64,000 nucleotides of DNA from Solirubrobacterales bacterium. Its GTDB lineage: Bacteria; Actinomycetota; Thermoleophilia; Solirubrobacterales; Solirubrobacteraceae. Shown in pieces: positions 1-64,000 of this stretch. The notes below the pieces were generated by a model. It saw only the letters and a program-made list of their open reading frames with translations, searched no databases and was not told the DNA's origin. The stretch spans positions 176,392-240,391 of the forward strand of contig DAIDME010000089.1 in NCBI GenBank assembly GCA_027449125.1, read 5' to 3'. The position numbers and the translations under genes are program-made. The stretch's first letter is position 1; each line of letters begins with the position of its first letter.

Positions 1-627
1 GGGATCGCCGTTCGGGTTGTAGAGCACGACCATCAGCACAAACGACCCGAGCGCCATGACGACGGTGGCCGTCCACACGGTCCGTGGATGCAGGCGCCGC
101 AGTCCCAGCAGCAACAGCGGCGGCCACACCAGGTAGAACTGCTCCTCCACCGCCAGCGACCAGAGGTTCTGCAGCAGCGACGGGCGCCCGAACTGATTGA
201 AGTATGAGTGGTCGGCGATGATCTCGTGCCAGTTGGTCAGGTAGACGATCGCGCTGAGCGCGTCCGCCCGCGTGCGGCTGAGGTCGTCGCGCGCGACCGT
301 CAGGGTCGCAAGCAGCGCAAACGCGATCACCACGGCCACCGCCGGGAACAGGCGCCGGGCCCGGCGGGCCCAGAAGTGCGCCAGATCGATCGCACCGTCA
401 GCCGCGAACTCGCGCAGCAGCAGCGAAGTGATCAGGTAGCCGCTGAGCGCGAAGAAGAGGTCGACACCGAGGAAGCCGCCCGGCATCCACGAGACGCCCG
501 CGTGGTAGAGGACGACGCCGGCGACCGCGATTGCGCGCAGTCCGTCCAGTCCCGGCTGATAGGCGAGGCGCCGGTGGTCTGCGTGCGTGCTATCCGGTTG
601 TGCGGTTGCGGCCCTGCGCCGATCCAT
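1..627 (-). CDS. Acyltransferase-3 family membrane protein, partial (3' end off the left edge)
   Basis: This is the first 209 codons of an integral membrane O-acyltransferase of the OafA/YrhL type, which moves acyl groups onto cell-surface sugars or lipids. The ATG is at 627-625 and the frame stays open to base 1. Family hallmarks are the N-terminal 'LDGLRAIAV' helix with the following 'VLYHAG' histidine segment, 'GGFLGVDLFFALSGYLIT', and 'LWSLAVEEQFYLVWP' near residue 150. Several hydrophobic helices are visible. The usual length is 350-700 residues, so most of the protein lies outside the window and any C-terminal SGNH domain cannot be judged. The acceptor substrate is unknown. Confidence 0.9.
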   Translation of the reverse strand, partial: MDRRRAATAQPDSTHADHRRLAYQPGLDGLRAIAVAGVVLYHAGVSWMPGGFLGVDLFFALSGYLITSLLLREFAADGAIDLAHFWARRARRLFPAVAVVIAFALLATLTVARDDLSRTRADALSAIVYLTNWHEIIADHSYFNQFGRPSLLQNLWSLAVEEQFYLVWPPLLLLGLRRLHPRTVWTATVVMALGSFVLMVVLYNPNGDP

Positions 628-752
628 CTCGTCAGTGTCGTTCGTGTCGCGCCGCGATTGACCTGCGGCAAAACGTATATGCCCTCAGCGCGCCCCGAGG
701 TTCGCGCATGATGCCGGGTTTGGCCGAGCCCGAAGCGCGGCGCACTGAACTC

Positions 753-2234
753 TCAGTCGCGCATCGCCGGGAACAGGACGACCTCGCGGATCGTGCGCTG
801 TCCGGTGAGGATCATCGCGAGCCGGTCGATGCCAAAGCCGATGCCTCCGGCTGGGGGCATACCGTACTCGAGCGCCTCGATGTAGGCCTCGTCGTAGGGC
901 TGAGCCTCCTCGTCCCCACCCGCCGCCAGCGCCCGCTGCTGCTCGAACCGCCGGCGCTGGTCGTCGGGGTCGTTGAGCTCGGTGAACGCGTTGGCGATCT
1001 CCATGCCGGCCATGAACGCCTCGAAGCGCTCGACCATGCCCTCCTCGCTCCGGTGGCGCTTCGCCAGCGGCGAGATCTCGACCGGGTAGTCGAACAGCAT
1101 CGTCGGCTGGATCAGCGTGGGCTCGACGTGCTTTGAGACCAGCTCGTCCACCAGTTGCGGCCAGGTGTCGGTCTCGGGTACCTGCAGGCCCGCGTCGCGC
1201 ATCGCCCGCGCGAGCTCGTCGCGGTCACGGCTCGGACGGATGTCGACGCCCGTGCGCTGCTGGATCGCGCCGGCGACCGTCTCCCGGTGCCAGGGACGCT
1301 GGAAGTCGAGCGGACCGTCGTAGCCGATCTCCTCCGTGACCCGGCGCATCAGCTCCTCCAGGCGAGCGGCCACGCCGAGGTAGTCGGCGTACGCCTCGTA
1401 GTACTCGATCGAGGTGAACTCGGGATTGTGCTTGGGCGAGAGCCCCTCATTGCGGAACAGGCGGCCGATCTCATACACGCGCTCCAGGCCGCCGACCAGC
1501 AGGCGCTTCAGATACAGCTCCGGCGCGATCCGCAGATAGAGGTCCCGATCCAGCGCGTTGTGGTGCGTGATGAACGGGCGCGCGGCAGCCCCACCGTAGA
1601 GTGGTTGGAGGACCGGCGTCTCGACCTCGATGAACCCCTCCGTGTCGAGGTAGCGCCGGATCGCCGTGACCATGCGTGCACGCGTGATGAAGACGGCCCG
1701 CGTGTGCGCGTTGGAGAGCAGGTCGACCTCGCGGTGGCGCAGGCGGGTCTCGGTGTCGGTGAGCCCATGGTGTTTCTCCGGCGGGGGCCGCAGCGACTTG
1801 GCGAGCAGCGCAAAGCCCGTTACGCGCAGCGTCAGCTCGCCGCGGCGGGAGCGCAGCGCCACGCCGTCCACGCCGATCAGATCGCCGAGGTCGAGTTCGA
1901 GCAGCGAGTGCATGCGCTCTGACCCCAGGTCGTCGACTCGCGCCTGGAGCTGGATCGAGCCCGAGCGGTCGACGAGGTCCAGAAAGGCCATCTTCCCCTG
2001 GCCGCGTCGCGCGCTCAGCCGGCCGGCGACCCGGTGAGCGACCCTGGTCTCCTCGCCGGGCATCAGAGCTTCGTGGGCGCCCCTCACCGCATCGATCGGC
2101 TCGACACCGGCGAAGCCGTACGGGAACGGTTCGGTCCCGGCGTCGCGAAGCGCCTCCAGCTTTTGACGCCGCGCCGCGAAGACATCCGGAGGGTCTTCGC
2201 CCTGGCGCCCGGGATCGCGCCCGTCGTCAACCAC
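753..2234 (-). CDS. lysS: Lysyl-tRNA synthetase, class II
   Basis: Charges tRNA-Lys with lysine in the cytoplasm. The 493-residue protein has an N-terminal OB-fold anticodon-binding region, then class II motif 2 ('LFRNEGLSPKHNPEFT') and motif 3 ('GGIGFGIDRLAMILTG') close to the C-terminus, both with the LysRS pattern. Length matches the family. The start is a GTG at 2234, 16 bp after the greA stop, so greA and lysS are probably co-transcribed from the greA promoter. A greA-lysS arrangement is common in bacteria. Confidence 0.96.
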   Translation of the reverse strand: MVDDGRDPGRQGEDPPDVFAARRQKLEALRDAGTEPFPYGFAGVEPIDAVRGAHEALMPGEETRVAHRVAGRLSARRGQGKMAFLDLVDRSGSIQLQARVDDLGSERMHSLLELDLGDLIGVDGVALRSRRGELTLRVTGFALLAKSLRPPPEKHHGLTDTETRLRHREVDLLSNAHTRAVFITRARMVTAIRRYLDTEGFIEVETPVLQPLYGGAAARPFITHHNALDRDLYLRIAPELYLKRLLVGGLERVYEIGRLFRNEGLSPKHNPEFTSIEYYEAYADYLGVAARLEELMRRVTEEIGYDGPLDFQRPWHRETVAGAIQQRTGVDIRPSRDRDELARAMRDAGLQVPETDTWPQLVDELVSKHVEPTLIQPTMLFDYPVEISPLAKRHRSEEGMVERFEAFMAGMEIANAFTELNDPDDQRRRFEQQRALAAGGDEEAQPYDEAYIEALEYGMPPAGGIGFGIDRLAMILTGQRTIREVVLFPAMRD

Positions 2235-2250
2235 GTTTGCGTACCGGACT

Positions 2251-2724
2251 TCAGGCCACTTCGATCTTTGCGATCTTGAGCCTGCGCTCGCCCCGCGGCG
2301 TGGTCACCGACACCGTGTCGCCCTGGCGGCGCCCGAGCAGCGCCTTGCCGACCGGCGACTCGTTGGAGAGCTTCATCTGAGCCGGCTTGGCTTCAGCCGA
2401 CCCGACGATCGTGTAGCGGTGCTCGCCGCCGTCACCGTCCACGACATGGACGGTCGTACCGACGCGGACGACCTCGTTGTCGAGTTCGGAGGCATCGATC
2501 ACCGTGGCAGACCGAAGCTTCTCCTCCAGTGCCGCGATCCGCGCCTCCAGCATCGCCTGCTCGTTCTTGGCATCGTCGTACTCGGCGTTCTCAGAGATGT
2601 CGCCGAACTCGCGAGCGTCCTTGATGCGCGCCGCCACCTCGCGCCGGCGCACGGTCGACATGTGCTCGAGCTCAGCTTTCAGGCTGGCTAGTCCTTCAGG
2701 TGTGAGAATGACGTCCTTGGGCAT
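2251..2724 (-). CDS. greA: Transcription elongation factor GreA
   Basis: Binds the secondary channel of RNA polymerase and stimulates cleavage of backtracked transcripts. The 157 residues show the N-terminal coiled-coil hairpin with the acidic tip ('DAREFGDISENAEYDDAKNE') and the C-terminal FKBP-like domain ('SPVGKALLGRRQGDTVSV'). I chose the ATG at 2724 because it gives the canonical 'MPKDVILTPEGL' beginning; the frame is open further upstream but without family similarity. First gene of the greA-lysS unit. Confidence 0.96.
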   Translation of the reverse strand: MPKDVILTPEGLASLKAELEHMSTVRRREVAARIKDAREFGDISENAEYDDAKNEQAMLEARIAALEEKLRSATVIDASELDNEVVRVGTTVHVVDGDGGEHRYTIVGSAEAKPAQMKLSNESPVGKALLGRRQGDTVSVTTPRGERRLKIAKIEVA

Positions 2725-2799
2725 GTGCTGATGGTCGTGAGGGATTGGAGAGGCGCAGCCGGGAGGCGCCGAAGACAGCTCCTGCCGCGTGGCCGGGAG

Positions 2800-2805
2800 A
2801 GTATA
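2800..2805 (-). promoter_or_regulatory. Putative -10 box for greA-lysS
   Basis: TATACT on the minus strand lies 75 bp upstream of the greA ATG in the divergent greA / membrane-protein spacer. No good -35 hexamer is seen 16-18 bp upstream. Confidence 0.4.
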
Positions 2806-2906
2806 GAGGGCGTCTCGATCATCGCCTGACGGGTGACGGCCGCGGCCCGGGCGCGTGTACACGACACTCACGGGCTCGCCGGATCTGCCGATATTGCTCG
2901 GAGGCG

Positions 2907-4139
2907 ATGGGCCAAAGCGTTTCCCACCAGCAGACCGTGGCCAGTCCCGGCATACGGGTCGCCACCGCATTGTTTGCCGCGGGCGCCGGCCTGATCGTGC
3001 TCTACCTAGTTGAGTACGCACTCGACCTCAGAGCCGAGAACGACTTCTACAGGGAAGCCTGGCCCGCCTACCGGCTGCTCCTGCACGGACACTTCCTCGG
3101 GTTCCTGCGCGACAGCCCGGCCTACGTCGGCTCGCTGCTGATGCGGGCACCCTTCGCGCTGCTGGCCGGCGCCCTGGGCGCCTCGGCCCGCGGCGTGTAT
3201 GTGGCAAGCGCGATCCCATGCGTGCTGGCACTCGCCTTGCTGGCCGGCTACCTGGCAGCGCGGTGGCCGGTGGTGAACCCCGGCAACGCCGACCCGCAGG
3301 CGACGCGCGGCATCCGTCCGCTGGAGCTTCTGATGTTCGCGCCTCCGGTGCTGCTCGCAATCAACAGCGGCCATCCGGAGGACCTGCTCGGCGGCACGCT
3401 CTGCGTGCTGGCGGTGCTGATGGCATGTCGCGGCTCCGGCTGGGGGGCCGGCTTGGCGATCGCGCTCGCCGTGATCAACAAGGCCTGGGCGCTTGTGGCG
3501 GCGCCGCTGGTGTTCGCGCTGATGCCGGCGGATCGCCGCCTGTCCGGCTTTCTGACCGCAGCCCTGGCGTCAGCCGCGTTGATCGTCCCGTTGACAGCGC
3601 TCAGGATCAGTTCGCTGAGCTCGGCCAGCTCGGCGCTGGGTGTCCACATCGGCGGCATCGTGCTGATCCCACAGCTCCTGTGGTGGCTTCCCCGAGGATC
3701 GTGGATAGTGCTCAGGGCGCACATCCTGCTGGTGCTGGTGTGCTGGCTCGTGACCTGCCTCTGGTGGTGGCTCCGCGTGCACCGCGACGGCCACCGCGTG
3801 CGTGCCGATCAGGCGCTTGCGGCCCTGATCCTCGTGCTGTTCCTGCGCGCCGCGCTCGACCCCTGGGACGACACCTACTATCTGACGCCGTTCCTGATCG
3901 CCGTGGCCGCCTACGACGAACGCCCCGGCGCCCCGTGGCTGACCGTGCTGTTCACCGCCGCCATCACGGTGATCGTGCCTCCCTCCGGTCTGCTGCACGG
4001 CCTCGGGGCCAACGGCGAGGCGGCGTGCTTTGCCGCCTTCGCGCTTGGCACCATCGCCTGGTTCGCCCGGCGCGCTTTCCGCGTAGGACACGGGCGCGGT
4101 CCTGTCGCCTACCGGAGCGCTGCCGGCTCGCGCGCCTGA
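2907..4139 (+). CDS. Polytopic membrane protein, GT87/DUF2029-like (putative glycosyltransferase)
   Basis: A 410-residue protein with about ten hydrophobic segments, the first right after the N-terminus ('ATALFAAGAGLIVLYLV'). The ATG at 2907 has a Shine-Dalgarno GGAGG just upstream. The pattern of acidic residues after the first helix and a 'NSGHPEDLLGG' loop, followed by alternating helices, is like GT-C fold polyprenol-linked mannosyltransferases (GT87). That assignment is inferred from topology and loop style only; no catalytic motif is certain. Its end overlaps the convergent dus gene by about 30 bp. Confidence 0.6.
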   Translation: MGQSVSHQQTVASPGIRVATALFAAGAGLIVLYLVEYALDLRAENDFYREAWPAYRLLLHGHFLGFLRDSPAYVGSLLMRAPFALLAGALGASARGVYVASAIPCVLALALLAGYLAARWPVVNPGNADPQATRGIRPLELLMFAPPVLLAINSGHPEDLLGGTLCVLAVLMACRGSGWGAGLAIALAVINKAWALVAAPLVFALMPADRRLSGFLTAALASAALIVPLTALRISSLSSASSALGVHIGGIVLIPQLLWWLPRGSWIVLRAHILLVLVCWLVTCLWWWLRVHRDGHRVRADQALAALILVLFLRAALDPWDDTYYLTPFLIAVAAYDERPGAPWLTVLFTAAITVIVPPSGLLHGLGANGEAACFAAFALGTIAWFARRAFRVGHGRGPVAYRSAAGSRA

Positions 4140-5140
4140 GTGGCGGCGAGCAGCTCGCGCGCGCACGCGACGCTCGGAGCCTGCTGCAGCGCAGCCTGAA
4201 GGCGCGCCTGCTCAAGCCGCGTTCCGCCCAGCCGCTCCACATACCAGGGGTAGAACTTGCGCAGGTAGCGATTCGCGCGCTCGGCACCGAGGTGCTCCAC
4301 CGCCGCCGCGAGCACCCAATCGAGCTCCGCCACGATCTCTGCGCGGGTCGGCTCGCCGGCGCGGCGACCGGTCAGTTGCGCAAAGACCCACGGGTTGCCG
4401 AGTGAACCGCGTGCCAGGAGAACCGCGGCGGCGCCCGTCAGCTCGAACGCCTCGCGTGCCTGCTGCGCCGTGCGCAAACCACCGGAGAGCAGCACCGGCA
4501 CCGGCAGCTCTGCCACCAGTCCGGCGAACAGCTCGTAATCCGGCCGGCCGCTGTGGCGTTGCGAAGCGTGCCGAGGATGGATCGAGAGTCCCGCGACCCC
4601 GCCGCGCTCGGCGAGGTCGCGGGCCACGGCGATGCCCTTGCCGTCGCCGGGCCGCAGTCCCGTCCGCAGCTTTACGGTGACCGGCAGCCCGCTGCCTCGC
4701 GCGGCCGCGCACGCGATCGCAACCGCGCGATCCGGATCCTCGAGCAGCGCCGCGCCGGCACCCGTCTTGCAGACCTTGGGGACCGGGCATCCCATGTTGA
4801 TGTCGATCAGATCCGCGCCCGCCGCGGCGACCCGCTCAGCCGCCGATGCCATCACGTCCGGGTCCGAGCCGAACAGCTGCACAGCTACCGGGTGCTCGTC
4901 GGGGTGGATGCGCAGCAGCTCGCGGCACGTTCGCGCGTTGCCGTGGTGAACGGCGTGGCTGGAGACCATCTCGGAGAACGCCAGGCCGGCCCCATAGCGC
5001 TTTGCCTGCAGCCGTACGAACCAGTTGCCGATCCCCGCGAGCGGTGCCAGGACCACGCGGTTCGGGATCGTCAGGCCCCCGAGCTGCCAGGGCTCCTGCA
5101 ACGAGTGTGGCGGGTCGCAGCTCATGCTCACCGCGTTCAT
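4109..5140 (-). CDS. dus: tRNA-dihydrouridine synthase
   Basis: FMN enzyme that reduces uridine to dihydrouridine in tRNA. The 343 residues show the TIM-barrel start ('VVLAPLAGIGNWFVR'), the Dus signature 'DINMGCPVPKVCKTGAGAAL' with the conserved GCP cysteine, 'VKLRTG', 'SIHPRHASQRHSG', and the FMN phosphate-binding end ('GAAAVLLARGSLGNPWVF'). Length is typical. It is divergent from the amidohydrolase gene (15 bp between starts). Which uridine is modified (DusA/B/C class) cannot be decided here; the motifs are closest to DusB. Confidence 0.93.
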   Translation of the reverse strand: MNAVSMSCDPPHSLQEPWQLGGLTIPNRVVLAPLAGIGNWFVRLQAKRYGAGLAFSEMVSSHAVHHGNARTCRELLRIHPDEHPVAVQLFGSDPDVMASAAERVAAAGADLIDINMGCPVPKVCKTGAGAALLEDPDRAVAIACAAARGSGLPVTVKLRTGLRPGDGKGIAVARDLAERGGVAGLSIHPRHASQRHSGRPDYELFAGLVAELPVPVLLSGGLRTAQQAREAFELTGAAAVLLARGSLGNPWVFAQLTGRRAGEPTRAEIVAELDWVLAAAVEHLGAERANRYLRKFYPWYVERLGGTRLEQARLQAALQQAPSVACARELLAATQAREPAALR

Positions 5141-5154
5141 GGTAGGAATTAGCC

Positions 5155-6279
5155 GTGGCGCTGGACCTACAGGCCGTCACGGCCCCCTGGCTCGAGGTGA
5201 TCCGCGGACAGGTGCCGGGGGTGGAGATCTTCGACGCGCACACTCACCTCGGCGAGAACGACCCTGATGGCATGCGTCAGAGCCCGGCGGAGCTCCTGGC
5301 CCAGCTGCGCGCGGCGCGCGCCCGCGGCTGCTTTGTCTTCCCGATGCACGAGCCCGACGGCTACCCGGCCGCCAACGACTTCGTGATCGCCGCCGCCGCC
5401 GAGTCTGAGGCACTGCTCGTGCCGTTCTGCCGTGTCAAGCCGGGTGAGGGCGCGCTCGGCGAAGCCGAGCGCGCCCTCACCCGGGGCGCTCAGGGGATCA
5501 AGCTGCACCCACGCGCCGAGCAGTTCACCCTGGACCATCCGGACATCCCGGGGCTCTTCGCGCTGGCGCACGAGCGCAGGCTGCCGATCCTGATTCACGC
5601 CGGCCGCGGGATCCCGGCGCTGGGGGAGCACGTGGTCGCGAACGCCGGCCGCTACCCCGATGCCCGCGTGATCCTCGCCCACGCCGCCGTATCGGACCTC
5701 TCCTGGCTGTGGCGCGTGATCGCGGATCTGCCGAACGTGCTGATCGACACGGCCTGGTGGATCTCCCAGGACCTCGTGGCACTTTTCTCGCTGGTTCCCG
5801 CGGCTCAGATCGTGTTCGCCTCAGACGCACCCTACGGGTCCACGGCGGTCTCCGCGGCCGCACAGCTGCGACTCGCGCTGCAGGCGGGCCTCACCCCGGA
5901 GCAGGTCGCGCTGGTCGCCTCCGGCCAGTCTCTGAGGCTGGCGCGGCGAGATCCGCTCGCGGTCAGCGGCCCGGCGGTGGGCGAGCGTGAACGGGCCAGC
6001 CACCTGCTGCTGGACCGGGTCGCCGGGTACCTGCAGGTCGGGACGTTGCTCGAGTTCCGGACCGGCGACGGCGGTGAGATGCTCGCGCTCGCCCGCTTGG
6101 CCTGCGACGTGCCCGACGACGTTGACGACCTCCCGGTGTTCTACGCCATCAGGCAGCTGCTCGAAACGCACGCTGCCCTGCGCGCGGTCGCGCCCGCCGA
6201 TCGTTCGAGCCGTGCCCTGCTGCAGCTGGCTGCAGCCGCGGCCATGTCGCCGGACGTGCCCGTGCCGAGCGCCGGCTGA
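5155..6279 (+). CDS. Amidohydrolase-family metal-dependent hydrolase
   Basis: A 374-residue TIM-barrel hydrolase of the amidohydrolase superfamily. The N-terminal metal motif is 'FDAHTHLGEND' near residue 24, followed by 'GIKLHP', 'ILIHAGRG', 'VILAHAA' and a late 'FASDAPYG' carrying the conserved aspartate. This set suits amidohydrolase-2 enzymes (decarboxylases or lactonases of the ACMSD type), but the substrate is unknown. A C-terminal extension of about 100 residues is outside the barrel. GTG start with AGGAA upstream. It contains a perfect 20-bp inverted repeat (5441-5483). It abuts coaX tail to tail. Confidence 0.8.
   Translation: MALDLQAVTAPWLEVIRGQVPGVEIFDAHTHLGENDPDGMRQSPAELLAQLRAARARGCFVFPMHEPDGYPAANDFVIAAAAESEALLVPFCRVKPGEGALGEAERALTRGAQGIKLHPRAEQFTLDHPDIPGLFALAHERRLPILIHAGRGIPALGEHVVANAGRYPDARVILAHAAVSDLSWLWRVIADLPNVLIDTAWWISQDLVALFSLVPAAQIVFASDAPYGSTAVSAAAQLRLALQAGLTPEQVALVASGQSLRLARRDPLAVSGPAVGERERASHLLLDRVAGYLQVGTLLEFRTGDGGEMLALARLACDVPDDVDDLPVFYAIRQLLETHAALRAVAPADRSSRALLQLAAAAAMSPDVPVPSAG
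5441..5483. repeat. Perfect 20-bp inverted repeat with a 3-nt loop inside the amidohydrolase gene
   Basis: Bases 5441-5460 are the exact reverse complement of 5464-5483, with GAA as the loop at 5461-5463. In frame it encodes the stretch around 'KPGEGALGEAERALTRG'. RNA from either strand would fold into a very stable hairpin. Confidence 0.9.
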
Positions 6280-7080
6280 TCAGCGATTGAGCCCCCAGAT
6301 CAGCCGCAGGCCGCTGAGCGTCAGGAACTCGTCCACCTCGTCGATCGTCTCCCGGATCAGCGGGTACATGACGGTCGAAAAGCCGCCGGTGGCGATCACG
6401 CGCGCGTGGTCACCGAGCTCTGCGCGCAGCCGCCTCACGATGCCCTCCACCTGACCCGCGAACCCGAACGCGATGCCGCTGCGGATCGCCTCGACGGTTG
6501 AGCGGCCGATCACCGTCCGCGGCTCTCCCAGTTCCACGGTCGGCAGCTTTGCGGCACGCTCCGACAGCGCCTCGAGCGAGATCTCGATCCCGGGTGTGAT
6601 CACTCCGCCCAGGTACTCGCCCTCATCAGAGACGACGTCGTAGGTGATGGCGGTACCGAAGTCCACGACGACACACGCCGTTTCGAAGCGGGCGTAGGCC
6701 GCGACCGCGTTCACGAGCCGGTCGGCGCCAACCTCGTGGGGGCTCTCGGTGCGGATCGGCATGCCGGTCTTCAGCGACGGCCCCACGACCATCGTTTCGT
6801 GGCCGAGGTGGCGCCGAGCGAGCAGGCGCCACTGATCCTGCAGGCGCGGAACCGTGGAGGAGACGATCGATGACCGAACCTGAGCGAGGTTCGTGCCGCG
6901 CAGCGCGAGCAGGCCCGCGAGCAGCACCGCCAGCTCATCCGCCGTGGCTGCGCGGGTTGTCGCAAAACGCCAGTCGGCAACCAGTGATTGCGGCCCCGGC
7001 GCGAACACGCCGACGTGGGTTTGGGTGTTGCCCACGTCCACCACCAGCAGCAGTTCGAGCTCGGGCCCAGCCTGACTCAT
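6280..7080 (-). CDS. coaX: Type III pantothenate kinase
   Basis: Phosphorylates pantothenate, the first step of coenzyme A synthesis. The 266 residues carry the ASKHA fold of CoaX: 'LLVVDVGNTQTHVGVF' (phosphate 1), 'GADRLVNAVAAY', 'VVVDFGTAITYDVV' (phosphate 2), 'GGVITPGIEISLEAL' and 'VIATGGFSTV'. Length is typical. ATG start at 7080 with no Shine-Dalgarno, but a TATAGT box 8 nt upstream suggests a leaderless transcript starting inside the folK stop region. It follows folP-folB-folK. Confidence 0.95.
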   Translation of the reverse strand: MSQAGPELELLLVVDVGNTQTHVGVFAPGPQSLVADWRFATTRAATADELAVLLAGLLALRGTNLAQVRSSIVSSTVPRLQDQWRLLARRHLGHETMVVGPSLKTGMPIRTESPHEVGADRLVNAVAAYARFETACVVVDFGTAITYDVVSDEGEYLGGVITPGIEISLEALSERAAKLPTVELGEPRTVIGRSTVEAIRSGIAFGFAGQVEGIVRRLRAELGDHARVIATGGFSTVMYPLIRETIDEVDEFLTLSGLRLIWGLNR

Positions 7081-7088
7081 GGCGCTTG

Positions 7089-7094
7089 ACTATA
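7089..7094 (-). promoter_or_regulatory. Putative -10 box for leaderless coaX transcript
   Basis: TATAGT on the minus strand, 8 nt upstream of the coaX ATG and overlapping the folK stop codon. No Shine-Dalgarno lies in between. Confidence 0.45.
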
Positions 7095-7593
7095 TGGCCA
7101 GCGGCGAACCGGCGACGATGACCTGCTGGCCGTCACCGAGCCCTGCAAGCGCGGCCGCGAGCCGCTCGCCGCCGGGCAGCCGCAGGTCCGGTTCCAATTC
7201 CAGCAGCGGCACCAGCACGAAGCGCCTCGTGGTGACCTCTTGGTGGGGTAGCGTGAGCCGTGCGGAGCTGTACTCGAACTCACCCAGCAGCAGCAGGTCC
7301 ACGTCGATCACGCGCGGCCCGTGACGTGGGCCACCGGCGGCGCGACCGACCTCGCGCTCCACAGCCTTGCAGACGTCGAGCAGCTCCTCGGGCCCCAGCT
7401 CTGTCTCGACCTCTACGCATGCGTTCAGAAACTCCGGCTGGTCGAGGATCAGTCCAACCGGCTCGGTGTCGTAGGTGTGCGAGCTGCGGAGCACCCCGAC
7501 CCCGTGGCGCACGAGCGTGTCGGCGGCCGCCTGCAGATGGGCACGACGATCACCGAGATTCGACCCGAGGCCGAGCATCCCGCGCCTGCTCAC
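7090..7593 (-). CDS. folK: 6-hydroxymethyl-dihydropterin pyrophosphokinase
   Basis: Transfers pyrophosphate from ATP to hydroxymethyl-dihydropterin in folate synthesis. It shows the HPPK signature 'GLGSNLGDRRAHLQ', 'YDTEPVG', 'QPEFLNACVEVET', 'HGPRVIDVDLLLLG' (metal-binding aspartates) and 'LPHQEVTTRRFVLVPL'. I place the start at the GTG at 7593, which overlaps the folB stop in a GTGA, suggesting translational coupling. An earlier GTG at 7605 or the ATG at 7578 are also possible. Confidence 0.94.
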   Translation of the reverse strand: MSRRGMLGLGSNLGDRRAHLQAAADTLVRHGVGVLRSSHTYDTEPVGLILDQPEFLNACVEVETELGPEELLDVCKAVEREVGRAAGGPRHGPRVIDVDLLLLGEFEYSSARLTLPHQEVTTRRFVLVPLLELEPDLRLPGGERLAAALAGLGDGQQVIVAGSPLAI

Positions 7594-8108
7594 GCTTCGC
7601 GCCACACCTCCACGGCCACCTCACCGATGCTGAGCGCGATCGGCGGCTCGGGCTTTGACGCCTTGACCCAGACGGAGTAGAGCTCGTAGCGTTCGATCAG
7701 CCGGTCTGCGACGGCGGCGCAGAAGCGCTCCAGTGTCCGGTACTCGCGCTGCTGGGCAATGAGCCACACCAGCTGGCAGACCTCGCCGTAATCGACCGTG
7801 TCGTCTATCCGGTCGGTGACGGTCGCGTCACACTCGGCCACGTCCAAGCGCAGATCCACTAGCAGGCGCTGGCCGATCTCGCGCTCGGCGGCGCTGACGC
7901 CCATGTGCGTGTAGAGCGAGAGGCCGCTGATCTCGATCGTCACCTCGGGCTCTGGGTGGGAGTCGTCCTCCTCCTCGTCGTCGTCTTCGTCGAACTCATC
8001 CTCAGCGCCGTCGATCTCGTCCCGGATCTCCTCGGCCGCGCCGCCGTCGCCGTCCTCCGGTTCGGGCTCGTCCTGCTGGAAGTCGTCGGTCTCGTCGTCG
8101 GCGCTCAT
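7590..8108 (-). CDS. folB: Dihydroneopterin aldolase with acidic N-terminal extension
   Basis: Cleaves dihydroneopterin to hydroxymethyl-dihydropterin. The catalytic domain begins near residue 55 ('VTIEISGLSLYTHMGV') and contains 'DTVDYGEV', 'YRTLERFCAAVADRLI', 'WVKASKPEPP' and 'GEVAVEV', all FolB hallmarks. The first 55 or so residues are an unusual, almost purely acidic tract rich in D and E that normal FolB proteins (about 120 residues) lack. The ATG at 8108 follows the folP stop by 16 bp; further upstream the frame has no folB-like sequence. Confidence 0.92.
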   Translation of the reverse strand: MSADDETDDFQQDEPEPEDGDGGAAEEIRDEIDGAEDEFDEDDDEEEDDSHPEPEVTIEISGLSLYTHMGVSAAEREIGQRLLVDLRLDVAECDATVTDRIDDTVDYGEVCQLVWLIAQQREYRTLERFCAAVADRLIERYELYSVWVKASKPEPPIALSIGEVAVEVWREA

Positions 8109-8124
8109 CGTTGCGGTCGGGACT

Positions 8125-8934
8125 CTATCCGGCGAGCGCCGCGGCCGTCGTGCGCAGCGCGTCACAGTGGGCGGCCACGTCATGGACTCGGAAGATGGTC
8201 GCGCCACCCGCGTAGGCGATCACGTTGGTCGCGATCGTCGCCGCCAGCCGGTCTGAGACGGCTCTGCCGGTCACCTCTCCGAGAAAGCCCTTGCGGCTGG
8301 TTCCCACCAGCAGCGGCCGGCCGATCGCGGTCAGCTCGGGCAGCCGCCTGAGCAGCTCCAGGTTCTCAGCCGTGCTCTTGCCGAAGCTGCCGCCACCGAA
8401 TCCCGGATCGAGGATCACCCGCTCCTCCGCCACGCCGTGTGCAACCGCGAAGGCCAAGCGTTCCTCGAGGAAGCTCTTGACCTCCGAGACCACGTCCTCA
8501 TAACGCGCCCGCCCGGTCGGCTCGCCGGGCATGTGCCGCATGTGCATCAGACAGATGTCGGCGCCGGCGGCGGCGACGATCTCCGCCAGCTCTGGTGCGG
8601 CTCTCAGCGCCGTCACGTCGTTGACGAGGGTGGCACCCACCGCGAGCGCCCGTTGCGCAACACTCGCCTTCATCGTGTCAACCGAGATCTGGGCGCCGAC
8701 ACCCGCACTGACGAGCGCCTCGATCACCGGGACCACGCGCCGCGACTCCTCCTCGGCCTGCACCGGGTCGGCTCCGGGCCGCGTCGACTCGCCGCCGACG
8801 TCGAGGATGCCGGCGCCCTGTGCCGCCAGCTCGAGCCCGTGCACCGCGGCCTGTCGCGGGTCGAAGTACCTGCCACCGTCGCTGAAGGAGTCGGGGGTGA
8901 CGTTGACGACCCCCATCACCGTGAACGCGTCCAC
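8125..8934 (-). CDS. folP: Dihydropteroate synthase
   Basis: Condenses pABA with hydroxymethyl-dihydropterin pyrophosphate; the target of sulfonamides. The 269-residue TIM barrel has both signatures: 'VMGVVNVTPDSFSDGGRYF' at the start and 'ILDVGGESTRPGADPV', then 'ISVDTMKASVA', 'VNDVTAL', 'MHMRHMPG', 'ILDPGFGGGSFGKS', 'LLVGTSRKGFLG' and C-terminal 'IFRVHDVAAH'. Length is normal. First gene of the fol unit. Confidence 0.96.
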   Translation of the reverse strand: MDAFTVMGVVNVTPDSFSDGGRYFDPRQAAVHGLELAAQGAGILDVGGESTRPGADPVQAEEESRRVVPVIEALVSAGVGAQISVDTMKASVAQRALAVGATLVNDVTALRAAPELAEIVAAAGADICLMHMRHMPGEPTGRARYEDVVSEVKSFLEERLAFAVAHGVAEERVILDPGFGGGSFGKSTAENLELLRRLPELTAIGRPLLVGTSRKGFLGEVTGRAVSDRLAATIATNVIAYAGGATIFRVHDVAAHCDALRTTAAALAG

Positions 8935-8943
8935 GCGCGCCGG

Positions 8944-9309
8944 TCAGTCGGGCCAGCGGCCGGTGCGACGGAAGTGCTCGCGAGCGCTGTCCTCCTGCGC
9001 GCGGTCGTCCGCTTCGTCGGCGTTGAGCCGCAGCATCCAGTTGAGCAGCGCGATCATCATCGCCACGACGATCGCGGCCACGCCGATCGTCGAGAGCATC
9101 GAGTCGTGCGACAGCTTCGTGGTGACGAACACGTTCGCCTCGGCCGCGTTGTCCTGCACTCCGGTCAGATGGAAGTGGGCCAGCACGAGCATCACGAGCC
9201 CGAAGACCACGAACAGCGCCGGCAGCCCCCAGCGGATGATCAGCACCAGCGCCCCGGGCCGCGGGGTCTTCCTTGGCGTGACGATGCTGAGCAGCGAACC
9301 GGGTTGCAT
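8944..9309 (-). CDS. Small two-helix membrane protein, function unknown
   Basis: A 121-residue protein with two hydrophobic helices: about residues 20-43 ('ALVLIIRWGLPALFVVFGLV' region) and 72-93 ('MLSTIGVAAIVVAMMIALLN' region). A roughly 30-residue extracytoplasmic loop separates them, and the C-terminal tail is charged ('DEADDRAQEDSAREHFRRT'). I do not recognise a family. It lies on the same strand between livF and folP; the 28 bp to livF could allow read-through. Confidence 0.6.
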   Translation of the reverse strand: MQPGSLLSIVTPRKTPRPGALVLIIRWGLPALFVVFGLVMLVLAHFHLTGVQDNAAEANVFVTTKLSHDSMLSTIGVAAIVVAMMIALLNWMLRLNADEADDRAQEDSAREHFRRTGRWPD

Positions 9310-9337
9310 AGTGTCACCTTATCGCGGAGCAGCTGCC

Positions 9338-10003
9338 TCAAAGCAGGCGCCCGAGGCTCATCTGCAGCGAGCGGCAACCTAGCGCGTCTAGGACGTCCAG
9401 GTTCTGCTCGACGAGCACGAGCGTGATCGAGCCGCGCAGCGCCTGCAGGGCTTCGATGACGACGTCAACCACATTGGCCGCAAGCCCTTGACTGGGCTCG
9501 TCCAGCATCAGCACGCGCGGACCGGTCATCAATGCGCGGCTGATCGCAAGCATTTGCTGCTCACCGCCGGAAAGCGATGACGCTCCGACGCCTATGCGGT
9601 CCCGCAGCCGCGGAAACAGCGCTAGCACGGTCTCCAGCCGGCGTCGATGCTCGGCATCAAGCCGCGATCTCCCACGCGCCATCACGGTGACGTCAAGGTT
9701 CTGGCGCACCGACAGCGCGCCGATCACCTGACGGCCCTCGGGAACCAGCGCCAGTCCGGACCGCACCCGCTGATGGACTGGGCGCCCGGCCAGGTCGAGA
9801 TCATCGAGCTCGACCTGGCCCCCGCTCATTCCAATCAGCCCGGCGATCGTGTTCAGCAGCGTACTCTTGCCGGCCCCATTGGCGCCGGTGATGCCGACCA
9901 CCTCGCCGGGCTCGCAGGCGAAGGTGATGTCGTGGAGAACGGTCACTGATCCGTATCCGGAGCAGAGGTCAGTGACCCGGAGCTCGCCGCCGGCCATGCT
10001 CAC
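9338..10003 (-). CDS. livF: Branched-chain amino-acid-type ABC transporter ATPase (LivF-like)
   Basis: One of two ATPase modules of a HAAT-type importer. Walker A 'GANGAGKST' lies at about residue 41, the LivF-typical 'ALVPEGRQV' follows, the signature 'LSGGEQQML' is near residue 144 and Walker B 'VLMLDEPSQGLA' follows. The 221 residues are slightly short for LivF (about 235). It overlaps the LivM-LivG gene by 4 bp (ATGA) and is the last gene of the 13-gene operon. Confidence 0.9.
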   Translation of the reverse strand: MSMAGGELRVTDLCSGYGSVTVLHDITFACEPGEVVGITGANGAGKSTLLNTIAGLIGMSGGQVELDDLDLAGRPVHQRVRSGLALVPEGRQVIGALSVRQNLDVTVMARGRSRLDAEHRRRLETVLALFPRLRDRIGVGASSLSGGEQQMLAISRALMTGPRVLMLDEPSQGLAANVVDVVIEALQALRGSITLVLVEQNLDVLDALGCRSLQMSLGRLL

Positions 10004-11904
10004 GCGGCCCCCTCGGCCGGCCGCAACAAGGCGCCACGGGCCTCACGGCTGCCAAGCAGCTCCTGCGGCGGCCCCGACCTGACGATGCGCCCCACATCCA
10101 TGACGTAGACGAAGTCCGCAAGGCGCTGGACAAAGTCGAGGTTGTGGTCGATCACTAGGACGGCGGCGCCGGCGTCGCGGAGCCTCACGATCCATTCCTG
10201 CAACTGCTCGATCTCACCAAGCGACAGGCCAACGGCGGGCTCATCGAGCAGGCACACGCTCGGCTCCTCGTCGAGTGCACGCACGAGCTCTACGAACTTG
10301 CGCTCGCCCGTCCCGAGCGTGCTCACGCGGCGCTGGGCGAGCTCGTCGAGCCCAGCTTTCGCAAGCCGCTCAAGGGCGGTCTCCCGGTGCTCGCGCTCAC
10401 GCGCAGCAGACCGCCACCAGACCGTCCCCTCACCTGCCTCACGGCCCAGCATCACGTTGTCAAGGACGCTCAGGTCCTCGACCAGCCTTGGCACCTGAAA
10501 GGTCCGCGCCACGCCCAGGCGCGTGCGCTGCGCCGCCCCGAGTGCCGTGATGTCCTGCGTACCAAGGCTCACCCTTCCGCCGTCCAGCCGCTCGACGCCT
10601 GAGATCATGTTGACGAGCGTGGACTTGCCGGCGCCGTTGGAGCCGATCAGCGCCGTGACCCTGCCCGCCTCCAGGGTCAACGACACCGAGTCGACGGCGA
10701 CCACACCGCCGAAGCGCCGACTCGCGTCTGTGATTTCAAGGTTCCGGCGCTCGCCGTGCACTCCCACGGACATCCCATCCCGCTCTGAATGCGCCCGGGC
10801 GACGGAGGGATCGTCGACGCGGCGCTCAGCCGCGCGGCCGCGCGCCGCCACAGCCTCACCGTCCGGCGCGTGGCGGGCACGGCGAACTGCGGCCCGCCGG
10901 CGCAGGCGCTGAGCTGCATCGCTGACGGCCCCGCCGATACCCGCCCGCAGGTAGAAGGCGCACAGCAGGAACACCAGGCCGTAGACCAGCAGCGAGTAGT
11001 TGCCCGCGGTGTCCACCAGCGCCTGCACCCAGAGAATGACGAGTGCACCGAGAAACCCGCCGTAGCTGTAACCGACGCCGCCGATCACCACGAGCGCCAC
11101 GAGCTGGACCGACTCGATCGCCCCGACACTGTCGGGCGTGATCAGGCCTTCGAAAGGGAAGAACAGGGCACCGGCTAGCGCCGGGAAGAACGAAGCGAGC
11201 ACGAACAGGCCAAGGCGCGCCCTGAAGGTGCGAACGCCCAGCACGCTCGCCACCAAGTCGTCGGCTCTCACGAGCTTGAAGATGCGGCCGCGCCGGCCGG
11301 CGACTGCCCATCGGTAGACGGCAAGCGAGATGGCGGCACACACCAGCCCGACCACATACCAGCCGAGGTTGCTCTGGACAGTGGTGAAGCCCAGACCGAG
11401 CACGCGCAGCGTCGTCATACCCGACGTGCCGTTAGTGGCGTTCGGGTAGGCGGCGATGAGACCCGCAAAGGCCGTTGCCAGCCCGAGGTAGGCGACGGCG
11501 AAGTAGTGCTGCGAGAGCCTCACCAGAACGAAGCCGACGATCACAGCCAGCGCCATCGTCAGCGCGATCGCAGCGAGGATTGCGGGGACCAGCGGCCAGT
11601 GCCAGTGACTGGTGGTAAGCGCCACGGTGTAGGCAGAGGTGCCCAGAAAGCCCGCACTCCCCAGCGAGAGCATCCCGCCGTACGCAAGCAGCAGGTTGAT
11701 CCCAGTGCAGGCGATGCCAAGCAAGCAGGCCTCGGCAGCGAGGTTGAGCGTGAGGCGCGGTATGCCGTAGACCGGCAGCGCAGCGAACACCACGATCGCG
11801 ACGGCGGCCAGTCCCAGGGGAGCGAGGCCGGCCGGCCGGTGCGCAGCGTCAGCCTTTCGTTGACCGGTCAGGCTCATGTTCCGCACGCTCCGCGGCCGCG
11901 ACAT
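10000..11904 (-). CDS. livMG: Fused ABC permease-ATPase (LivM-LivG)
   Basis: A 634-residue fusion of the second permease and an ATPase of the importer. Residues about 30-335 form the LivM domain with 8-9 helices ('GINLLLAYGGMLSLGSAGF', 'ESVQLVALVVIGGVGYSYGG'). A charged linker (about 335-385) joins it to the LivG ATPase, with Walker A 'GSNGAGKST' near 420, the LivG-style 'GVARTFQVPRLVEDLSV', signature 'LGTGERKFVELVRAL' and Walker B 'VCLLDEPAVGLS' near 550. The signature starts LGTGE instead of LSGGQ. Fusion keeps permease and ATPase at 1:1. It overlaps livF by 4 bp and follows livH by 13 bp. Confidence 0.9.
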   Translation of the reverse strand: MSRPRSVRNMSLTGQRKADAAHRPAGLAPLGLAAVAIVVFAALPVYGIPRLTLNLAAEACLLGIACTGINLLLAYGGMLSLGSAGFLGTSAYTVALTTSHWHWPLVPAILAAIALTMALAVIVGFVLVRLSQHYFAVAYLGLATAFAGLIAAYPNATNGTSGMTTLRVLGLGFTTVQSNLGWYVVGLVCAAISLAVYRWAVAGRRGRIFKLVRADDLVASVLGVRTFRARLGLFVLASFFPALAGALFFPFEGLITPDSVGAIESVQLVALVVIGGVGYSYGGFLGALVILWVQALVDTAGNYSLLVYGLVFLLCAFYLRAGIGGAVSDAAQRLRRRAAVRRARHAPDGEAVAARGRAAERRVDDPSVARAHSERDGMSVGVHGERRNLEITDASRRFGGVVAVDSVSLTLEAGRVTALIGSNGAGKSTLVNMISGVERLDGGRVSLGTQDITALGAAQRTRLGVARTFQVPRLVEDLSVLDNVMLGREAGEGTVWWRSAAREREHRETALERLAKAGLDELAQRRVSTLGTGERKFVELVRALDEEPSVCLLDEPAVGLSLGEIEQLQEWIVRLRDAGAAVLVIDHNLDFVQRLADFVYVMDVGRIVRSGPPQELLGSREARGALLRPAEGAA

Positions 11905-11917
11905 GCCTGACCGTGGG

Positions 11918-12790
11918 TCATGCGCGCACAGCCCCGGAGAATCGCTGGCCCCGGCCCAGGTACATCACACCGATCACCAGCAGCACGCCGAAGACCAGCG
12001 GCGTCTCCAGGGCCGTGTTCACGTACGTACCCACTAGCCCCTCGCCGATCGCCAGGAACATCGCGGCAATCAATGCGCGTGCGGGGGACACCATGTTTGC
12101 AAACGCCGCCGCCGCGAACCCGTTCAGCGTGAGTGGCAGGCCCACGTCGTAGCCGATGCCCACCTCCGGCACCACGAGCAGCGCCGCTGCCGCGCCGAGC
12201 AGCCCGGCCAGCGCGAACGACAACGTGCGCATCAGCCCGGCGTTGATGCCAAGCAGCCCGCTCACCTTAGGGTTCTCGGCAACCGCCGTCATTGCGTGGC
12301 CGAGCAGGGTCGAACGGAAGAAGACCACGATCAGGGCCACGAGCGCGAGCGTGACCCCGATCAGGAGCAACTCCTGCGGGCTGATCGCCGCTCCGTCGAC
12401 ATAGACCGACCCCCCACCGAGAACCTGCGGGAACACGAGCTGGTTGCCGCCGATCAGGAAGTCCGCGACGCCTTCCGCGAACACCGCCACGCCAACCGTG
12501 ACGATGATCAGCCGTGACGGCTCCCAATCCATGCGGCTGCGCAGGGCCAGCCGCTCGTACACGGCCGACCCTACGACCGCCGCCGCCACGCCGGCTAGCG
12601 CCGCAAGCCAAAGCGGGACCCCCCAGCCAAAGAGCTTCGCCGTCAGCACTCCGCTGACCATGTACGTCTCCCCCTGGGCGAGGTTGACGATGCGTGAGCT
12701 GCGATAGCAGAGCACGATGCCAACCGCAATCAACGCGTCAACGGAGCCGTTGACGAGTGACGAGAAGACCGTCTGGATCAGCAGCGCCAT
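11918..12790 (-). CDS. livH: Branched-chain amino-acid-type ABC permease (LivH-like)
   Basis: First permease of the importer, 290 residues with about eight helices. Family motifs are the N-terminal 'NGSVDALIAVGIVLCYRSSR', 'IVNLAQGETYMVSGV', 'GHAMTAVAENPKVSGLLGIN' (the cytoplasmic loop that contacts the ATPases) and 'ALIAAMFLAIGEGLVGTYV'. It sits between the binding protein gene (42 bp upstream) and the LivM-LivG fusion (13 bp downstream). Confidence 0.92.
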   Translation of the reverse strand: MALLIQTVFSSLVNGSVDALIAVGIVLCYRSSRIVNLAQGETYMVSGVLTAKLFGWGVPLWLAALAGVAAAVVGSAVYERLALRSRMDWEPSRLIIVTVGVAVFAEGVADFLIGGNQLVFPQVLGGGSVYVDGAAISPQELLLIGVTLALVALIVVFFRSTLLGHAMTAVAENPKVSGLLGINAGLMRTLSFALAGLLGAAAALLVVPEVGIGYDVGLPLTLNGFAAAAFANMVSPARALIAAMFLAIGEGLVGTYVNTALETPLVFGVLLVIGVMYLGRGQRFSGAVRA

Positions 12791-12832
12791 GTCCGGTTCC
12801 GGCCGGAGCCCGCCTCCTGCTGGGCCTGCCTT

Positions 12833-14068
12833 CTAGAGCTTGCCCTTGACCGGCTGCCAACCGGCGTTCGGGTTACGCGGCGCCTTCGCCATCGCGGAGG
12901 GCTGGTTGTTGATCACGTTCAGGCCGGGGAGGTTGAAGCGCATGCTCGAGCCGAGGCAGCTGATCTGCCGGGTCTTGAGGTAGTGGACCAGCCGGGCCAC
13001 GTTGGGACCGGCCGCCTTCAACGCGTTGAGCGCCACGCATCCGTCATAGACCGCTGAGGTGGTCTGCGTGTCAGCTGGCTCATGTTCGACCTTCCTGAAC
13101 GACCTCATGTAAGCGTCAAAGACCTTGACGGTCCGCGCCGGCAGGCCCGTTGTGGTGACCAGCAGCTGCGAGTTGCCGTACAGCTTCGGCGGGATCTTCG
13201 CCAGGCTGCGCAGGAAGCCGTCCGTGACGGCCGCGGCGCCGGCAACGATCGGAAGCGACATCCCGAGTGTGGCATACGAGTTCACGGCGGCGGCCGTGTT
13301 GGTGCCGACGCTGGCCAGATAGATCACGTTGGCGCCCTCCTGGCGCAGCTGTAGCAGCTGGGGCGTAACGTTGCTCACCCCCGGCGTCTGCGCCGCCGAA
13401 ACCACCTTCAGCCCGACGGCTGCAGCAGCCTCTTGGACGGACGCGAGCTGATGCGTGCCCGAGGTGTCGGTCGTGTAGAGCACGCCAACCGTGTGCATCC
13501 TCGCGGCCTTGGCTGCCTTGGCGAAGACAAGCAGCAGCCCCTTGGATGAACCGGTCGCCTGGAAGACCTTCGTGTTTGACGTCGGGTAGAGGATCGGGTC
13601 TACGGCAATCACTACATCCTTGGTCAGGTAGGGGAGCGCGCCGCGCGTGGCGGGATCGATGCTCTGAACGAGCACGACGTGAGTGTTATCCCCGGCTGCC
13701 TGTTGAGCGCACTGCGCGGCGCCGGTCGGCGTGCTCTGTGTGTCACAGAAATGCAGCTCGATGTGGTGCCCGTCTATTCCCCCGGCCTTGTTGATCTGGC
13801 CGACATACCAGTTGATGCCGGCTTTCTGCGCGGCCCCGCCGGCCGCGTCGGTGCCGGTCTCGTCGACCAACGAGTTGATCACCCAGGTCGACTTGACCGC
13901 CCGCTTGTGCGCCGACCGGTGCGTGCTGGCGCTACTCGTGGTCGCGAGCGCGCCCGAGATGCCCCCGCCCACCACGACCGCCGCCGTGCAGCCAAGCGCC
14001 AGGGGCCTCTTGATACGCGCCAGCCGTCGGGCTGAACCGCCCTGCCCCGAGCTGTGTTGATTACCCAT
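12833..14068 (-). CDS. livK: Extracellular solute-binding protein of the importer (LivK/periplasmic-binding fold I)
   Basis: A 411-residue exported receptor. The ATG at 14068 is preceded by GAGGAG. The N-terminus has basic residues ('ARRLARIKR') and then a hydrophobic segment ('ALGCTAAVVVGGGISGALA') fitting a signal peptide or anchor; no lipobox cysteine follows. The mature part has the type I binding-protein pattern: 'AGINWYVGQINKAGGIDGHH', 'VVLVQSIDPATRGALPY', 'KAARMHTVGVLYTTDTSG', 'LLQLRQEGANVIYLASVG'. A pair of cysteines ('HFCDTQSTPTGAAQCAQQ') is typical of this family. The bound ligand is unknown; context suggests a nitrogen-containing organic acid. Confidence 0.88.
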   Translation of the reverse strand: MGNQHSSGQGGSARRLARIKRPLALGCTAAVVVGGGISGALATTSSASTHRSAHKRAVKSTWVINSLVDETGTDAAGGAAQKAGINWYVGQINKAGGIDGHHIELHFCDTQSTPTGAAQCAQQAAGDNTHVVLVQSIDPATRGALPYLTKDVVIAVDPILYPTSNTKVFQATGSSKGLLLVFAKAAKAARMHTVGVLYTTDTSGTHQLASVQEAAAAVGLKVVSAAQTPGVSNVTPQLLQLRQEGANVIYLASVGTNTAAAVNSYATLGMSLPIVAGAAAVTDGFLRSLAKIPPKLYGNSQLLVTTTGLPARTVKVFDAYMRSFRKVEHEPADTQTTSAVYDGCVALNALKAAGPNVARLVHYLKTRQISCLGSSMRFNLPGLNVINNQPSAMAKAPRNPNAGWQPVKGKL

Positions 14069-14138
14069 CTTTGTCTCCTCTCGCTCTTGAAACGAACTAC
14101 GTGTCACACGCCCACTCTCAACTCTCCGTGAGCCACGC

Positions 14139-15218
14139 TCAAGGAGAGGTCTCCTCCAGCAGCCACTCGGTCGGGACCTCCTGTCCAAGGCCCGCGCGCT
14201 CGGCTCGCTCCAGCACGAACGCGCCGACGGCCGCAAACTGCAGCCCCATCCCGGTGTTGTTGGCAAACACGGTTATCTGCTCGCGGTCAGCACGGCCAAG
14301 CGATGGCTCCAGCAGCAGGTCCCCAAGCTCGACGATCTCCTCGAAGCTCTTCAAACCGCGTTCGACCGGACCCAGGATGTCAATCTGGTTGTCGTGATGG
14401 ACCTGCTCCTTGGAAAAGACCGCGATCACATCGGCGCGGTCGAAGGTCGTGTCATCCAGCTCGCGGCGCATGGCTGTGCCGTCAGGGCTCGTGATGCTCG
14501 TGACGTGCGTGCCGGGCTCCAGTGCCGCCCCATCGAAACAGGGATCGAACCCGGCCGTAGCGCACGTCACCAGGCCGCAGCCCACCACCGCGTCGTGAGG
14601 GTCACTGACAGGCACGATGCGCTTTCCGGTTCGCCTGCTCCACTCAACCGCAAAGCGCTCCCTGTGGGCGGCCGTGGGGCTGTACACCCGAACCTCCTCG
14701 ACGCTCGGGCGCACACTCAACATGTACTCGAGGTGCGCCTGCGCCTGCCAGCCGGAGCCGAAGAGGCCCGCGGTCCGCACGTCGTCGTTGGCCAGCTCGC
14801 GGATACCGAGCGCCGACGTAGCACCGACACGCATCTTCTGGATGTACGAGTCGTGAATCATGGCCAGTGGTTCCAGGCGCTGCAGCGAGTAGAGCGTGAT
14901 CAAGCCGCAGTAGCGCTCGCCCGTGGCCACCGGCAGCAGCCGCCTGCGCTTCACGCCGCCGGCCAGCAGCTCCGTACCAACCATGTCGGACGTGATCCGC
15001 AGAGCCCAGACGCCGCTGGAGACGTTGCCGCCCTCTTGGCTCTTGAAGCGATACCTGAAGCCCTCGAAGCGGGGGTCCTCCTTGGGGAAGTAGGTGTGGT
15101 TGCGCGGCCGATTGGCGGCAGCTCCCTGGGCGTACTCCCTGTAGGCCGCCTCGAGCACGCGCAGGCACTCGTCAGCGTCAAAGACCCGCTCAACGTCCTG
15201 ATTGCTGAGGATGCGCAT
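14139..15218 (-). CDS. Ornithine cyclodeaminase / mu-crystallin family protein
   Basis: NAD(P)-dependent enzyme of the family that includes ornithine and lysine cyclodeaminases, ketimine reductases and pyrroline-2-carboxylate reductase. The 359 residues show the family start ('MRILSNQDVERVFD'), 'KMRVGATSALGIRELA', the Rossmann loop 'GLFGSGWQAQAHLEYML' near residue 150, 'VRVYSPTAAHRERFA', 'VTCATAG' and 'HVTSITSPDGTAMRREL'. The Rossmann loop is GxGxQA, as in the family. The substrate is open: within this operon, reduction of a cyclic imine or deamination of an amino acid are both plausible. The M24-like gene ends 65 bp upstream. Confidence 0.85.
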   Translation of the reverse strand: MRILSNQDVERVFDADECLRVLEAAYREYAQGAAANRPRNHTYFPKEDPRFEGFRYRFKSQEGGNVSSGVWALRITSDMVGTELLAGGVKRRRLLPVATGERYCGLITLYSLQRLEPLAMIHDSYIQKMRVGATSALGIRELANDDVRTAGLFGSGWQAQAHLEYMLSVRPSVEEVRVYSPTAAHRERFAVEWSRRTGKRIVPVSDPHDAVVGCGLVTCATAGFDPCFDGAALEPGTHVTSITSPDGTAMRRELDDTTFDRADVIAVFSKEQVHHDNQIDILGPVERGLKSFEEIVELGDLLLEPSLGRADREQITVFANNTGMGLQFAAVGAFVLERAERAGLGQEVPTEWLLEETSP

Positions 15219-15283
15219 CCCGGCTCACCACTCCCTTCGCATATGCCGTGGCACGGCTGTGTTGTGATTCATGATCCACTCGC

Positions 15284-16405
15284 TCAGATCTCGATCTCGA
15301 ACAGGACCCGTGGGGTCGCAAGCAGCGGCTCCCAGCCGTCGTCGGTAACGACGACCGGATCCCCAAGAACGTGGTAGCCAGCCAGCGGTGTGAACGTGTT
15401 CGGATGAACGATCACCACCGAGCCGGCCTCGAGCACGGTGTCCTCGCCCTCAACGATCGCAACCTCGTCCAGGTGTGCGCCGTGACCGTGCCCGCGCACC
15501 CTGGTCCACTGAGCGGTGCAGTACTCACCCAGGCCATGTGACCTGAACACGTCGTTCTCAGCCAGTGCGACGTCGTGCGCTGTGACACCGGCGCGTAGCA
15601 CGGCAAGCCCCGCCTCCAGCGCCTCGCTGAAGAGTTCAAACGAGGCGCGCTGGGCGCTGCTGGCCTGACCCAACACAGCGGACCGACAGATCTGCGTCCA
15701 GTAGCCATCGCACTGAGGCGTCAGCTCCGTGCGAACCATGTCGCCCGGCTCGAGCCTGCGGCTGGAGGGTGGGGTCATACCCCTCACATCCGCTCCACCC
15801 GATGCGATCAGCATGAAGTTGTCGGTGGCGCCAAGCCGTTTGAGCGCGGCCTCGGTGCTCGCCACCACCTCGTATTCCGTTGCGCCCGGACGTAGCGACC
15901 CGAGCAGGGCATCCCACGCCGCATCGGTGATCTGCCCGCAACGGCGCATGCGTGCCAGCTCTTGACCGGACTTGACCAGCCGCACCGCGCTCATCAGCCT
16001 GGTGGCGCTCACAAGCCGTGATGCACCACCGAGTGACGCCGCAATGGCGTCGCGAAAACCAAGTGGCAGCAACTCCAGGTGGGAGACGCCCAGGGTTTGC
16101 GGCCGCTGCCCGCCGGCGAGCATCCCGACCAGTTGGACGAGACCAGATGGGTCCAGGTCGCGCACGTCCGTGACCCAACGGGCGGCTGCGAACGCCTCAC
16201 GGTCTTTGGCCAGCGCGAAGGCCGTAGCCTCACCCTCAGCTGGCAGATACAGAAACGCGAAGCTCCCGTTGAGCTGCACGTCCGCCAGGTAGCGCAGGTC
16301 TTCCCGGCGCCACCCGGGCGCGTAGCCGAGCAGGGCGTCGACACCATCAGCTGCCATCTGTTCGCGCACGCGCGCCCAGCGCCAGTCGCGCTCAGCCAAG
16401 TTCAC
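15284..16405 (-). CDS. Creatinase/aminopeptidase-P-fold protein (M24 family) lacking most metal ligands
   Basis: A 373-residue protein with the two-domain M24/creatinase layout: an N-terminal domain of about 140 residues ('VREQMAADGVDALLGYAPGW') and a C-terminal 'pita-bread' domain. In M24 metallopeptidases the metal is held by D, D, H, E, E. Here the first D is E and the second Q in 'RTELTPQCDGYWTQICRS'. The histidine is present in 'RGHGHGAHLDE', but the following glutamate position reads 'VIVHPNTF' and the last E is also absent. Creatinase is a known metal-free member, so a C-N hydrolase of creatinase type is more likely than a peptidase. GTG start overlaps the upstream gene by 4 bp. Confidence 0.82.
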   Translation of the reverse strand: MNLAERDWRWARVREQMAADGVDALLGYAPGWRREDLRYLADVQLNGSFAFLYLPAEGEATAFALAKDREAFAAARWVTDVRDLDPSGLVQLVGMLAGGQRPQTLGVSHLELLPLGFRDAIAASLGGASRLVSATRLMSAVRLVKSGQELARMRRCGQITDAAWDALLGSLRPGATEYEVVASTEAALKRLGATDNFMLIASGGADVRGMTPPSSRRLEPGDMVRTELTPQCDGYWTQICRSAVLGQASSAQRASFELFSEALEAGLAVLRAGVTAHDVALAENDVFRSHGLGEYCTAQWTRVRGHGHGAHLDEVAIVEGEDTVLEAGSVVIVHPNTFTPLAGYHVLGDPVVVTDDGWEPLLATPRVLFEIEI

Positions 16406-17397
16406 GCCGCCGCCTCCAGACTCCGAGTCAGCGGCTCGCTGGATGATCCGGCAAGCAGATAGGTGTCGGCCAGCCGAACCGCCCCGCGACCCACCCGTAG
16501 GACAAAAGCGCCGCCCGGCGGCAGGGAGTCGGCACTGTTGGGCGGCACCATCAGGTCGCCGTCGGTAGCGATGTCGGTGTGGCTGATCAGGCTCACCAGC
16601 ACGCCATCACCGGCGGCTCGCTGCAGCGCCGCGAGCGTTACCTCAGGGGCGAGCGCCGCCGAGGCTGCGGCGAACGCCGCCTCGAGCGCGCTGTCGCCAT
16701 CAGCCATCCGTGACCCGTGCGCCCAGACGTTGGCAAACTGCACGCTGCATTCGACGTGCAGCCCGAACGCCGTGGGGAGGCAGCGCGCAATCACGTCCCG
16801 GGCCCCGCCGGCGCGCGCCGCGAACTCGAGCTCGGCGATCCGTTCGGCAGGCGTGCCATTCCCGTCCACGGCGGCACCCAGACCAGCACGAACGAGCGCC
16901 CCCGCACGCCTGATGTCAGCGCGGTCGAGCGCGTCGGGGACGATGCGCTCCGTGCGCACCGCTTCGGGCATGTCGACGTATGCTCGATCTGAGTGAGTCG
17001 AGCGAATCCCATCGACCAGCGGCGCCGGCCACCACCGCTCATCGACCAGGCCTACTTGGCCCGCCCTCCGCTCATCCAGGTACGCGCCGATCAGCTCCGG
17101 AAGCTGCTGCGAAGCGCGCAGATCGGTCAACGTACTGGTGCGCCGCATCCACGGATGCACGCGCTTGGAGAGCTTCGCGAGCAGCGCAGCAGATCCCTCC
17201 GTTGGGACGGCCACCACGCCTTCATTCCAGTAGATACAGAGGTTGGTGAGGTGCGCTATGTCGTCGGAGCGGTAGACGTCGCCGTACAGCAGCGCGACCT
17301 CGACCCCGGCGTGACGCATACGCTCCCGCAGACGTTCAACGCGGGCCTGGTACACATCGGCGTTCGCGCCAACCGGCTCGACTAGACCACGCTTCAC
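16402..17397 (-). CDS. Second creatinase-like protein, degenerate M24 domain
   Basis: A 331-residue protein whose first 140 residues resemble the creatinase N-terminal domain ('RVERLRERMRHAGVEVALLY'), while the C-terminal half is a shortened, divergent pita-bread domain ('LEFAARAGGARDVIARCLPT', 'LPPGGAFVLRVGRGAVRLAD'). None of the five M24 metal ligands is recognisable. It overlaps both neighbours by 4 bp, so it is translated together with the adjacent M24-like protein. A partner subunit in a hetero-oligomeric enzyme is a reasonable guess, not shown by the sequence. Confidence 0.72.
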   Translation of the reverse strand: MKRGLVEPVGANADVYQARVERLRERMRHAGVEVALLYGDVYRSDDIAHLTNLCIYWNEGVVAVPTEGSAALLAKLSKRVHPWMRRTSTLTDLRASQQLPELIGAYLDERRAGQVGLVDERWWPAPLVDGIRSTHSDRAYVDMPEAVRTERIVPDALDRADIRRAGALVRAGLGAAVDGNGTPAERIAELEFAARAGGARDVIARCLPTAFGLHVECSVQFANVWAHGSRMADGDSALEAAFAAASAALAPEVTLAALQRAAGDGVLVSLISHTDIATDGDLMVPPNSADSLPPGGAFVLRVGRGAVRLADTYLLAGSSSEPLTRSLEAAA

Positions 17398-17909
17398 GAC
17401 GACTCACCGGCCAGGCGCGCCGCTATCGGAATCAGACCACCGCCACGCAGCATCTCCAGCAGGAACGGGTCCGTGGGCCGACCGTCGATGACGGCGCCGG
17501 TGCGCTCGTTGGTCAGCGACCCCGCGACTATGTCGACACTCACGCGATCCCCGTCGCTGACGCACTCACGCACGTGAGGGATCTCTAGGATCGGCAGGCC
17601 AATCTCAAAGGCGTTGCGGTAGAACGTTCGCGCAAAGCTCTCGGCCACCACACACCCTACACCGGTCGCCTTGATCGCCTTTGTGGCGATCGCACGCCCC
17701 GACGATTGCCCGAAGTGGCGCCCCGCGACAAGCACGTCGCCGACCCTGACGCCTGGCGCAAAGCCCGGGTGGGCGTCCTCCAAGACGTGCCGCACGATCT
17801 CCTCCATCGGCAGGAACACCCTGTGAGACTTCACCATCTGGTCAGACGGGATGTTGTCGCCAACGACCCAGGCGCGCCCGACCGTCTGCAAGGAGACGGG
17901 CATGCTCAC
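17394..17909 (-). CDS. Aconitase/isopropylmalate-isomerase small-subunit-like protein, pair B (degenerate motif)
   Basis: The 171-residue swivel-domain subunit of a two-subunit aconitase-family enzyme (LeuD-like). The fold signature is clear ('VGDNIPSDQMVKSHRVFLPM', 'VVAESFARTFYRNAFEIGLP'). The loop that in LeuD reads like 'GRNFGCGSSREHA' is 'GRHFGQSSGRAIA', losing the cysteine and the charged residues. It pairs with the cysteine-less large subunit immediately upstream (4-bp overlap) and precedes the creatinase-like genes (4-bp overlap). Confidence 0.85.
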   Translation of the reverse strand: MSMPVSLQTVGRAWVVGDNIPSDQMVKSHRVFLPMEEIVRHVLEDAHPGFAPGVRVGDVLVAGRHFGQSSGRAIATKAIKATGVGCVVAESFARTFYRNAFEIGLPILEIPHVRECVSDGDRVSVDIVAGSLTNERTGAVIDGRPTDPFLLEMLRGGGLIPIAARLAGESS

Positions 17910-19201
17910 AGCTCACCGCCGGCAGCCACCGTCGCCAGCTCCTCGCCAGCGACCAGTTCGCGCGGGTCGGTGATCCGGCCGCGGGTCGCCGACGCAGCGA
18001 CGGTCAGGGCCGACCCCAGGTACATCTCCGCCTTACTCGAGCCATTGCGACCCGGGAAGTTCCTCGCGTGAGTCGAGATCATTCGCTCACCCGCGCTCAG
18101 AGCGCCCATGTTGACCGCCTGGTTGGAGCCGGTCGACGGCGGGAAGAAGGTCGCTCCGGCGTCGTGCAACTCCGCCACCAGCCCCTCCTTCAGAGCCTGC
18201 GCGAAAACCTGGCGGCTCGACGGCACGAGGTTGAAGCGTACGTCAGGGTGTTTCGGAGCCCGCCTCAGCACCCAGGCTGCCAGCCGCAGATCCTCTATAC
18301 GCCCGCCGCCGTGACCACCCAACTCCGCCCACGTGATCTCGAGGCCCGCAACCTCATCAACCGCATGGACGTTGCCGACGGTGGGCGGGCATGCGACCTG
18401 CGGCGCCAGCTCCGAAACGTCGTAGCTCCAGCACTCGCTCACATCGCCGGGGTCACCGTACACCGGCTGATAGGCGCGATGCGCCGGCAGTGAGGCCAGA
18501 AAGCGCTCTGTGACCTCGTCCGGCTCGATCAGGCCACATTTCGCGCCAACATCGATCGTGATCAGCGGCAGCAGCCACCGGTCCCAGAAGGTCAGCGTCT
18601 CCACGAAGGCACCCTCGAACTGCAGCGCCTTGTAAACCGCTCCGCCTTCACCGATCTCGCCGACCAGCCAGAGCGCCACATCCCGCACGGTTGTCCCTGG
18701 TCTCAGCTTGCCGTCAATCTTCACGTGAACCGTTTCGGGAACACGAAACCACGCCTTGCTGTAGGGCAGCACCATGCCAGCGTGGGAGTCATTGCCGATA
18801 CCCGTGGCGAACGCTCCCAGCGCACCGTAGACCGGGGTATGGCTGTCAGAGCCGACGATGACGCTGCCCGGGACCGCGTGGCCGCCATGCGTGACGACGT
18901 GATGGATGTTGCCGTGGCCGCAGTCATAGAGATTCAGCCCATGCCTGCGCGCCCAGGCTCGGTCGTGGACGAGGACGTCCGCAGTAGCCTCGGTGGCAGG
19001 CGCAAACGTGTGGTCGAAGACGACCGTCACGCGATCCGGGTGGCGGACGGGCAGGCCGACACGCTCCTCGTAGACCCTCGATGTCAGGTAGGCGCTCAGG
19101 TCGTGCATGACCAGGCCGTCCACCTCGGCGACGACGATCTCTCCAGGGCTGACCCGGTCGCGGCCGCCGGCCCGCGCCAGGATCTTCTCGACCATCTTCA
19201 T
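17906..19201 (-). CDS. Aconitase/LeuC-like large subunit, pair B, without iron-sulfur cysteines
   Basis: A 431-residue large subunit of the aconitase family. It keeps the substrate-site frame ('GSDSHTPVYGALGAFATGIG', 'PQVACPPTVGNV', 'STHARNFPGRNGSS', 'ASATRGRITDPRE'). All three cysteines that hold the [4Fe-4S] cluster are gone: the 'IGSCTN' position reads 'LGGHGGGRIEDLR' (C to H), and the 'PGCGPC' position reads 'PPSTGSNQA' (C to T and C to N). The rest is well conserved and the gene is intact, so this looks like a changed function, not decay. It overlaps the LeuC-like A gene and the LeuD-like B gene by 4 bp each. Confidence 0.9.
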   Translation of the reverse strand: MKMVEKILARAGGRDRVSPGEIVVAEVDGLVMHDLSAYLTSRVYEERVGLPVRHPDRVTVVFDHTFAPATEATADVLVHDRAWARRHGLNLYDCGHGNIHHVVTHGGHAVPGSVIVGSDSHTPVYGALGAFATGIGNDSHAGMVLPYSKAWFRVPETVHVKIDGKLRPGTTVRDVALWLVGEIGEGGAVYKALQFEGAFVETLTFWDRWLLPLITIDVGAKCGLIEPDEVTERFLASLPAHRAYQPVYGDPGDVSECWSYDVSELAPQVACPPTVGNVHAVDEVAGLEITWAELGGHGGGRIEDLRLAAWVLRRAPKHPDVRFNLVPSSRQVFAQALKEGLVAELHDAGATFFPPSTGSNQAVNMGALSAGERMISTHARNFPGRNGSSKAEMYLGSALTVAASATRGRITDPRELVAGEELATVAAGGEL

Positions 19202-20496
19202 GCCACCACCTCTACATCCGCTCGGCTTGCCGGGATGAACTCACGGGGGTCGGTGATCCGGCCGGTCACCGCAGACGCGGCCGCTGTCGCGGGGCTCGCG
19301 AGAAAGATCTCCGACTCGTAGCTGCCCATCCGCCCGCGGAAGTTGCGGTTGGCAGTGGACAGCGTGCGCTCACCATCCGCCATCACGCCGCCGTCGCCGG
19401 CGCACGCACCGCAGCCCGGGTTGGTGATGAGCGCCCCCGCCTCCAGCAAAGTCGCGATGATGCCGCTGTTGACGGCATCGGTGAGGATCTGCCTGGACCC
19501 CGGGGTCACCACCAGCCTCACGCCGCTTGCCACCGTGCGACCTTCGAGGATCGCAGCGGCCTGGGCGAGGTCGTCATACTTCGCGTTCGCGCAAGAGCCG
19601 ATGAACACCTGATCAAGGGCGCTGCCGGCTACCTCGTCGATCGGACGGACGTTATCAACCGAGTGCGGGCAGGCCACCTGCGGGACCAGTTCGCGACCGT
19701 CGATCTGAATCGTCTCACGGTAGGTCGCGCCTGGGTCGGGCCACGTCGGGTCATATGCGTCCGCTGCCACCCCCCGCTCCGCCAGATATGCGACGGTTGT
19801 CTCGTCAGCCGGTACCACGGCGTTCTTCGCGCCCATCTCCATGGATAGATTGCAGAGCGTCGCGCGCTCGGAGACCGACAAGCCCTGAGCCCAGGCGCCG
19901 TGAAACTCCACCGAGCAGTAAGTTGCTCCGTCAGCGCCCACTCGGCCGATCAGGCTGAGCATCACGTCCTTGGGGAACACGCCCAATTGCAGGGGACCAT
20001 CTACCTCAACCCGAAGCGACTCGGGCACCTTCATCCAGAGCTTTCCCGTCACCCACGTCGCCGTTATCTCCGAGAAACCCACCCCGGTTCCGAACGCTCC
20101 CAAGGCCCCGTAGATCGTCGAGTGTGAGTCGGTCCCGATGATCAGCTGGCCTGGGAGCACGTGGCCGTTCTCCATCAACACCAGGTGGGCTATGCCGGCG
20201 TTGACATCCCAGAACTTCTCGATCCCGTGCTCGCGGGCAAAGGCCCGGCACAGCTGGTGGTGCTCGGCCGTCTTTGAGGTCTGTGCGGGCGAGAGGTGGT
20301 CCATGACCATGGCGATCCGCTCCGGTGCGAACAGCGTGCGACCCGGCATCCGCTCGAGCGTCCTGATGCAGCGCCAGCTGGCGACGTGACTCATGTAGAG
20401 GTCCGGGTACGCGTCAACGATCATCCCCGGCTCCAGGCCGGATTCACCGGACGCCCGCTCCAGAACCTTCTGCGCAAACGTCAGCGGGCGGCTCAT
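19198..20496 (-). CDS. Aconitase/3-isopropylmalate dehydratase large subunit-like protein, pair A (cluster cysteines intact)
   Basis: A 432-residue hydro-lyase large subunit. The cluster cysteines are present: 'VFIGSCANAKYDDL' and 'NPGCGACAGDGG'. Other family hallmarks are 'GTDSHSTIYGALGAFGTGVG', 'PQVACPHSVDNV', 'TPGSRQI', 'STANRNFRGRMGS' and 'SAVTGRITDPREF'. It is probably catalytic in dehydration/rehydration (isomerisation) of a hydroxy-di- or tricarboxylate. It is LeuC-like, but no leuA or leuB is nearby and it lies in a catabolic operon, so leucine synthesis is not implied. 4-bp overlaps on both sides. Confidence 0.9.
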   Translation of the reverse strand: MSRPLTFAQKVLERASGESGLEPGMIVDAYPDLYMSHVASWRCIRTLERMPGRTLFAPERIAMVMDHLSPAQTSKTAEHHQLCRAFAREHGIEKFWDVNAGIAHLVLMENGHVLPGQLIIGTDSHSTIYGALGAFGTGVGFSEITATWVTGKLWMKVPESLRVEVDGPLQLGVFPKDVMLSLIGRVGADGATYCSVEFHGAWAQGLSVSERATLCNLSMEMGAKNAVVPADETTVAYLAERGVAADAYDPTWPDPGATYRETIQIDGRELVPQVACPHSVDNVRPIDEVAGSALDQVFIGSCANAKYDDLAQAAAILEGRTVASGVRLVVTPGSRQILTDAVNSGIIATLLEAGALITNPGCGACAGDGGVMADGERTLSTANRNFRGRMGSYESEIFLASPATAAASAVTGRITDPREFIPASRADVEVVA

Positions 20497-21023
20497 CGCT
20501 GCGCCCCTTCTGCGCCAGCCAGGTACGGCAGCAGCCCGCCGGCGTCGAGAATCGCACTCAGGGTGGGCGGATAAGGCGCAAACTCGTAGCGCCGCCCCTC
20601 GACCGTCACCTCGCCGCTGCCGTGATCAACGGACACTGCGTCACCATCGCGCGCGGCAGCCACCGCGTCCGGGCACTCGACTGCCACCAATCCGGTGTTG
20701 ATCGCGTTGCGGAAGAACACGCGTGCGAAGGACCGTGCGACCACAGCCTCGATGCCGGCGCCCAGAAGCGCCGTCGCAGCTTGCTCTCGGGCGCTGCCAC
20801 AGCCGAAGTTGCGCCCGGCGACCACCACCTTCGCGCTCAGCAACCGGCGCTGGACCTCCTCCCCAAGCGGCTCGAAGGCGTGCGCCGCAAGCTCGACCGG
20901 ATCGATCGAAACCAGGTATCGGCCGGGGATGATCACGTCCGTGTTGACATCGTCGCCGAACGTTATGCACGGGCCACCGGCGCGGCGGCTCCGCGTGGCC
21001 GCCGCATGTGTGTCAGCTGTCAT
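20493..21023 (-). CDS. Aconitase/3-isopropylmalate dehydratase small subunit-like protein, pair A
   Basis: A 176-residue LeuD-like swivel subunit. It has the canonical 'FGDDVNTDVIIPGRYL', 'GRNFGCGSAREQA' (substrate-recognition loop) and 'VVARSFARVFFRNAINTGL'. It overlaps the pair A large subunit by 4 bp, so the two form one enzyme. Together with pair B this gives two complete aconitase-like enzymes in one operon. RidA lies 13 bp upstream. Confidence 0.9.
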   Translation of the reverse strand: MTADTHAAATRSRRAGGPCITFGDDVNTDVIIPGRYLVSIDPVELAAHAFEPLGEEVQRRLLSAKVVVAGRNFGCGSAREQAATALLGAGIEAVVARSFARVFFRNAINTGLVAVECPDAVAAARDGDAVSVDHGSGEVTVEGRRYEFAPYPPTLSAILDAGGLLPYLAGAEGAQR

Positions 21024-21036
21024 CTACGTCCTTTGC

Positions 21037-21471
21037 TCAATTGGCGGATGAGTAGGCGGTGCCGTGAGAGGTGCCCGTGCCCGGAAGTGCGGCCACGGCT
21101 TCGATCTCCACGAGCTGGTCGGATGAGACCAAGCGGGCCACCTCAAACATCGTGGATGCCGGAAACGGCGCCTTGAAGAAACGTGAGCGCGCGGCGGCAA
21201 CCTCACCAACGCGACCCATGTCGCACACGTACACCGTCAACTTCACGATGTTCGCGACGCTGCCACCGGCACGGCCCAGGAGCTCCTCGATTGACTCCAG
21301 AATGCGAGTCGTCTGGGCGCCCATATCGCCGGGCGCGTAGGTGGAGCCATCCGCGTTCTTGGCGGTCAGCCCGCTTATGAACAGCAGGCGGTCACTGGCG
21401 TCCACCTCAACCGCATGGGAGAGCGGCGCGTTCAGACCGAGCGACTCCAGGTTCAGGCTGCGGATCGCCAC
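21037..21471 (-). CDS. RidA/YjgF-family protein (enamine/imine deaminase)
   Basis: A 144-residue RidA-fold protein. Characteristic parts are 'LLFISGLTAKNADGSTYAPG', 'TRILESIEELLGRAGGSVAN', 'VKLTVYVCDMGRV' and 'LVEIEAVAAL' near the end. The usual catalytic arginine in the late '..R..V' position is not seen ('FFKAPFPASTMFEVARLVSS'), so deaminase activity is uncertain. RidA proteins in catabolic operons often hydrolyse reactive enamines or imines, which fits the neighbouring cyclodeaminase-like gene. It overlaps the SDR gene by 19 bp. Confidence 0.82.
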   Translation of the reverse strand: MAIRSLNLESLGLNAPLSHAVEVDASDRLLFISGLTAKNADGSTYAPGDMGAQTTRILESIEELLGRAGGSVANIVKLTVYVCDMGRVGEVAAARSRFFKAPFPASTMFEVARLVSSDQLVEIEAVAALPGTGTSHGTAYSSAN

Positions 21472-22181
21472 GGCATCTCCCTTGTGACCATCGAGCCGCT
21501 CATCGACGCGGCGTCCGAGAGCAGGAACATGAGCCCACCCACCGGCTCCTCCGGGCCGTCGAGCTTCGAGGTGTCCATACCTGGGTTGGCGGCGCGAAAC
21601 TGTGGCGTGTCAATGATCCCCGGTCGGCACAGGTTGACTCGGATGCGCCATTGCGCGACCTCACGGGCGAGCGTCTTTGCGAACGACGCCACCGCACCTT
21701 TCGAGGTTGTATACGGGGCCGAGCCAGCCTTGCCAAAGTCAGCTGTGCCGGAGGCGAACATCACGATCGAGCCAGAGCCCTGCTCCCGCATGACAGGAAC
21801 CACGGCCCGCGAGGCCCAGATCGAGCCGAGCAGATTCACGCCCAGAACCCGCTCCCACGTCGCCGGCTCGACGTCAACCACATCCCCGATTGGCTGGACT
21901 ATGGCCGCGCACACGAGGCCGTCGATGCGCCCGTGGCGAGACCGCACCGTCTCAACGAATGTCTGAACCTGGTCGGCGCTGGAGACATCTACCTGCTCAA
22001 ACTCGATCGCGCCCGGCGCATGCGTCTCAGCGGCCAGCGCGCGACCGGCCTCCACCTGCACATCCGCGATGACAACAGTCGCCCCCGCAGCGGCCGCTCG
22101 GCGCGCCAGCGCCGCTCCGATGCCGTTGGCGCCGCCCGTGACAATCACGACTCCGCCCGAAAAATTGAAACTTGCGTTCAT
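21453..22181 (-). CDS. Short-chain dehydrogenase/reductase
   Basis: A 242-residue classical SDR. The NAD(P)-binding motif is 'TGGANGIGAALA' near residue 15. 'NLLGSIWAS' carries the active-site Asn region, and a Ser ('IVMFASGTAD') precedes the catalytic 'YTTSK' (Tyr/Lys). The C-terminus is slightly unusual ('SGSMVTREMPWRSAA') and lacks the common 'DGG' end. First gene of the long operon; a promoter with a LysR-like palindrome lies 120-190 bp upstream. It probably oxidises a hydroxyl group of the pathway intermediate (inference). Confidence 0.88.
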   Translation of the reverse strand: MNASFNFSGGVVIVTGGANGIGAALARRAAAAGATVVIADVQVEAGRALAAETHAPGAIEFEQVDVSSADQVQTFVETVRSRHGRIDGLVCAAIVQPIGDVVDVEPATWERVLGVNLLGSIWASRAVVPVMREQGSGSIVMFASGTADFGKAGSAPYTTSKGAVASFAKTLAREVAQWRIRVNLCRPGIIDTPQFRAANPGMDTSKLDGPEEPVGGLMFLLSDAASMSGSMVTREMPWRSAA

Positions 22182-22305
22182 GATGAGCCTCTCCCGCCCT
22201 CTCCGATAAGGCCGACGCTCGGCCGCGACTTCGGTTTGCGGCCGTTCTCAGCCCGCCAGCGCAGAGCGTCATCTGCCGCTGCGCAACTCTCCACCGCTGC
22301 CCACC

Positions 22306-22335
22306 ACACTAGGCGCGATCCGCCCACGAGTCCAA
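22306..22335 (-). promoter_or_regulatory. Putative promoter of the SDR-Liv operon
   Basis: On the minus strand, TTGGAC (22335-22330) and TAGTGT (22311-22306) are separated by 18 bp, in the 223-bp spacer upstream of the SDR gene. This would give a leader of about 120 nt. Confidence 0.45.
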
Positions 22336-22354
22336 TACAACTTCTCAGCGTTGC

Positions 22355-22370
22355 ATAGCCTATGGACTAT
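22355..22370. promoter_or_regulatory. LysR-type palindrome (ATAG-N8-CTAT) upstream of the operon promoter
   Basis: A perfect interrupted inverted repeat, ATAG-CCTATGGA-CTAT, centred about 65 bp upstream of the predicted transcription start. That is the usual position of the activator site of LysR-type regulators. The LysR gene at 24.2 kb is the obvious candidate regulator (inference). Confidence 0.4.
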
Positions 22371-22404
22371 GGCTTGCGTGCCTGAATGCGACTTGGGCCC
22401 GCGC

Positions 22405-23322
22405 TCAGCGGCTAGCGCCGTCCACCAGCACGCCGATCAGCAGGTCGGCGACCTCGTCGCTGTTGGCTTCCAGCATCATCATGTGCCCATTGCCCTCGAT
22501 CCCGTGGTCGGCCAGCCACATGAGCCTCGCCTTGGCGCCCTGAGCCCGCCACCAATCCACCAGGCCCGCATCAACCTCGCGGGGATGATCAAGATCCGCA
22601 CTGCCGGTCACCACCGTGATGTCGAGACCTGCCAGTCGCTGGGGTTCGCCCACGCGTAACTGCGAGCCCCCGACATTGGCGCGCTCATAGACCAGACGCG
22701 CCGCGGTGGGGCTGACCAGCTGCGCATACGCGGCCACCGCGGAGGCCGGAAACTGGGTACCGGCCCCCACGAGCTTTGCGTCGATCATCGCCCGGGACGC
22801 GCGTGAGTAGCGCTCGCTGGGAACGCTCACCAATCTGGTGCCGGTGGCGACCACGACACCCCGCTCATCCTCGCTGACGAGAGCACCCACCGGCGCACAG
22901 TTCCCCGGCGCCGCCGGCGCCACGGCCAGCACATGCGTGATCCGCTCTCTGCACAGCTCGGCCACGCGCCACGCAAACGCCGCACCCATCGAGTGGGCCA
23001 GGAGCACAACCGGGGTCGGCAGCGCTCGCACCAGCGCGGCCAGCGCGCCTGCCACCACGTGGCCGTCCAGTCCCTCGAGCAATGCGCCCCCGCTGCGCCC
23101 GTGCCCGGGCCAGTCTGGAACGGTGACCTGGTATCCGGCCGCGGCGAAGCGGTACGCCCAGCCCGGCCGGCCATCGGCCGTGAGCATGTAGCAGCTGCCG
23201 GTATGGCTGCCACCGTGCACCATCACGACGTTTGGGAGCGAACCCGAGCGCTCCGGGATCAGCTGGTCGAAATAGACGGGCGCGGGCGCGGCTAGGAAGC
23301 CGGCGCGATGCCGGAAGCTCAT
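22405..23322 (-). CDS. Alpha/beta-hydrolase fold protein
   Basis: A 305-residue hydrolase. It has an oxyanion segment 'VVMVHGGSHTGSC', 'VPDWPGHGRSG', the nucleophile elbow 'LLAHSMGAAF' (AHSMG) near residue 117, and a C-terminal 'GNGHMMMLEANSDEV' with the catalytic histidine. The ATG at 23322 gives a clean N-terminus ('MSFRHRAGFLAAPAPVYFDQ'). An ester- or lactone-type substrate is likely but unidentified. It lies upstream of the operon on the same strand, separated by the promoter region, and is divergent from a broken IclR gene. Confidence 0.85.
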   Translation of the reverse strand: MSFRHRAGFLAAPAPVYFDQLIPERSGSLPNVVMVHGGSHTGSCYMLTADGRPGWAYRFAAAGYQVTVPDWPGHGRSGGALLEGLDGHVVAGALAALVRALPTPVVLLAHSMGAAFAWRVAELCRERITHVLAVAPAAPGNCAPVGALVSEDERGVVVATGTRLVSVPSERYSRASRAMIDAKLVGAGTQFPASAVAAYAQLVSPTAARLVYERANVGGSQLRVGEPQRLAGLDITVVTGSADLDHPREVDAGLVDWWRAQGAKARLMWLADHGIEGNGHMMMLEANSDEVADLLIGVLVDGASR

Positions 23323-23425
23323 TCGCGGCGATAGTGTATTTTCGCTTGAGCGCAGATGCGACCCTATGCGCTTTCGTGGTGGCGAACAAACGTGCACTTC
23401 TGGACTTCTGGCTGAGCCGGGCAGG

Positions 23426-24187
23426 ATGCTTGAGTCCGTCCACAGAGCTCTGAGGCTGCACCAGACGTTCGCACGACAGGCGCGCTGGACGGTCTCGGAT
23501 GTCAGCGATACTCAGGCCATCGCCCCTTCCACGGCACGCCGACCCCGTGTCACCCGCCAGGCACGGGACTTCGCGAACCACAATCCGGGATCCTGGACCT
23601 ACGTGCCGGGCGGCGCGCTGCTCTCGGCCGGGCCGGCTGCCCCGGGGTCGCCTGTCCGCGCATCCCGGGATCAAAGAGGGCGGCGAGCACACCGGCGAGA
23701 CCGTTCATCTGATCCTACTCCAGGGCGCACTGACCCTCATCGTGGCCATGCTGGAGTGCCGACACGTGGTGCGCGTGGTGGCATGAATCGGAGCCCCGGC
23801 GCCCCGCGACTCCCCGCCGCCCGCGAGGTCCTGTTACCAGGGTTGAGCGATGAGCAGGTGGCCGCCCTGAGCGGAGCCGACCCACGCCCGCACATGACTG
23901 AACGGTCGATCGGTTCGCTCGGGCACCTTCGGCGCGGGCTCGCCCTCGTGCGCGCCCGCGGTTGTACCACCACCTTTGACCAGGACGAACTGGGCGCCAG
24001 CGCTGCGTCGGCGACGATCGCGGCGCCGGTCGGAGTCGCGCCCGCGGCGGTCACCGGCGGCGCGCCGTCAGCTCGGCTTCCGGCAGACAACATCCCGGCA
24101 ATCGCGGCGGCGGCCCGGCGGGTGAGCGCCCAGATCCCTGCCCGGCTGAGTGGCGCCCGCTGGGCGCAACCCCCCGGCGCTCGCTAA
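23426..24187 (+). pseudogene. IclR-family regulator, broken by at least two frameshifts
   Basis: Three pieces in two frames line up with one IclR protein. Piece one (from about 23426, frame of 23366) is the winged-helix domain: 'SVHRALRLHQTFARQARWTV', 'IAPSTARR', 'NPGSWTYVPGGALLSAG'. Piece two, in another frame (about 23665-23786), is the start of the effector domain: 'HTGETVHLILLQGALTLIVA', ending at a stop. Piece three is back in the first frame (about 23783-24187): 'LPGLSDEQVAAL', 'LALVRARGCTTTFDQDELG', 'ATIAAPVGV', 'AAARRVSAQIPARLSG'. The shifts lie near 23650-23690 and 23780. Either the gene is decaying or the assembly has indels here. Confidence 0.7.
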
Positions 24188-24223
24188 AGCCCCGCCAGCG
24201 GCTACCTCACGGCCACGCCCACA

Positions 24224-25204
24224 GTGGACACTAGGATCTCCATCTACAAGCTCGAGGTTCTGTGCGAGGTGATCTCCAACGGTTCGGTCACACGCGCGGC
24301 CTCGAGGCTGGGAGTCGCACAGCCCGTCGTGAGCGCACACCTGCGCTCACTGGAGAGCCGCCTTGGGGTCCGCATCGTTCAGCGCGACGGACGCGGAATC
24401 GTGCTCACTCCAGCCGGGGAAATCGTGTATCGCTGGGCGACGGAGGTCGTCAATGACACGCGGCACCTGGGCACTCTGCTCGAGGCACTCACCCGGGACG
24501 GCGCTGAGGCGCTCAGCGTCACGACCGGGATCAACGGTGCAAGCAATGGCATAGCCCACGCGGTGGTGCGCTTTCAACTCCAGCATCCAGGCACGCGGAT
24601 CGACCTCAGGGTGCTGCCGACCGATCAAGCCGTCGCAGCCGTGCTCAAGCGCGAGAGCGATCTCGCGGTGGTGTCCTATGCGTCCGCTCTCGAGCTAGAC
24701 GCCGCGCTCGAGCTCACGCCCCTGGCGACCGACGAGCTCGTTCTGGTCGCCTCACCGGATCTGGCCGCCGCAACTCTGGCCCCCGAGAGCCGAGCCAACG
24801 GCGACCCCGCCGCGACTCGGCCACGACCTCGCCGCAGGCAGCTGTCCGTGAGTTCGAAACAGCTCGCGGAGATACCGTTCGTCTGCACGCCCGGCGGGAC
24901 CGTCAGGCGCGCGGCGATTGACCGCGCGATGCTCGAGCGTGGCGTCAAGGCCCGGCACCTGGTGATGGAAGTCCGGTCCGAGACTGCCTTCCATGCCGCC
25001 GTGCGTGACGGCATCGGTTTCGCCCTGCTGTCTCGCCGCACGACCATCGAGATGGTTTCGCGAGGCCAGCTCACCGAGGTCGCCATGCCGGGCGGGCCCG
25101 TCTCAATCGGCATCCATCTGGTGTCACGACGGGACCTCGTGCCGCTGCCGTTACATCGGCTGTTCCGTGAAGCTGTGCAGGCGGAGCTCGAGACCGGCGG
25201 CTAG
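24224..25204 (+). CDS. LysR-type transcriptional regulator
   Basis: A 326-residue regulator with an N-terminal winged helix-turn-helix ('GSVTRAASRLGVAQPVVSAH', 'LRSLESRLGVRIVQRDGRGI', 'LTPAGEIVYRWA') and a LysR substrate-binding domain ('LSVTTGINGASNGIAHAVVR', 'SDLAVVSYASA', 'VRDGIGFALLSRRT'). GTG start at 24224. An insertion rich in Arg and Ala ('RANGDPAATRPRPRRRQL') sits in the middle of the effector domain. It lies near the catabolic operon and is the best candidate regulator for it. Confidence 0.9.
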   Translation: MDTRISIYKLEVLCEVISNGSVTRAASRLGVAQPVVSAHLRSLESRLGVRIVQRDGRGIVLTPAGEIVYRWATEVVNDTRHLGTLLEALTRDGAEALSVTTGINGASNGIAHAVVRFQLQHPGTRIDLRVLPTDQAVAAVLKRESDLAVVSYASALELDAALELTPLATDELVLVASPDLAAATLAPESRANGDPAATRPRPRRRQLSVSSKQLAEIPFVCTPGGTVRRAAIDRAMLERGVKARHLVMEVRSETAFHAAVRDGIGFALLSRRTTIEMVSRGQLTEVAMPGGPVSIGIHLVSRRDLVPLPLHRLFREAVQAELETGG

Positions 25205-25223
25205 CGGTCGAGGCCGCTGGGAC

Positions 25224-27158
<1,935 letters not shown>

Positions 27159-27261
27159 GATCTCAGGCCTCATTCCTGTCTGCCGCCAACCGACTCTCGT
27201 GCGACTCTCAGGCGGGGAGGGTCAAGCGTAGCATCACGCTGCCGCCGGTCCCGAGCGGGCG

Positions 27262-27792
27262 CTACTCCTCCAGCACCGCCACATAGGGCAGTGCGCGGTA
27301 GCGCTCGGCGTGATCCAGCCCGTAGCCGACCACGAACCGATCTGGAATCTCGAAGCCGACGTAGCGCGGTGCGAGCTGCACCTGGGCGCTTGACGGCTTG
27401 CGCAGCAGCGCGCAGACCTCGAGCGAGGCCGGCCCGCGGCCCGCGAGGTTGCGCAGCAGGTACTGAAGCGTCAGGCCGGAGTCGATGATGTCCTCGACGA
27501 TCAGCACGTGACGGCCGTCGATCGCGGCGTCCAGGTCCTTGAGGATCCGGACCACGCCTGAGGACTTCGTCGACGAGCCGTAGGAGGAGATCGCCATGAA
27601 GTCAACCTCGCAGTGGATCCGCAGCGCGCGCATCAGGTCCGCGAGGAAGAACACGGCGCCCTTGAGCACTCCGATCAGCAGCAGGTCTCTGCCCTCGTAG
27701 TCAGCCGAGACGGCGTCAGCCAGCTCGAGCACACGGCGCTGGAGGTCCTCGGCGGCGACGACGGTCTCGCCCAGGTGCTGTTCCGCGCTCAC
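27262..27792 (-). CDS. hpt: Hypoxanthine phosphoribosyltransferase
   Basis: Purine salvage: hypoxanthine or guanine plus PRPP to IMP or GMP. The 176 residues show 'LLLIGVLKGAVFFLADLMRA', 'DFMAISSYGSSTKSSGVVRI', the PRPP-binding 'VLIVEDIIDSGLTLQYLL' and 'PDRFVVGYGLDHAERYRALP', all canonical. GTG start. A TAAACT box 8 nt upstream, overlapping the tilS stop, suggests a leaderless internal promoter in the tilS-hpt-ftsH cluster. Confidence 0.96.
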   Translation of the reverse strand: MSAEQHLGETVVAAEDLQRRVLELADAVSADYEGRDLLLIGVLKGAVFFLADLMRALRIHCEVDFMAISSYGSSTKSSGVVRILKDLDAAIDGRHVLIVEDIIDSGLTLQYLLRNLAGRGPASLEVCALLRKPSSAQVQLAPRYVGFEIPDRFVVGYGLDHAERYRALPYVAVLEE

Positions 27793-27800
27793 GGCGCGTC

Positions 27801-27806
27801 AGTTTA
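27801..27806 (-). promoter_or_regulatory. Putative -10 box for leaderless hpt transcript
   Basis: TAAACT on the minus strand, 8 nt upstream of the hpt GTG and including the tilS stop codon. No Shine-Dalgarno is seen. Confidence 0.4.
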
Positions 27807-28781
27807 GGTGCCGGCGGCGCTGCGCGGCTCGCTCGCCGTCGGGAGAGCCGGGGTGGCCGAGAAGCTCAGGCGGCCGTCGACCGCGGTCGCGCGGACACCG
27901 CCCGGCAGGTCCAGGTGGTTCGTGCCTGCATCGCGCATCGCCAGAATGTCGGCGAGCCGGCTGCTGGGTCCCGGCACCGGGCGATCGTGGACCGCATCGG
28001 CCAGCTGCGTGACCACCAGACGGGCGAGCGCGACCGGCAGCAACCGCAGGCGCGAGAGCTCGATCTGCGCTTTGTCGCCGAGCGCGTCGGCCACGAGCGC
28101 GTCCAGGACCTCAGCCTCGTCGCGCAGGCGCTGGGCGAGCAGGAGCACGTTCGCCTCGGCGGCGGGGTGGATCTCACGCAGCAGCGGGACCAGCCGGTGT
28201 CGCACGCGGCCGCGCGTGTACGCGGTCGTCGCGTTGGTCTCGTCGTCTCGCCAGGCGAGCCCCCGCTCGAGACAGTATGCCCCCGTCTGCTCGCGGGTGA
28301 CCTCCAGCAGCGGGCGGATCAGGATGCCGTCACGCGGGCGCATGCCGAGCAGCGCCCGCCGGCTCGGGGAGGACGCAAGCCGGTAGAGAATCGTCTCGAC
28401 CTGGTCGGTGGCGGTGTGACCCGTCGCGATGTCCGCCCCGCTTGAAGCCGCGAGCGCGGCGGCGGCCTCGTAACGCAGCCCGCGGGCCCACGCCTGCAGG
28501 TTTCCGGAGCGCGGCCTCAGGTCCGCGGCGCGGCGCACCGACAGCTCGACGCCGAGCCCTTCGCAGAGCCGCCGGCAGTGCCGCTCGTCGGCATCGGCGG
28601 TGGCGCGAAGGCCGTAATTGACGTGCATGGCGCTGACCGCCCGCCTGCCCGCGACGGAGACCGCCACATCCAACAGGCAGATCGAGTCGCGGCCTCCCGA
28701 CAGCATGACCAAAACCGGCCTCTCCGGCACGAGCAGACCGCCCGCGCGGACACGCGCGACGAGCACCTGGCTAGCGTTCAT
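27804..28781 (-). CDS. tilS: tRNA(Ile)-lysidine synthase
   Basis: Converts C34 of the minor tRNA-Ile to lysidine so that it reads AUA. The PP-loop 'VLVMLSGGRDSICLLD' is near residue 27, followed by 'HVNYGLRATADADERHC', 'ATGHTATDQVETILYRLA' and 'IRPLLEVTREQTGAYC', the TilS pattern. About 325 residues; the extra C-terminal substrate domain is short, as in other actinobacteria. I chose ATG 28781 over GTG 28790. Its 5' end faces the divergent nucleoside phosphorylase gene, 60 bp away. Confidence 0.94.
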   Translation of the reverse strand: MNASQVLVARVRAGGLLVPERPVLVMLSGGRDSICLLDVAVSVAGRRAVSAMHVNYGLRATADADERHCRRLCEGLGVELSVRRAADLRPRSGNLQAWARGLRYEAAAALAASSGADIATGHTATDQVETILYRLASSPSRRALLGMRPRDGILIRPLLEVTREQTGAYCLERGLAWRDDETNATTAYTRGRVRHRLVPLLREIHPAAEANVLLLAQRLRDEAEVLDALVADALGDKAQIELSRLRLLPVALARLVVTQLADAVHDRPVPGPSSRLADILAMRDAGTNHLDLPGGVRATAVDGRLSFSATPALPTASEPRSAAGT

Positions 28782-28802
28782 CGCCGCCACAGTGCGAGTC
28801 TA

Positions 28803-28833
28803 TTGGCACGGTGCCGCAGCGAGCCTCTACGCT
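28803..28833 (+). promoter_or_regulatory. Putative promoter for leaderless nucleoside phosphorylase transcript
   Basis: TTGGCA (28803-28808), a 19-bp spacer and TACGCT (28828-28833), with the GTG start 8 nt further on and no Shine-Dalgarno between. Confidence 0.45.
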
Positions 28834-28841
28834 CGCGGCCG

Positions 28842-29555
28842 GTGCGTGACCTCGTCCACATCCACCAGACGGCCGAGCTGGCCGAGCGCGTGCTCCTGCC
28901 GGGCGACCCGGGACGAGCGCTGCGCCTTGCCCAGGGGCTGCTCGAGGCGCCGCTGATGCTCAACCACAACCGCGGCCTGTGGGGTTACACGGGCATCGCC
29001 GCAGACGGGCTGTCGCTCAGTGTCCAGAGCACGGGGATGGGTGGTCCGAGCGCCGCGATAGTGGCAACCGAGCTGATCCAGCTCGGCGCTCGGCGGCTCG
29101 TGCGTGTCGGTACGTGCGGCGCGCTGAGCGACGGACTCGACCTCGGCCAGCTGGTGGTCGTGACCGAGGCGATCGCCGACGACGGCACCAGCACGGCGAT
29201 CGGCGGGCACGATCGCATGGCACGCATCGGCGCGGTGGGCTCGCGCCTGCCGGCGGATCTGCTGGCCGCTGGCCGAGCGGCGGAGCCGCCCGCGCGGGCC
29301 GCTACCGCCGTCTCCAGCGACCTGTTCTACGGTGCCGAGCCCCACTTCGAGCGCTGGCGCGCCGCAGGGGCGATGGCGGTCGAGATGGAGGCCGCCGCGA
29401 TCTTCACCGTGGCGGCTCGCGCCGGCGCAGAAGCCGGCTGTGTGCTGCTGGTCTCGAACGTGATCGGCGCGGCGGACTACATCGACGCCGACGCGCTGCA
29501 CGCCGCCGAACTCAGGCTCGGCGCGGTGGCCGCTGCGGCGCTGCGCGTGGCCTAG
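28842..29555 (+). CDS. Purine-nucleoside/uridine phosphorylase family protein
   Basis: Phosphorolysis of a nucleoside to base and ribose-1-phosphate. The 237 residues match the trimeric/hexameric NP-I family: 'LLPGDPGRALRLAQ' (phosphate site), 'STGMGGPSAAIVATELIQLG', 'RLVRVGTCGAL' and 'AVEMEAAAIFTVAARAGAEA'. The GTG at 28842 is preferred because the homologous part starts there and the length is then standard. DeoD versus Udp specificity cannot be fixed by eye. Divergent from tilS; salvage links it to hpt. Confidence 0.88.
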   Translation: MRDLVHIHQTAELAERVLLPGDPGRALRLAQGLLEAPLMLNHNRGLWGYTGIAADGLSLSVQSTGMGGPSAAIVATELIQLGARRLVRVGTCGALSDGLDLGQLVVVTEAIADDGTSTAIGGHDRMARIGAVGSRLPADLLAAGRAAEPPARAATAVSSDLFYGAEPHFERWRAAGAMAVEMEAAAIFTVAARAGAEAGCVLLVSNVIGAADYIDADALHAAELRLGAVAAAALRVA

Positions 29556-29590
29556 CGGGCGCTGGCCGGCCAGCTCGCCACGGCCGCCGT

Positions 29591-29989
29591 TCAGCCTGCT
29601 GAGTCGAGCTTCTTGTCGAGCTTCGCGAGCGTCCGGTCGAGCGAGGCCAGCCGCTTGTCGAGCTTGGCCAGGCGCGCCTCGAGCGCGGACTCGTCGCGAG
29701 GCTGCTCCAGGCGGTCTGAGACTCCCTGAAGCGCTTCCTCGACCCCCTCGAGCCGCTGGGAGACGGAGCGCAGCCGCCGCGTCAGCCGTTCCAGATCTGA
29801 GGCGGACGGCAGGTTGAGCGCGCTCATGGCGAGCTCCTGCGCGCGCCCGGCGCGCTCCCTGACGTCAAAGGCGGTGGTCAGCGTGCCGCTCACCAGCGGG
29901 CTCTTCAAGAGGTCCTGAGCAAGGCGCCCCAGCGCCTCCTCGCCCTGCTGGGTGAGCCTGACCCGGAAGCCGTCGTGACCCGCGTCCAT
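29591..29989 (-). CDS. Coiled-coil protein, function unknown
   Basis: A 132-residue protein. The N-terminal half is mixed ('LGRLAQDLLKSPLVSGTLTT'). The C-terminal half is a long heptad coiled coil with repeated 'LEARLAKLDKRLASLDRTLA' spacing. The style is reminiscent of phasin-like or granule-associated helical proteins, but there is no firm match. A TAAGAT box 6 nt before the ATG suggests a leaderless transcript, with a 9-bp inverted repeat just upstream. Convergent with the nucleoside phosphorylase. Confidence 0.6.
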   Translation of the reverse strand: MDAGHDGFRVRLTQQGEEALGRLAQDLLKSPLVSGTLTTAFDVRERAGRAQELAMSALNLPSASDLERLTRRLRSVSQRLEGVEEALQGVSDRLEQPRDESALEARLAKLDKRLASLDRTLAKLDKKLDSAG

Positions 29990-29995
29990 GCGCTG

Positions 29996-30028
29996 ATCTT
30001 AGCCCGTCCCGGGCAGCCGGCCCGGGAC
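29996..30028 (-). promoter_or_regulatory. Putative -10 box and 9-bp inverted repeat upstream of the coiled-coil gene
   Basis: TAAGAT (minus strand, 30001-29996) lies 6 nt before the ATG. Bases 30006-30014 and 30020-30028 are perfect inverted arms (GTCCCGGGC / GCCCGGGAC) with a 5-nt loop, covering the region between -10 and -35. It could act as an operator. Confidence 0.4.
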
Positions 30029-30087
30029 CGCGATAACGCTGCCGCCCACCATCGGACAGGGCCGTGCGACAGGTGCCGGCGACGGGC

Positions 30088-30116
30088 TTGACGAGCGACA
30101 CATCTTGATATATCGT
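30088..30116 (+). promoter_or_regulatory. Putative promoter of the PadR-ABC exporter operon
   Basis: TTGACG (30088-30093), a 17-bp spacer and TATCGT (30111-30116); an alternative -10 TATATC starts at 30109. The -10 region falls inside the first copy of the direct repeat thought to bind PadR. Confidence 0.4.
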
Positions 30117-30134
30117 TGACGCATCGTGATACAT
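30101..30134 (+). promoter_or_regulatory. Two 13-bp direct repeats, 21 bp apart: probable PadR operator
   Basis: CATCTTGATATAT at 30101 and CATCGTGATACAT at 30122 match in 11 of 13 bases with a 21-bp period, i.e. two helical turns on the same face. The first copy resembles the 'ATCTTGATATATC' half-site known for many PadR-type regulators (recalled). It sits between the putative promoter and the padR start, suggesting autoregulation. Confidence 0.5.
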
Positions 30135-30150
30135 GCGAAAGGACATACCG

Positions 30151-30765
30151 ATGCGAAGTGATCGTTGCCCAGATCCAGAGGGTCTGTTGGGCGAGCAGGA
30201 GTTCGGCCGCGGCGCGCACGCGCGCTGGAACGGTCCCGGCTTCGGCCCCGGCGGCCGTGGCTTCGGCGGCCCGGGCGGGTTCGGCGGCCCGGGCGGTTTC
30301 GGCGGCCACGGCCGCCGCCGCCGTGGCGACGTGCGCCTGGCGCTGCTGATGCTGCTCTCGCAGGAGAGCCCGCTGAACGGCTACCAGCTGATGCAGGGAC
30401 TCGAGCAGCGCAGCGACGGCCGCTGGCGCCCGAGCCCGGGCTCGGTCTATCCAGCGCTCCAGCAGCTTGAGGACGAGGGCCTGATCCGGGCGCTCAGCCG
30501 GGAAGGCGAGTCGGGCCGGGCGTTCGAGCTCACAGACCACGGCCACTCCCACCTGACCGAGCACAAGCCGCCACGCGCGCCGTGGGAGGCCGGCCCCGAC
30601 GAGGACGCGCATCCACGCGCACGCCTGCGCCACGCGGTCGGCGGCGTGATGCGCGCGGTGATGCACGTCGGCCAGGACGGAACCCCGGAGCAGCTGGACG
30701 AGACGCTGAAGATCCTCGAGGACACGCGGCGCCAGCTCTACCGCCTCCTGGCGGGCGACAAGTGA
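30151..30765 (+). CDS. PadR-family transcriptional regulator
   Basis: A DNA-binding repressor with a long Gly-rich N-terminal region ('GRGFGGPGGFGGPGGFGGHG') before the winged helix ('RLALLMLLSQESPLNGYQLM', 'RWRPSPGSVYPALQQLEDEG', 'SGRAFELTDHG'). C-terminal helices follow for dimerisation. I chose the ATG at 30151, which has AAAGGA 7 nt upstream, over ATG 30133. The ABC exporter genes follow on the same strand, so it probably represses them until an inducer or drug is bound. Confidence 0.9.
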   Translation: MRSDRCPDPEGLLGEQEFGRGAHARWNGPGFGPGGRGFGGPGGFGGPGGFGGHGRRRRGDVRLALLMLLSQESPLNGYQLMQGLEQRSDGRWRPSPGSVYPALQQLEDEGLIRALSREGESGRAFELTDHGHSHLTEHKPPRAPWEAGPDEDAHPRARLRHAVGGVMRAVMHVGQDGTPEQLDETLKILEDTRRQLYRLLAGDK

Positions 30766-30769
30766 GCCG

Positions 30770-30775
30770 TAAGCT
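30770..30775 (+). promoter_or_regulatory. Possible -10 box in front of the exporter ATPase
   Basis: TAAGCT ends 6 nt before the ATG at 30782. No clear -35 is seen; the gene could equally be read through from padR. Confidence 0.25.
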
Positions 30776-30781
30776 CTTGGT

Positions 30782-31798
30782 ATGAGCACGGCAGCCACCC
30801 AGGCGATCACCGTCGAGAGCCTGCACAAGCAGTTCGGCGACTTCGAGGCCGTCAAGGGCGTCAGCTTCGAGGTTGGGGCCGCGGAGGTCTTCGGCTTCCT
30901 CGGCCCCAACGGCGCCGGCAAGAGCACGACGATCAACATGCTCTGCACGCTGCTGACGCCGACCTCCGGAAAGGCAAGCGTCGCCGGTCACGACGTGGTC
31001 CGCGAGCGCGACGATGTCAGGCGCAACATCGGCCTGGTCTTTCAGGACCCGACGCTCGACGGCTACCTGACCGCGGCCCAGAACCTGAAGCTGCACGCCG
31101 AGCTCTACGGGGTGCCCACCAACCTGGTCGCCCCGCGCATGGAACAGGTGCTCAAGATGGTCGGGCTCTGGGACCGAAGGGACGGCCAGGTGATGGCCTT
31201 CTCAGGCGGCATGCGGCGCCGGCTGGAGATCGCCCGCGGGCTGATGCACTCCCCGCGCGTGCTGTTCCTCGACGAGCCGACGATCGGCCTGGATCCGCAG
31301 ACGCGTCGTTCGATCTGGACCTACATCCGCCAGCTGCAGGAGCGCGAGGAGATCACGATCTTCATGACCACGCACTACATGGACGAGGCCGAGTGGTGCG
31401 ACCGGATCGCGATCATGGACCAGGGTCAGATCGTGGCGCTCGACACGCCCGAGCGGCTGAAGGCGGGGGTCGGCGCCGACCGTGTGACGATCCAGACGGA
31501 CGACAACGAAGCGGCGATCACCGCCTTGCGTGAGCGGCTCGGGATCCAGGCGCTGATCGCGGAGGGCGCGGTCACCTTCAGGATCGAGTCCGGCGAGCAG
31601 TTCGTGCCCCGCCTGTTTGCCGAGTTCGATCCCGCCCGCAACCCCGACCTGCCGGCGATCAGCGGTGTCAGCGTCTCCCGCCCCACGCTGGACGACGTGT
31701 TCATGTCCTTCACCGGCTCGACGATCCGCGACGCCGAGGAGGATCCCTCCAAGCTCAGAAACCGCGTGATGATGCAGATGATGGGAGGACGCAGGTGA
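30782..31798 (+). CDS. ABC exporter ATPase, DrrA-like
   Basis: A 338-residue ATPase of a drug-type exporter. Walker A 'GFLGPNGAGKSTTINMLCTL' near 37-50, Q-loop 'GLVFQDPTLDGYLT', signature 'FSGGMRRRLEIARGL', Walker B 'VLFLDEPTIGLDPQTRRSIW', and a switch 'TTHYMDEAE'. A C-terminal DrrA-type domain of about 110 residues follows. Its stop overlaps the permease start by 4 bp, so both are made together. Substrate unknown. Confidence 0.93.
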   Translation: MSTAATQAITVESLHKQFGDFEAVKGVSFEVGAAEVFGFLGPNGAGKSTTINMLCTLLTPTSGKASVAGHDVVRERDDVRRNIGLVFQDPTLDGYLTAAQNLKLHAELYGVPTNLVAPRMEQVLKMVGLWDRRDGQVMAFSGGMRRRLEIARGLMHSPRVLFLDEPTIGLDPQTRRSIWTYIRQLQEREEITIFMTTHYMDEAEWCDRIAIMDQGQIVALDTPERLKAGVGADRVTIQTDDNEAAITALRERLGIQALIAEGAVTFRIESGEQFVPRLFAEFDPARNPDLPAISGVSVSRPTLDDVFMSFTGSTIRDAEEDPSKLRNRVMMQMMGGRR

Positions 31799-32676
31799 CC
31801 GCCATCGCCGACAAGCCGCTCGACCCCGCCGAGGTGGTACGTGTGCACGTGCCCCGCCGCAGCGCCCGCTCGGAGCTGCGCGCGATCAAGATCGTCTGGC
31901 GCCGCGAGCTGATCCGCTTCGTCAACGACCGCATGCGCATCGTGACCTCGCTGGTGCAGCCCTTCCTGTTCCTGTTCGTGCTCGGCGGCGGCCTGCAGCG
32001 GCTCGCCAGCGCCGGCACCCACGGGGTCAACCTGAAGACCTTCATCTACCCGGGCATCCTCTGCATGACCGTGATGTTCACGGCCATGTTCAGCGCCGCG
32101 TCGATCGTCTGGGACCGCGAGTTCGGCTTCCTGCGCGAGATGATGGTCGCGCCGGTGCGCCGCAGCTCGATCGTGATCGGCAAGTGCCTCGGCGGCGCCA
32201 CCGTAGCGGCCGCCCAGGGCGTGGTCGTGCTGGCGATCGCGGGCCTGGTCGGCGTCCCCTACGCGCCCGGCCTGATCCTCGGCGCGCTCGGCCTGCAACT
32301 GCTCCTGGCCTTCGCGATCACCGCCTTTGGCCTCAGCGTCGCCATCCGCATCAAGCAGATGCAGTCGTTCATGGGCGTCATGCAGATGATCGTGATGCCG
32401 ATGTACTTCATTTCCGGCGCGCTCTTCCCCTCGAGCGGCCTGCCGGCGTGGCTGACGGTGCTCAACCGCATCGACCCACTCGCCTACGCCGTCGACCCGA
32501 TGCGACGGCTGGTGTTCGGCCAGCTCGACATATCGGCCGCGGCCCGCAGGGCGCTGGACCCCGGCATCCACTGGTGGGGCTGGCGCATGCCGGCGGTGCT
32601 GGAGGTCGGGGTCGTGCTGCTGCTCGGACTCGGCCTCCTGGCCGTGGCGATCTGGGAGTTCTCGGCCACCGAGTAG
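31795..32676 (+). CDS. ABC-2 type exporter permease, DrrB-like
   Basis: A 293-residue membrane protein with six helices ('LVQPFLFLFVLGGGL', 'FAITAFGLSVAI', 'MIVMPMYFISGALFPSS'). The ABC-2 hallmark loop 'PLAYAVDPMRRLVFGQ' precedes the last helix. GTG start in a 4-bp overlap with the ATPase gene. A strong hairpin follows at 32694. Confidence 0.92.
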   Translation: MTAIADKPLDPAEVVRVHVPRRSARSELRAIKIVWRRELIRFVNDRMRIVTSLVQPFLFLFVLGGGLQRLASAGTHGVNLKTFIYPGILCMTVMFTAMFSAASIVWDREFGFLREMMVAPVRRSSIVIGKCLGGATVAAAQGVVVLAIAGLVGVPYAPGLILGALGLQLLLAFAITAFGLSVAIRIKQMQSFMGVMQMIVMPMYFISGALFPSSGLPAWLTVLNRIDPLAYAVDPMRRLVFGQLDISAAARRALDPGIHWWGWRMPAVLEVGVVLLLGLGLLAVAIWEFSATE

Positions 32677-32693
32677 ACGGGGGGACGCTCGCT

Positions 32694-32725
32694 CGGGGCC
32701 GCCGGCCAGCGGGCCGGCAGCCCCG
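32694..32725 (+). terminator. Hairpin after the ABC exporter operon
   Basis: Stem of 14 bp with one mismatch, 32694-32707 against 32712-32725, and a 4-nt loop. No T-run follows, so it may be a non-canonical or weak terminator. Confidence 0.45.
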
Positions 32726-32761
32726 CTGAAGGCGCCGGTCCACGGACGCCTGCACCGCAGG

Positions 32762-32767
32762 TATTGT
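32762..32767 (+). promoter_or_regulatory. Putative -10 box for the first M29 aminopeptidase
   Basis: TATTGT, 8 nt before the ATG at 32776, with no Shine-Dalgarno between. The -35 is unclear. Confidence 0.35.
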
Positions 32768-32775
32768 TCGCGCCA

Positions 32776-34035
32776 ATGGGGTACGTCCCGGATCGGGAGG
32801 TGATCGGGCGCTACGCGCGGCTGCTGGTCGAGTTCGCCCTGGGGCAGGGCGAGGGGATCGCGCCCGGTGACGTCGTTCAGGTCAACGGCACGGAGGCCTG
32901 CAAGCCGCTCTACGTGGAGGCATGCCGGGCCGTGTGGCGAGCCGGCGGGCACGTGCTCCACTCCTACATGCCCTCGGAGGACGAGCAGGACGACGTCAGA
33001 CGCGCCTTCTACGAGCTCGCCTCCGAGGGGCAGCTGACCTTCGTGCCAGAGATCCACGCTCGCGCGACCGTCGAGCAGGTCGATCACGACCTCGTGCTAT
33101 ACGCGCCCGCGCGGCCACGGTCACTGGACGGCATCGACCCGGCCAGACAGATGCTCCGCGGGCAGGCGTGGATGCACGTGCGCCAGTGGGAGCAGGAGAA
33201 GGAGAACCGCGGCGAGTACAGCTGGACGATCGCCTCCTACGGCACGCCCGGCATGGCCGCGGAGGCGCAGATGACGATCGAGGAGTACTGGCAGCAGATC
33301 ATCCGGGCGTGCTTTCTGGACCACGAGGATCCGGTGGCGCGCTGGCGCGAGGTGCGCGACACGATCCGCGTCGCCCGCGACCGGCTGAACGCCCTGGAGA
33401 TCAGCCACATGCACGTCGAGGGACCCGACGCGGATCTGCGGGTGACGCTCGGTGAGCGGCGGCTGTGGCGCGACGGCGTGGGCGCCAACGTGCCGAGCTT
33501 CGAGGTCTTCACCTCGCCTGACTGGCGCGGCACGGAGGGCTGGATCCGCTTCAGCGAGCCGCTCTACGCGTTCGGATCGCTGATCAAGGGCATCGAGCTG
33601 GAGTTCGAGGGCGGGCGCGTGGCGCGCGCGATCGCCTCAGAGAACGAGCACCTGCTGCACGAGATGCTCGAGACCGAGAACGCCGACCGGATCGGCGAGT
33701 TCTCGCTGACCGACGCGCGCCTCTCGCCGATCGACCGCTTCATGGCCGACACGCTGTATGACGAGAACATGGGCGGCCCGTTCGGCAACACGCACCTGGC
33801 GCTCGGCAACGCGTACCAGGACACCTACGACGGTGAGCCGGCGCAGCTCGGCCCGGAGGACTGGCGGACGCTCGGCTTCAATGAGTCGGCGATCCACACC
33901 GACATCGTCTCCACGGCGGACCGTACGGTGACGGCGACGCTGCGCGACGGCTCGCAGCGCGTGATCTACGCCGACGGCCAGTTCCAGCTGGACGACGTGA
34001 CGCCCCGACGAGCGGCCCCGTTCGCCACGGGGTGA
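32776..34035 (+). CDS. M29-family aminopeptidase, copy 1
   Basis: A roughly 419-residue thermophilic-type aminopeptidase (AmpS/PepS-like) that removes N-terminal residues from peptides in the cytoplasm. The metal ligands known for the family are present: Glu in 'PSFEVFTSPDW', Glu in 'GEFSLTDARLSPID', His in 'GGPFGNTHLALG', and His/Asp in 'IHTDIV'. The ATG at 32776 is used, as an upstream TTG lies in the promoter. A paralogue follows 15 bp downstream. Confidence 0.9.
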   Translation: MGYVPDREVIGRYARLLVEFALGQGEGIAPGDVVQVNGTEACKPLYVEACRAVWRAGGHVLHSYMPSEDEQDDVRRAFYELASEGQLTFVPEIHARATVEQVDHDLVLYAPARPRSLDGIDPARQMLRGQAWMHVRQWEQEKENRGEYSWTIASYGTPGMAAEAQMTIEEYWQQIIRACFLDHEDPVARWREVRDTIRVARDRLNALEISHMHVEGPDADLRVTLGERRLWRDGVGANVPSFEVFTSPDWRGTEGWIRFSEPLYAFGSLIKGIELEFEGGRVARAIASENEHLLHEMLETENADRIGEFSLTDARLSPIDRFMADTLYDENMGGPFGNTHLALGNAYQDTYDGEPAQLGPEDWRTLGFNESAIHTDIVSTADRTVTATLRDGSQRVIYADGQFQLDDVTPRRAAPFATG

Positions 34036-34038
34036 CGG

Positions 34039-34044
34039 TAGGCT
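34039..34044 (+). promoter_or_regulatory. Possible -10 box for the second M29 aminopeptidase
   Basis: TAGGCT, 6 nt before the ATG at 34051. No convincing -35; read-through from copy 1 is also possible. Confidence 0.3.
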
Positions 34045-34050
34045 CAGGCT

Positions 34051-35277
34051 ATGAGCTACACCCCAGACCCACAGATCCTCGAACGCTATGGGCACGTGCT
34101 GGTGAACTTCGCGCTGGGCGACGGCGAGGGCATCAGGCCGGGCGACACTGTGCTGGTGATCGGCGCCGAGGAGACCAAGCCTCTGTTTGCCGAGGTATGC
34201 CGCGCCGTCTGGCGCTCCGGCGGCAACGTGATCAAGGAGTTCACCCCCACCCTGGACGGGCACGTCAACCTCGAGCGCGACTTCTACGAACTGGCCGGCG
34301 ACACGCAGATCGACTTCTTCGCCGAGAAGATGATGCGTGGGCTGATCGATGAGATCGACCACTACGTCTACATCGCCGGGGAAGACGACCCTCGCGCCAT
34401 GGCCGACGTCGATCCCCAGAAGATCATGCGCCACCAGGCCGCGGGACTGCCCTGGGTCAAATGGCACCAGGAGAAGGAGGCGGCGGGTCGCCTGCACTGG
34501 ACGATCGGGCTGTGGGGGACGGCCGGCATGGCGGCCGAAGCGGGCCTGTCGATCGAGGGGTACTGGCAGCAGATCATCAGGGCGTGTTTCCTCGACGACG
34601 GCGACCCTGTCGCACGCTGGCGGGAGGCTCAGGCTGAGATCGGTCGCTACCGCGACTGGCTGAACTCGCTGCCGATCCAGCGGCTTCACGTAGAGGCGGA
34701 AGGCACCGACCTGTGGCTGACGATCGGCGAGCGGCGCCGCTGGATCGGCGGGGGTGGGCGCAACGTCCCGAGCTTCGAGATCTTCACCTCGCCGGACTGG
34801 CGCGGCACACAAGGCCACATCAGCTTCTCCGAGCCGCTGTACAGCCACGGCAAGATCGCCCGCGGGGTGCGGCTCGAGTTCAGGGACGGGCTGGTGAGCT
34901 CGGCCACCGCCGATGAGAATGCCGACCTGATCGAACAGATCGTCGCCGCGCCCGGGGGCAACCGCGTCGGCGAGTTCTCGCTGACCGACGCACGGCTGTC
35001 GCGGATCGACCACTTCATGGCCAGCACGCTCTACGACGAGAACATGGGCGGCCCGTTCGGCAATACGCATCTGGCCGTCGGCATGTCGCTGAACGTCACC
35101 TACGACGGCGACGCCACTGCGGTGAGCGAGGGGGAGTGGGAGGCACTCGGGTACAACCTGGCTGCCGCCGTACACAACGACATCGTCTCAACCACGGACC
35201 GCAGCGTGACGGCGGTGATGCGCGACGGATCCCAGCGCGTGATCTACGCCGACGGGCGCTTCCAAGCCGACGCGTAG
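34051..35277 (+). CDS. M29-family aminopeptidase, copy 2
   Basis: A 408-residue paralogue of the preceding gene, with the same metal-ligand segments ('PSFEIFTSPDW', 'GEFSLTDARLSRID', 'GGPFGNTHLAVG', 'VHNDIV'). In the last, the aspartate of the His-x-Asp pair is kept. The two copies share block after block ('GYWQQIIRACFL' / 'EYWQQIIRACFL'), so this is a tandem duplication that has since diverged, perhaps in specificity. A repeat-rich intergenic block follows. Confidence 0.9.
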   Translation: MSYTPDPQILERYGHVLVNFALGDGEGIRPGDTVLVIGAEETKPLFAEVCRAVWRSGGNVIKEFTPTLDGHVNLERDFYELAGDTQIDFFAEKMMRGLIDEIDHYVYIAGEDDPRAMADVDPQKIMRHQAAGLPWVKWHQEKEAAGRLHWTIGLWGTAGMAAEAGLSIEGYWQQIIRACFLDDGDPVARWREAQAEIGRYRDWLNSLPIQRLHVEAEGTDLWLTIGERRRWIGGGGRNVPSFEIFTSPDWRGTQGHISFSEPLYSHGKIARGVRLEFRDGLVSSATADENADLIEQIVAAPGGNRVGEFSLTDARLSRIDHFMASTLYDENMGGPFGNTHLAVGMSLNVTYDGDATAVSEGEWEALGYNLAAAVHNDIVSTTDRSVTAVMRDGSQRVIYADGRFQADA

Positions 35278-35404
35278 GCTGCGAGCGAGTAGTCGGCGGC
35301 CGGAGGGCGAGTCGGGTGGGGCGCGGCGGCGGGTCGGGGCGCGGGCGCGACGGGTAGGTCGGGGCGGGCGCGGTGGGCGGGCGCGGTGGGTCATAGGCAG
35401 CCTG

Positions 35405-35509
35405 AATGCACAAATTGCCGGGCCCGTTGTCAGTTCTTGCAAATGGTCCCCAAAAAACGCGCGCTTTTGCGCAAACTGCCGGCGAGGGCTGAAGTTTGCG
35501 CATTTGTGC
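35405..35509. repeat. Nested palindromic element, copy 1
   Basis: The outer arms GCACAAAT (35408-35415) and ATTTGTGC (35502-35509) enclose the inner arms GCGCAAACT (35469-35477) and AGTTTGCGC (35493-35501), all perfect. The word AATGCACAAAyTG recurs with related CAAACTG/CAGTTTG stems at 53388-53487. It may be a REP-like or non-autonomous element. Confidence 0.6.
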
Positions 35510-35551
35510 TGGTGGCGCGGAGCCACCGGTGCTGGTGGCGCGGAGCCCCCG
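35506..35551. repeat. Two 23-bp direct repeats, each able to form a hairpin
   Basis: 35506-35528 and 35529-35551 differ at one base. The first contains GGTGGC-GCGGA-GCCACC, a 6-bp stem. They lie directly after the palindromic element. Confidence 0.7.
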
Positions 35552-35657
35552 GTGCACCGCGCCCGCGCCCGCACCCCCACTCCCGCGTCCGGCCGCGCGG
35601 CTCCTGTGCGCGCCAGTCAAGCCGCGCGCGCCCGCCACGCCCCCACGGGCAGGCCCA

Positions 35658-36806
35658 TCAACCCTGACGGGGCAGCAGCGTCTCGCGCGCGATCACCATC
35701 CGCTGGATCTGGGCGGTGCCCTCGTAGAGCTGCAGCAGCTTCGCGTCGCGCATCAGCTTCTCAACCTTGTACTCCTTGATGAAGCCGTAGCCGCCAAACA
35801 CCTGCACCGCATCGGTGGCGACCTCCATCGCCGAGTCCGCCGCGAAGCGCTTGGCGTGCGAGGACTCGAGCGTGTTGCGTTTGCCCTGGTCGAGCAACAC
35901 CGCGGCGTTGTAGGCGGCGAGGCGGCTGAGATAGACCTTGGTGGCCATGTCGGCGAGCATGAACTGGACGGCCTGGTGCATGGCGATCGGCACGCCGAAC
36001 TGGACGCGCTGCTTGGCGTAGTCCTGCGCCATCTCCATGGCAGCGCGCGCGACTCCCGTGGCCATCGCCGCTACGCCGGGGCGGGTGCGGTCGAGCGTCA
36101 TCATCGAGAGCTTGAAGCCCTTGTTCTCCTCGCCGACCAGGTGATCAAGCGGGATCTCCACCTCGGGGAATGTGATCGTCGCGGTGTTGGACGCGCGCTG
36201 ACCCATCTTGTCCTCGTGCTTGTCCACGACCACCCCCGCGTCGCGTGGGACGACGAAGCAGGAGATGCCGCGGTGGCCAGCCTCCCGGTCGGTCTTGGCA
36301 AAGACCGTGTACCAGTCGGCGTATTCACCGTTGGTGATGAAGCACTTGGAGCCGTTGATCACCCAGCGGTCTCCCCTGCGGGTCGCCGTCGTCTTCATGC
36401 CGGAGACATCTGAACCGGCGTCCGGCTCGGTCAGGCAGAAGGAAGCCAGCAGCGGCGCCTGCGAAAGGCGGCCGAGGTACTCCTTCTTGATCGCCTCCGA
36501 CGCTGCGAGCGCAACCGGCAGGATCGCCAAGCCATTGCACGTGAGGCTGGTCGCGATGCCCGAGCACCCCCACCCCAGTTCCTCCTCGACGATCGACCCG
36601 TCCAGATAGCCGAGTCCGGAGCCGCCGTACTGGACCGGCAGGTGGCCGTTCATCAGTCCAAGGTCCCAAGCCTTGTCGACGATCTTCTGTGGCCAGGTGC
36701 CGTCGCGGTCGTACTCCCACGCGACCGGCCGGATCTCCTTCTCGGCAAAGTCGTGGGCCATCTCGCGCATCGCGAGCTGCTCGTCTGTGAGCGTGAAGTC
36801 GATCAC
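35658..36806 (-). CDS. Acyl-CoA dehydrogenase
   Basis: FAD enzyme that introduces the alpha-beta double bond in acyl-CoA. The 382 residues are typical: 'FCLTEPDAGSDVSGMKTTAT' (signature 1), 'WVINGSKCFITNGEYADWYT', 'GFKLSMMTLDRTRPGVAAMA', and signature 2 'QVFGGYGFIKEYKVEKLMRD' near the C-terminus, followed by 'YEGTAQIQRMVIARETL'. Catalytic Glu is expected in 'LYEGTAQIQ'. Chain length preference is open. A TetR/FadR-like palindrome lies 60-80 bp upstream. Confidence 0.95.
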   Translation of the reverse strand: MIDFTLTDEQLAMREMAHDFAEKEIRPVAWEYDRDGTWPQKIVDKAWDLGLMNGHLPVQYGGSGLGYLDGSIVEEELGWGCSGIATSLTCNGLAILPVALAASEAIKKEYLGRLSQAPLLASFCLTEPDAGSDVSGMKTTATRRGDRWVINGSKCFITNGEYADWYTVFAKTDREAGHRGISCFVVPRDAGVVVDKHEDKMGQRASNTATITFPEVEIPLDHLVGEENKGFKLSMMTLDRTRPGVAAMATGVARAAMEMAQDYAKQRVQFGVPIAMHQAVQFMLADMATKVYLSRLAAYNAAVLLDQGKRNTLESSHAKRFAADSAMEVATDAVQVFGGYGFIKEYKVEKLMRDAKLLQLYEGTAQIQRMVIARETLLPRQG

Positions 36807-36867
36807 TTGCGGTCTCTCCTCGTCAGGGCGTTTCAGGCAGCCGGGGCCGGAAAGGAGGGTCGGCTGA

Positions 36868-36883
36868 TTGACTAGTCAGTCAA
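36868..36883. promoter_or_regulatory. Palindrome TTGACT-AGTC-AGTCAA upstream of the acyl-CoA dehydrogenase
   Basis: Perfect 6-bp arms (36868-36873 and 36878-36883), with the inner perfect palindrome TGACTAGTCA. It resembles operators of TetR-type regulators of fatty-acid genes (recalled from actinobacteria). It lies 62 bp upstream of the start at 36806. Confidence 0.5.
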
Positions 36884-36991
36884 TAGTCGATCAGCTTAGC
36901 GCACGCGGCCACGGGCCGGCCCAGCGCGGCGCGCAACGGCCGCGGCCGCGCCAGCGCGGTGCGTCCAGCCAATGGGCGCAACCGCTTCCGT

Positions 36992-37020
36992 TTGTCGGTG
37001 ACCGCGCGAGCGGCTAGGCT
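36992..37020 (+). promoter_or_regulatory. Promoter for a leaderless small acidic protein gene
   Basis: TTGTCG (36992-36997), a 17-bp spacer and TAGGCT (37015-37020), then 6 nt to the ATG at 37027. This is the clearest leaderless-type promoter of the window. Confidence 0.55.
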
Positions 37021-37026
37021 GCGGGT

Positions 37027-37338
37027 ATGGCTGATTCAGATCGCGTCGAGCTCGAGGAGCTCGTGAACCGTCCCGGAACGTATTTCAACCCGCAGACCGA
37101 GGTGCTCCTGATCGTCGACGATTCCCCCGAGATCGATCAAGAGATCTTCAACATGGAAGAGTTCGAGGGCGCCGACTGGGTCCGCATCTCGGATGAGGTA
37201 CCGGTCGACGAGGACCGGCGCGACGAGCTCTTGCAGCGCTTTCAGGTCCACTACCACCCGGGCTCGGCGTCTGAGCTGGGCCCCGACGACAACGACGACG
37301 AGCTGGAGGCCGACGACCAGGAGGTAGGTCGCGATTAG
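37027..37338 (+). CDS. Small acidic protein, function unknown
   Basis: A 103-residue, strongly acidic protein ('GPDDNDDELEADDQEVGRD' at the C-terminus) with a core 'TEVLLIVDDSPEIDQEIFNM' followed by 'ADWVRISDEVPVDEDRRDEL'. I know no family name. No Shine-Dalgarno, but a good leaderless promoter. The exported C5-epimerase-like gene follows 31 bp downstream. Confidence 0.65.
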   Translation: MADSDRVELEELVNRPGTYFNPQTEVLLIVDDSPEIDQEIFNMEEFEGADWVRISDEVPVDEDRRDELLQRFQVHYHPGSASELGPDDNDDELEADDQEVGRD

Positions 37339-37369
37339 CCCCGGCGGTGCGGGGGTAGAGCACCGCCCG

Positions 37370-39175
<1,806 letters not shown>

Positions 39176-39185
39176 CTTTCAGGCA

Positions 39186-40388
39186 GTGAGCACCCGCACG
39201 ATCCTCTACACCGGCAAGGGCGGGGTGGGCAAGACCTCCGTCGCCGCCGCGACCGCGTTGCGTTGCGCGGCGGCCGGCCGCAGGACGCTGATCCTTTCCA
39301 CCGACCCCGCGCACAGCCTCTCAGACTCGCTGCAAACCGCGCTGGGCTCGCAACCCACGCAGGTGGCGCCCAGCCTGCAGGCAGCGGAGATCGACTCCCA
39401 GGACGAGCTCGGCAGCCACTGGAGCGGCGTGCAGGCGTGGCTCGGGCGGGTGTTCGCGCGGCGCGGACTCGACCGCATCTCAGCCGAGGAGCTGACGGTG
39501 CCGCCAGGATTCGACGAGCTGTTCGCGCTGCTGCGACTCCGCGAGCACCACGAGTCGGGCGAGTGGGACGTGATCGTGATCGACTGCGCCCCCACCGGCG
39601 AGACGCTGCGCCTGCTGTCCTTCCCCGAGGCGGCACGCTGGTGGCTCGAGAAGATCGTGCCGCTCGAGCGCGCGATCATCGCCACGGCGGCACCGCTCGC
39701 CCTAGGGCTGCTGGACCTACCCCTACCCACCGACGCCGTGTTCGCCGACCTCCAACGCCTCTCGGCAAACCTCATCGCGATGGACGCGATCCTCCGCGAC
39801 GGCGCCCACGCCACGATCCGACTGGTCATGGCGCCCGACCGCATGGTGATCGGCGAGGCCATGCGGACCTTCACCTACCTGAACCTCTACGGATACCTGA
39901 CCGATGCGGTGGTCGTCAACAAGGTCTTCCCGGCCGACGTGGGCGGCTACTTCGCAGGCTGGCGAGCCCACCAGCAGGAGCAGCTGGAACTGGTGCGCTC
40001 CGCGTTTGCGCCGGTGCCGGTGCTGGAGGTCCCATACCTCGACCGGGAGGTGCTCGGCACCGAGATGCTCGCCATCCTCGGCGGCGAGCTGTATGACGGC
40101 GAGCTCTTCGGCGCCGGCCCGCTGGCCGGCGCCTCGCCCGACGCGATCCTGCACACGGAGATCACCCAGACGGTTAGCACCACCGCCGACGGCGCCCTGC
40201 TCCGCCTGACGATCCCGTTCGTCGAGAAGCAGGACATCGGCCTCAAACAGGTTGGGTTGGAGCTGATAGTCACCGCCGGAAAGCAGCGGCGCACGGTGAT
40301 GCTGCCACCCACGCTCGCCGCCTACACGGCCGTGGCGGGGAGCTACGAGGACGGGGCCCTGGAGGTGTCTTTCAAGCGTGAACACTGA
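39186..40388 (+). CDS. ArsA/GET3-family ATPase
   Basis: A 400-residue P-loop ATPase. It has the deviant Walker A 'YTGKGGVGKTSVAAATAL' at the N-terminus, 'LILSTDPAHSLSDSL' (A-loop), 'DVIVIDCAPTGETLRLLSFP' (switch II) and 'VVVNKVFP'. A C-terminal HSP20-like ArsA domain ('LRLTIPFVEKQDIGLKQVGL') ends the protein. Single-domain length, so not the duplicated ArsA pump subunit. No arsB or arsR is nearby, so a GET3-like targeting or other role is as likely as arsenite export. GTG start 39186; a longer upstream frame lies in the Thr repeats and is not homologous. Confidence 0.87.
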   Translation: MSTRTILYTGKGGVGKTSVAAATALRCAAAGRRTLILSTDPAHSLSDSLQTALGSQPTQVAPSLQAAEIDSQDELGSHWSGVQAWLGRVFARRGLDRISAEELTVPPGFDELFALLRLREHHESGEWDVIVIDCAPTGETLRLLSFPEAARWWLEKIVPLERAIIATAAPLALGLLDLPLPTDAVFADLQRLSANLIAMDAILRDGAHATIRLVMAPDRMVIGEAMRTFTYLNLYGYLTDAVVVNKVFPADVGGYFAGWRAHQQEQLELVRSAFAPVPVLEVPYLDREVLGTEMLAILGGELYDGELFGAGPLAGASPDAILHTEITQTVSTTADGALLRLTIPFVEKQDIGLKQVGLELIVTAGKQRRTVMLPPTLAAYTAVAGSYEDGALEVSFKREH

Positions 40389-40638
40389 CCCAGACGACGA
40401 GCCGCCGGACGCCGGCTGGCAGGCACCGGAGGAGGAGCCACAGCGGCCTGAGGCCGATCCGCTGCTGCGGCTGGCGCACGAGCTGCTCACCGTGGTGCCG
40501 GAGGAGCTGCGCGCACGCTTGGCGGAAGCACTGCGCGCGCTCATCGAAGTGCTCCGGGCCCTGGTCGACTGGCTGCTCGCGCGGCTCGAGCGCGAGGCCG
40601 GCTCCACGCCAGAGGTACGGGACATCCCGATCCTCTGA
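40378..40638 (+). CDS. Small protein encoded with the ArsA-like ATPase
   Basis: An 86-residue protein with an acidic, Pro-rich N-terminus and an amphipathic Leu-rich helix ('LRARLAEALRALIEVLRALV'), ending 'EVRDIPIL'. GTG start inside the last codons of the ATPase gene (11-bp overlap), so the two are coupled. It is probably a partner of the ATPase; function unknown. Confidence 0.7.
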   Translation: MNTDPDDEPPDAGWQAPEEEPQRPEADPLLRLAHELLTVVPEELRARLAEALRALIEVLRALVDWLLARLEREAGSTPEVRDIPIL

Positions 40639-40689
40639 CGCAAGCGGCAGTGGCCGCAAGGTTCTGCCTAGCCTGCCGATTACGGGTGC

Positions 40690-42978
40690 ATGGAGCATCA
40701 AGAAGGCGAGCGCGGGACGCGAACTCGTGTCCGCGAAGCGGACGGGCAACGGCTGCGGAGCCTGGCGCTCGCGGCCCTGCTGCTGGCGCTGACCGGGATC
40801 GGCGTCTCCGTCGCAGCCGCGGCGCGCACGGCTGAGAACGCCGCGGCGCGGTCGCGCGGCGCCTTCAAGCTGGCCGCCATGCAGGCGCAGGCGAACCTCG
40901 GCCTGGAGGTGCAGCGTGACACGGACCTCCTGGCCGGCATCGCGGCCTTCATCCAGGAGAGCCCGCGCTACCGCCCGGCAGAGTTTCGGCGCTGGGCGGC
41001 GGACACGCGGGCGGTGGCGCGCTACCCCGAGCTGATCGCGATGGCCGCGACCGAGTCGGCACCACGCCCCGGCACCTGCCCGGTGACCACGCTCGCCGGC
41101 CAGCCCACGGCCATGCGCTACGCCACGCTTGCCCAGCACAGCATCTGCCACGGCAAGGGCGTCGTCGCGCTCTCGACGCAGGATCCTAACATCGTTGACT
41201 TCGGGCTCAGCCTCGGGGGGATCCGCTTCCTGGGGCAGTCTGTAGCCGTCTACCGGACGGCGACCCCGCCGGCCACGGCCGCCGGCCGCCGGCGCGCGTT
41301 CATCGGCTGGGCCACGATCGCCGTCGACCCGGCGACGCTCTTGGGCGAGGCCCGCCGCAACCTCGCCGGTCTGGGGCTTGCCCTCACCACCACGATCGAC
41401 AGGCGTCTCACGTTCACCTCCGGGACCCTCGCCCACAACGCGGTCTGGCGGGCACGGCTCGCCGGTGACCTGACAGAGACCGTCACCGGCACGGTCCAGG
41501 GCAGCTCGATCTTCGCCGACGGCAGCGCGCTGGCGGCGCTTGCCGGCGGCAGCGTCGTCTCGGTGCTGCTGGCGCTCACACTCTTCCTGCTGGGAACCGG
41601 GCGGGCACGCGCGATGCGGATCGTGGCGGACAAGACCGGCGAGCTTGCCTTCCACGCCCTGCACGACTCGCTGACGGGCCTCGCCAACAGGGTCCTGGTG
41701 ATGGACCGCATCGGCCACGCGCTGGCGCGCTGCGGCCGCGGCGGCCCCCCGGTCGCCGTGTTGTTCGTCGACCTCGACGGCTTCAAGAACGTCAACGACA
41801 CGTTCGGCCACAGCGCCGGCGACGAGCTGCTGCGAACCGTCGGCGCACGGCTCGATCGTCTGATCCGGGACACCGACACCGTCGGGCGGATCGGCGGCGA
41901 TGAGTTCGTGGTGGTGCTGGAGCCCGACGGCGGCGGTCCGGGCCCCGAGCTGGTGGCCGCCCGCGTGCTGGCGACGCTGGCGCAACCGGTCACGCTGGCG
42001 GGTGACATCGAGGTGCGCCTGACGGCGAGCATCGGCATCGCGGTCGGCTGCAACCTGGACACCGAGGAGCTGCTGCGCGATGCGGATCTGGCCCTGTATG
42101 CGGCGAAGCGGGCCGGCAAGAGCCGCTACGTGGTGTTTGAGGACGCGATGCAGGCTGCCATCGCGGACCGCCTCGGCCTCGAGCTCGATCTCGGCCGGGC
42201 GCTTGACCACAACCAGCTCTACCTCGTCTACCAGCCGACCTTCCGCCTGGACGGCCTGCAGGTCAGTGCCGTCGAGGCGCTCGTGCGCTGGCAGCACCCG
42301 ACCCGCGGCCTGGTCGCGCCCGACGTCTTCATACCGATCGCCGAGGAGAGCGGGCTGATCCTCGAGATCGGCCGCTGGGTCGCGGCCCAGGCATGCATGC
42401 AGGCTGCCGCCTGGCGCTCACGTGGTCTGGAGATCTCGATCGCCGTCAACATCTCGGGCCGGCAGCTCGACGAGCCAGGCTTCGTGCAGGACGTGCGGGC
42501 GATCCTCGGCTCGGCCGGACTCGAACCGGCGGCGCTCACGCTGGAGATCACCGAGACGTCGCTGATGCGCGACCCCGAGCAGGTCGCGGTTCGCCTGCAC
42601 GAGCTGAGAGACCTCGGCGTCCGGATCGCGATCGACGACTTCGGCACCGGCTACAGCTCGCTCGCCTACCTCCGCGAGCTGCCGGTCGACGCGCTCAAGA
42701 TCGACCGCTCATTCGTGAGCGGGCCCGCCAGCTCGGGCGACTCCGCGGCTCTCGTCAACACGCTGGTCGCGCTCGGACGGACGCTGCAGATCGAGACGCT
42801 CGGCGAGGGCATTGAGGACGAGAGCCAGCTGCAGCGCCTGCTCGACGCCAACTGCGAGCTGGGTCAGGGCTTCCTGCTCGCGCGTCCTGCGCCGGCGGAG
42901 CAGATCGAGGCGTTGCTGGTCGGCTCCGCCGGCACCGAGCCGGTCGATCCGAACGAGGACGGCATCCCCACGAGCTGA
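40690..42978 (+). CDS. Membrane GGDEF-EAL protein with extracytoplasmic sensor
   Basis: A 762-residue cyclic-di-GMP enzyme. TM helix 1 lies at about 25-45, an extracytoplasmic sensor with a CHASE-like look follows ('EVQRDTDLLAGIAAFIQES'), and TM helix 2 is near 285-305. The GGDEF domain has an intact 'RIGGDEFVVVLE' near 404. The EAL domain has 'VEALVRWQHP' near 527, 'NISGRQL', 'EITETSLM', 'DDFGTGYSSLAYL' and 'LKIDRSFV', all catalytic residues present. Both cyclase and phosphodiesterase activities are possible; the sensor presumably sets the balance. Confidence 0.92.
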   Translation: MEHQEGERGTRTRVREADGQRLRSLALAALLLALTGIGVSVAAAARTAENAAARSRGAFKLAAMQAQANLGLEVQRDTDLLAGIAAFIQESPRYRPAEFRRWAADTRAVARYPELIAMAATESAPRPGTCPVTTLAGQPTAMRYATLAQHSICHGKGVVALSTQDPNIVDFGLSLGGIRFLGQSVAVYRTATPPATAAGRRRAFIGWATIAVDPATLLGEARRNLAGLGLALTTTIDRRLTFTSGTLAHNAVWRARLAGDLTETVTGTVQGSSIFADGSALAALAGGSVVSVLLALTLFLLGTGRARAMRIVADKTGELAFHALHDSLTGLANRVLVMDRIGHALARCGRGGPPVAVLFVDLDGFKNVNDTFGHSAGDELLRTVGARLDRLIRDTDTVGRIGGDEFVVVLEPDGGGPGPELVAARVLATLAQPVTLAGDIEVRLTASIGIAVGCNLDTEELLRDADLALYAAKRAGKSRYVVFEDAMQAAIADRLGLELDLGRALDHNQLYLVYQPTFRLDGLQVSAVEALVRWQHPTRGLVAPDVFIPIAEESGLILEIGRWVAAQACMQAAAWRSRGLEISIAVNISGRQLDEPGFVQDVRAILGSAGLEPAALTLEITETSLMRDPEQVAVRLHELRDLGVRIAIDDFGTGYSSLAYLRELPVDALKIDRSFVSGPASSGDSAALVNTLVALGRTLQIETLGEGIEDESQLQRLLDANCELGQGFLLARPAPAEQIEALLVGSAGTEPVDPNEDGIPTS

Positions 42979-43010
42979 AGACGGGCCGCGGCGCGGCGCG
43001 CGCTTCTCCC

Positions 43011-43016
43011 TATATT
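43011..43016 (+). promoter_or_regulatory. Putative -10 box for leaderless MoxR-like gene
   Basis: TATATT, an almost isolated AT-rich patch, 6 nt before the ATG at 43023. No Shine-Dalgarno. Confidence 0.45.
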
Positions 43017-43022
43017 TGCGGG

Positions 43023-43907
<885 letters not shown>

Positions 43908-43916
43908 AGGCTCGCC

Positions 43917-45281
43917 GTGTCCGGCGACCGGGTCGACTTCGACGGACAGATCGTCGCCTTCGCCGAGGACCTCCGTGCGGAGGGCGTGAGCGTCGGCACC
44001 TCCGAGCTCCTGGATGCCTTCAGCGCCCTGGAGCTCGTCGCCTGGGGCTCCGCAGGCGACTTTCGTGAGACGCTGGCGGCAACCATTGCGAAATCCCCGG
44101 AGGACCGGCGGCTGTTCGCGCTCGTCTTCGAGCGCTTCTTCTTCCGGGCGGCCGAGCTGCAGGCGCTCAAGCTCGATGTCGCCGAGCCACAGACCCGTTT
44201 TGGCGAAGGCGAGCTGGACCTGGACGAGCTCCGCCGGCAGATCGCACGGGCGTTGAGCGACGGCTCCGACCCGGATCTGCGTGACCTGGCGAGACTGGCG
44301 ATCGCCGCTTTTGGCAAGGGCCAGGGCTCAGGCGTCCTGGGCGTTGACGTCCAGCGCATCCGCCGCGCACTGGGGCTGCGCAGCGAGCGCCAGCCGGAGC
44401 TGCCCGAGGACGATCCGCGGCACGACGGCATCCCACGCGAGCAGCTGCGGCGCTTCGAGCAGGCGCTGCGCCGCGAGCTCGAGCGGGTGCAGATCGAACG
44501 AAACCAGGCGCTGCCACCCAAGCGGGCGCTGACCGACCTGGACCGCTCACTCCCCGGGGGACCGGTGCAGGATCTCGCCGCCGTGCATCGCGTGGTCGCG
44601 CAGCTGCGCCGGCGACTCGCCTCAGGAGGCCACGAGTTGCGGGGCCACAGCCGTCATGCGCACGTGGACGTGCGCGCGACGATGCGCGCGTCGCTTCAGA
44701 CAGGCGGCGTGCCCGTGACCCTCAAGTACCGTCCACGTCGCCCGCGCCGACCTGAGCTGTTCGTGCTCTGCGACGTCTCCACCTCGGTGACGAGCGCGAG
44801 CACGTTCTTCCTGAGCATCCTGCACGCGCTGCACGACGTCTTCCGCAAGCAGCGATCGTTCGTCTTCATCGAGCGGATCTCCGAGGTGACCGATGTCTTC
44901 CTGCGCGAACGGGACTTCCGCACCGCCGCCGCCGCGATCAGCCGAGACGCGGGCGTCGCCGACATCTCGGGCTATACCGACTACGGGCGCGTCTGGAGCG
45001 AGTTCCTGGCCGAGATCGAGGACGAGCTGCACCCACGGGCGACGGTGATCGTGCTCGGGGATGCACGCACCAACGGCCGCCCTCCGCGCGAGGAGCTGTT
45101 CGCGGCGATAACCGCCAGGGCCGGCCGCACCTTCTGGCTCAACCCCGAGCCGAAGCTCTACTGGAATTACGGCGACAGCGTGATCTCCGCCTACGCTCAA
45201 TATTGTGAGGCGTTCGAGTGCTGGCGCACGGACCAGCTCGAGGATTTCGTGCGTGCCCTGACGAGACCGCGCGTGAGTTGA
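43917..45281 (+). CDS. VWA-domain protein (CoxE-like), MoxR partner
   Basis: A 454-residue cytoplasmic protein. The N-terminal helical part ('VSVGTSELLDAFSALELV') is followed by a charged linker and a VWA domain with the MIDAS motif 'LFVLCDVSTSVTSAS' (DxSxS) near 283, plus 'YTDYGRVWSEFLAE' (the Thr position) and 'VIVLGDARTNGRPP' (the Asp position). Typical of CoxE/DUF58-like partners of MoxR ATPases. GTG start. Its stop overlaps the next gene (TTGA). Confidence 0.87.
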   Translation: MSGDRVDFDGQIVAFAEDLRAEGVSVGTSELLDAFSALELVAWGSAGDFRETLAATIAKSPEDRRLFALVFERFFFRAAELQALKLDVAEPQTRFGEGELDLDELRRQIARALSDGSDPDLRDLARLAIAAFGKGQGSGVLGVDVQRIRRALGLRSERQPELPEDDPRHDGIPREQLRRFEQALRRELERVQIERNQALPPKRALTDLDRSLPGGPVQDLAAVHRVVAQLRRRLASGGHELRGHSRHAHVDVRATMRASLQTGGVPVTLKYRPRRPRRPELFVLCDVSTSVTSASTFFLSILHALHDVFRKQRSFVFIERISEVTDVFLRERDFRTAAAAISRDAGVADISGYTDYGRVWSEFLAEIEDELHPRATVIVLGDARTNGRPPREELFAAITARAGRTFWLNPEPKLYWNYGDSVISAYAQYCEAFECWRTDQLEDFVRALTRPRVS

Positions 45282-46000
45282 TCTCGCTGGAACGGGTTTC
45301 ACGGGCGTTCGCCGGGCGCCGCAGCGCCGGGCCGCTGACGGTGCTGAGCGAGGTCTCGTTGCAGGTGCGAGCCGCGGAGACGATCGCGGTGGTGGGACCC
45401 AGCGGCTGCGGCAAGACGACGCTGCTCGAGTTGATCTGCGGGCTTCAACAGCCCGACTCGGGCAGCGTGCGCTGCCCGCCCGCGGCGCTGATGCCGCAGC
45501 GTGACCTGCTGCTGCCGTGGCTTTCCACCGTGGACAATGCTTCGCTTGCGCTGCGCGTCCAGGGCCTTGACCGCCGCCGGGCTCGCGCGGCCGCGTTGCC
45601 GTGGCTCGAGCGCTTCGGCTTGGGCGGGTTCGAGCGCGCCCGTCCGCACGAGCTCTCGGGTGGCATGCGCCAGCGCGTCGCCTTCCTGCGCACGCTGCTG
45701 GCCGGCAAGCCGGTGCTCGCGCTGGACGAGCCGTTCGCCTCACTGGACGCGATCACGCGCGCGCAGATGCAGGGCTGGTTGTCACGGATCCTCGAGCAGG
45801 AGCAGCGCACCGTCGTGCTGGTAACCCACGACGTGGAGGAGGCGGTGTTGCTGGCCGACCGTGTCCTAGTGCTCTCACCGCGTCCCGGCCGCGTGCTCGC
45901 GACGATACCGATCGCCGTGGCGCGCCCCCGGTTGCGGTCAGACCCCGCGGTCGTGGCCCTCCGTGCACAGGCGCTTGACGCACTGGGGTCGGGGGCGTGA
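45278..46000 (+). CDS. ABC transporter ATPase, TauB/SsuB/ThiZ-like
   Basis: A 240-residue ATPase with Walker A 'VVGPSGCGKTTLLELICGLQ', Q-loop 'ALMPQRDLLLPWLSTVDNAS', signature 'ELSGGMRQRVAFLRTLLAG', Walker B 'VLALDEPFASLDAITRAQ' and 'LVTHDVEEAVLLADRVLVLS', the taurine/nitrate subfamily pattern. I take a TTG at 45278 that overlaps the preceding stop (TTGA); a GTG at 45218 would add a non-homologous segment. The next gene starts in a 4-bp overlap. Confidence 0.88.
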   Translation: MISLERVSRAFAGRRSAGPLTVLSEVSLQVRAAETIAVVGPSGCGKTTLLELICGLQQPDSGSVRCPPAALMPQRDLLLPWLSTVDNASLALRVQGLDRRRARAAALPWLERFGLGGFERARPHELSGGMRQRVAFLRTLLAGKPVLALDEPFASLDAITRAQMQGWLSRILEQEQRTVVLVTHDVEEAVLLADRVLVLSPRPGRVLATIPIAVARPRLRSDPAVVALRAQALDALGSGA

Positions 46001-46767
46001 GCAGACGGCTGAAGCTGCTCGCACCGCTGCTGACGGTCGTGTTGCTGCTCGGAGCCTGGGAGCTCTACGTGGATGCCGGCGCCGTCAGCTCGCTCGTGTT
46101 GCCGGCGCCGCACGCAGTGCTCGCGTCGCTGTTCACCGACCGCGCCGCGATCTGGCACAACCTCATGCCGACGGCGGAGGAGATCCTGCTCGGACTGGTC
46201 GTGGCCGCCGTGGTCGCGCTGGCGGTCGCCGTGATGCTGCACCTGTCGAGCTTCGCACGGACAGCCGTCTACCCTCCGCTCGTCGCCACCCAGGCGATCC
46301 CGATTCCGCTGCTTGCGCCGCTCCTCGTCACATGGCTCGGGTTCGGGCTGCTGCCGAAGCTCGTGGTTATCGCGCTCGTCTGCTTCTTCCCGATGGTCGT
46401 CACGACCATGTCTGGGCTGGCGTCGGTGGACCCGGATCTGGTGAAGCTGTTGCGTACCTTTGACGCGGGACGGCTGCAGACGTTCTGGCGGGCGGAGCTG
46501 CCCAGCGCGCTGCCGGGACTTTTCGCGGGCGCCAAGCTCGCCGCGGTGCTCGCGGTCATCGCCGCGATTCTGGGCGAGCAGGCGGGCGCGAGCTCCGGAC
46601 TCGGGTATCTGCTGACCGTGACCGTTGCCAACCTGGAGATGGCCGAGGCGTTTGCCACAGTGCTGGTTCTGATCGCGTTCGCCATCATGCTGTTCGCGCT
46701 GCTGAGCTTCGCCGAACGCAGAGCGGTGCCCTGGATCCACCAACGCAGCGATACTGAAGTCCGATGA
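45997..46767 (+). CDS. ABC transporter permease, TauC/SsuC/ThiX-like
   Basis: A 256-residue permease with about six helices, the BPD-type loop 'LVKLLRTFDAGRLQTFWRAE', and 'AAILGEQAGASSGLGYLLTV' near the C-terminus. GTG start in a 4-bp overlap with the ATPase and a 4-bp overlap with the binding protein: one compact importer operon. Confidence 0.9.
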   Translation: MSRRLKLLAPLLTVVLLLGAWELYVDAGAVSSLVLPAPHAVLASLFTDRAAIWHNLMPTAEEILLGLVVAAVVALAVAVMLHLSSFARTAVYPPLVATQAIPIPLLAPLLVTWLGFGLLPKLVVIALVCFFPMVVTTMSGLASVDPDLVKLLRTFDAGRLQTFWRAELPSALPGLFAGAKLAAVLAVIAAILGEQAGASSGLGYLLTVTVANLEMAEAFATVLVLIAFAIMLFALLSFAERRAVPWIHQRSDTEVR

Positions 46768-47711
46768 GACAGCAAAGACTCAGCTCCCGACCCGCGGCCA
46801 GGGCAGTCGCCGCGCTGCTGCTGGCGGCCGCGGTCGCGGGCTGCGGCGAGATCAAGAACACCTTCACACCGGCGCCGCACTCGGCAAACCAACTGACCGT
46901 CGCGCTGGCCGGCCGCCCCAACGCCCTCTACGCCGGGCTCTACGAGGCGCTGGCCCTCGGCTACTTCCAGCAGACCGACATCGACGTGCACATCGTCGTC
47001 CCGGCGCCCGGCCAGGATCCGCTCACGATGCTGCATGACGGCCAGGTACTGCTCGCGTTCTCCTCGGAGGTCAACGTCTTTCTGCACCGCAACCGGAACC
47101 AGCCGGTGGCGGGCATCGCGGCGATCATGCACGCGCCGCTCAACCAGGTCAAGGTGAGGACGCCTGCGGCCAAGTCCTCTGGCGGGGTGGCACCGAGCGC
47201 CAGCCGGCCGTCCACGTCTCGCACGCACGGCAAGCGGAGCACCCCGACCGGCAAGCCGACGGTCACGACACTGACCGAGCCCGACGAGCGCTTCTGGCCG
47301 GCGAAGCTGCGGCGGCTGCTGGCACAGCCCGGCTACCCCACCTACGACGGCCTCGTGCTGGTCGCGCGCGGAGAATCGATCAGCGGCTATCCGGGTCTGG
47401 TGAGCCGCTTCGCGCAGGCGCTGGCCCGCGGCTACCGCGCCGCCCAAGCCGACCCCGGGCAGGCGATCACGACGCTCATCAACGCGGTTCCCGCACTGGC
47501 CGTGCGAGCACAGTTCGAGCGCGCCATGCTCGACGCGGCGCTGCCGGAGATGTTCCCGCGCGGGCTGCCGGTGTGGGGCTACCAGCGCGAGGCGGAGTGG
47601 AACACATTTGGTGACTGGCTGAACCGCAACGGCTTCCTGACCGACCCCAACGCCCTGCTCGAACTCGGCCAAGCTTCCACCAACCAGGATCTGGCGGGGT
47701 TGGGGATATAG
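46764..47711 (+). CDS. Lipoprotein solute-binding protein, NMT1/ThiY-like, with an apparently missing domain
   Basis: A 315-residue exported lipoprotein (lipobox 'AAAVAGC', Cys 27). The first lobe is typical of NMT1/THI5-like receptors for pyrimidines, sulfonates or thiamine precursors ('LAGRPNALYAGLYEALALGY', 'VLLAFSSEVNVFLHRN', 'MHAPLNQV'). The closing part is also typical ('YPTYDGLVLVARGESI', 'ALARGYRAAQADPGQAI'). The segment that normally forms the second lobe ('SPADLKGK...' type) is replaced by about 50 residues rich in Ser, Thr, Lys and Pro (about 132-180). See findings. Confidence 0.78.
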   Translation: MRQQRLSSRPAARAVAALLLAAAVAGCGEIKNTFTPAPHSANQLTVALAGRPNALYAGLYEALALGYFQQTDIDVHIVVPAPGQDPLTMLHDGQVLLAFSSEVNVFLHRNRNQPVAGIAAIMHAPLNQVKVRTPAAKSSGGVAPSASRPSTSRTHGKRSTPTGKPTVTTLTEPDERFWPAKLRRLLAQPGYPTYDGLVLVARGESISGYPGLVSRFAQALARGYRAAQADPGQAITTLINAVPALAVRAQFERAMLDAALPEMFPRGLPVWGYQREAEWNTFGDWLNRNGFLTDPNALLELGQASTNQDLAGLGI

Positions 47712-47746
47712 GGTCGCCGGCGCCGGCGGCGAGCTTGGCCTGTTGT
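47712..47746. terminator. Inverted repeat between convergent genes
   Basis: TCGCCGGCGCCGGCGGCGA-like GC-rich dyad around 47713-47731, in the 35-bp gap between the receptor gene and alkA. It could serve both genes; no T-run. Confidence 0.3.
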
Positions 47747-48643
47747 TCAGCCCCCCGCGTGCAGGATGTAGCTGGCCGCGAGTCCCTGCCAGCGCCCGAA
47801 GCGCGCGAACAGGGCACGTACCTGACCCTCATCGGCCCGCGCGTACGGGTCTCCTCCAGATAGCCAGCGTCCTGCGAACTTAAGCAGGCCGAGGTCGCCG
47901 GCGGGGATGCGGTCGAGCCTGCCCTGGCCCGTGAGCGCGAGCACCTCCAGCGTCCAGGCGCCAACACCGGGGATCGCCGCGAGCCGTCGCCAACCTGACT
48001 CCTGCACCGCCTCATCCGTGCTGGCCAGGTCGACGCGGCCCGACCCAACTTCGCGCGCGACCCTGATGAGGGTGATGGCGCGGGAAGGTGCGAGGTCGAG
48101 GGCGGCGAGCCGGGCGGGCGCCTGCGCGGCGAGTACCGCCGCGCTTGGCGAGTCACGCAGACCGCTGCCAGCGTCACGGCGACCGAACACGGCGACCAGT
48201 CGCCGCTGAATCGCCGCGGCCCGCTCGTACTCGATCAACTGCTCCGTGACCGCCCAGGCCAGCGCCTCGAACGGGTCCGGACGACCAGGCGGCCGCAGTG
48301 TCGGGTTGGCTCGCACCGCCGCGCCGATCATCGGGTCGCCGGCGAAGCGCGTGTGGAAGTCGCGCAGATCCAGGTCCACGCCAAGGGCTGCGCGCATCCG
48401 CCGGATCGCGCGGGCTGCCGGCTCGCGGGCGGCGGCCCGCGCGCCGATCAACACCTGACCGCCGGTCAGCTGGGCGACCCTGAGCTCCACCGGCACCTGC
48501 CCGTCGCCACAGCGCTCGTGCAGCAGCCGGTGCAGAACGCCACGCCGTACCGGACTCAGGCCGTCCATGCCACTGCGCCGCGTCAGCCGGAACGGCCACG
48601 CCGGCTGCACTTCGACGCGCAGCTCGCAGAGCGCAGCACTCAC
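47747..48643 (-). CDS. alkA: DNA-3-methyladenine glycosylase II-like (AlkA family)
   Basis: Base-excision repair glycosylase for alkylated bases. The 298 residues contain the HhH-GPD core: 'DPFEALAWAVTEQLIEYERA', the hairpin 'LAAIPGVGAWTLEVLALTG', and the catalytic Asp region 'RLDRIPAGDLGLLKFAGRWL'. Here 'PAGDLGL' matches the AlkA 'FPAGDLGL' Asp. An N-terminal domain as in AlkA precedes. Length fits. GTG start, overlapping the upstream small gene by 4 bp. Confidence 0.9.
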   Translation of the reverse strand: MSAALCELRVEVQPAWPFRLTRRSGMDGLSPVRRGVLHRLLHERCGDGQVPVELRVAQLTGGQVLIGARAAAREPAARAIRRMRAALGVDLDLRDFHTRFAGDPMIGAAVRANPTLRPPGRPDPFEALAWAVTEQLIEYERAAAIQRRLVAVFGRRDAGSGLRDSPSAAVLAAQAPARLAALDLAPSRAITLIRVAREVGSGRVDLASTDEAVQESGWRRLAAIPGVGAWTLEVLALTGQGRLDRIPAGDLGLLKFAGRWLSGGDPYARADEGQVRALFARFGRWQGLAASYILHAGG

Positions 48644-48969
48644 GCGAGGCGACGGACCGAGACCAGATACGCGCGCGTCTCGCCGGGCAGCTGACGCTGG
48701 GCGGCGGCTCCCACAAGCGGGCGCTCGGGTCGTGGCTGCCCGTAGCGCCTGAGCAGCGCCATGGTCGCCGCCCCCGCTAGAAAGCCACCGGCGACGAGCG
48801 CTGCCGCATGCACCGCGACCGCCGCATCCGGTACGGGCAAGCGCTCCCTGGCGAGGTGCTGAAGCTCGCGCGGCGCGTCGGCGGCGAGCCCGACCGCGAG
48901 CGTGTCCCTCTGCTCTGGCACAAGCTCGCCGTCTAAAAGCTCATATTCGTCGATCTGCTCCGCGGACAT
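48640..48969 (-). CDS. Small protein with one hydrophobic helix, function unknown
   Basis: A 109-residue protein. N-terminal acidic part ('MSAEQIDEYELLDGELVPEQ'), one hydrophobic segment near 50-70 ('AVAVHAAALVAGGFLAGAAT') and a basic C-terminus ('LLRRYGQPRPERP', 'RAYLVSVRRLA'). No family recognised. It overlaps alkA by 4 bp and is divergent from the oxoamine synthase gene. Confidence 0.55.
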   Translation of the reverse strand: MSAEQIDEYELLDGELVPEQRDTLAVGLAADAPRELQHLARERLPVPDAAVAVHAAALVAGGFLAGAATMALLRRYGQPRPERPLVGAAAQRQLPGETRAYLVSVRRLA

Positions 48970-49012
48970 GGCTAGAAGCGGATGGTGACAGCATCGGCGG
49001 CGCTGTCAACGT

Positions 49013-49018
49013 TACGCT
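49013..49018 (+). promoter_or_regulatory. Putative -10 box for leaderless oxoamine synthase transcript
   Basis: TACGCT, 8 nt before the ATG at 49027, no Shine-Dalgarno. Confidence 0.35.
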
Positions 49019-49026
49019 CTCTAGCG

Positions 49027-50289
49027 ATGACTGCGATCGATGTCTTTGCCAAGGCCCGCGAGTTTGAGCGCATCGAGCAGCTCAACGCGGCACGCGAGAT
49101 CGGCGCGCTCCCCTACTTCCACGTGCTGGAGGGACCAACGCTGCCGGTCGTCGAGATGGAGGGCCAGCGACGGATCATGCTCGGCTCCAACAACTACCTG
49201 GGCCTGACGGGCGACGAGCGCGTGAAGCGGGGCGCGCGCGACGCGCTGGATCGCTACGGCACCGGTCTCACCGGCTCGCGGCTCCTGAACGGCACCACCG
49301 GGCTGCATGTCGAGCTCGAGCGCGAGCTGGCTGAGTGGTTCGGCACCGAGCAGGCGCTCGTGTTCACCACCGGTGCGCAGGCCAACCTGGGCGCGCTGGG
49401 CACGATCCTCGACGCCCACGACACGGTGATCGCCGATTCCGGCGATCATGCGTCGATCCTCGACGGCTGCCTGCTGTCGCAGGCGAAGCTGCGGCCGTTT
49501 CGCCACAACCGGCTGGATCTGCTCGAGAAGCGCCTGCAGGCCGCTCAGCAGGACGGCGGCGGGATCCTGGTGGTCGTGGACGGTGTCTACTCGATGGAGG
49601 GAGACCTGGCGCCGCTGCCCGAGATCGTCGCGCTGGTCAAGGCTTACGGAGCGCGCCTGATGGTCGACGAGGCGCACAGCTTCGGCGTGCTCGGCGCGCG
49701 CGGCGCCGGCGCCTGTGAGCTGTTCGGCGTGGAGGGCGACGTGGACCTGCGGATGGCGACCTTCTCCAAGTCGCTGGCCTCCTGTGGTGGCGTGATCGCC
49801 GGCTCGGCCGAGGTGATCGACTACCTGCGGATCGCCGCTCGCCAGTTCCTGTTCACCGCCTCGGCGGTACCGGCGGCCGTCGGCGCGACGCTCGCCGCCG
49901 TGCGCATCTGCCGCTCCGAGGAGGGCCGCGAGCTCTTCGCGAAGGTGCTCGCCAACGCCGCCTACCTGCGTCGTGGGCTGGCGGAGCTCGGCTTCTGGGT
50001 GCTCCAGCCCGAGGCCCGCCCCGACGGCCCCGAGCTGATCACCCCCATCGTCCCGGTGGTGGTAGGTGATGACTGGAAGGCCGTCTTCCTGTGGAAGGCG
50101 CTGTATGAGGCGGGTGTCTTTGTCAACGTCGCGATCCACCCCGCGGTACCGCCGGCGGGAGCGCTGCTGCGCACGAGCGTGATGGCCACGCACGACCTGA
50201 GCACGCTCGACGAAGCGCTCGAGGTCTTCGCTCGCGCCAAGCGCGAGTTCGAGGCCGAGCACGGCCCCCTGCCTGATGGCCGCGATTAG
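49027..50289 (+). CDS. PLP-dependent alpha-oxoamine synthase (BioF/KBL/SPT family)
   Basis: Condenses an amino acid with an acyl-CoA with loss of CO2. The 420 residues carry the family core: 'LGSNNYLGLTGDERVK', 'YGTGLTGSRLLNGTTGLHVE', 'DSGDHASILDGCLLS', 'VVDGVYSMEGDLAPLPEIV', 'VDEAHSFGVLGARG' and the PLP lysine in 'MATFSKSLASCGGVIAG'. The 'TFSKSLAS.GG' form and the 'FTASAVPAAVGATLAA' region look more like serine palmitoyltransferase-like members than BioF (usually TFGKALG); no biotin genes are near. Glycine or serine use cannot be told. Confidence 0.87.
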   Translation: MTAIDVFAKAREFERIEQLNAAREIGALPYFHVLEGPTLPVVEMEGQRRIMLGSNNYLGLTGDERVKRGARDALDRYGTGLTGSRLLNGTTGLHVELERELAEWFGTEQALVFTTGAQANLGALGTILDAHDTVIADSGDHASILDGCLLSQAKLRPFRHNRLDLLEKRLQAAQQDGGGILVVVDGVYSMEGDLAPLPEIVALVKAYGARLMVDEAHSFGVLGARGAGACELFGVEGDVDLRMATFSKSLASCGGVIAGSAEVIDYLRIAARQFLFTASAVPAAVGATLAAVRICRSEEGRELFAKVLANAAYLRRGLAELGFWVLQPEARPDGPELITPIVPVVVGDDWKAVFLWKALYEAGVFVNVAIHPAVPPAGALLRTSVMATHDLSTLDEALEVFARAKREFEAEHGPLPDGRD

Positions 50290-50329
50290 GAATTTCACGC
50301 TCTAAGCACACGGATCGCGATTTGTGACC

Positions 50330-50359
50330 TTGCTGTTACCGACGTGCTCGCGCTAGCTT
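50330..50359 (+). promoter_or_regulatory. Putative promoter of the mIHF gene
   Basis: TTGCTG (50330-50335), an 18-bp spacer and TAGCTT (50354-50359). It gives a leader of about 170 nt with a short hairpin (CGACAC-GG-GTGTCG near 50463-50476) and a 7-codon leader ORF. Confidence 0.5.
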
Positions 50360-50518
50360 GACGTCTGGTTGTAGAGGGGTCACTCGCCGGGACCCGCAAG
50401 CTCGAGGCCGAGGGCGGCAACGAGCGTGCGTCGCGCCGTTTGAGAATTTCAACTTCACGCATCCGACACGGGTGTCGCGTGAGCCTGCCATCGCGCGGGC
50501 CGGAAGGAGCAGATCAGC

Positions 50519-50542
50519 ATGGAGACGAGAGTGCAGCGATGA
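50519..50542 (+). CDS. Seven-codon leader ORF coupled to mIHF
   Basis: ATG 50519 encodes METRVQR and stops at the TGA 50540-50542, which overlaps the mIHF ATG (ATGA). It has the best Shine-Dalgarno of the region (GGAAGGAG, 8 nt upstream), whereas the mIHF ATG has only weak ones. Translation of mIHF probably depends on termination of this leader. Confidence 0.5.
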   Translation: METRVQR

Positions 50543-50946
50543 CCGACACGCTTCAGACGCCGACAGACCCGCAGCGCCTCCGCGCCCTGGAGCACGCCAA
50601 CACCATTCGCCTAGCGCGCGCCGAGCTCAAGCGGCGCATAGCCGCCGGCGGCGTGTCGGCCGCCGAGGTCATCCTCAACTGCCCCGAGGCGGCCACCCGC
50701 TGGACGGTCGCTGAGCTCCTGCTCTCACAGCCGCGTTGGGGCAACACACGTGCACGCAAGTTCCTGGAGCGCAACGGCGTCTCGGAGATCAAGCCGATCG
50801 GCTCTCTGACCGAGCGCCAGCGGCGACTTTTGGCCGAGCAGCTCAGCAAGCGGCCGCTGCCCGCGCCAACGCCCGACCAGGCCGATGACGCCGAGCCGTC
50901 GCCCGCTCGTCCAGCTGGCTCTGCGCGCGGCCTGGTCTGCGCATAG
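50539..50946 (+). CDS. mihF: Actinobacterial integration host factor (mIHF-like nucleoid protein)
   Basis: A 135-residue DNA-binding nucleoid protein. It matches mIHF in the helical start ('LARAELKRRIAAGGVSAAEV') and in the helix-two-turn-helix region ('VAELLLSQPRWGNTRARKFL', 'IKPIGSLTERQRRLLAEQL'). 'RWGNTRA' stands where mIHF has 'GVGKVRA'. A Pro-rich acidic tail of about 35 residues is added. ATG at 50539, overlapping the leader ORF stop. Confidence 0.87.
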   Translation: MTDTLQTPTDPQRLRALEHANTIRLARAELKRRIAAGGVSAAEVILNCPEAATRWTVAELLLSQPRWGNTRARKFLERNGVSEIKPIGSLTERQRRLLAEQLSKRPLPAPTPDQADDAEPSPARPAGSARGLVCA

Positions 50947-51035
50947 CAGCCAACCCGCGGTCTGGCTTGCGCGCAGCACTGGCCGCGCAGGCCCAGAGCC
51001 AACCGGGCTCGGTTCCGTGCGGACCGGCGCGACGT

Positions 51036-52421
51036 TCAGGTGCCGCTCAGCTCGAGCCGCCAGAAGGTCGTGGCGCCAGCCGGCACGCCGTGGCCCGAGC
51101 GGCTAGCGTGCTCGATCGCGATCAGCTCGCCGCCGACTACATCTAGCCCCTGAAGACCCTGCGGCGCGAGGTTGGCCGGCGGCGTGTCGCGAACCTGGAC
51201 ACGGCGCCAGACGCGTCCGCTGGCCGAGAACCAGAAGGCTGTGTTGGTGGCGTCGTAGAGGACGACCCCACCGTGAGCGGCCAGCACCTCGGGAAAGGCC
51301 GTGGGCGCGTAGCGCCGACCACCGGCAAGCGGCAGCGCCCCCTGCACGCTGGCCAGCCGCCAGCGGCGCCCGGTCTCCGAGTACCAGAGCTGGACGCGGC
51401 CGCTGGGCGCAACCGGCGCCGGGGTGCGCACTGTCACAAGCGTCCGGCCGACCGCGCCCAGGCTTCCGTAGATGGAGTCACGCAGCGCCGGCGGGACGCG
51501 CAGCGTCGCGGCGATCCGCCAGCGCCCGCCCGTGGATGAGCGCAGGATGACGATCCCGTGGCCGTGGTCGGCCGTGCCGGCTGCTTGGAGGCCCGCGCCC
51601 TGCAGCACATGTGAGAGCCGCACCCCCTTTGGCAGCACGGCAGGGCGCAGCCGCAGGCTGCTGGCGGCCGCCCAGGCCAGCGGCAAGTGGCTGTCGCGCG
51701 GCGGCAGACTGGTGCCGTTGCCGACCAGCAGCACGCGACGCCCGCCGTCAAGACTCGTGCCAGAGATCCCGCCGTCGGCCAGACCGACCGGGAGCCTCAC
51801 AGGCCGCCAGGTGCTGCCGTTGGCCGTGCGCCACAGGGCGCTGAACTCACCCGAGTCGCCCAGCAGCAGTGCGCCGCGCAGCGGCAGGAGCCACTCGCCC
51901 TGGCCGCCGCCGAGCGACGTCGCGGCATAGACGGCACGCCACCGGCGTCCGTGCACCGATCGCCACACAACCGCGCAAGAGTTACCCGCAGGACAACCGC
52001 GTGCGCCTGGGACCCGCACGCGCCCGGATCCCTGGCTGGCCGCATACAGCACGCCGCGCCAGCGCACCACGTCCGTGACGATCGCACCGGGCGCAATGTA
52101 GGCGCCCGGTGCAGAGAGCTCATCCCAGACGCCCAGCGGCGCCCGGCCGGGGCGGGCACCAGCGGCGGCGCGCGCCTCCGGCGGTCGCGTGGGCGAGTCG
52201 CGGCCTGCCCCAAGCCCGGCCGCCAGCGCCGCACCCGCCATGGCCGCAAGCAGCCAGGCAGCGGCGACGCGCCGACGCCGACGCGGGTGAGCCTCCTCGA
52301 AGGGGACTTCGGGATCAGGCGTGTCCCCCGGATCAGGTGTGACCCCGAGATCCAGCGCCTGCCAGCCGCCGCGCTGCTGCAATGAATCCACGTCACTCTC
52401 TCCGCCCACCAGTGTAGCCAC
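51036..52421 (-). CDS. Single-pass membrane protein with beta-propeller-like repeats, function unknown
   Basis: A 461-residue protein. A cytoplasmic N-terminus ('GVTPDPGDTPDPEVPFEEAH'), a basic stop-transfer ('RRRRR'), one TM helix near 52-72 ('VAAAWLLAAMAGAALAAGLG'), then about 380 residues outside the cell. These contain repeats of a 'W.S..G..W' type ('VWRSVHGRRWRAV', 'LWRTANGSTWRPV', 'LWYSETGRRWRLA', 'FWFSASGRVWRRV'), like sialidase/BNR-type propeller blades. No catalytic motif. The GTG start shares a base with the stop of the DUF559 gene (TAGTG), so the two are co-transcribed. Confidence 0.7.
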   Translation of the reverse strand: MATLVGGESDVDSLQQRGGWQALDLGVTPDPGDTPDPEVPFEEAHPRRRRRVAAAWLLAAMAGAALAAGLGAGRDSPTRPPEARAAAGARPGRAPLGVWDELSAPGAYIAPGAIVTDVVRWRGVLYAASQGSGRVRVPGARGCPAGNSCAVVWRSVHGRRWRAVYAATSLGGGQGEWLLPLRGALLLGDSGEFSALWRTANGSTWRPVRLPVGLADGGISGTSLDGGRRVLLVGNGTSLPPRDSHLPLAWAAASSLRLRPAVLPKGVRLSHVLQGAGLQAAGTADHGHGIVILRSSTGGRWRIAATLRVPPALRDSIYGSLGAVGRTLVTVRTPAPVAPSGRVQLWYSETGRRWRLASVQGALPLAGGRRYAPTAFPEVLAAHGGVVLYDATNTAFWFSASGRVWRRVQVRDTPPANLAPQGLQGLDVVGGELIAIEHASRSGHGVPAGATTFWRLELSGT

Positions 52422-53515
52422 TATGGTACTACTAGCCCTAGTGCTATAGGCCGTGCATTGGTGGCCAGGCGAAGCGCCGTGATCAGACTCGCCAGCCGCG
52501 CCACAAGCGCATATGGTTGGTGGTCCAGCTGGCGTCCAGTTATGCGCAGCACTCGCTGTCCAGCGACCGCCAGCCTCTGGTCACGCAGCCTGTCTGTCTC
52601 GAACTGCGCGCGCGTGCGGTGGTACGCCCACCCGTCGAACTCGACCACCAGCCCGAGTTCGGGCCAGTGCGCGTCGACCAGCAAGCCGGCAACCTGGACG
52701 TTCGTTGCCGGAAGCGGAAGCTCGGCGGCGCGCAACAGCGAAAGCAGCCTGCGCTCGTAGCCTGAGCGCGTGTCACGTGGCCGGGCGGGCGCCTCCAGCA
52801 GCTCCCGCAGCGCCGCGATGCCCTTGGCGCGGGGGTTGCGGCCCAACACGTCGCGCACCTCTCCAGCGCGTGCGAGGCCATGCTCCAGCGCCGCGAACAG
52901 CACTGTCTCGAGCGCCATGGCGTCCAGCACGGCTGCACAGTCGAGCAGCGTCCGAGCTGGCGCGGTCACTGGTATGCCCTGCCGGCGCCGGACATCGACG
53001 CGACCCAGCGATCCGATCCGATGGATGCGAATGCCCCGCCCCGCCCTGGCGCTGCGCCCCACCACCAACACGTCCACAGGGTCGCCTCCGCGCAGGCACA
53101 TGGTCGTATCGAGCATCCCCCACAGCTGCGCTGCTGCCAGCCCCGAAACGAGCCCGTCGCCCTTCAGGTATAGCGCGGCTGCCATCATCCGCCCGCGCAG
53201 GTCAGCGCCTGGACGGCCGAGCAGATAGACGCCGGGCAGCGCCAGGTGCAACGTGCCGACGCCCAGGCGGTGCGCCAGTGCGCCCCGGCCGATACCGGCC
53301 GCCCGCAACTGGGCCAGGTGGACATGCCCGTGCTGGAGGTCCGCCAACCTCGCGACCTCCCGGTCGCCGGTGCCACGAACCTGCTCAAATGCACAAACTG
53401 TCCCGCGCAGTGGCAGTTTGCTCTGAGATGCGCGATTTGCGTGCTCGAGTGAGCAAACTGGCGCTGCGCCTGCCAGTTTGCTCACTCCGACAGGTTCGGG
53501 GCGGCGGCTCGGCAT
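52421..53515 (-). CDS. AbiEi-HTH / DUF559 endonuclease-fold protein
   Basis: About 364 residues. The N-terminal AbiEi-like winged helix is 'DREVARLADLQHGHVHLAQL' followed by 'LHLALPGVYLLGRPG'. A middle region follows, then a C-terminal DUF559 (Vsr-like nuclease fold) domain ('VAGLLVDAHWPELGLVVEFD', 'RAQFETDRLRDQRLAVAGQR', 'VLRITGRQL'), with the D...ExD acidic residues expected for the PD-(D/E)xK fold. Such proteins are common in actinobacteria; their role is unsettled. I place the start at ATG 53515, upstream of a strong palindrome that is translated. The same frame is open to 53878 through a 24-bp repeat array, so the true start is uncertain. Confidence 0.7.
   Translation of the reverse strand: MPSRRPEPVGVSKLAGAAPVCSLEHANRASQSKLPLRGTVCAFEQVRGTGDREVARLADLQHGHVHLAQLRAAGIGRGALAHRLGVGTLHLALPGVYLLGRPGADLRGRMMAAALYLKGDGLVSGLAAAQLWGMLDTTMCLRGGDPVDVLVVGRSARAGRGIRIHRIGSLGRVDVRRRQGIPVTAPARTLLDCAAVLDAMALETVLFAALEHGLARAGEVRDVLGRNPRAKGIAALRELLEAPARPRDTRSGYERRLLSLLRAAELPLPATNVQVAGLLVDAHWPELGLVVEFDGWAYHRTRAQFETDRLRDQRLAVAGQRVLRITGRQLDHQPYALVARLASLITALRLATNARPIALGLVVP
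53388..53487. repeat. Palindromic element, copy 2 (includes a perfect 16-bp inverted repeat)
   Basis: Bases 53447-53462 and 53472-53487 are perfect inverted arms (core GCAAACTGGC/GCCAGTTTGC) with a 9-nt loop. A second stem CAAACTG/CAGTTTG lies at 53394-53420. AATGCACAAAyTG at 53388 is shared with the element at 35405. Here it falls in the 5' coding part of the DUF559 gene. Confidence 0.7.
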
Positions 53516-53536
53516 AAGCTCGGGGCCACCGCCCGA

Positions 53537-53704
53537 CTCGGACTCCGGGCGCAGGCCCGGCTCGGACTCCGGGCGCAGGCCCGGCTCGGACTCCGGGCGC
53601 AGGCCCGGCTCGGACTCCGGGCGCAGGCCCGGCACGGACTCCGGGCGCAGGCCCGGCACGGACTCCGGGCGCAGGCCCGGCTCGGAGCCGGGCCCCGAGC
53701 CGGG
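53537..53704. repeat. 24-bp tandem repeat array
   Basis: Six units of 24 bp (53537-53680), identical except for two bases (CTCG/CACG) in units five and six, then one degenerate unit to 53704. The unit reads CTCGGACTCCGGGC plus GCAGGCCCGG. Being a multiple of three, it stays open on both strands. It lies just upstream of, or within the 5' end of, the DUF559 gene. Confidence 0.9.
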
Positions 53705-53933
53705 CAAGACCCCGGGCGCCGGCTCGGGGCCGGGCTTCGACAGTGCGGCCGGCTCTGGCAAGGAGGCTCTCTCGATCAATGACACGAGACCGCCAATATG
53801 CCGCCACAACGCGGGGCTTCTCAGCAATGTCACAGAATCGGCACACTTTCGCAACCACGTGGCACACCGGCCCCCCACACTCGCCCGGCCCGCTCGATAG
53901 TCTCGACGTGACGTCGATCAGGAGAGGCCGGAT

Positions 53934-54641
53934 ATGCGCAGACAGCCGAGGCGCGTGACGCGCACGCACTGGAGACCGAGGCCGGCCAGGCTGGTCGCCG
54001 CCGCAACTGGCTGCCTGGCAGCCGCGGCATTTGCGGCGACGCCAGCGGCCACGGCCGCCACGCCGGCGTTCGGGACCAACCTGAACCGTCTGGCTGGCCT
54101 CACCAACTACCGCTTCATCTACAGCGCCACAAACGACGGCTACAAGCTCGCGATCACAGGCGCGGTGCACGGCCCGCGCGACTGGGAGATCAGCGCCACG
54201 GTCCCACTGAAGGAGTCCACCTACGACATCAATGGCCACGGCTACTCGCTCGCCCTCGGCTACGTCAACCCGGTCACGTTCAAAACGCCTAAAGGGCTGA
54301 CGCACCTGAATGGCGAGTACACGGCCGCCCAGAGCCTGGTCGGCTACACGCACGTCACTGGGATGCGGATCAGCACCAGGGGCGCGTGCAAGGTAGCAGG
54401 CGTGCAGGGCACCCACTACGAGCTGTTATCGCCACGCGCGGACAGGAAGCTGCTGGTCGAGACGGTCAGCGCGTGCATCGCGAAGCGCTCTGGCGCACTG
54501 CTCTCCTTCGCGGTCAGCGTTCCCTCAGGCTCGGTTCTGAAGACGCTGCACGCGCGCGCGACCAGCGGCAGCTTCACGGTGACCTCCATCGGCCACGTTG
54601 GCGTAATCCGCACGCCGAAGGCTCATCACCGGACGCTCTGA
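53934..54641 (+). CDS. Exported protein, function unknown
   Basis: A 235-residue protein with a basic N-terminus and hydrophobic signal segment ('LVAAATGCLAAAAFAATPAA'), cleavage expected near 'ATAATPAFG'. The mature part has a beta-rich look ('NYRFIYSATNDGYKLAITGA', 'HGYSLALGYVNP', 'YELLSPRADRKLLVETVSAC'). Two cysteines ('GACKVAG', 'VSACIAK') could form a disulfide. I recognise no family. A good Shine-Dalgarno (AGGAGAGG) precedes the ATG. Confidence 0.7.
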   Translation: MRRQPRRVTRTHWRPRPARLVAAATGCLAAAAFAATPAATAATPAFGTNLNRLAGLTNYRFIYSATNDGYKLAITGAVHGPRDWEISATVPLKESTYDINGHGYSLALGYVNPVTFKTPKGLTHLNGEYTAAQSLVGYTHVTGMRISTRGACKVAGVQGTHYELLSPRADRKLLVETVSACIAKRSGALLSFAVSVPSGSVLKTLHARATSGSFTVTSIGHVGVIRTPKAHHRTL

Positions 54642-54741
54642 GCCGACCGCGCCGCGCATGCCTGGCAGACCGCGGCGCCGGACACCGGCTCTGCGCGCCT
54701 GCTGGCCCCGGGCGCAGGATAAGCTCTGAGCGGGAGGCGCA

Positions 54742-57129
54742 TTGGCGGCAGGCAACCAAGCAGGCTCTGGCGGCTACGAAGACCGGCCAGCTGACGCAAC
54801 GTGGGCACCAGCTTCACGCACTGCGGCCTGGCCGGAGAGCGACCCGGAGCGCGACCCGGGGAGCGACCCGGAGAGCGACCCGGAGCGCGACCTGACGGCG
54901 CCCGGCGCCCACGGGGCCGACCATTCGCTGGCCCGCCGCTACCGCGAACTGCTCGACCGGGTGCCCGCGCTGGTTTACATTGCCGAGCCCGGCGAGCTCG
55001 GGCGCTGGTTGTTCGTCGGCGCACAGATCGATGCGATCCTCGGCTTCAGTGCCGAGGAGTGGTGCGCTCGGCCAGAGCTCTGGCCCGAGCGCCTGCACCC
55101 TGATGACCGCGCGGCGGCGCTCGAGCGTGAGCGTGCGATGGAGCGGCGCGGCGGCGGCGCCTTCACGGACGAATACCGGATGATCCACCGAGACGGACAC
55201 GTCGTGTGGCTGCGCGACGACGCCCGCCTGCTGCGCGAGCCCGACGGACGCCTGTTCTGGCGCGGCGTGATGGTCGACGTAACCGCATACAAGACGCTCG
55301 GCGCGCGCCTGCAGCTGCAGTCCGAGCGCCAGGCGGCCGTCGCCACCCTGGGCGAGCGGGCACTCGAGGGTATGCCCGAAGACCAGCTCTGCCGAGCCGC
55401 CGTGGCATCCGCCTGCTCCCTGCTCGGCGCCGACGAGACAGTCATCGCCCACCTCGTGGACGGTGGCAGGAGCCTCCAGCCGCGCTGCTTTCACCCACCC
55501 AGGGACGGCGCCGAGCCGGGCCCCACCGCCTCCGGACCCGACACCGCGGCCGGGCAGGCCCTGCTCGCGCGCGCGCCGGTGATCGTCCGCGACTGGGACA
55601 GCGAACGACGGTTTCACCGCCCCGAATCGTGGCGCGACTGGCGCTCCACGGCCTGCGTCGCGCTGGACGGACCGCGACAGCAGTTCGGCGTGATGAGCGT
55701 CCACTGCCGGACCCCGCGGAGCTTCGAAGCTGATGAGCTCAGCTTCCTGCAGGGACTGGCCAACGTGCTCGCCGACGCACTCGATCGACGCGCCACCGAG
55801 GACGAGATCCGCCACCGAGCCGTCCACGACCCGCTCACCGGCCTGCCCAACCGCGTGCTGCTGGAGGACCGACTCGGGCACGCGCTGGCGGGTGCCCGCC
55901 GTCGCGGCGAGACCATCGCGCTGCTGTTTCTCGACCTCGACCACTTCAAGCTGATCAACGACAGCCTCGGCCACCAGGCGGGTGATCAGGTGCTCGTGGC
56001 CGTGGCGACGCAGCTGCAGCGGACACTCAGGGCAAGCGAAACGGTGGCGCGGCTGGGTGGCGACGAGTTCGCGCTGCTGATCGAGCAGATTCATGGCGCC
56101 GAGGATGCGATCGCTGTGGCAGAGCGCATCAGACAGCTGTTCGCTGCGCCGCTGACGATCGGCGCCCGTGAGCACTTCGTCAACTTCAGCATCGGGATCG
56201 CGCTGGCCGGTGGAGCCGAAGACGCCGGCGAGATGATCCGCAACGCCGACGTGGCGATGTACCGCGCCAAGGAACGAGGCCGGGGCCAGTTTGCCTTCTT
56301 CGACCGGACGATGCGCAAGCAGTTGCTCTTGCGGCTGCGACTGGAGAACGAGCTGCGCCACGCGCTCGAACGGGAGGAGCTGACCCTGGAGTACCAGCCC
56401 GTAGTCGCGACGGGCGACAGGTCGCTCAAGGGGGTCGAAGCCCTCCTGCGCTGGGACAGCCGGCACTTCGGGCGGATGAATCCCAGCGACTTCGTAGCCC
56501 TGGCAGAGCAGAACGGCCTGATCGAACCGATCTGGCTCTGGGTGCTCGAGACCGCGTGCATGCAGGCTGCCGAGTGGGCGAGCCTGACCGGCGGCGCCAC
56601 AGCCGTCAATGTGGCCATCAACCTCTCGCCCGTCCAGATCTCGAGCCCCACTCTCACCGGCAGCGTCCGCGATGCGCTCCGTCGGTGTGGCCTCGGGCCG
56701 GAGCGCCTGTGCATCGAGCTCACCGAGACCGCGATGGTTCACGAACCGGACGCCGCAAACGCCGTGCTGCGCGAACTCTCGGCGGTCGGGGTGCGCTTCG
56801 CCCTTGACGACTTCGGAACCGGATTCTCCTCGCTTGCGTACCTGTCGCAGCTGCACCTCGACGTGCTCAAGATCGACCGCGCCTTTGTCGGCTCCCTGGG
56901 TGCCAACGGCCGCGATGACGCGATCGTCACGGCGATCGTCTCGATGGCGCAGGCGCTGTCACTCGAGGTGATCGCCGAAGGGGTCGAGACCCCCGAGCAG
57001 GCGCGCATCTTGAGAGAACTGGGGTGCGAGCTCGGCCAGGGCTACCTGTACTCCCGTCCCCTCCCGGCCACACAGATCACTTCCCTGCTGCAGCAGGCGC
57101 CGCCATGGAAGCTCGCAACCGGCGTATGA
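54742..57129 (+). CDS. Cytoplasmic PAS-GAF-GGDEF-EAL protein
   Basis: A 795-residue cyclic-di-GMP enzyme. Order: an N-terminal Ser/Asp-rich tail with 'ESDPERDPGSDPESDPERD', a PAS domain near 75-195 ('VPALVYIAEPGELGRWLFVG', 'HRDGHVVWLRDDARLL'), a GAF domain near 205-350, GGDEF with intact 'RLGGDEFALL' near 440, and EAL with 'VEALLRWDS' near 566, 'INLSPVQIS', 'ELTETAMV', 'DDFGTGFSSLAYL' and 'LKIDRAFV'. No TM helices. The TTG start has a strong GGGAGG. Both catalytic domains look active. Confidence 0.92.
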   Translation: MAAGNQAGSGGYEDRPADATWAPASRTAAWPESDPERDPGSDPESDPERDLTAPGAHGADHSLARRYRELLDRVPALVYIAEPGELGRWLFVGAQIDAILGFSAEEWCARPELWPERLHPDDRAAALERERAMERRGGGAFTDEYRMIHRDGHVVWLRDDARLLREPDGRLFWRGVMVDVTAYKTLGARLQLQSERQAAVATLGERALEGMPEDQLCRAAVASACSLLGADETVIAHLVDGGRSLQPRCFHPPRDGAEPGPTASGPDTAAGQALLARAPVIVRDWDSERRFHRPESWRDWRSTACVALDGPRQQFGVMSVHCRTPRSFEADELSFLQGLANVLADALDRRATEDEIRHRAVHDPLTGLPNRVLLEDRLGHALAGARRRGETIALLFLDLDHFKLINDSLGHQAGDQVLVAVATQLQRTLRASETVARLGGDEFALLIEQIHGAEDAIAVAERIRQLFAAPLTIGAREHFVNFSIGIALAGGAEDAGEMIRNADVAMYRAKERGRGQFAFFDRTMRKQLLLRLRLENELRHALEREELTLEYQPVVATGDRSLKGVEALLRWDSRHFGRMNPSDFVALAEQNGLIEPIWLWVLETACMQAAEWASLTGGATAVNVAINLSPVQISSPTLTGSVRDALRRCGLGPERLCIELTETAMVHEPDAANAVLRELSAVGVRFALDDFGTGFSSLAYLSQLHLDVLKIDRAFVGSLGANGRDDAIVTAIVSMAQALSLEVIAEGVETPEQARILRELGCELGQGYLYSRPLPATQITSLLQQAPPWKLATGV

Positions 57130-57166
57130 CGGCGGACGCCCGCAGGGCACTTTGGACATTTGGATA

Positions 57167-57195
57167 GTGACCGGACGCGCAGCGTCCTCTAGCTT
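57167..57195 (+). promoter_or_regulatory. Possible promoter of glnN
   Basis: GTGACC (57167-57172), a 17-bp spacer and TAGCTT (57190-57195). A short hairpin (57201-57218) follows in the leader, 63 bp before the ATG. Confidence 0.35.
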
Positions 57196-57280
57196 CAAGT
57201 CGCCGCCTGCGTGCGGCGCTTTGAGTTCACGCGCGCCCACGCCGCATGGTCGCGACTAGGAAGGAATAGAGCTAAAGAGC

Positions 57281-59431
57281 ATGTCCCGCATCCGCCAGCA
57301 GAACGTATTAGCAGCGCAGTGGACCCCGGACGGGGCCTCACTCGGCACACCCGACCTCACGGTCGCAGACAACCAGATCTTCGGTGAGAACGTCTTCAGC
57401 CAGGCGGTGCAGCGCCAGCGCCTGCCCAAGGACGTCTACAAGAGGCTCTCGCAGACGCTGGCCAAGGGCGAGGCGCTGGACACCACGCTCGCCGATGCAG
57501 TGGCTCTGGCGATGAAGGAGTGGGCGCTCGAGAAGGGGGCCACCCACTACGCGCACGTCTTCCAGCCGCTAACCGGCCTGACCGCCGAGAAGCACGACAG
57601 CTTCTACGCGCCGACCGGCGAGGGCACCGCGCTGGCCTCCTTCTCCGGCAAGGAGCTGATCCAGGCGGAACCGGACGCGTCGTCGTTTCCGACCGGCGGC
57701 ATCCGCGCCACCTTCGAGGCGCGCGGTTACACCGCCTGGGACCCCACCAGCCCCGCCTTTATCCTCGAGAACCCGAACGGGGCGCTCCTGTGCATCCCGA
57801 CGGCGTTCGTCTCCTGGACCGGAGAGGCGCTCGACCACAAGATCCCGCTGCTGCGCTCGATGGATGCGCTCTCACGCTCAGCCGGCCGCGCGCTGAAGCT
57901 GTTCGGCAAGGAGGTCGGGCGCGTCTTCACCACGGTCGGCCCGGAGCAGGAGTACTTCCTGATCGACGAGCAGTACTACTTCGAACGGCCCGACCTCGTG
58001 ACCACCGGCCGTACGCTGTTCGGCGCAAAGCCGCCCAAGGGTCACGAGCTGGACGACCACTACTTCGGCTCGATCCCCGAGCGTGTGCTCGCCTACATGC
58101 TGGAGGCCGAACGGGAGCTCGCCCGCCTCGGCATCCCGATCAAGACACGCCACAACGAGGTGGCCCCGGCACAGTACGAGATCGCGCCGATCTTCGAGAA
58201 CTCGAACGTCGGCTCCGATCACCAGCAGCTGACCATGCAGATCCTGCAGAACGTGGCACGCCGCTACGGGCTGGTCTGCCTGCTCCACGAAAAGCCGTTT
58301 GCGGGCGTCAACGGCTCGGGCAAGCACAACAACTGGTCGATGGGCACCGACGAGGGCGAGAACCTGCTCGACCCCGGCGACACCCCGCACGAGAACCTGC
58401 AGTTCCTGTTCTTCTGCACGGCGGTGATCCAGGCTGTGAACAAGCACCAGGGCCTCCTGCGAGCCTCGATCGCCTCCGCCGGCCAGGACCACCGTCTGGG
58501 CGCCAACGAAGCGCCGCCCGCGATCATCTCGATCTTCCTGGGCGACGAGCTGGAGAGGCTGTTCGGCGCGATCGAAGCCGGCACAGCCGGGCAGTCGACG
58601 CCTGAGTCGTTCCTCGGCCTCGGCACCCCGGTGCTGCCGCCGCTGCCGATGCACGGCGGCGACCGCAACCGCACGAGCCCGTTCGCGTTCACCGGCAACA
58701 AGTTCGAGTTCCGCGCGCTCGGATCGAGCATGTCTCTGGGTCTGCCCAACACGGTGCTGAACACGATCGTCGCCGAGGCGATCGACGAGCTGGCCGGCCA
58801 GCTGCAGGACGCACTGGACTCCGGCGCCACGCTCGAGGACGCGCTGCGCCCGATCATCCAGCAGAGCTACGCGGCCAACAAGCAGGTCGTCTTCGGCGGC
58901 GACGGCTACTCCGAGGAGTGGCACGAGGAGGCCGCGCGCCGCGGCCTGCTCAATCTGCGGGCAACCCCGGATGCGCTGCCCTACCTGGTCGACCAGCACA
59001 CGATCGGCGTCTTTGAGGCCTACGGCGTACTCAACGAGCGCGAGCTGCACGCGCGCTACGACGTCTTCCTGGAGCAGTACATCACGAAGCTGAACATCGA
59101 GGCCGAGACGGCCGCGGCGCTGGCTCGCACGATGCTGGTGCCGGCCGCGGTGCGCTACAAGGCAGAGCTCCTGGCCGCCGAGGAACCCGAGCTCGCCAGC
59201 GACGCGGGCGAGCGGATCGCCTCCTTCCTCGAAGCGATCCGCTCCCTGGAGAGCGCGAATCTCAAGGAGAACCACCCTGAGGAGGACCTCTTGGAGCACG
59301 CGCGCTACATGCACGACGTCGTGTTCGCGGCGATGGGCGCCGTACGCGAGGTCGCGGACGCGCTCGAGAAGGAGGTCGCCGACGACCTCTGGCCGCTTCC
59401 GAAGTACTCAGAGATCCTGTTCATCAAGTGA
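57281..59431 (+). CDS. glnN: Glutamine synthetase, type III
   Basis: ATP-dependent synthesis of glutamine from glutamate and ammonia. The 716 residues match GSIII (about 700-730, much longer than GSI): '[20 protein letters not shown]', '[20 protein letters not shown]', '[11 protein letters not shown]', '[11 protein letters not shown]'-like '[20 protein letters not shown]', '[20 protein letters not shown]' and '[20 protein letters not shown]'. ATG with AAGGAATAG-type Shine-Dalgarno. A 12-bp hairpin follows the gene. GSIII is not the usual actinobacterial enzyme. Confidence 0.95.
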
Positions 59432-59435
59432 GCAT

Positions 59436-59465
59436 GTGGGCGCCGGCCCGCTGGCCGGCGCCCAC
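59436..59465 (+). terminator. Hairpin after glnN
   Basis: Perfect 12-bp stem, 59436-59447 against 59454-59465, with a 6-nt loop. It starts 4 bp after the glnN stop; no T-run follows. Confidence 0.6.
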
Positions 59466-59496
59466 CCGTACCGCCTCGTTGACGAGATCCGGCGTA

Positions 59497-59526
59497 CTGG
59501 GCGGGAACCTGCAGGTTCACGCCCAG
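59497..59526. repeat. 30-bp near-perfect palindrome
   Basis: Arms CTGGGCG/CGCCCAG enclose a perfect 14-bp palindrome GAACCTGCAGGTTC, with one mismatched base pair in between. It sits between glnN and the secreted hydrolase and could be an operator or second hairpin. Confidence 0.6.
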
Positions 59527-59614
59527 CCGCGTGCAATAACCCTCTCGGGAGCGTCCGCCCGGGCCTCCCCGATGGTGGCGCAACCCGAGACGATTGGTGG
59601 GGTTTCAGAGAGCC

Positions 59615-61384
59615 GTGAGGCGTGCGTTGGCAGTTGTGAGTGGACGCGGTGCACTGCTCATGTCGGGCTTGCTGGCCGCGATGCTCGGACCGGTTGCCGC
59701 GATCGCGCTCGCGGCCGGCGCGCGCCAACCTGGCGCGTCCCCCACCACGGCGGCGCCGGGTGGCGCTGGCACCGTCACGGTGAGCACCCCGTGCAGCGGC
59801 TCGGTGGGATTCAGCTCGACGACCGTCGGGCCAGGAACGGCCGTGGAGACGACCGTGCAGGGGGTGCAGACTGTCACCGAACCGGTCATGGGCACCGGGA
59901 CGGAGACCTTGACCACCACGGCACCGGCGTCCACGTCCACGTCCACGACCACGACCACGTCCACGACCACGACCACGTCCACGACCACGACGACCACGAC
60001 GACGACCACAACCGCCACGACGAGCTCCCCCACCACCACAAGCACCGGCACGACCACCAGCATCCCGACCACGACGACCTACACGTACCCGACCACGACC
60101 GTCTTCACGGAGCCCGTGCCAGTGACCGAGACCGCGACGATCCCCGGCACCACCACCGTAACCGACACGCCCGCGTGCGTGCGCAGCGCGCCGGCCCCGG
60201 CCACGATCCCGGTGCCAGCGGGCAACCCGTTCACGGGGCGTGCGATGTGGATCTGGGTCCTGCGCGACACCGACGCCGGTGACATCGCCGCGATCATCGC
60301 CCAGGCGAAGCGCTACGGGATCACCGCGCTGTACGTCAAGAGCAGCGACGGCACCGACTACTGGCGGCAGTTCTCACCGGCCTTGGTCACAGACCTGCAC
60401 GAGGCGGGAATCAAGGTCTGCGCCTGGCAGTACGTCTACGGAGTGCACCCGATCATCGAGGCCGACCTGGCCGCACGGGCGGTGCGCGCCGGCGCCGACT
60501 GCCTGGTGATCGACGCCGAATCTCAGTACCAGTCGCGCTACATCGCCGCCCAGACCTACATCACCCGCCTGCGGCGGCTGATCGGCCAGAGCTTCCCCGT
60601 CGGCCTGGCGGGCTTTCCCTACGTGGGATACCACCTGAGCTTCCCCTACTCGGTCTTCCTCGGGCCGGGCGGGGCCCAGTACAACCTGCCGCAGATGTAC
60701 TGGGCTGACATCGGCACCTCCGTCCAGGACGTCTACGCGATCACCTACGAGTACAACGAGATCTACCGTCGACCGATCTTCCCTCTCGGCCAGCTGTGGA
60801 ACAGCGGCAGCGGCATGTCCATGGGAGCGATCGAGCAGTTCAGCCTGCTCGCCAGGGAGTACGGCGCAACCGGTGTGAGCTGGTGGGACTGGCAGTCGGC
60901 GCCGCGCTCGTACTTCGGCGCGATCACCCGCCTGCCGCCGCTCCCGGTCAGCTACACGGTCAACCGGACGCCGGCGAGCATCTTCCGCGGCAACCGCGGC
61001 GATCTGGTGATCTGGGCGCAGGAGCACCTCTACGGGGCCGGCTACCGGATCGCGGTCGACGGGGTCTTCGGACCGCAGACCCAGCGCGCCGTGAGAGCGT
61101 TCCAGCGCCGCCACCACCTCAGCTCGAGTGGGGTGGTCAACGGCCCCACGTGGGATGCACTGTTGCGGGTCAGGCCCGTGTCCGTCCACTGGCGCCGTAG
61201 GCGGCGGCAGACGGTCGCGTCCGTGGGGAGAGCCCGCCGGGCGCTGGGGCACGGCGGCAGCGCCCTGGCGATCGCAGCGCCGCTACCGAAGTGGATGCGT
61301 GGCGTGCGCTCTCACAACGAGCTGCACGGCGACATCGGCGCCGGCTCGCCGCCGACGCGACGGGTGCGCTCAGGCCGAGGCTGA
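59615..61384 (+). CDS. Secreted glycosidase-like protein with Thr-rich linker and peptidoglycan-binding domain
   Basis: About 589 residues. Signal peptide/anchor near 15-40 ('LLMSGLLAAMLGPVAAIALA'), a Ser/Thr/Pro-rich linker (about 100-185), and a TIM-barrel-like domain with glycosidase style ('GRAMWIWVLRDTDAGDIAAI', 'ITALYVKSSDGTDYW', 'IKVCAWQYVYG', 'GADCLVIDAESQYQ' with a DxE pair). Then comes a PG_binding_1 domain ('GDLVIWAQEHLYGAGYRIAV', 'DGVFGPQTQRAVRAFQRRHH') and a basic tail. It probably acts on the cell wall. I prefer the GTG at 59615; a TTG at 59594 would add seven residues. Confidence 0.78.
   Translation: MRRALAVVSGRGALLMSGLLAAMLGPVAAIALAAGARQPGASPTTAAPGGAGTVTVSTPCSGSVGFSSTTVGPGTAVETTVQGVQTVTEPVMGTGTETLTTTAPASTSTSTTTTTSTTTTTSTTTTTTTTTTTATTSSPTTTSTGTTTSIPTTTTYTYPTTTVFTEPVPVTETATIPGTTTVTDTPACVRSAPAPATIPVPAGNPFTGRAMWIWVLRDTDAGDIAAIIAQAKRYGITALYVKSSDGTDYWRQFSPALVTDLHEAGIKVCAWQYVYGVHPIIEADLAARAVRAGADCLVIDAESQYQSRYIAAQTYITRLRRLIGQSFPVGLAGFPYVGYHLSFPYSVFLGPGGAQYNLPQMYWADIGTSVQDVYAITYEYNEIYRRPIFPLGQLWNSGSGMSMGAIEQFSLLAREYGATGVSWWDWQSAPRSYFGAITRLPPLPVSYTVNRTPASIFRGNRGDLVIWAQEHLYGAGYRIAVDGVFGPQTQRAVRAFQRRHHLSSSGVVNGPTWDALLRVRPVSVHWRRRRRQTVASVGRARRALGHGGSALAIAAPLPKWMRGVRSHNELHGDIGAGSPPTRRVRSGRG
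59930..60075 (+). repeat. ACC/ACG-rich microsatellite in the linker
   Basis: Repeated (ACGACCACGTCC)-like units and ACC/ACG codons encode the Thr/Ser linker of the secreted hydrolase. The composition is the same as in the tail of the C5-epimerase-like gene at 39 kb. Confidence 0.8.
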
Positions 61385-62770
61385 AACGGCATCCGCGTCG
61401 AGGACCGTCCCGGACTCGACCGTCAGCCCGCCGATGGGAGCGTCGATCTGGACGCTGCCCCGCACCACCACGTCGGCGCCAAAGCAGACGTCGCCGTTGA
61501 CGAGCAGGCGGTCTGCTCCCCGCAGCGACGGCGGGCCCGAGGCAAACCTGCGGTCGAAGTCGTCGATCAGGCCGAAGTGGTCCTTGTCGAGCTGAACCTC
61601 GGGCGGGCTCGCATCCGGCCGCACCGGCTCGAGCACGAAGCCCTCCGCCATCCGGAAGCAGTCCGAGCGCAAGACGAGCAGGTCGTCCGTGGTCTTCACC
61701 GGCACGAAGCGCGAGCGCGGCACCTCCAGCAGGCAGGCGCCGGGGAAGCTCGCGATCGCCGCTCCCATCGCGCTCTCCAGCTGCAGAACGGGCGGCGAGG
61801 CGGGCTCGCGCGGGTCGAGCGTCTTACGGTTCACGATCACCGGCAGCTCCAGGGTCGCTCCGGAGGCGAAGCGCTCGGCAAGCGCCTCGAGGTCGATCCA
61901 CAGCGAATTCGTGTTGTAGTAGCGCCAGTGCCGGTAGTCCAGGAACGAAGCGGCGTCGTCATCCGGGGTCTGAGCGGTCTCGCGCAGGACGAGCTGCCCG
62001 TCAGTGCGGCGCCTGGCGAGGTGCCCGCCCTTGCGGTCCGAGGCGGTCCCGCGAACCACCTCCAGCAGAAACGGGATCCGGCCCGCGGCCACGTGCGCCG
62101 CGATGCGCGCATCGACGGTGGCCGCCAGGTTGTCGGAGTTGGCGATCATCGCGTGGCGGTACCCTTTAGCGAGCAGCGCGTCGAGCAGCCCAGAACCGAC
62201 CAGCGAGGCGTAGACGTCCCCGTGGCCGGGCGGACACCACTCGAGCTCGGGCGCCTGCGGCCAGTCGGCTGGCAGCAGCGTGCGGGCGTCGAGCTTTGGC
62301 ACCATGCTCTGCAGGAACGCCTCTGGAAGCTCTCGGTCGGCGAGCTCCGCAATACTCGCGAGCGCCTCGCTGGTCGGCTGATGCGTGGCCTGGCTGTTCA
62401 TCAGCACAAGCGGTAGGCGGACGCCGTGGCGGCGGCGCAGCGCGAGTATCTGGCCGGCGATGACCTCCAGGAAGCTCAAGCCCTCACGCGCTTCGAGCAG
62501 CGACTTGGGCTGGCGCAAGCCCATCGACGTGGCGATGCCACCGTTCAGCCGGATCACGGCCAGCCGGGCGAGCGCCTCGCGCGGATCCGCATCCGGCAGC
62601 TGCGCCAGCCCGGGCACGTCGGGCACGGGCTCGATCTCGGCGCTCGCGATCAGCGTGCGCTCACCGGCCGCCACGCGCTCAATGGCGTGGCTGAAGTGCC
62701 GGATCGCCGCCTCGCTCTGACCCGCATCGCGCATCTTCGCGGCGGCGGCAGCCACCGCGTCAGCGCTCAC
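61370..62770 (-). CDS. UTP-glucose-1-phosphate uridylyltransferase, eukaryotic-type (UDPGP family)
   Basis: Makes UDP-glucose from UTP and glucose-1-phosphate. The 466 residues show the UGP family core: '[20 protein letters not shown]' (nucleotide loop), '[20 protein letters not shown]', '[20 protein letters not shown]', '[20 protein letters not shown]', and a C-terminal beta-helix ('[18 protein letters not shown]'). This is the long, eukaryote-like family, not the GalU type usual in bacteria. GTG start at 62770, overlapping the NadE stop by 11 bp. Tail-to-tail overlap of 15 bp with the secreted hydrolase gene. Confidence 0.88.
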
Positions 62771-64000
62771 CTGAAAGCCCCCGTCCAAGCTCCTCCAGCC
62801 AGGTGGCTGCGTTGCCGTCGCTCGGCGCCCGCCAGTCTCCGCGTGGCGAGAGCGACCCACCGGAGCCGACCTTCGGAGCGTTCGGCATCGCCGAGCGCTT
62901 GAACTGGCTGGTCTGGAAGAAGCGCCGCAGGAACACGCCGAGCCAACGCTCGATCTCTGCGAGCGTGTACTCGTTACGCCGTGCTTGCGGAATCAGGTCG
63001 GGCCAGAGCCCGCGGTCACGCTTCCCCCAGGCTGCGTGCGCGAGCCAGGCCACCTTGCTGGGGCGGTTGCCGTAACGCAGCACGTGATACAGGAAGAAGT
63101 CCTGCAGCTCGTAAGGCCCGACGGTCTGCTCGCTGTGCTGCTCGGGCGTCGCCGCGGAGGCCGACCCTGGCGGGATCAGCTCGGGTGAGATCGGCGTCTC
63201 GAGCACCGTCCGCAGCACCGCCTCGAGCGCGCTGCCCGCGCGCGCGCCGAGCTCACCGGTGTCAAGCGCCCAGCGCAGCAGGAACTGGATCAGTGTCTTG
63301 GGGACCGAGGCGTTGACGTTGTAGTGGGACATCTGGTCTCCCACCCCGTAGGTGCTCCAGCCGAGCGCCAGCTCGCTGAGGTCACCGGTGCCCAGCACGA
63401 GCGCGTCGTGGAGATTCGCCAGGCGGAACAGGTGGGCGGTGCGTTCGCCGGCCTGCACGTTCTCATAGGTCGTGTCATAGACCTCCGCGCCCCCGGCGGC
63501 AGGATGGCCGATCGTCTCGAGCATCAGCTGGGAGGCGGGCCGGATGTCCAGCTCGGCGCCGCTTACGCCCAGCGCCTGCATCAGCTCGCGGGCGCTTTGA
63601 AGCGTGGTGGCGCTGGTACCGAAGCCGGGCATCGTGTAGGCGAGGATGTTGGTGCGCGGCAGCTGCAGGCGATCCATCGTACGGGCCGCGACGATCAGCG
63701 CGAGCGTCGAGTCGAGGCCGCCGGAGACGCCGATCACGACGCGCTCGATGCCGGTGGCCTCAAGCCGTGTCTGCAAGCCACTGGCCTGGATCAGGCTGAC
63801 CTCCCGACAGCGCTGATCACGCGAGGCGGGATCAGTCGGCACATACGGAAAGCGTGCGACCTCGCGCGTCAAAGGCAGCGCCCTGGTCGGTGGGCGCAGG
63901 CGAAACTCGATGCGCCTCACCCGACGCAGAAGCTCGCGGTGGTCGTGGACACAGTCGCCGAAGGAAGTGAGCCGCATGCGGTCAGCGCTGAGGCGATCGA
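62760..64000 (-). CDS. nadE: Glutamine-dependent NAD+ synthetase, partial (5' end off the right edge)
   Basis: Last step of NAD synthesis: amidation of nicotinic acid adenine dinucleotide. The visible part is the synthetase domain: PP-loop '[19 protein letters not shown]', '[20 protein letters not shown]', '[20 protein letters not shown]', '[20 protein letters not shown]', '[18 protein letters not shown]', and the C-terminal '[20 protein letters not shown]'. The frame is open to base 64000, and the sequence before the ATG at 63977 ('[15 protein letters not shown]') already resembles the end of the N-terminal glutaminase domain of two-domain NadE proteins such as that of M. tuberculosis. The gene therefore extends beyond the window. 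Confidence 0.94.

Follow-up and report, generated by a model that had tools for sequence, protein, structure and literature searches.

Aconitases are the textbook example of enzymes that use a non-redox iron-sulfur cluster as a Lewis acid. Among described systems, the HacA-like isopropylmalate (IPM) isomerase/homoaconitase of M. jannaschii (MJ0499 and MJ1003; 4kp1, 4kp2) is close to the proteins reported here. Aconitase X, which includes mevalonate 5-phosphate dehydratase, is a superfamily member with an altered metal centre that, according to the accessible part of PMC8184944, still binds a cluster ([2Fe-2S], or a [3Fe-4S] form thought to derive from [4Fe-4S]). Phosphomevalonate dehydratase is described as an Fe-S enzyme in the available text of PMC10040528, and the gene of an aconitase X-type proline enzyme often lies in hydroxyproline clusters (available text of PMC5144071). 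In fungal lysine synthesis, homoaconitase and aconitase act in series and split one isomerisation between them, a precedent for the two-enzyme arrangement proposed below; the accessible part of PMC3556520 indicates no cluster-free member in it.

The locus studied lies in a 64,000-nucleotide stretch of DNA from a Solirubrobacterales bacterium (the window), where two aconitase-type subunit pairs, LeuD-LeuC and LeuCx-LeuDx, are followed by two genes for M24-fold proteins (Table 1). The order is LeuD, LeuC, LeuCx, LeuDx, M24a, M24b, and at each of the five junctions the adjoining genes share 4 bases (ATGA/GTGA) when the start codons of the ORF list are used. An OCD homologue, a Liv-type transporter, RidA and an SDR gene belong to the same gene run. 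LeuCx differs from the M. jannaschii large subunit in that its cluster cysteines and cluster-side residues are replaced and its family scores fall below the cut-offs.

Table 1. Features of the LeuCx locus, in window positions
Feature	Positions	Strand	Basis
Putative branched-chain-amino-acid-type ABC transporter, four ORFs (binding protein, LivH, LivM-LivG fusion, LivF)	9338..14068	(-)	by eye
OCD, ornithine cyclodeaminase/mu-crystallin family	14139..15218	(-)	PF02423 E 1.9e-31
M24b, M24/creatinase-like	15284..16405	(-)	PF00557 E 9.8e-30; alignment to prolidase
M24a, divergent creatinase/prolidase-fold protein	16402..17397	(-)	profile match to M24b, probability 99.8%
LeuDx, partner small subunit, 171 aa	17394..17909	(-)	TIGR02087 135.7 bits, cut-off 108.95
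LeuCx, aconitase-family large subunit, 431 aa	17906..19201	(-)	PF00330 E 1.4e-56
LeuCx N360 codon	18122-18124	(-)	replaces third cluster cysteine
LeuCx T357 codon	18131-18133	(-)	replaces second cluster cysteine
LeuCx H297 codon	18311-18313	(-)	replaces first cluster cysteine
LeuCx C94 codon	18920-18922	(-)
LeuC sister, HacA-family large subunit, CCC	19198..20496	(-)	NF001614 517.6 bits, cut-off 385
LeuD, small subunit adjoining sister LeuC	20493..21023	(-)	TIGR02087 167.2 bits, cut-off 108.95
RidA-family protein	21037..21471	(-)	PF01042 E 3.1e-22
SDR oxidoreductase	21453..22181	(-)	PF00106 E 5.2e-50
Putative LysR-type regulator	24224..25204	(+)	by eye

LeuCx scored above the curated PF00330 cut-off, and profile search placed it nearest to HacA/LeuC, the large subunits of those isopropylmalate isomerases and homoaconitases that are built from two subunits. 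Its predicted structure (pLDDT 89.9, pTM 0.91) has the aconitase fold, and residues 1-416 of the model matched isopropylmalate isomerase and homoaconitase large subunits in structure comparison. By profile and predicted fold, LeuCx is thus a LeuC/HacA-type aconitase large subunit. It stayed below the curated HacA/LeuC cut-offs (NF001614, 378.6 against 385 bits; TIGR01343, 362 against 385.7; TIGR02086, 354.2 against 410.15) and below those of the leucine-synthesis LeuC equivalogs (TIGR02083, 298.6 against 610.65 bits; TIGR00170, 141.1 against 560.25). The source genome holds another PF00330 protein of 561 bits, at C47, which we read as its LeuC; with the low equivalog scores, this makes a role of LeuCx in leucine synthesis unlikely. 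Homologues among the matches listed, where named, are mostly called 3-isopropylmalate dehydratase, which is probably the wrong name.

An earlier note on this DNA, made from the sequence, had proposed that the three cluster cysteines are replaced by His, Thr and Asn. In an alignment with M. jannaschii IPM isomerase/homoaconitase large subunits and mitochondrial aconitase, H297, T357 and N360 occupied the ligand columns C358, C421 and C424, as proposed. The cysteines have not moved to other positions: those of the sister LeuC (CCC) fell in the same columns. Each of the best 120 among 7580 matches had the HTN triplet, namely the window protein itself plus 119 with 61-85% identity, which rules out a sequencing error as the cause.

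Comparison at the level of loci drew on the top 80 of 531 confirmed loci, from named genomes; 63 carried LeuCx, and the 17 with ordinary LeuC were dropped from the counts. The LeuCx alignment held 64 rows, the window and one per locus, drawn from ORFs longer than 300 aa. None of the 64 rows had a cysteine in a ligand column, one row being frameshifted at two of these columns, whereas the 70 LeuC rows aligned with them, like the LeuC/HacA/aconitase enzymes with their three [4Fe-4S] ligands, all read CCC. The ligand triplets were HTN in 41 rows, SAN in 16, HAN in three, HSN in two, TSN in one and HHQ in one; the last is the frameshifted row (L048), in which the reading frame is lost after H297 and the last two letters are uninformative. 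N360 was present in all rows except this one. Position 357 was T, S or A in 63 of 64 rows (Ala in 19) and His in the frameshifted one. Ser at 297 marked 16 rows of a divergent subclade, mainly from Acidobacteriota and Gammaproteobacteria, and Thr stood there in one row. As to conservation of the H/T/N pattern, it thus holds among the best 120 of 7580 matches and for the near-constant N360, but H297 is not universal. Loss of the cysteines is fixed in the LeuCx rows examined; the replacing residues vary, except for N360.

LeuCx hosts include, going by record titles and tree labels, Actinomycetota, Bacillota, Myxococcota and other 'Deltaproteobacteria', Pseudomonadota, Acidobacteriota, Spirochaetota and Chloroflexota. 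In the lineage of the window LeuCx is rare: across 396 genomes of the phylum, a match above 370 bits was obtained in its own genome only, and among 61 relatives (own included) no other genome passed E 1e-120. Some copies are broken, namely L048:1666-4456 in an Actinophytocola MAG and G495:C111:221008-222257 in a Pseudonocardia genome, which were frameshifted or split. Such copies are what would be expected if the cysteines were absent through decay or sequencing error, an explanation that the HTN triplet in all 120 listed matches refutes for the clade as a whole and to which we give practically no credence. The dN/dS ratio was 0.03-0.08 in five of six LeuCx orthologue pairs, again counter to decay; the sixth pair (0.37) came from over-extended ORFs of 625 codons and was set aside.

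The residues around the former cluster site were then compared. The residue roles applied to LeuCx are in part our own assumption about aconitase, and we take N258, E262 and N446 to form the cluster side of the aconitase pocket. Aconitase numbering was used, and the remaining roles follow the accessible part of PMC8184944. Equivalents of D100, H101, H147, D165, S166 and H167 were found in every LeuCx row with a letter at these positions, and those of R447 and R452 in 62 of 63 rows, the exception being the frameshifted one. The acid/base and carboxylate-binding residues of LeuC/HacA/aconitase enzymes are therefore kept (D63-H64, H100, D119-S120-H121, R380 and R385 in LeuCx; S70 and R72 in LeuDx) and are invariant or nearly so, in agreement with the earlier note that the substrate-site motifs were retained. 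On the cluster side, the N258 equivalent was Leu in 60 of 64 rows, the E262 equivalent Asp in 64 of 64, and the N446 equivalent A, S, V, T or P. The N170 equivalent was Asn neither in LeuCx nor in cluster-bearing LeuC. Since the cluster-side residues changed and the rest were spared, the pattern suggests adaptation to a cluster-free pocket and not random decay. A ligand-binding protein would also be compatible with the residues retained.

LeuCx was also considered as an aconitase X. In that group, a Cys stands at the place of H147 and another in the C421 region (accessible part of PMC8184944), whereas LeuCx has His there (H100, 64 of 64 rows) and no Cys in the C421 region (T, S or A; His in the frameshifted row); the assignment was rejected.

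One further residue, C94, accompanied H297 in all 47 rows that have this histidine and occurred in one of the 17 that do not; the two co-occur as if acting together near the old cluster site. This co-occurrence favours the view that LeuCx-LeuDx carries a different metal where the cluster would sit, such as a mononuclear iron or zinc coordinated by C94, H297 and a His or Asp of the pocket, and aconitase X indicates that both the type of cluster and its ligands are open to change within the superfamily (PMC8184944, accessible part). H297 is missing from the SAN and TSN rows, whose gene neighbours are similar, and 16 of these 17 rows are also without C94; a metal bound in this way cannot be shared by the whole clade. 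T357, moreover, is Ala in 19 rows. We regard the other-metal explanation as doubtful overall. A universal H/T/N metal site was rejected as a general feature because the triplet is SAN or TSN in 17 of the 64 rows; a different metal site restricted to the HTN subclade is possible from the residue pattern.

LeuDx provides LeuCx with a small subunit of its own. Ser70 and Arg72 of LeuDx align by motif with what we take to be the S642/R644 motif of aconitase, and at least 97% of the 43 LeuDx sequences compared have both. At four Clostridia/Spirochaete loci (L020, L040, L042 and L045), LeuDx occurred twice in tandem.

A quick tree of 122 proteins placed LeuCx in one clade on a long stem (SH-aLRT 100). 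Window and locus sequences outside 380-470 aa had been removed beforehand, so that the tree covers 47 of the 64 LeuCx rows, and several of its long branches were flagged. The sister LeuC of most loci formed a separate clade of 33 rows (support 100), and at five Clostridia, Spirochaete and Flexilinea loci the adjoining LeuC came from a third lineage. The LeuCx clade has, on this tree, a single origin. Recent local tandem duplication of the sister LeuC was considered as the source of LeuCx and is unsupported, given the separate clades. The intact copy that the earlier note had placed directly upstream does carry all three cysteines, but it belongs to a different clade.

The gene content of the loci was assigned by best BLAST match to the window genes, so that 'LeuC' includes the third lineage. 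LeuDx was found at 60 of the 63 loci, LeuC at 53, M24a at 49, LeuD at 49, OCD at 48, M24b at 47 and all six at 34, many loci being cut by contig ends. At the 31 loci with long flanks, the counts were 31 for LeuDx, 30 each for LeuC and LeuD, 29 each for M24a and M24b, and 25 for OCD. An Fe-S-type LeuC/LeuD pair, LeuCx/LeuDx, two M24-fold proteins and an ornithine-cyclodeaminase homologue form a recurrent cassette, whose hosts include the cultivated species Alicyclobacillus kakegawensis and Geodermatophilus sabuli.

The close company of a cluster-bearing LeuC/LeuD, within the fetched flanks of 30 of 31 long-flank loci and with overlapping genes in the window, is also what a catalytically dead LeuCx-LeuDx that stabilises or regulates its neighbour would produce, and M24b/M24a offer a second pair with one divergent member. 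Against a dead partner stand the acid/base and carboxylate residues that LeuCx keeps and its own small subunit, and the adjoining LeuC is of another lineage at five loci. Sister-level LeuC (at least 717 bits) was found in four of eight genomes searched (L031, L035, L039 and L050). In the L047 genome (Xaviernesmea) and the 1.8 Mb record of L016, LeuCx itself was the only match to the sister LeuC search, and the L046 and L043 genomes yielded no sister-level LeuC, only distant HacA-type matches of 298.5 and 367.7 bits. We consider the dead-partner explanation unlikely. The four genomes without a sister-level match also weaken a neighbouring metabolic step as a general rule. Because a cluster-bearing LeuC/LeuD is usually next door and yet no particular one, consecutive enzymes are favoured over an obligate mixed complex.

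The cassette was followed in the genus of L035 (Pseudonocardia, 62 genomes). At E 1e-80, LeuCx was found in at least six genomes, M24b in at least five and sister LeuC in at least 21, the last count being inflated by more distant HacA-type proteins that pass this threshold. At orthologue level (LeuCx at least 789 bits or two abutting halves; M24b at least 579; sister LeuC at least 779), all three occurred in the same genomes, at least five of 62. The cassette seems to be gained or lost as a unit in this genus; the genes are linked, and the observations are not independent.

Composition varied elsewhere. M24 genes were absent beside LeuCx in the Deltaproteobacteria loci L009, L010, L014, L016, L027 and L041 (L014 and L016 on short contigs). 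M24 proteins encoded elsewhere in the genomes of L009, L010, L016, L027, L046 and L047 had only 33-40% identity to the cassette M24b, and that of L041 31%. OCD was absent in the Clostridia, Spirochaete and Flexilinea loci and in L057 and L058. L010 carries a UbiD-type decarboxylase gene, and a gene that falls in the same cluster occurs at L027. At two loci, LeuCx-LeuDx stood without other cassette genes nearby: L047:8645-9982 adjoins MmgE/PrpD, a transporter and a CoA-transferase III, and L046:5931-8177 adjoins an enoyl-CoA hydratase and a CoA-transferase III. Upstream of L020, L032, L040, L042 and L045 were PreA-like (dihydropyrimidine-dehydrogenase-type) and TRAP-permease-like genes, the PreA-like name resting on a family search with the L040 gene.

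Among the neighbour proteins, M24a had no Pfam or NCBIfam match, and its structural model matched prolidases (E 1.7e-17). M24b and M24a are a second paralogue pair, both of M24 fold and one highly divergent. At the five M24 metal-ligand positions, which we take to be usually D, D, H, E and E, M24b has E227, Q238, H306, H334 and G348, conserved in 41 sequences; by alignment, M24b is without the usual M24 metal ligands. The fold is shared with creatinase and the ectoine hydrolase DoeA, both of which we assume to work without metal. M24b scored 66.8 bits against creatinase and only 22 bits against DoeA, and the five conserved residues are its own set. The best solved match of OCD was a delta1-pyrroline-2-carboxylate reductase. 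Relatives of all four Liv-type ORFs, for which the binding-protein start codon was chosen by hand, were found at L017; the ORF at 10000-11904 is an apparent fusion of the LivM permease and LivG ATPase, and L017 has an ORF of similar length. The M24 and OCD homologues, RidA and the transporters for amino acids or acids hint at a substrate that is a carboxylic acid containing nitrogen.

These metabolic neighbours, together with the retained active-site residues, also speak against LeuCx as an RNA-binding or sensing regulator like apo-aconitase/IRP1. There is a precedent in E. coli apo-AcnB, which binds its own mRNA (PMC4150767, accessible part), and a search of 9000-25500 found no Rfam family, Rfam covering described families. 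This explanation appears very improbable.

On balance, we propose that LeuCx-LeuDx is probably a cluster-free aconitase-fold enzyme that isomerises a di- or tricarboxylate by proton transfer, and that its step probably adjoins the one catalysed by the LeuC/LeuD dehydratase. The earlier note had left the choice between a cluster-free enzyme and a regulatory or structural partner. The first half is well supported as far as sequence and model go: ligands and cluster-side residues are gone together, the acid/base and carboxylate residues remain, dN/dS is low and the predicted fold is intact. The second half is weakened by LeuDx at nearly all loci, a clade apart from the sister, third-lineage LeuC at five loci and the Xaviernesmea genome, where no sister-type LeuC was found.

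In the proposed mechanism, LeuCx and LeuDx would form one active site at their interface, with R380, R385 and S120 of LeuCx and R72 of LeuDx holding the substrate carboxylates. The alkoxide of LeuDx S70 would deprotonate the substrate at carbon, and the proton would be returned by the His/Asp pairs of LeuCx. Without a Lewis-acid iron, LeuCx-LeuDx should not activate a hydroxyl leaving group; likely chemistries would be the shift of a double bond, epimerisation, or an addition/elimination in which the leaving group departs more readily. Hydroxyl chemistry and dehydration would be left to the neighbouring LeuC/LeuD. The gene neighbours point to a pathway in which uptake may be followed by C-N hydrolysis by the creatinase-like M24b/M24a, with OCD contributing an imine or amino-acid redox step. 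The variation in neighbours, with M24 or OCD missing at some loci, counts against a pathway guessed in this way.

A broader proposal, which we hold to be evenly balanced, is that a scattered LeuCx clade gave up the Fe-S cluster for good, relies on protein-residue chemistry alone, and is encoded in an operon with a cluster-bearing relative and a metal-site-less creatinase-like pair as the core of an unrecognised pathway for nitrogen-containing carboxylic acids. The literature searched, with subscription journals largely outside its scope, contained no description of a cluster-free aconitase clade or of the LeuCx cassette; other Cys-less PF00330 clades may exist. A clade that keeps the fold and the acid/base machinery and lacks the cluster would be a natural experiment on the need for that cluster, and LeuCx a possible oxygen-tolerant scaffold. 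The cassette would mark a catabolic pathway, apparently undescribed, in several phyla.
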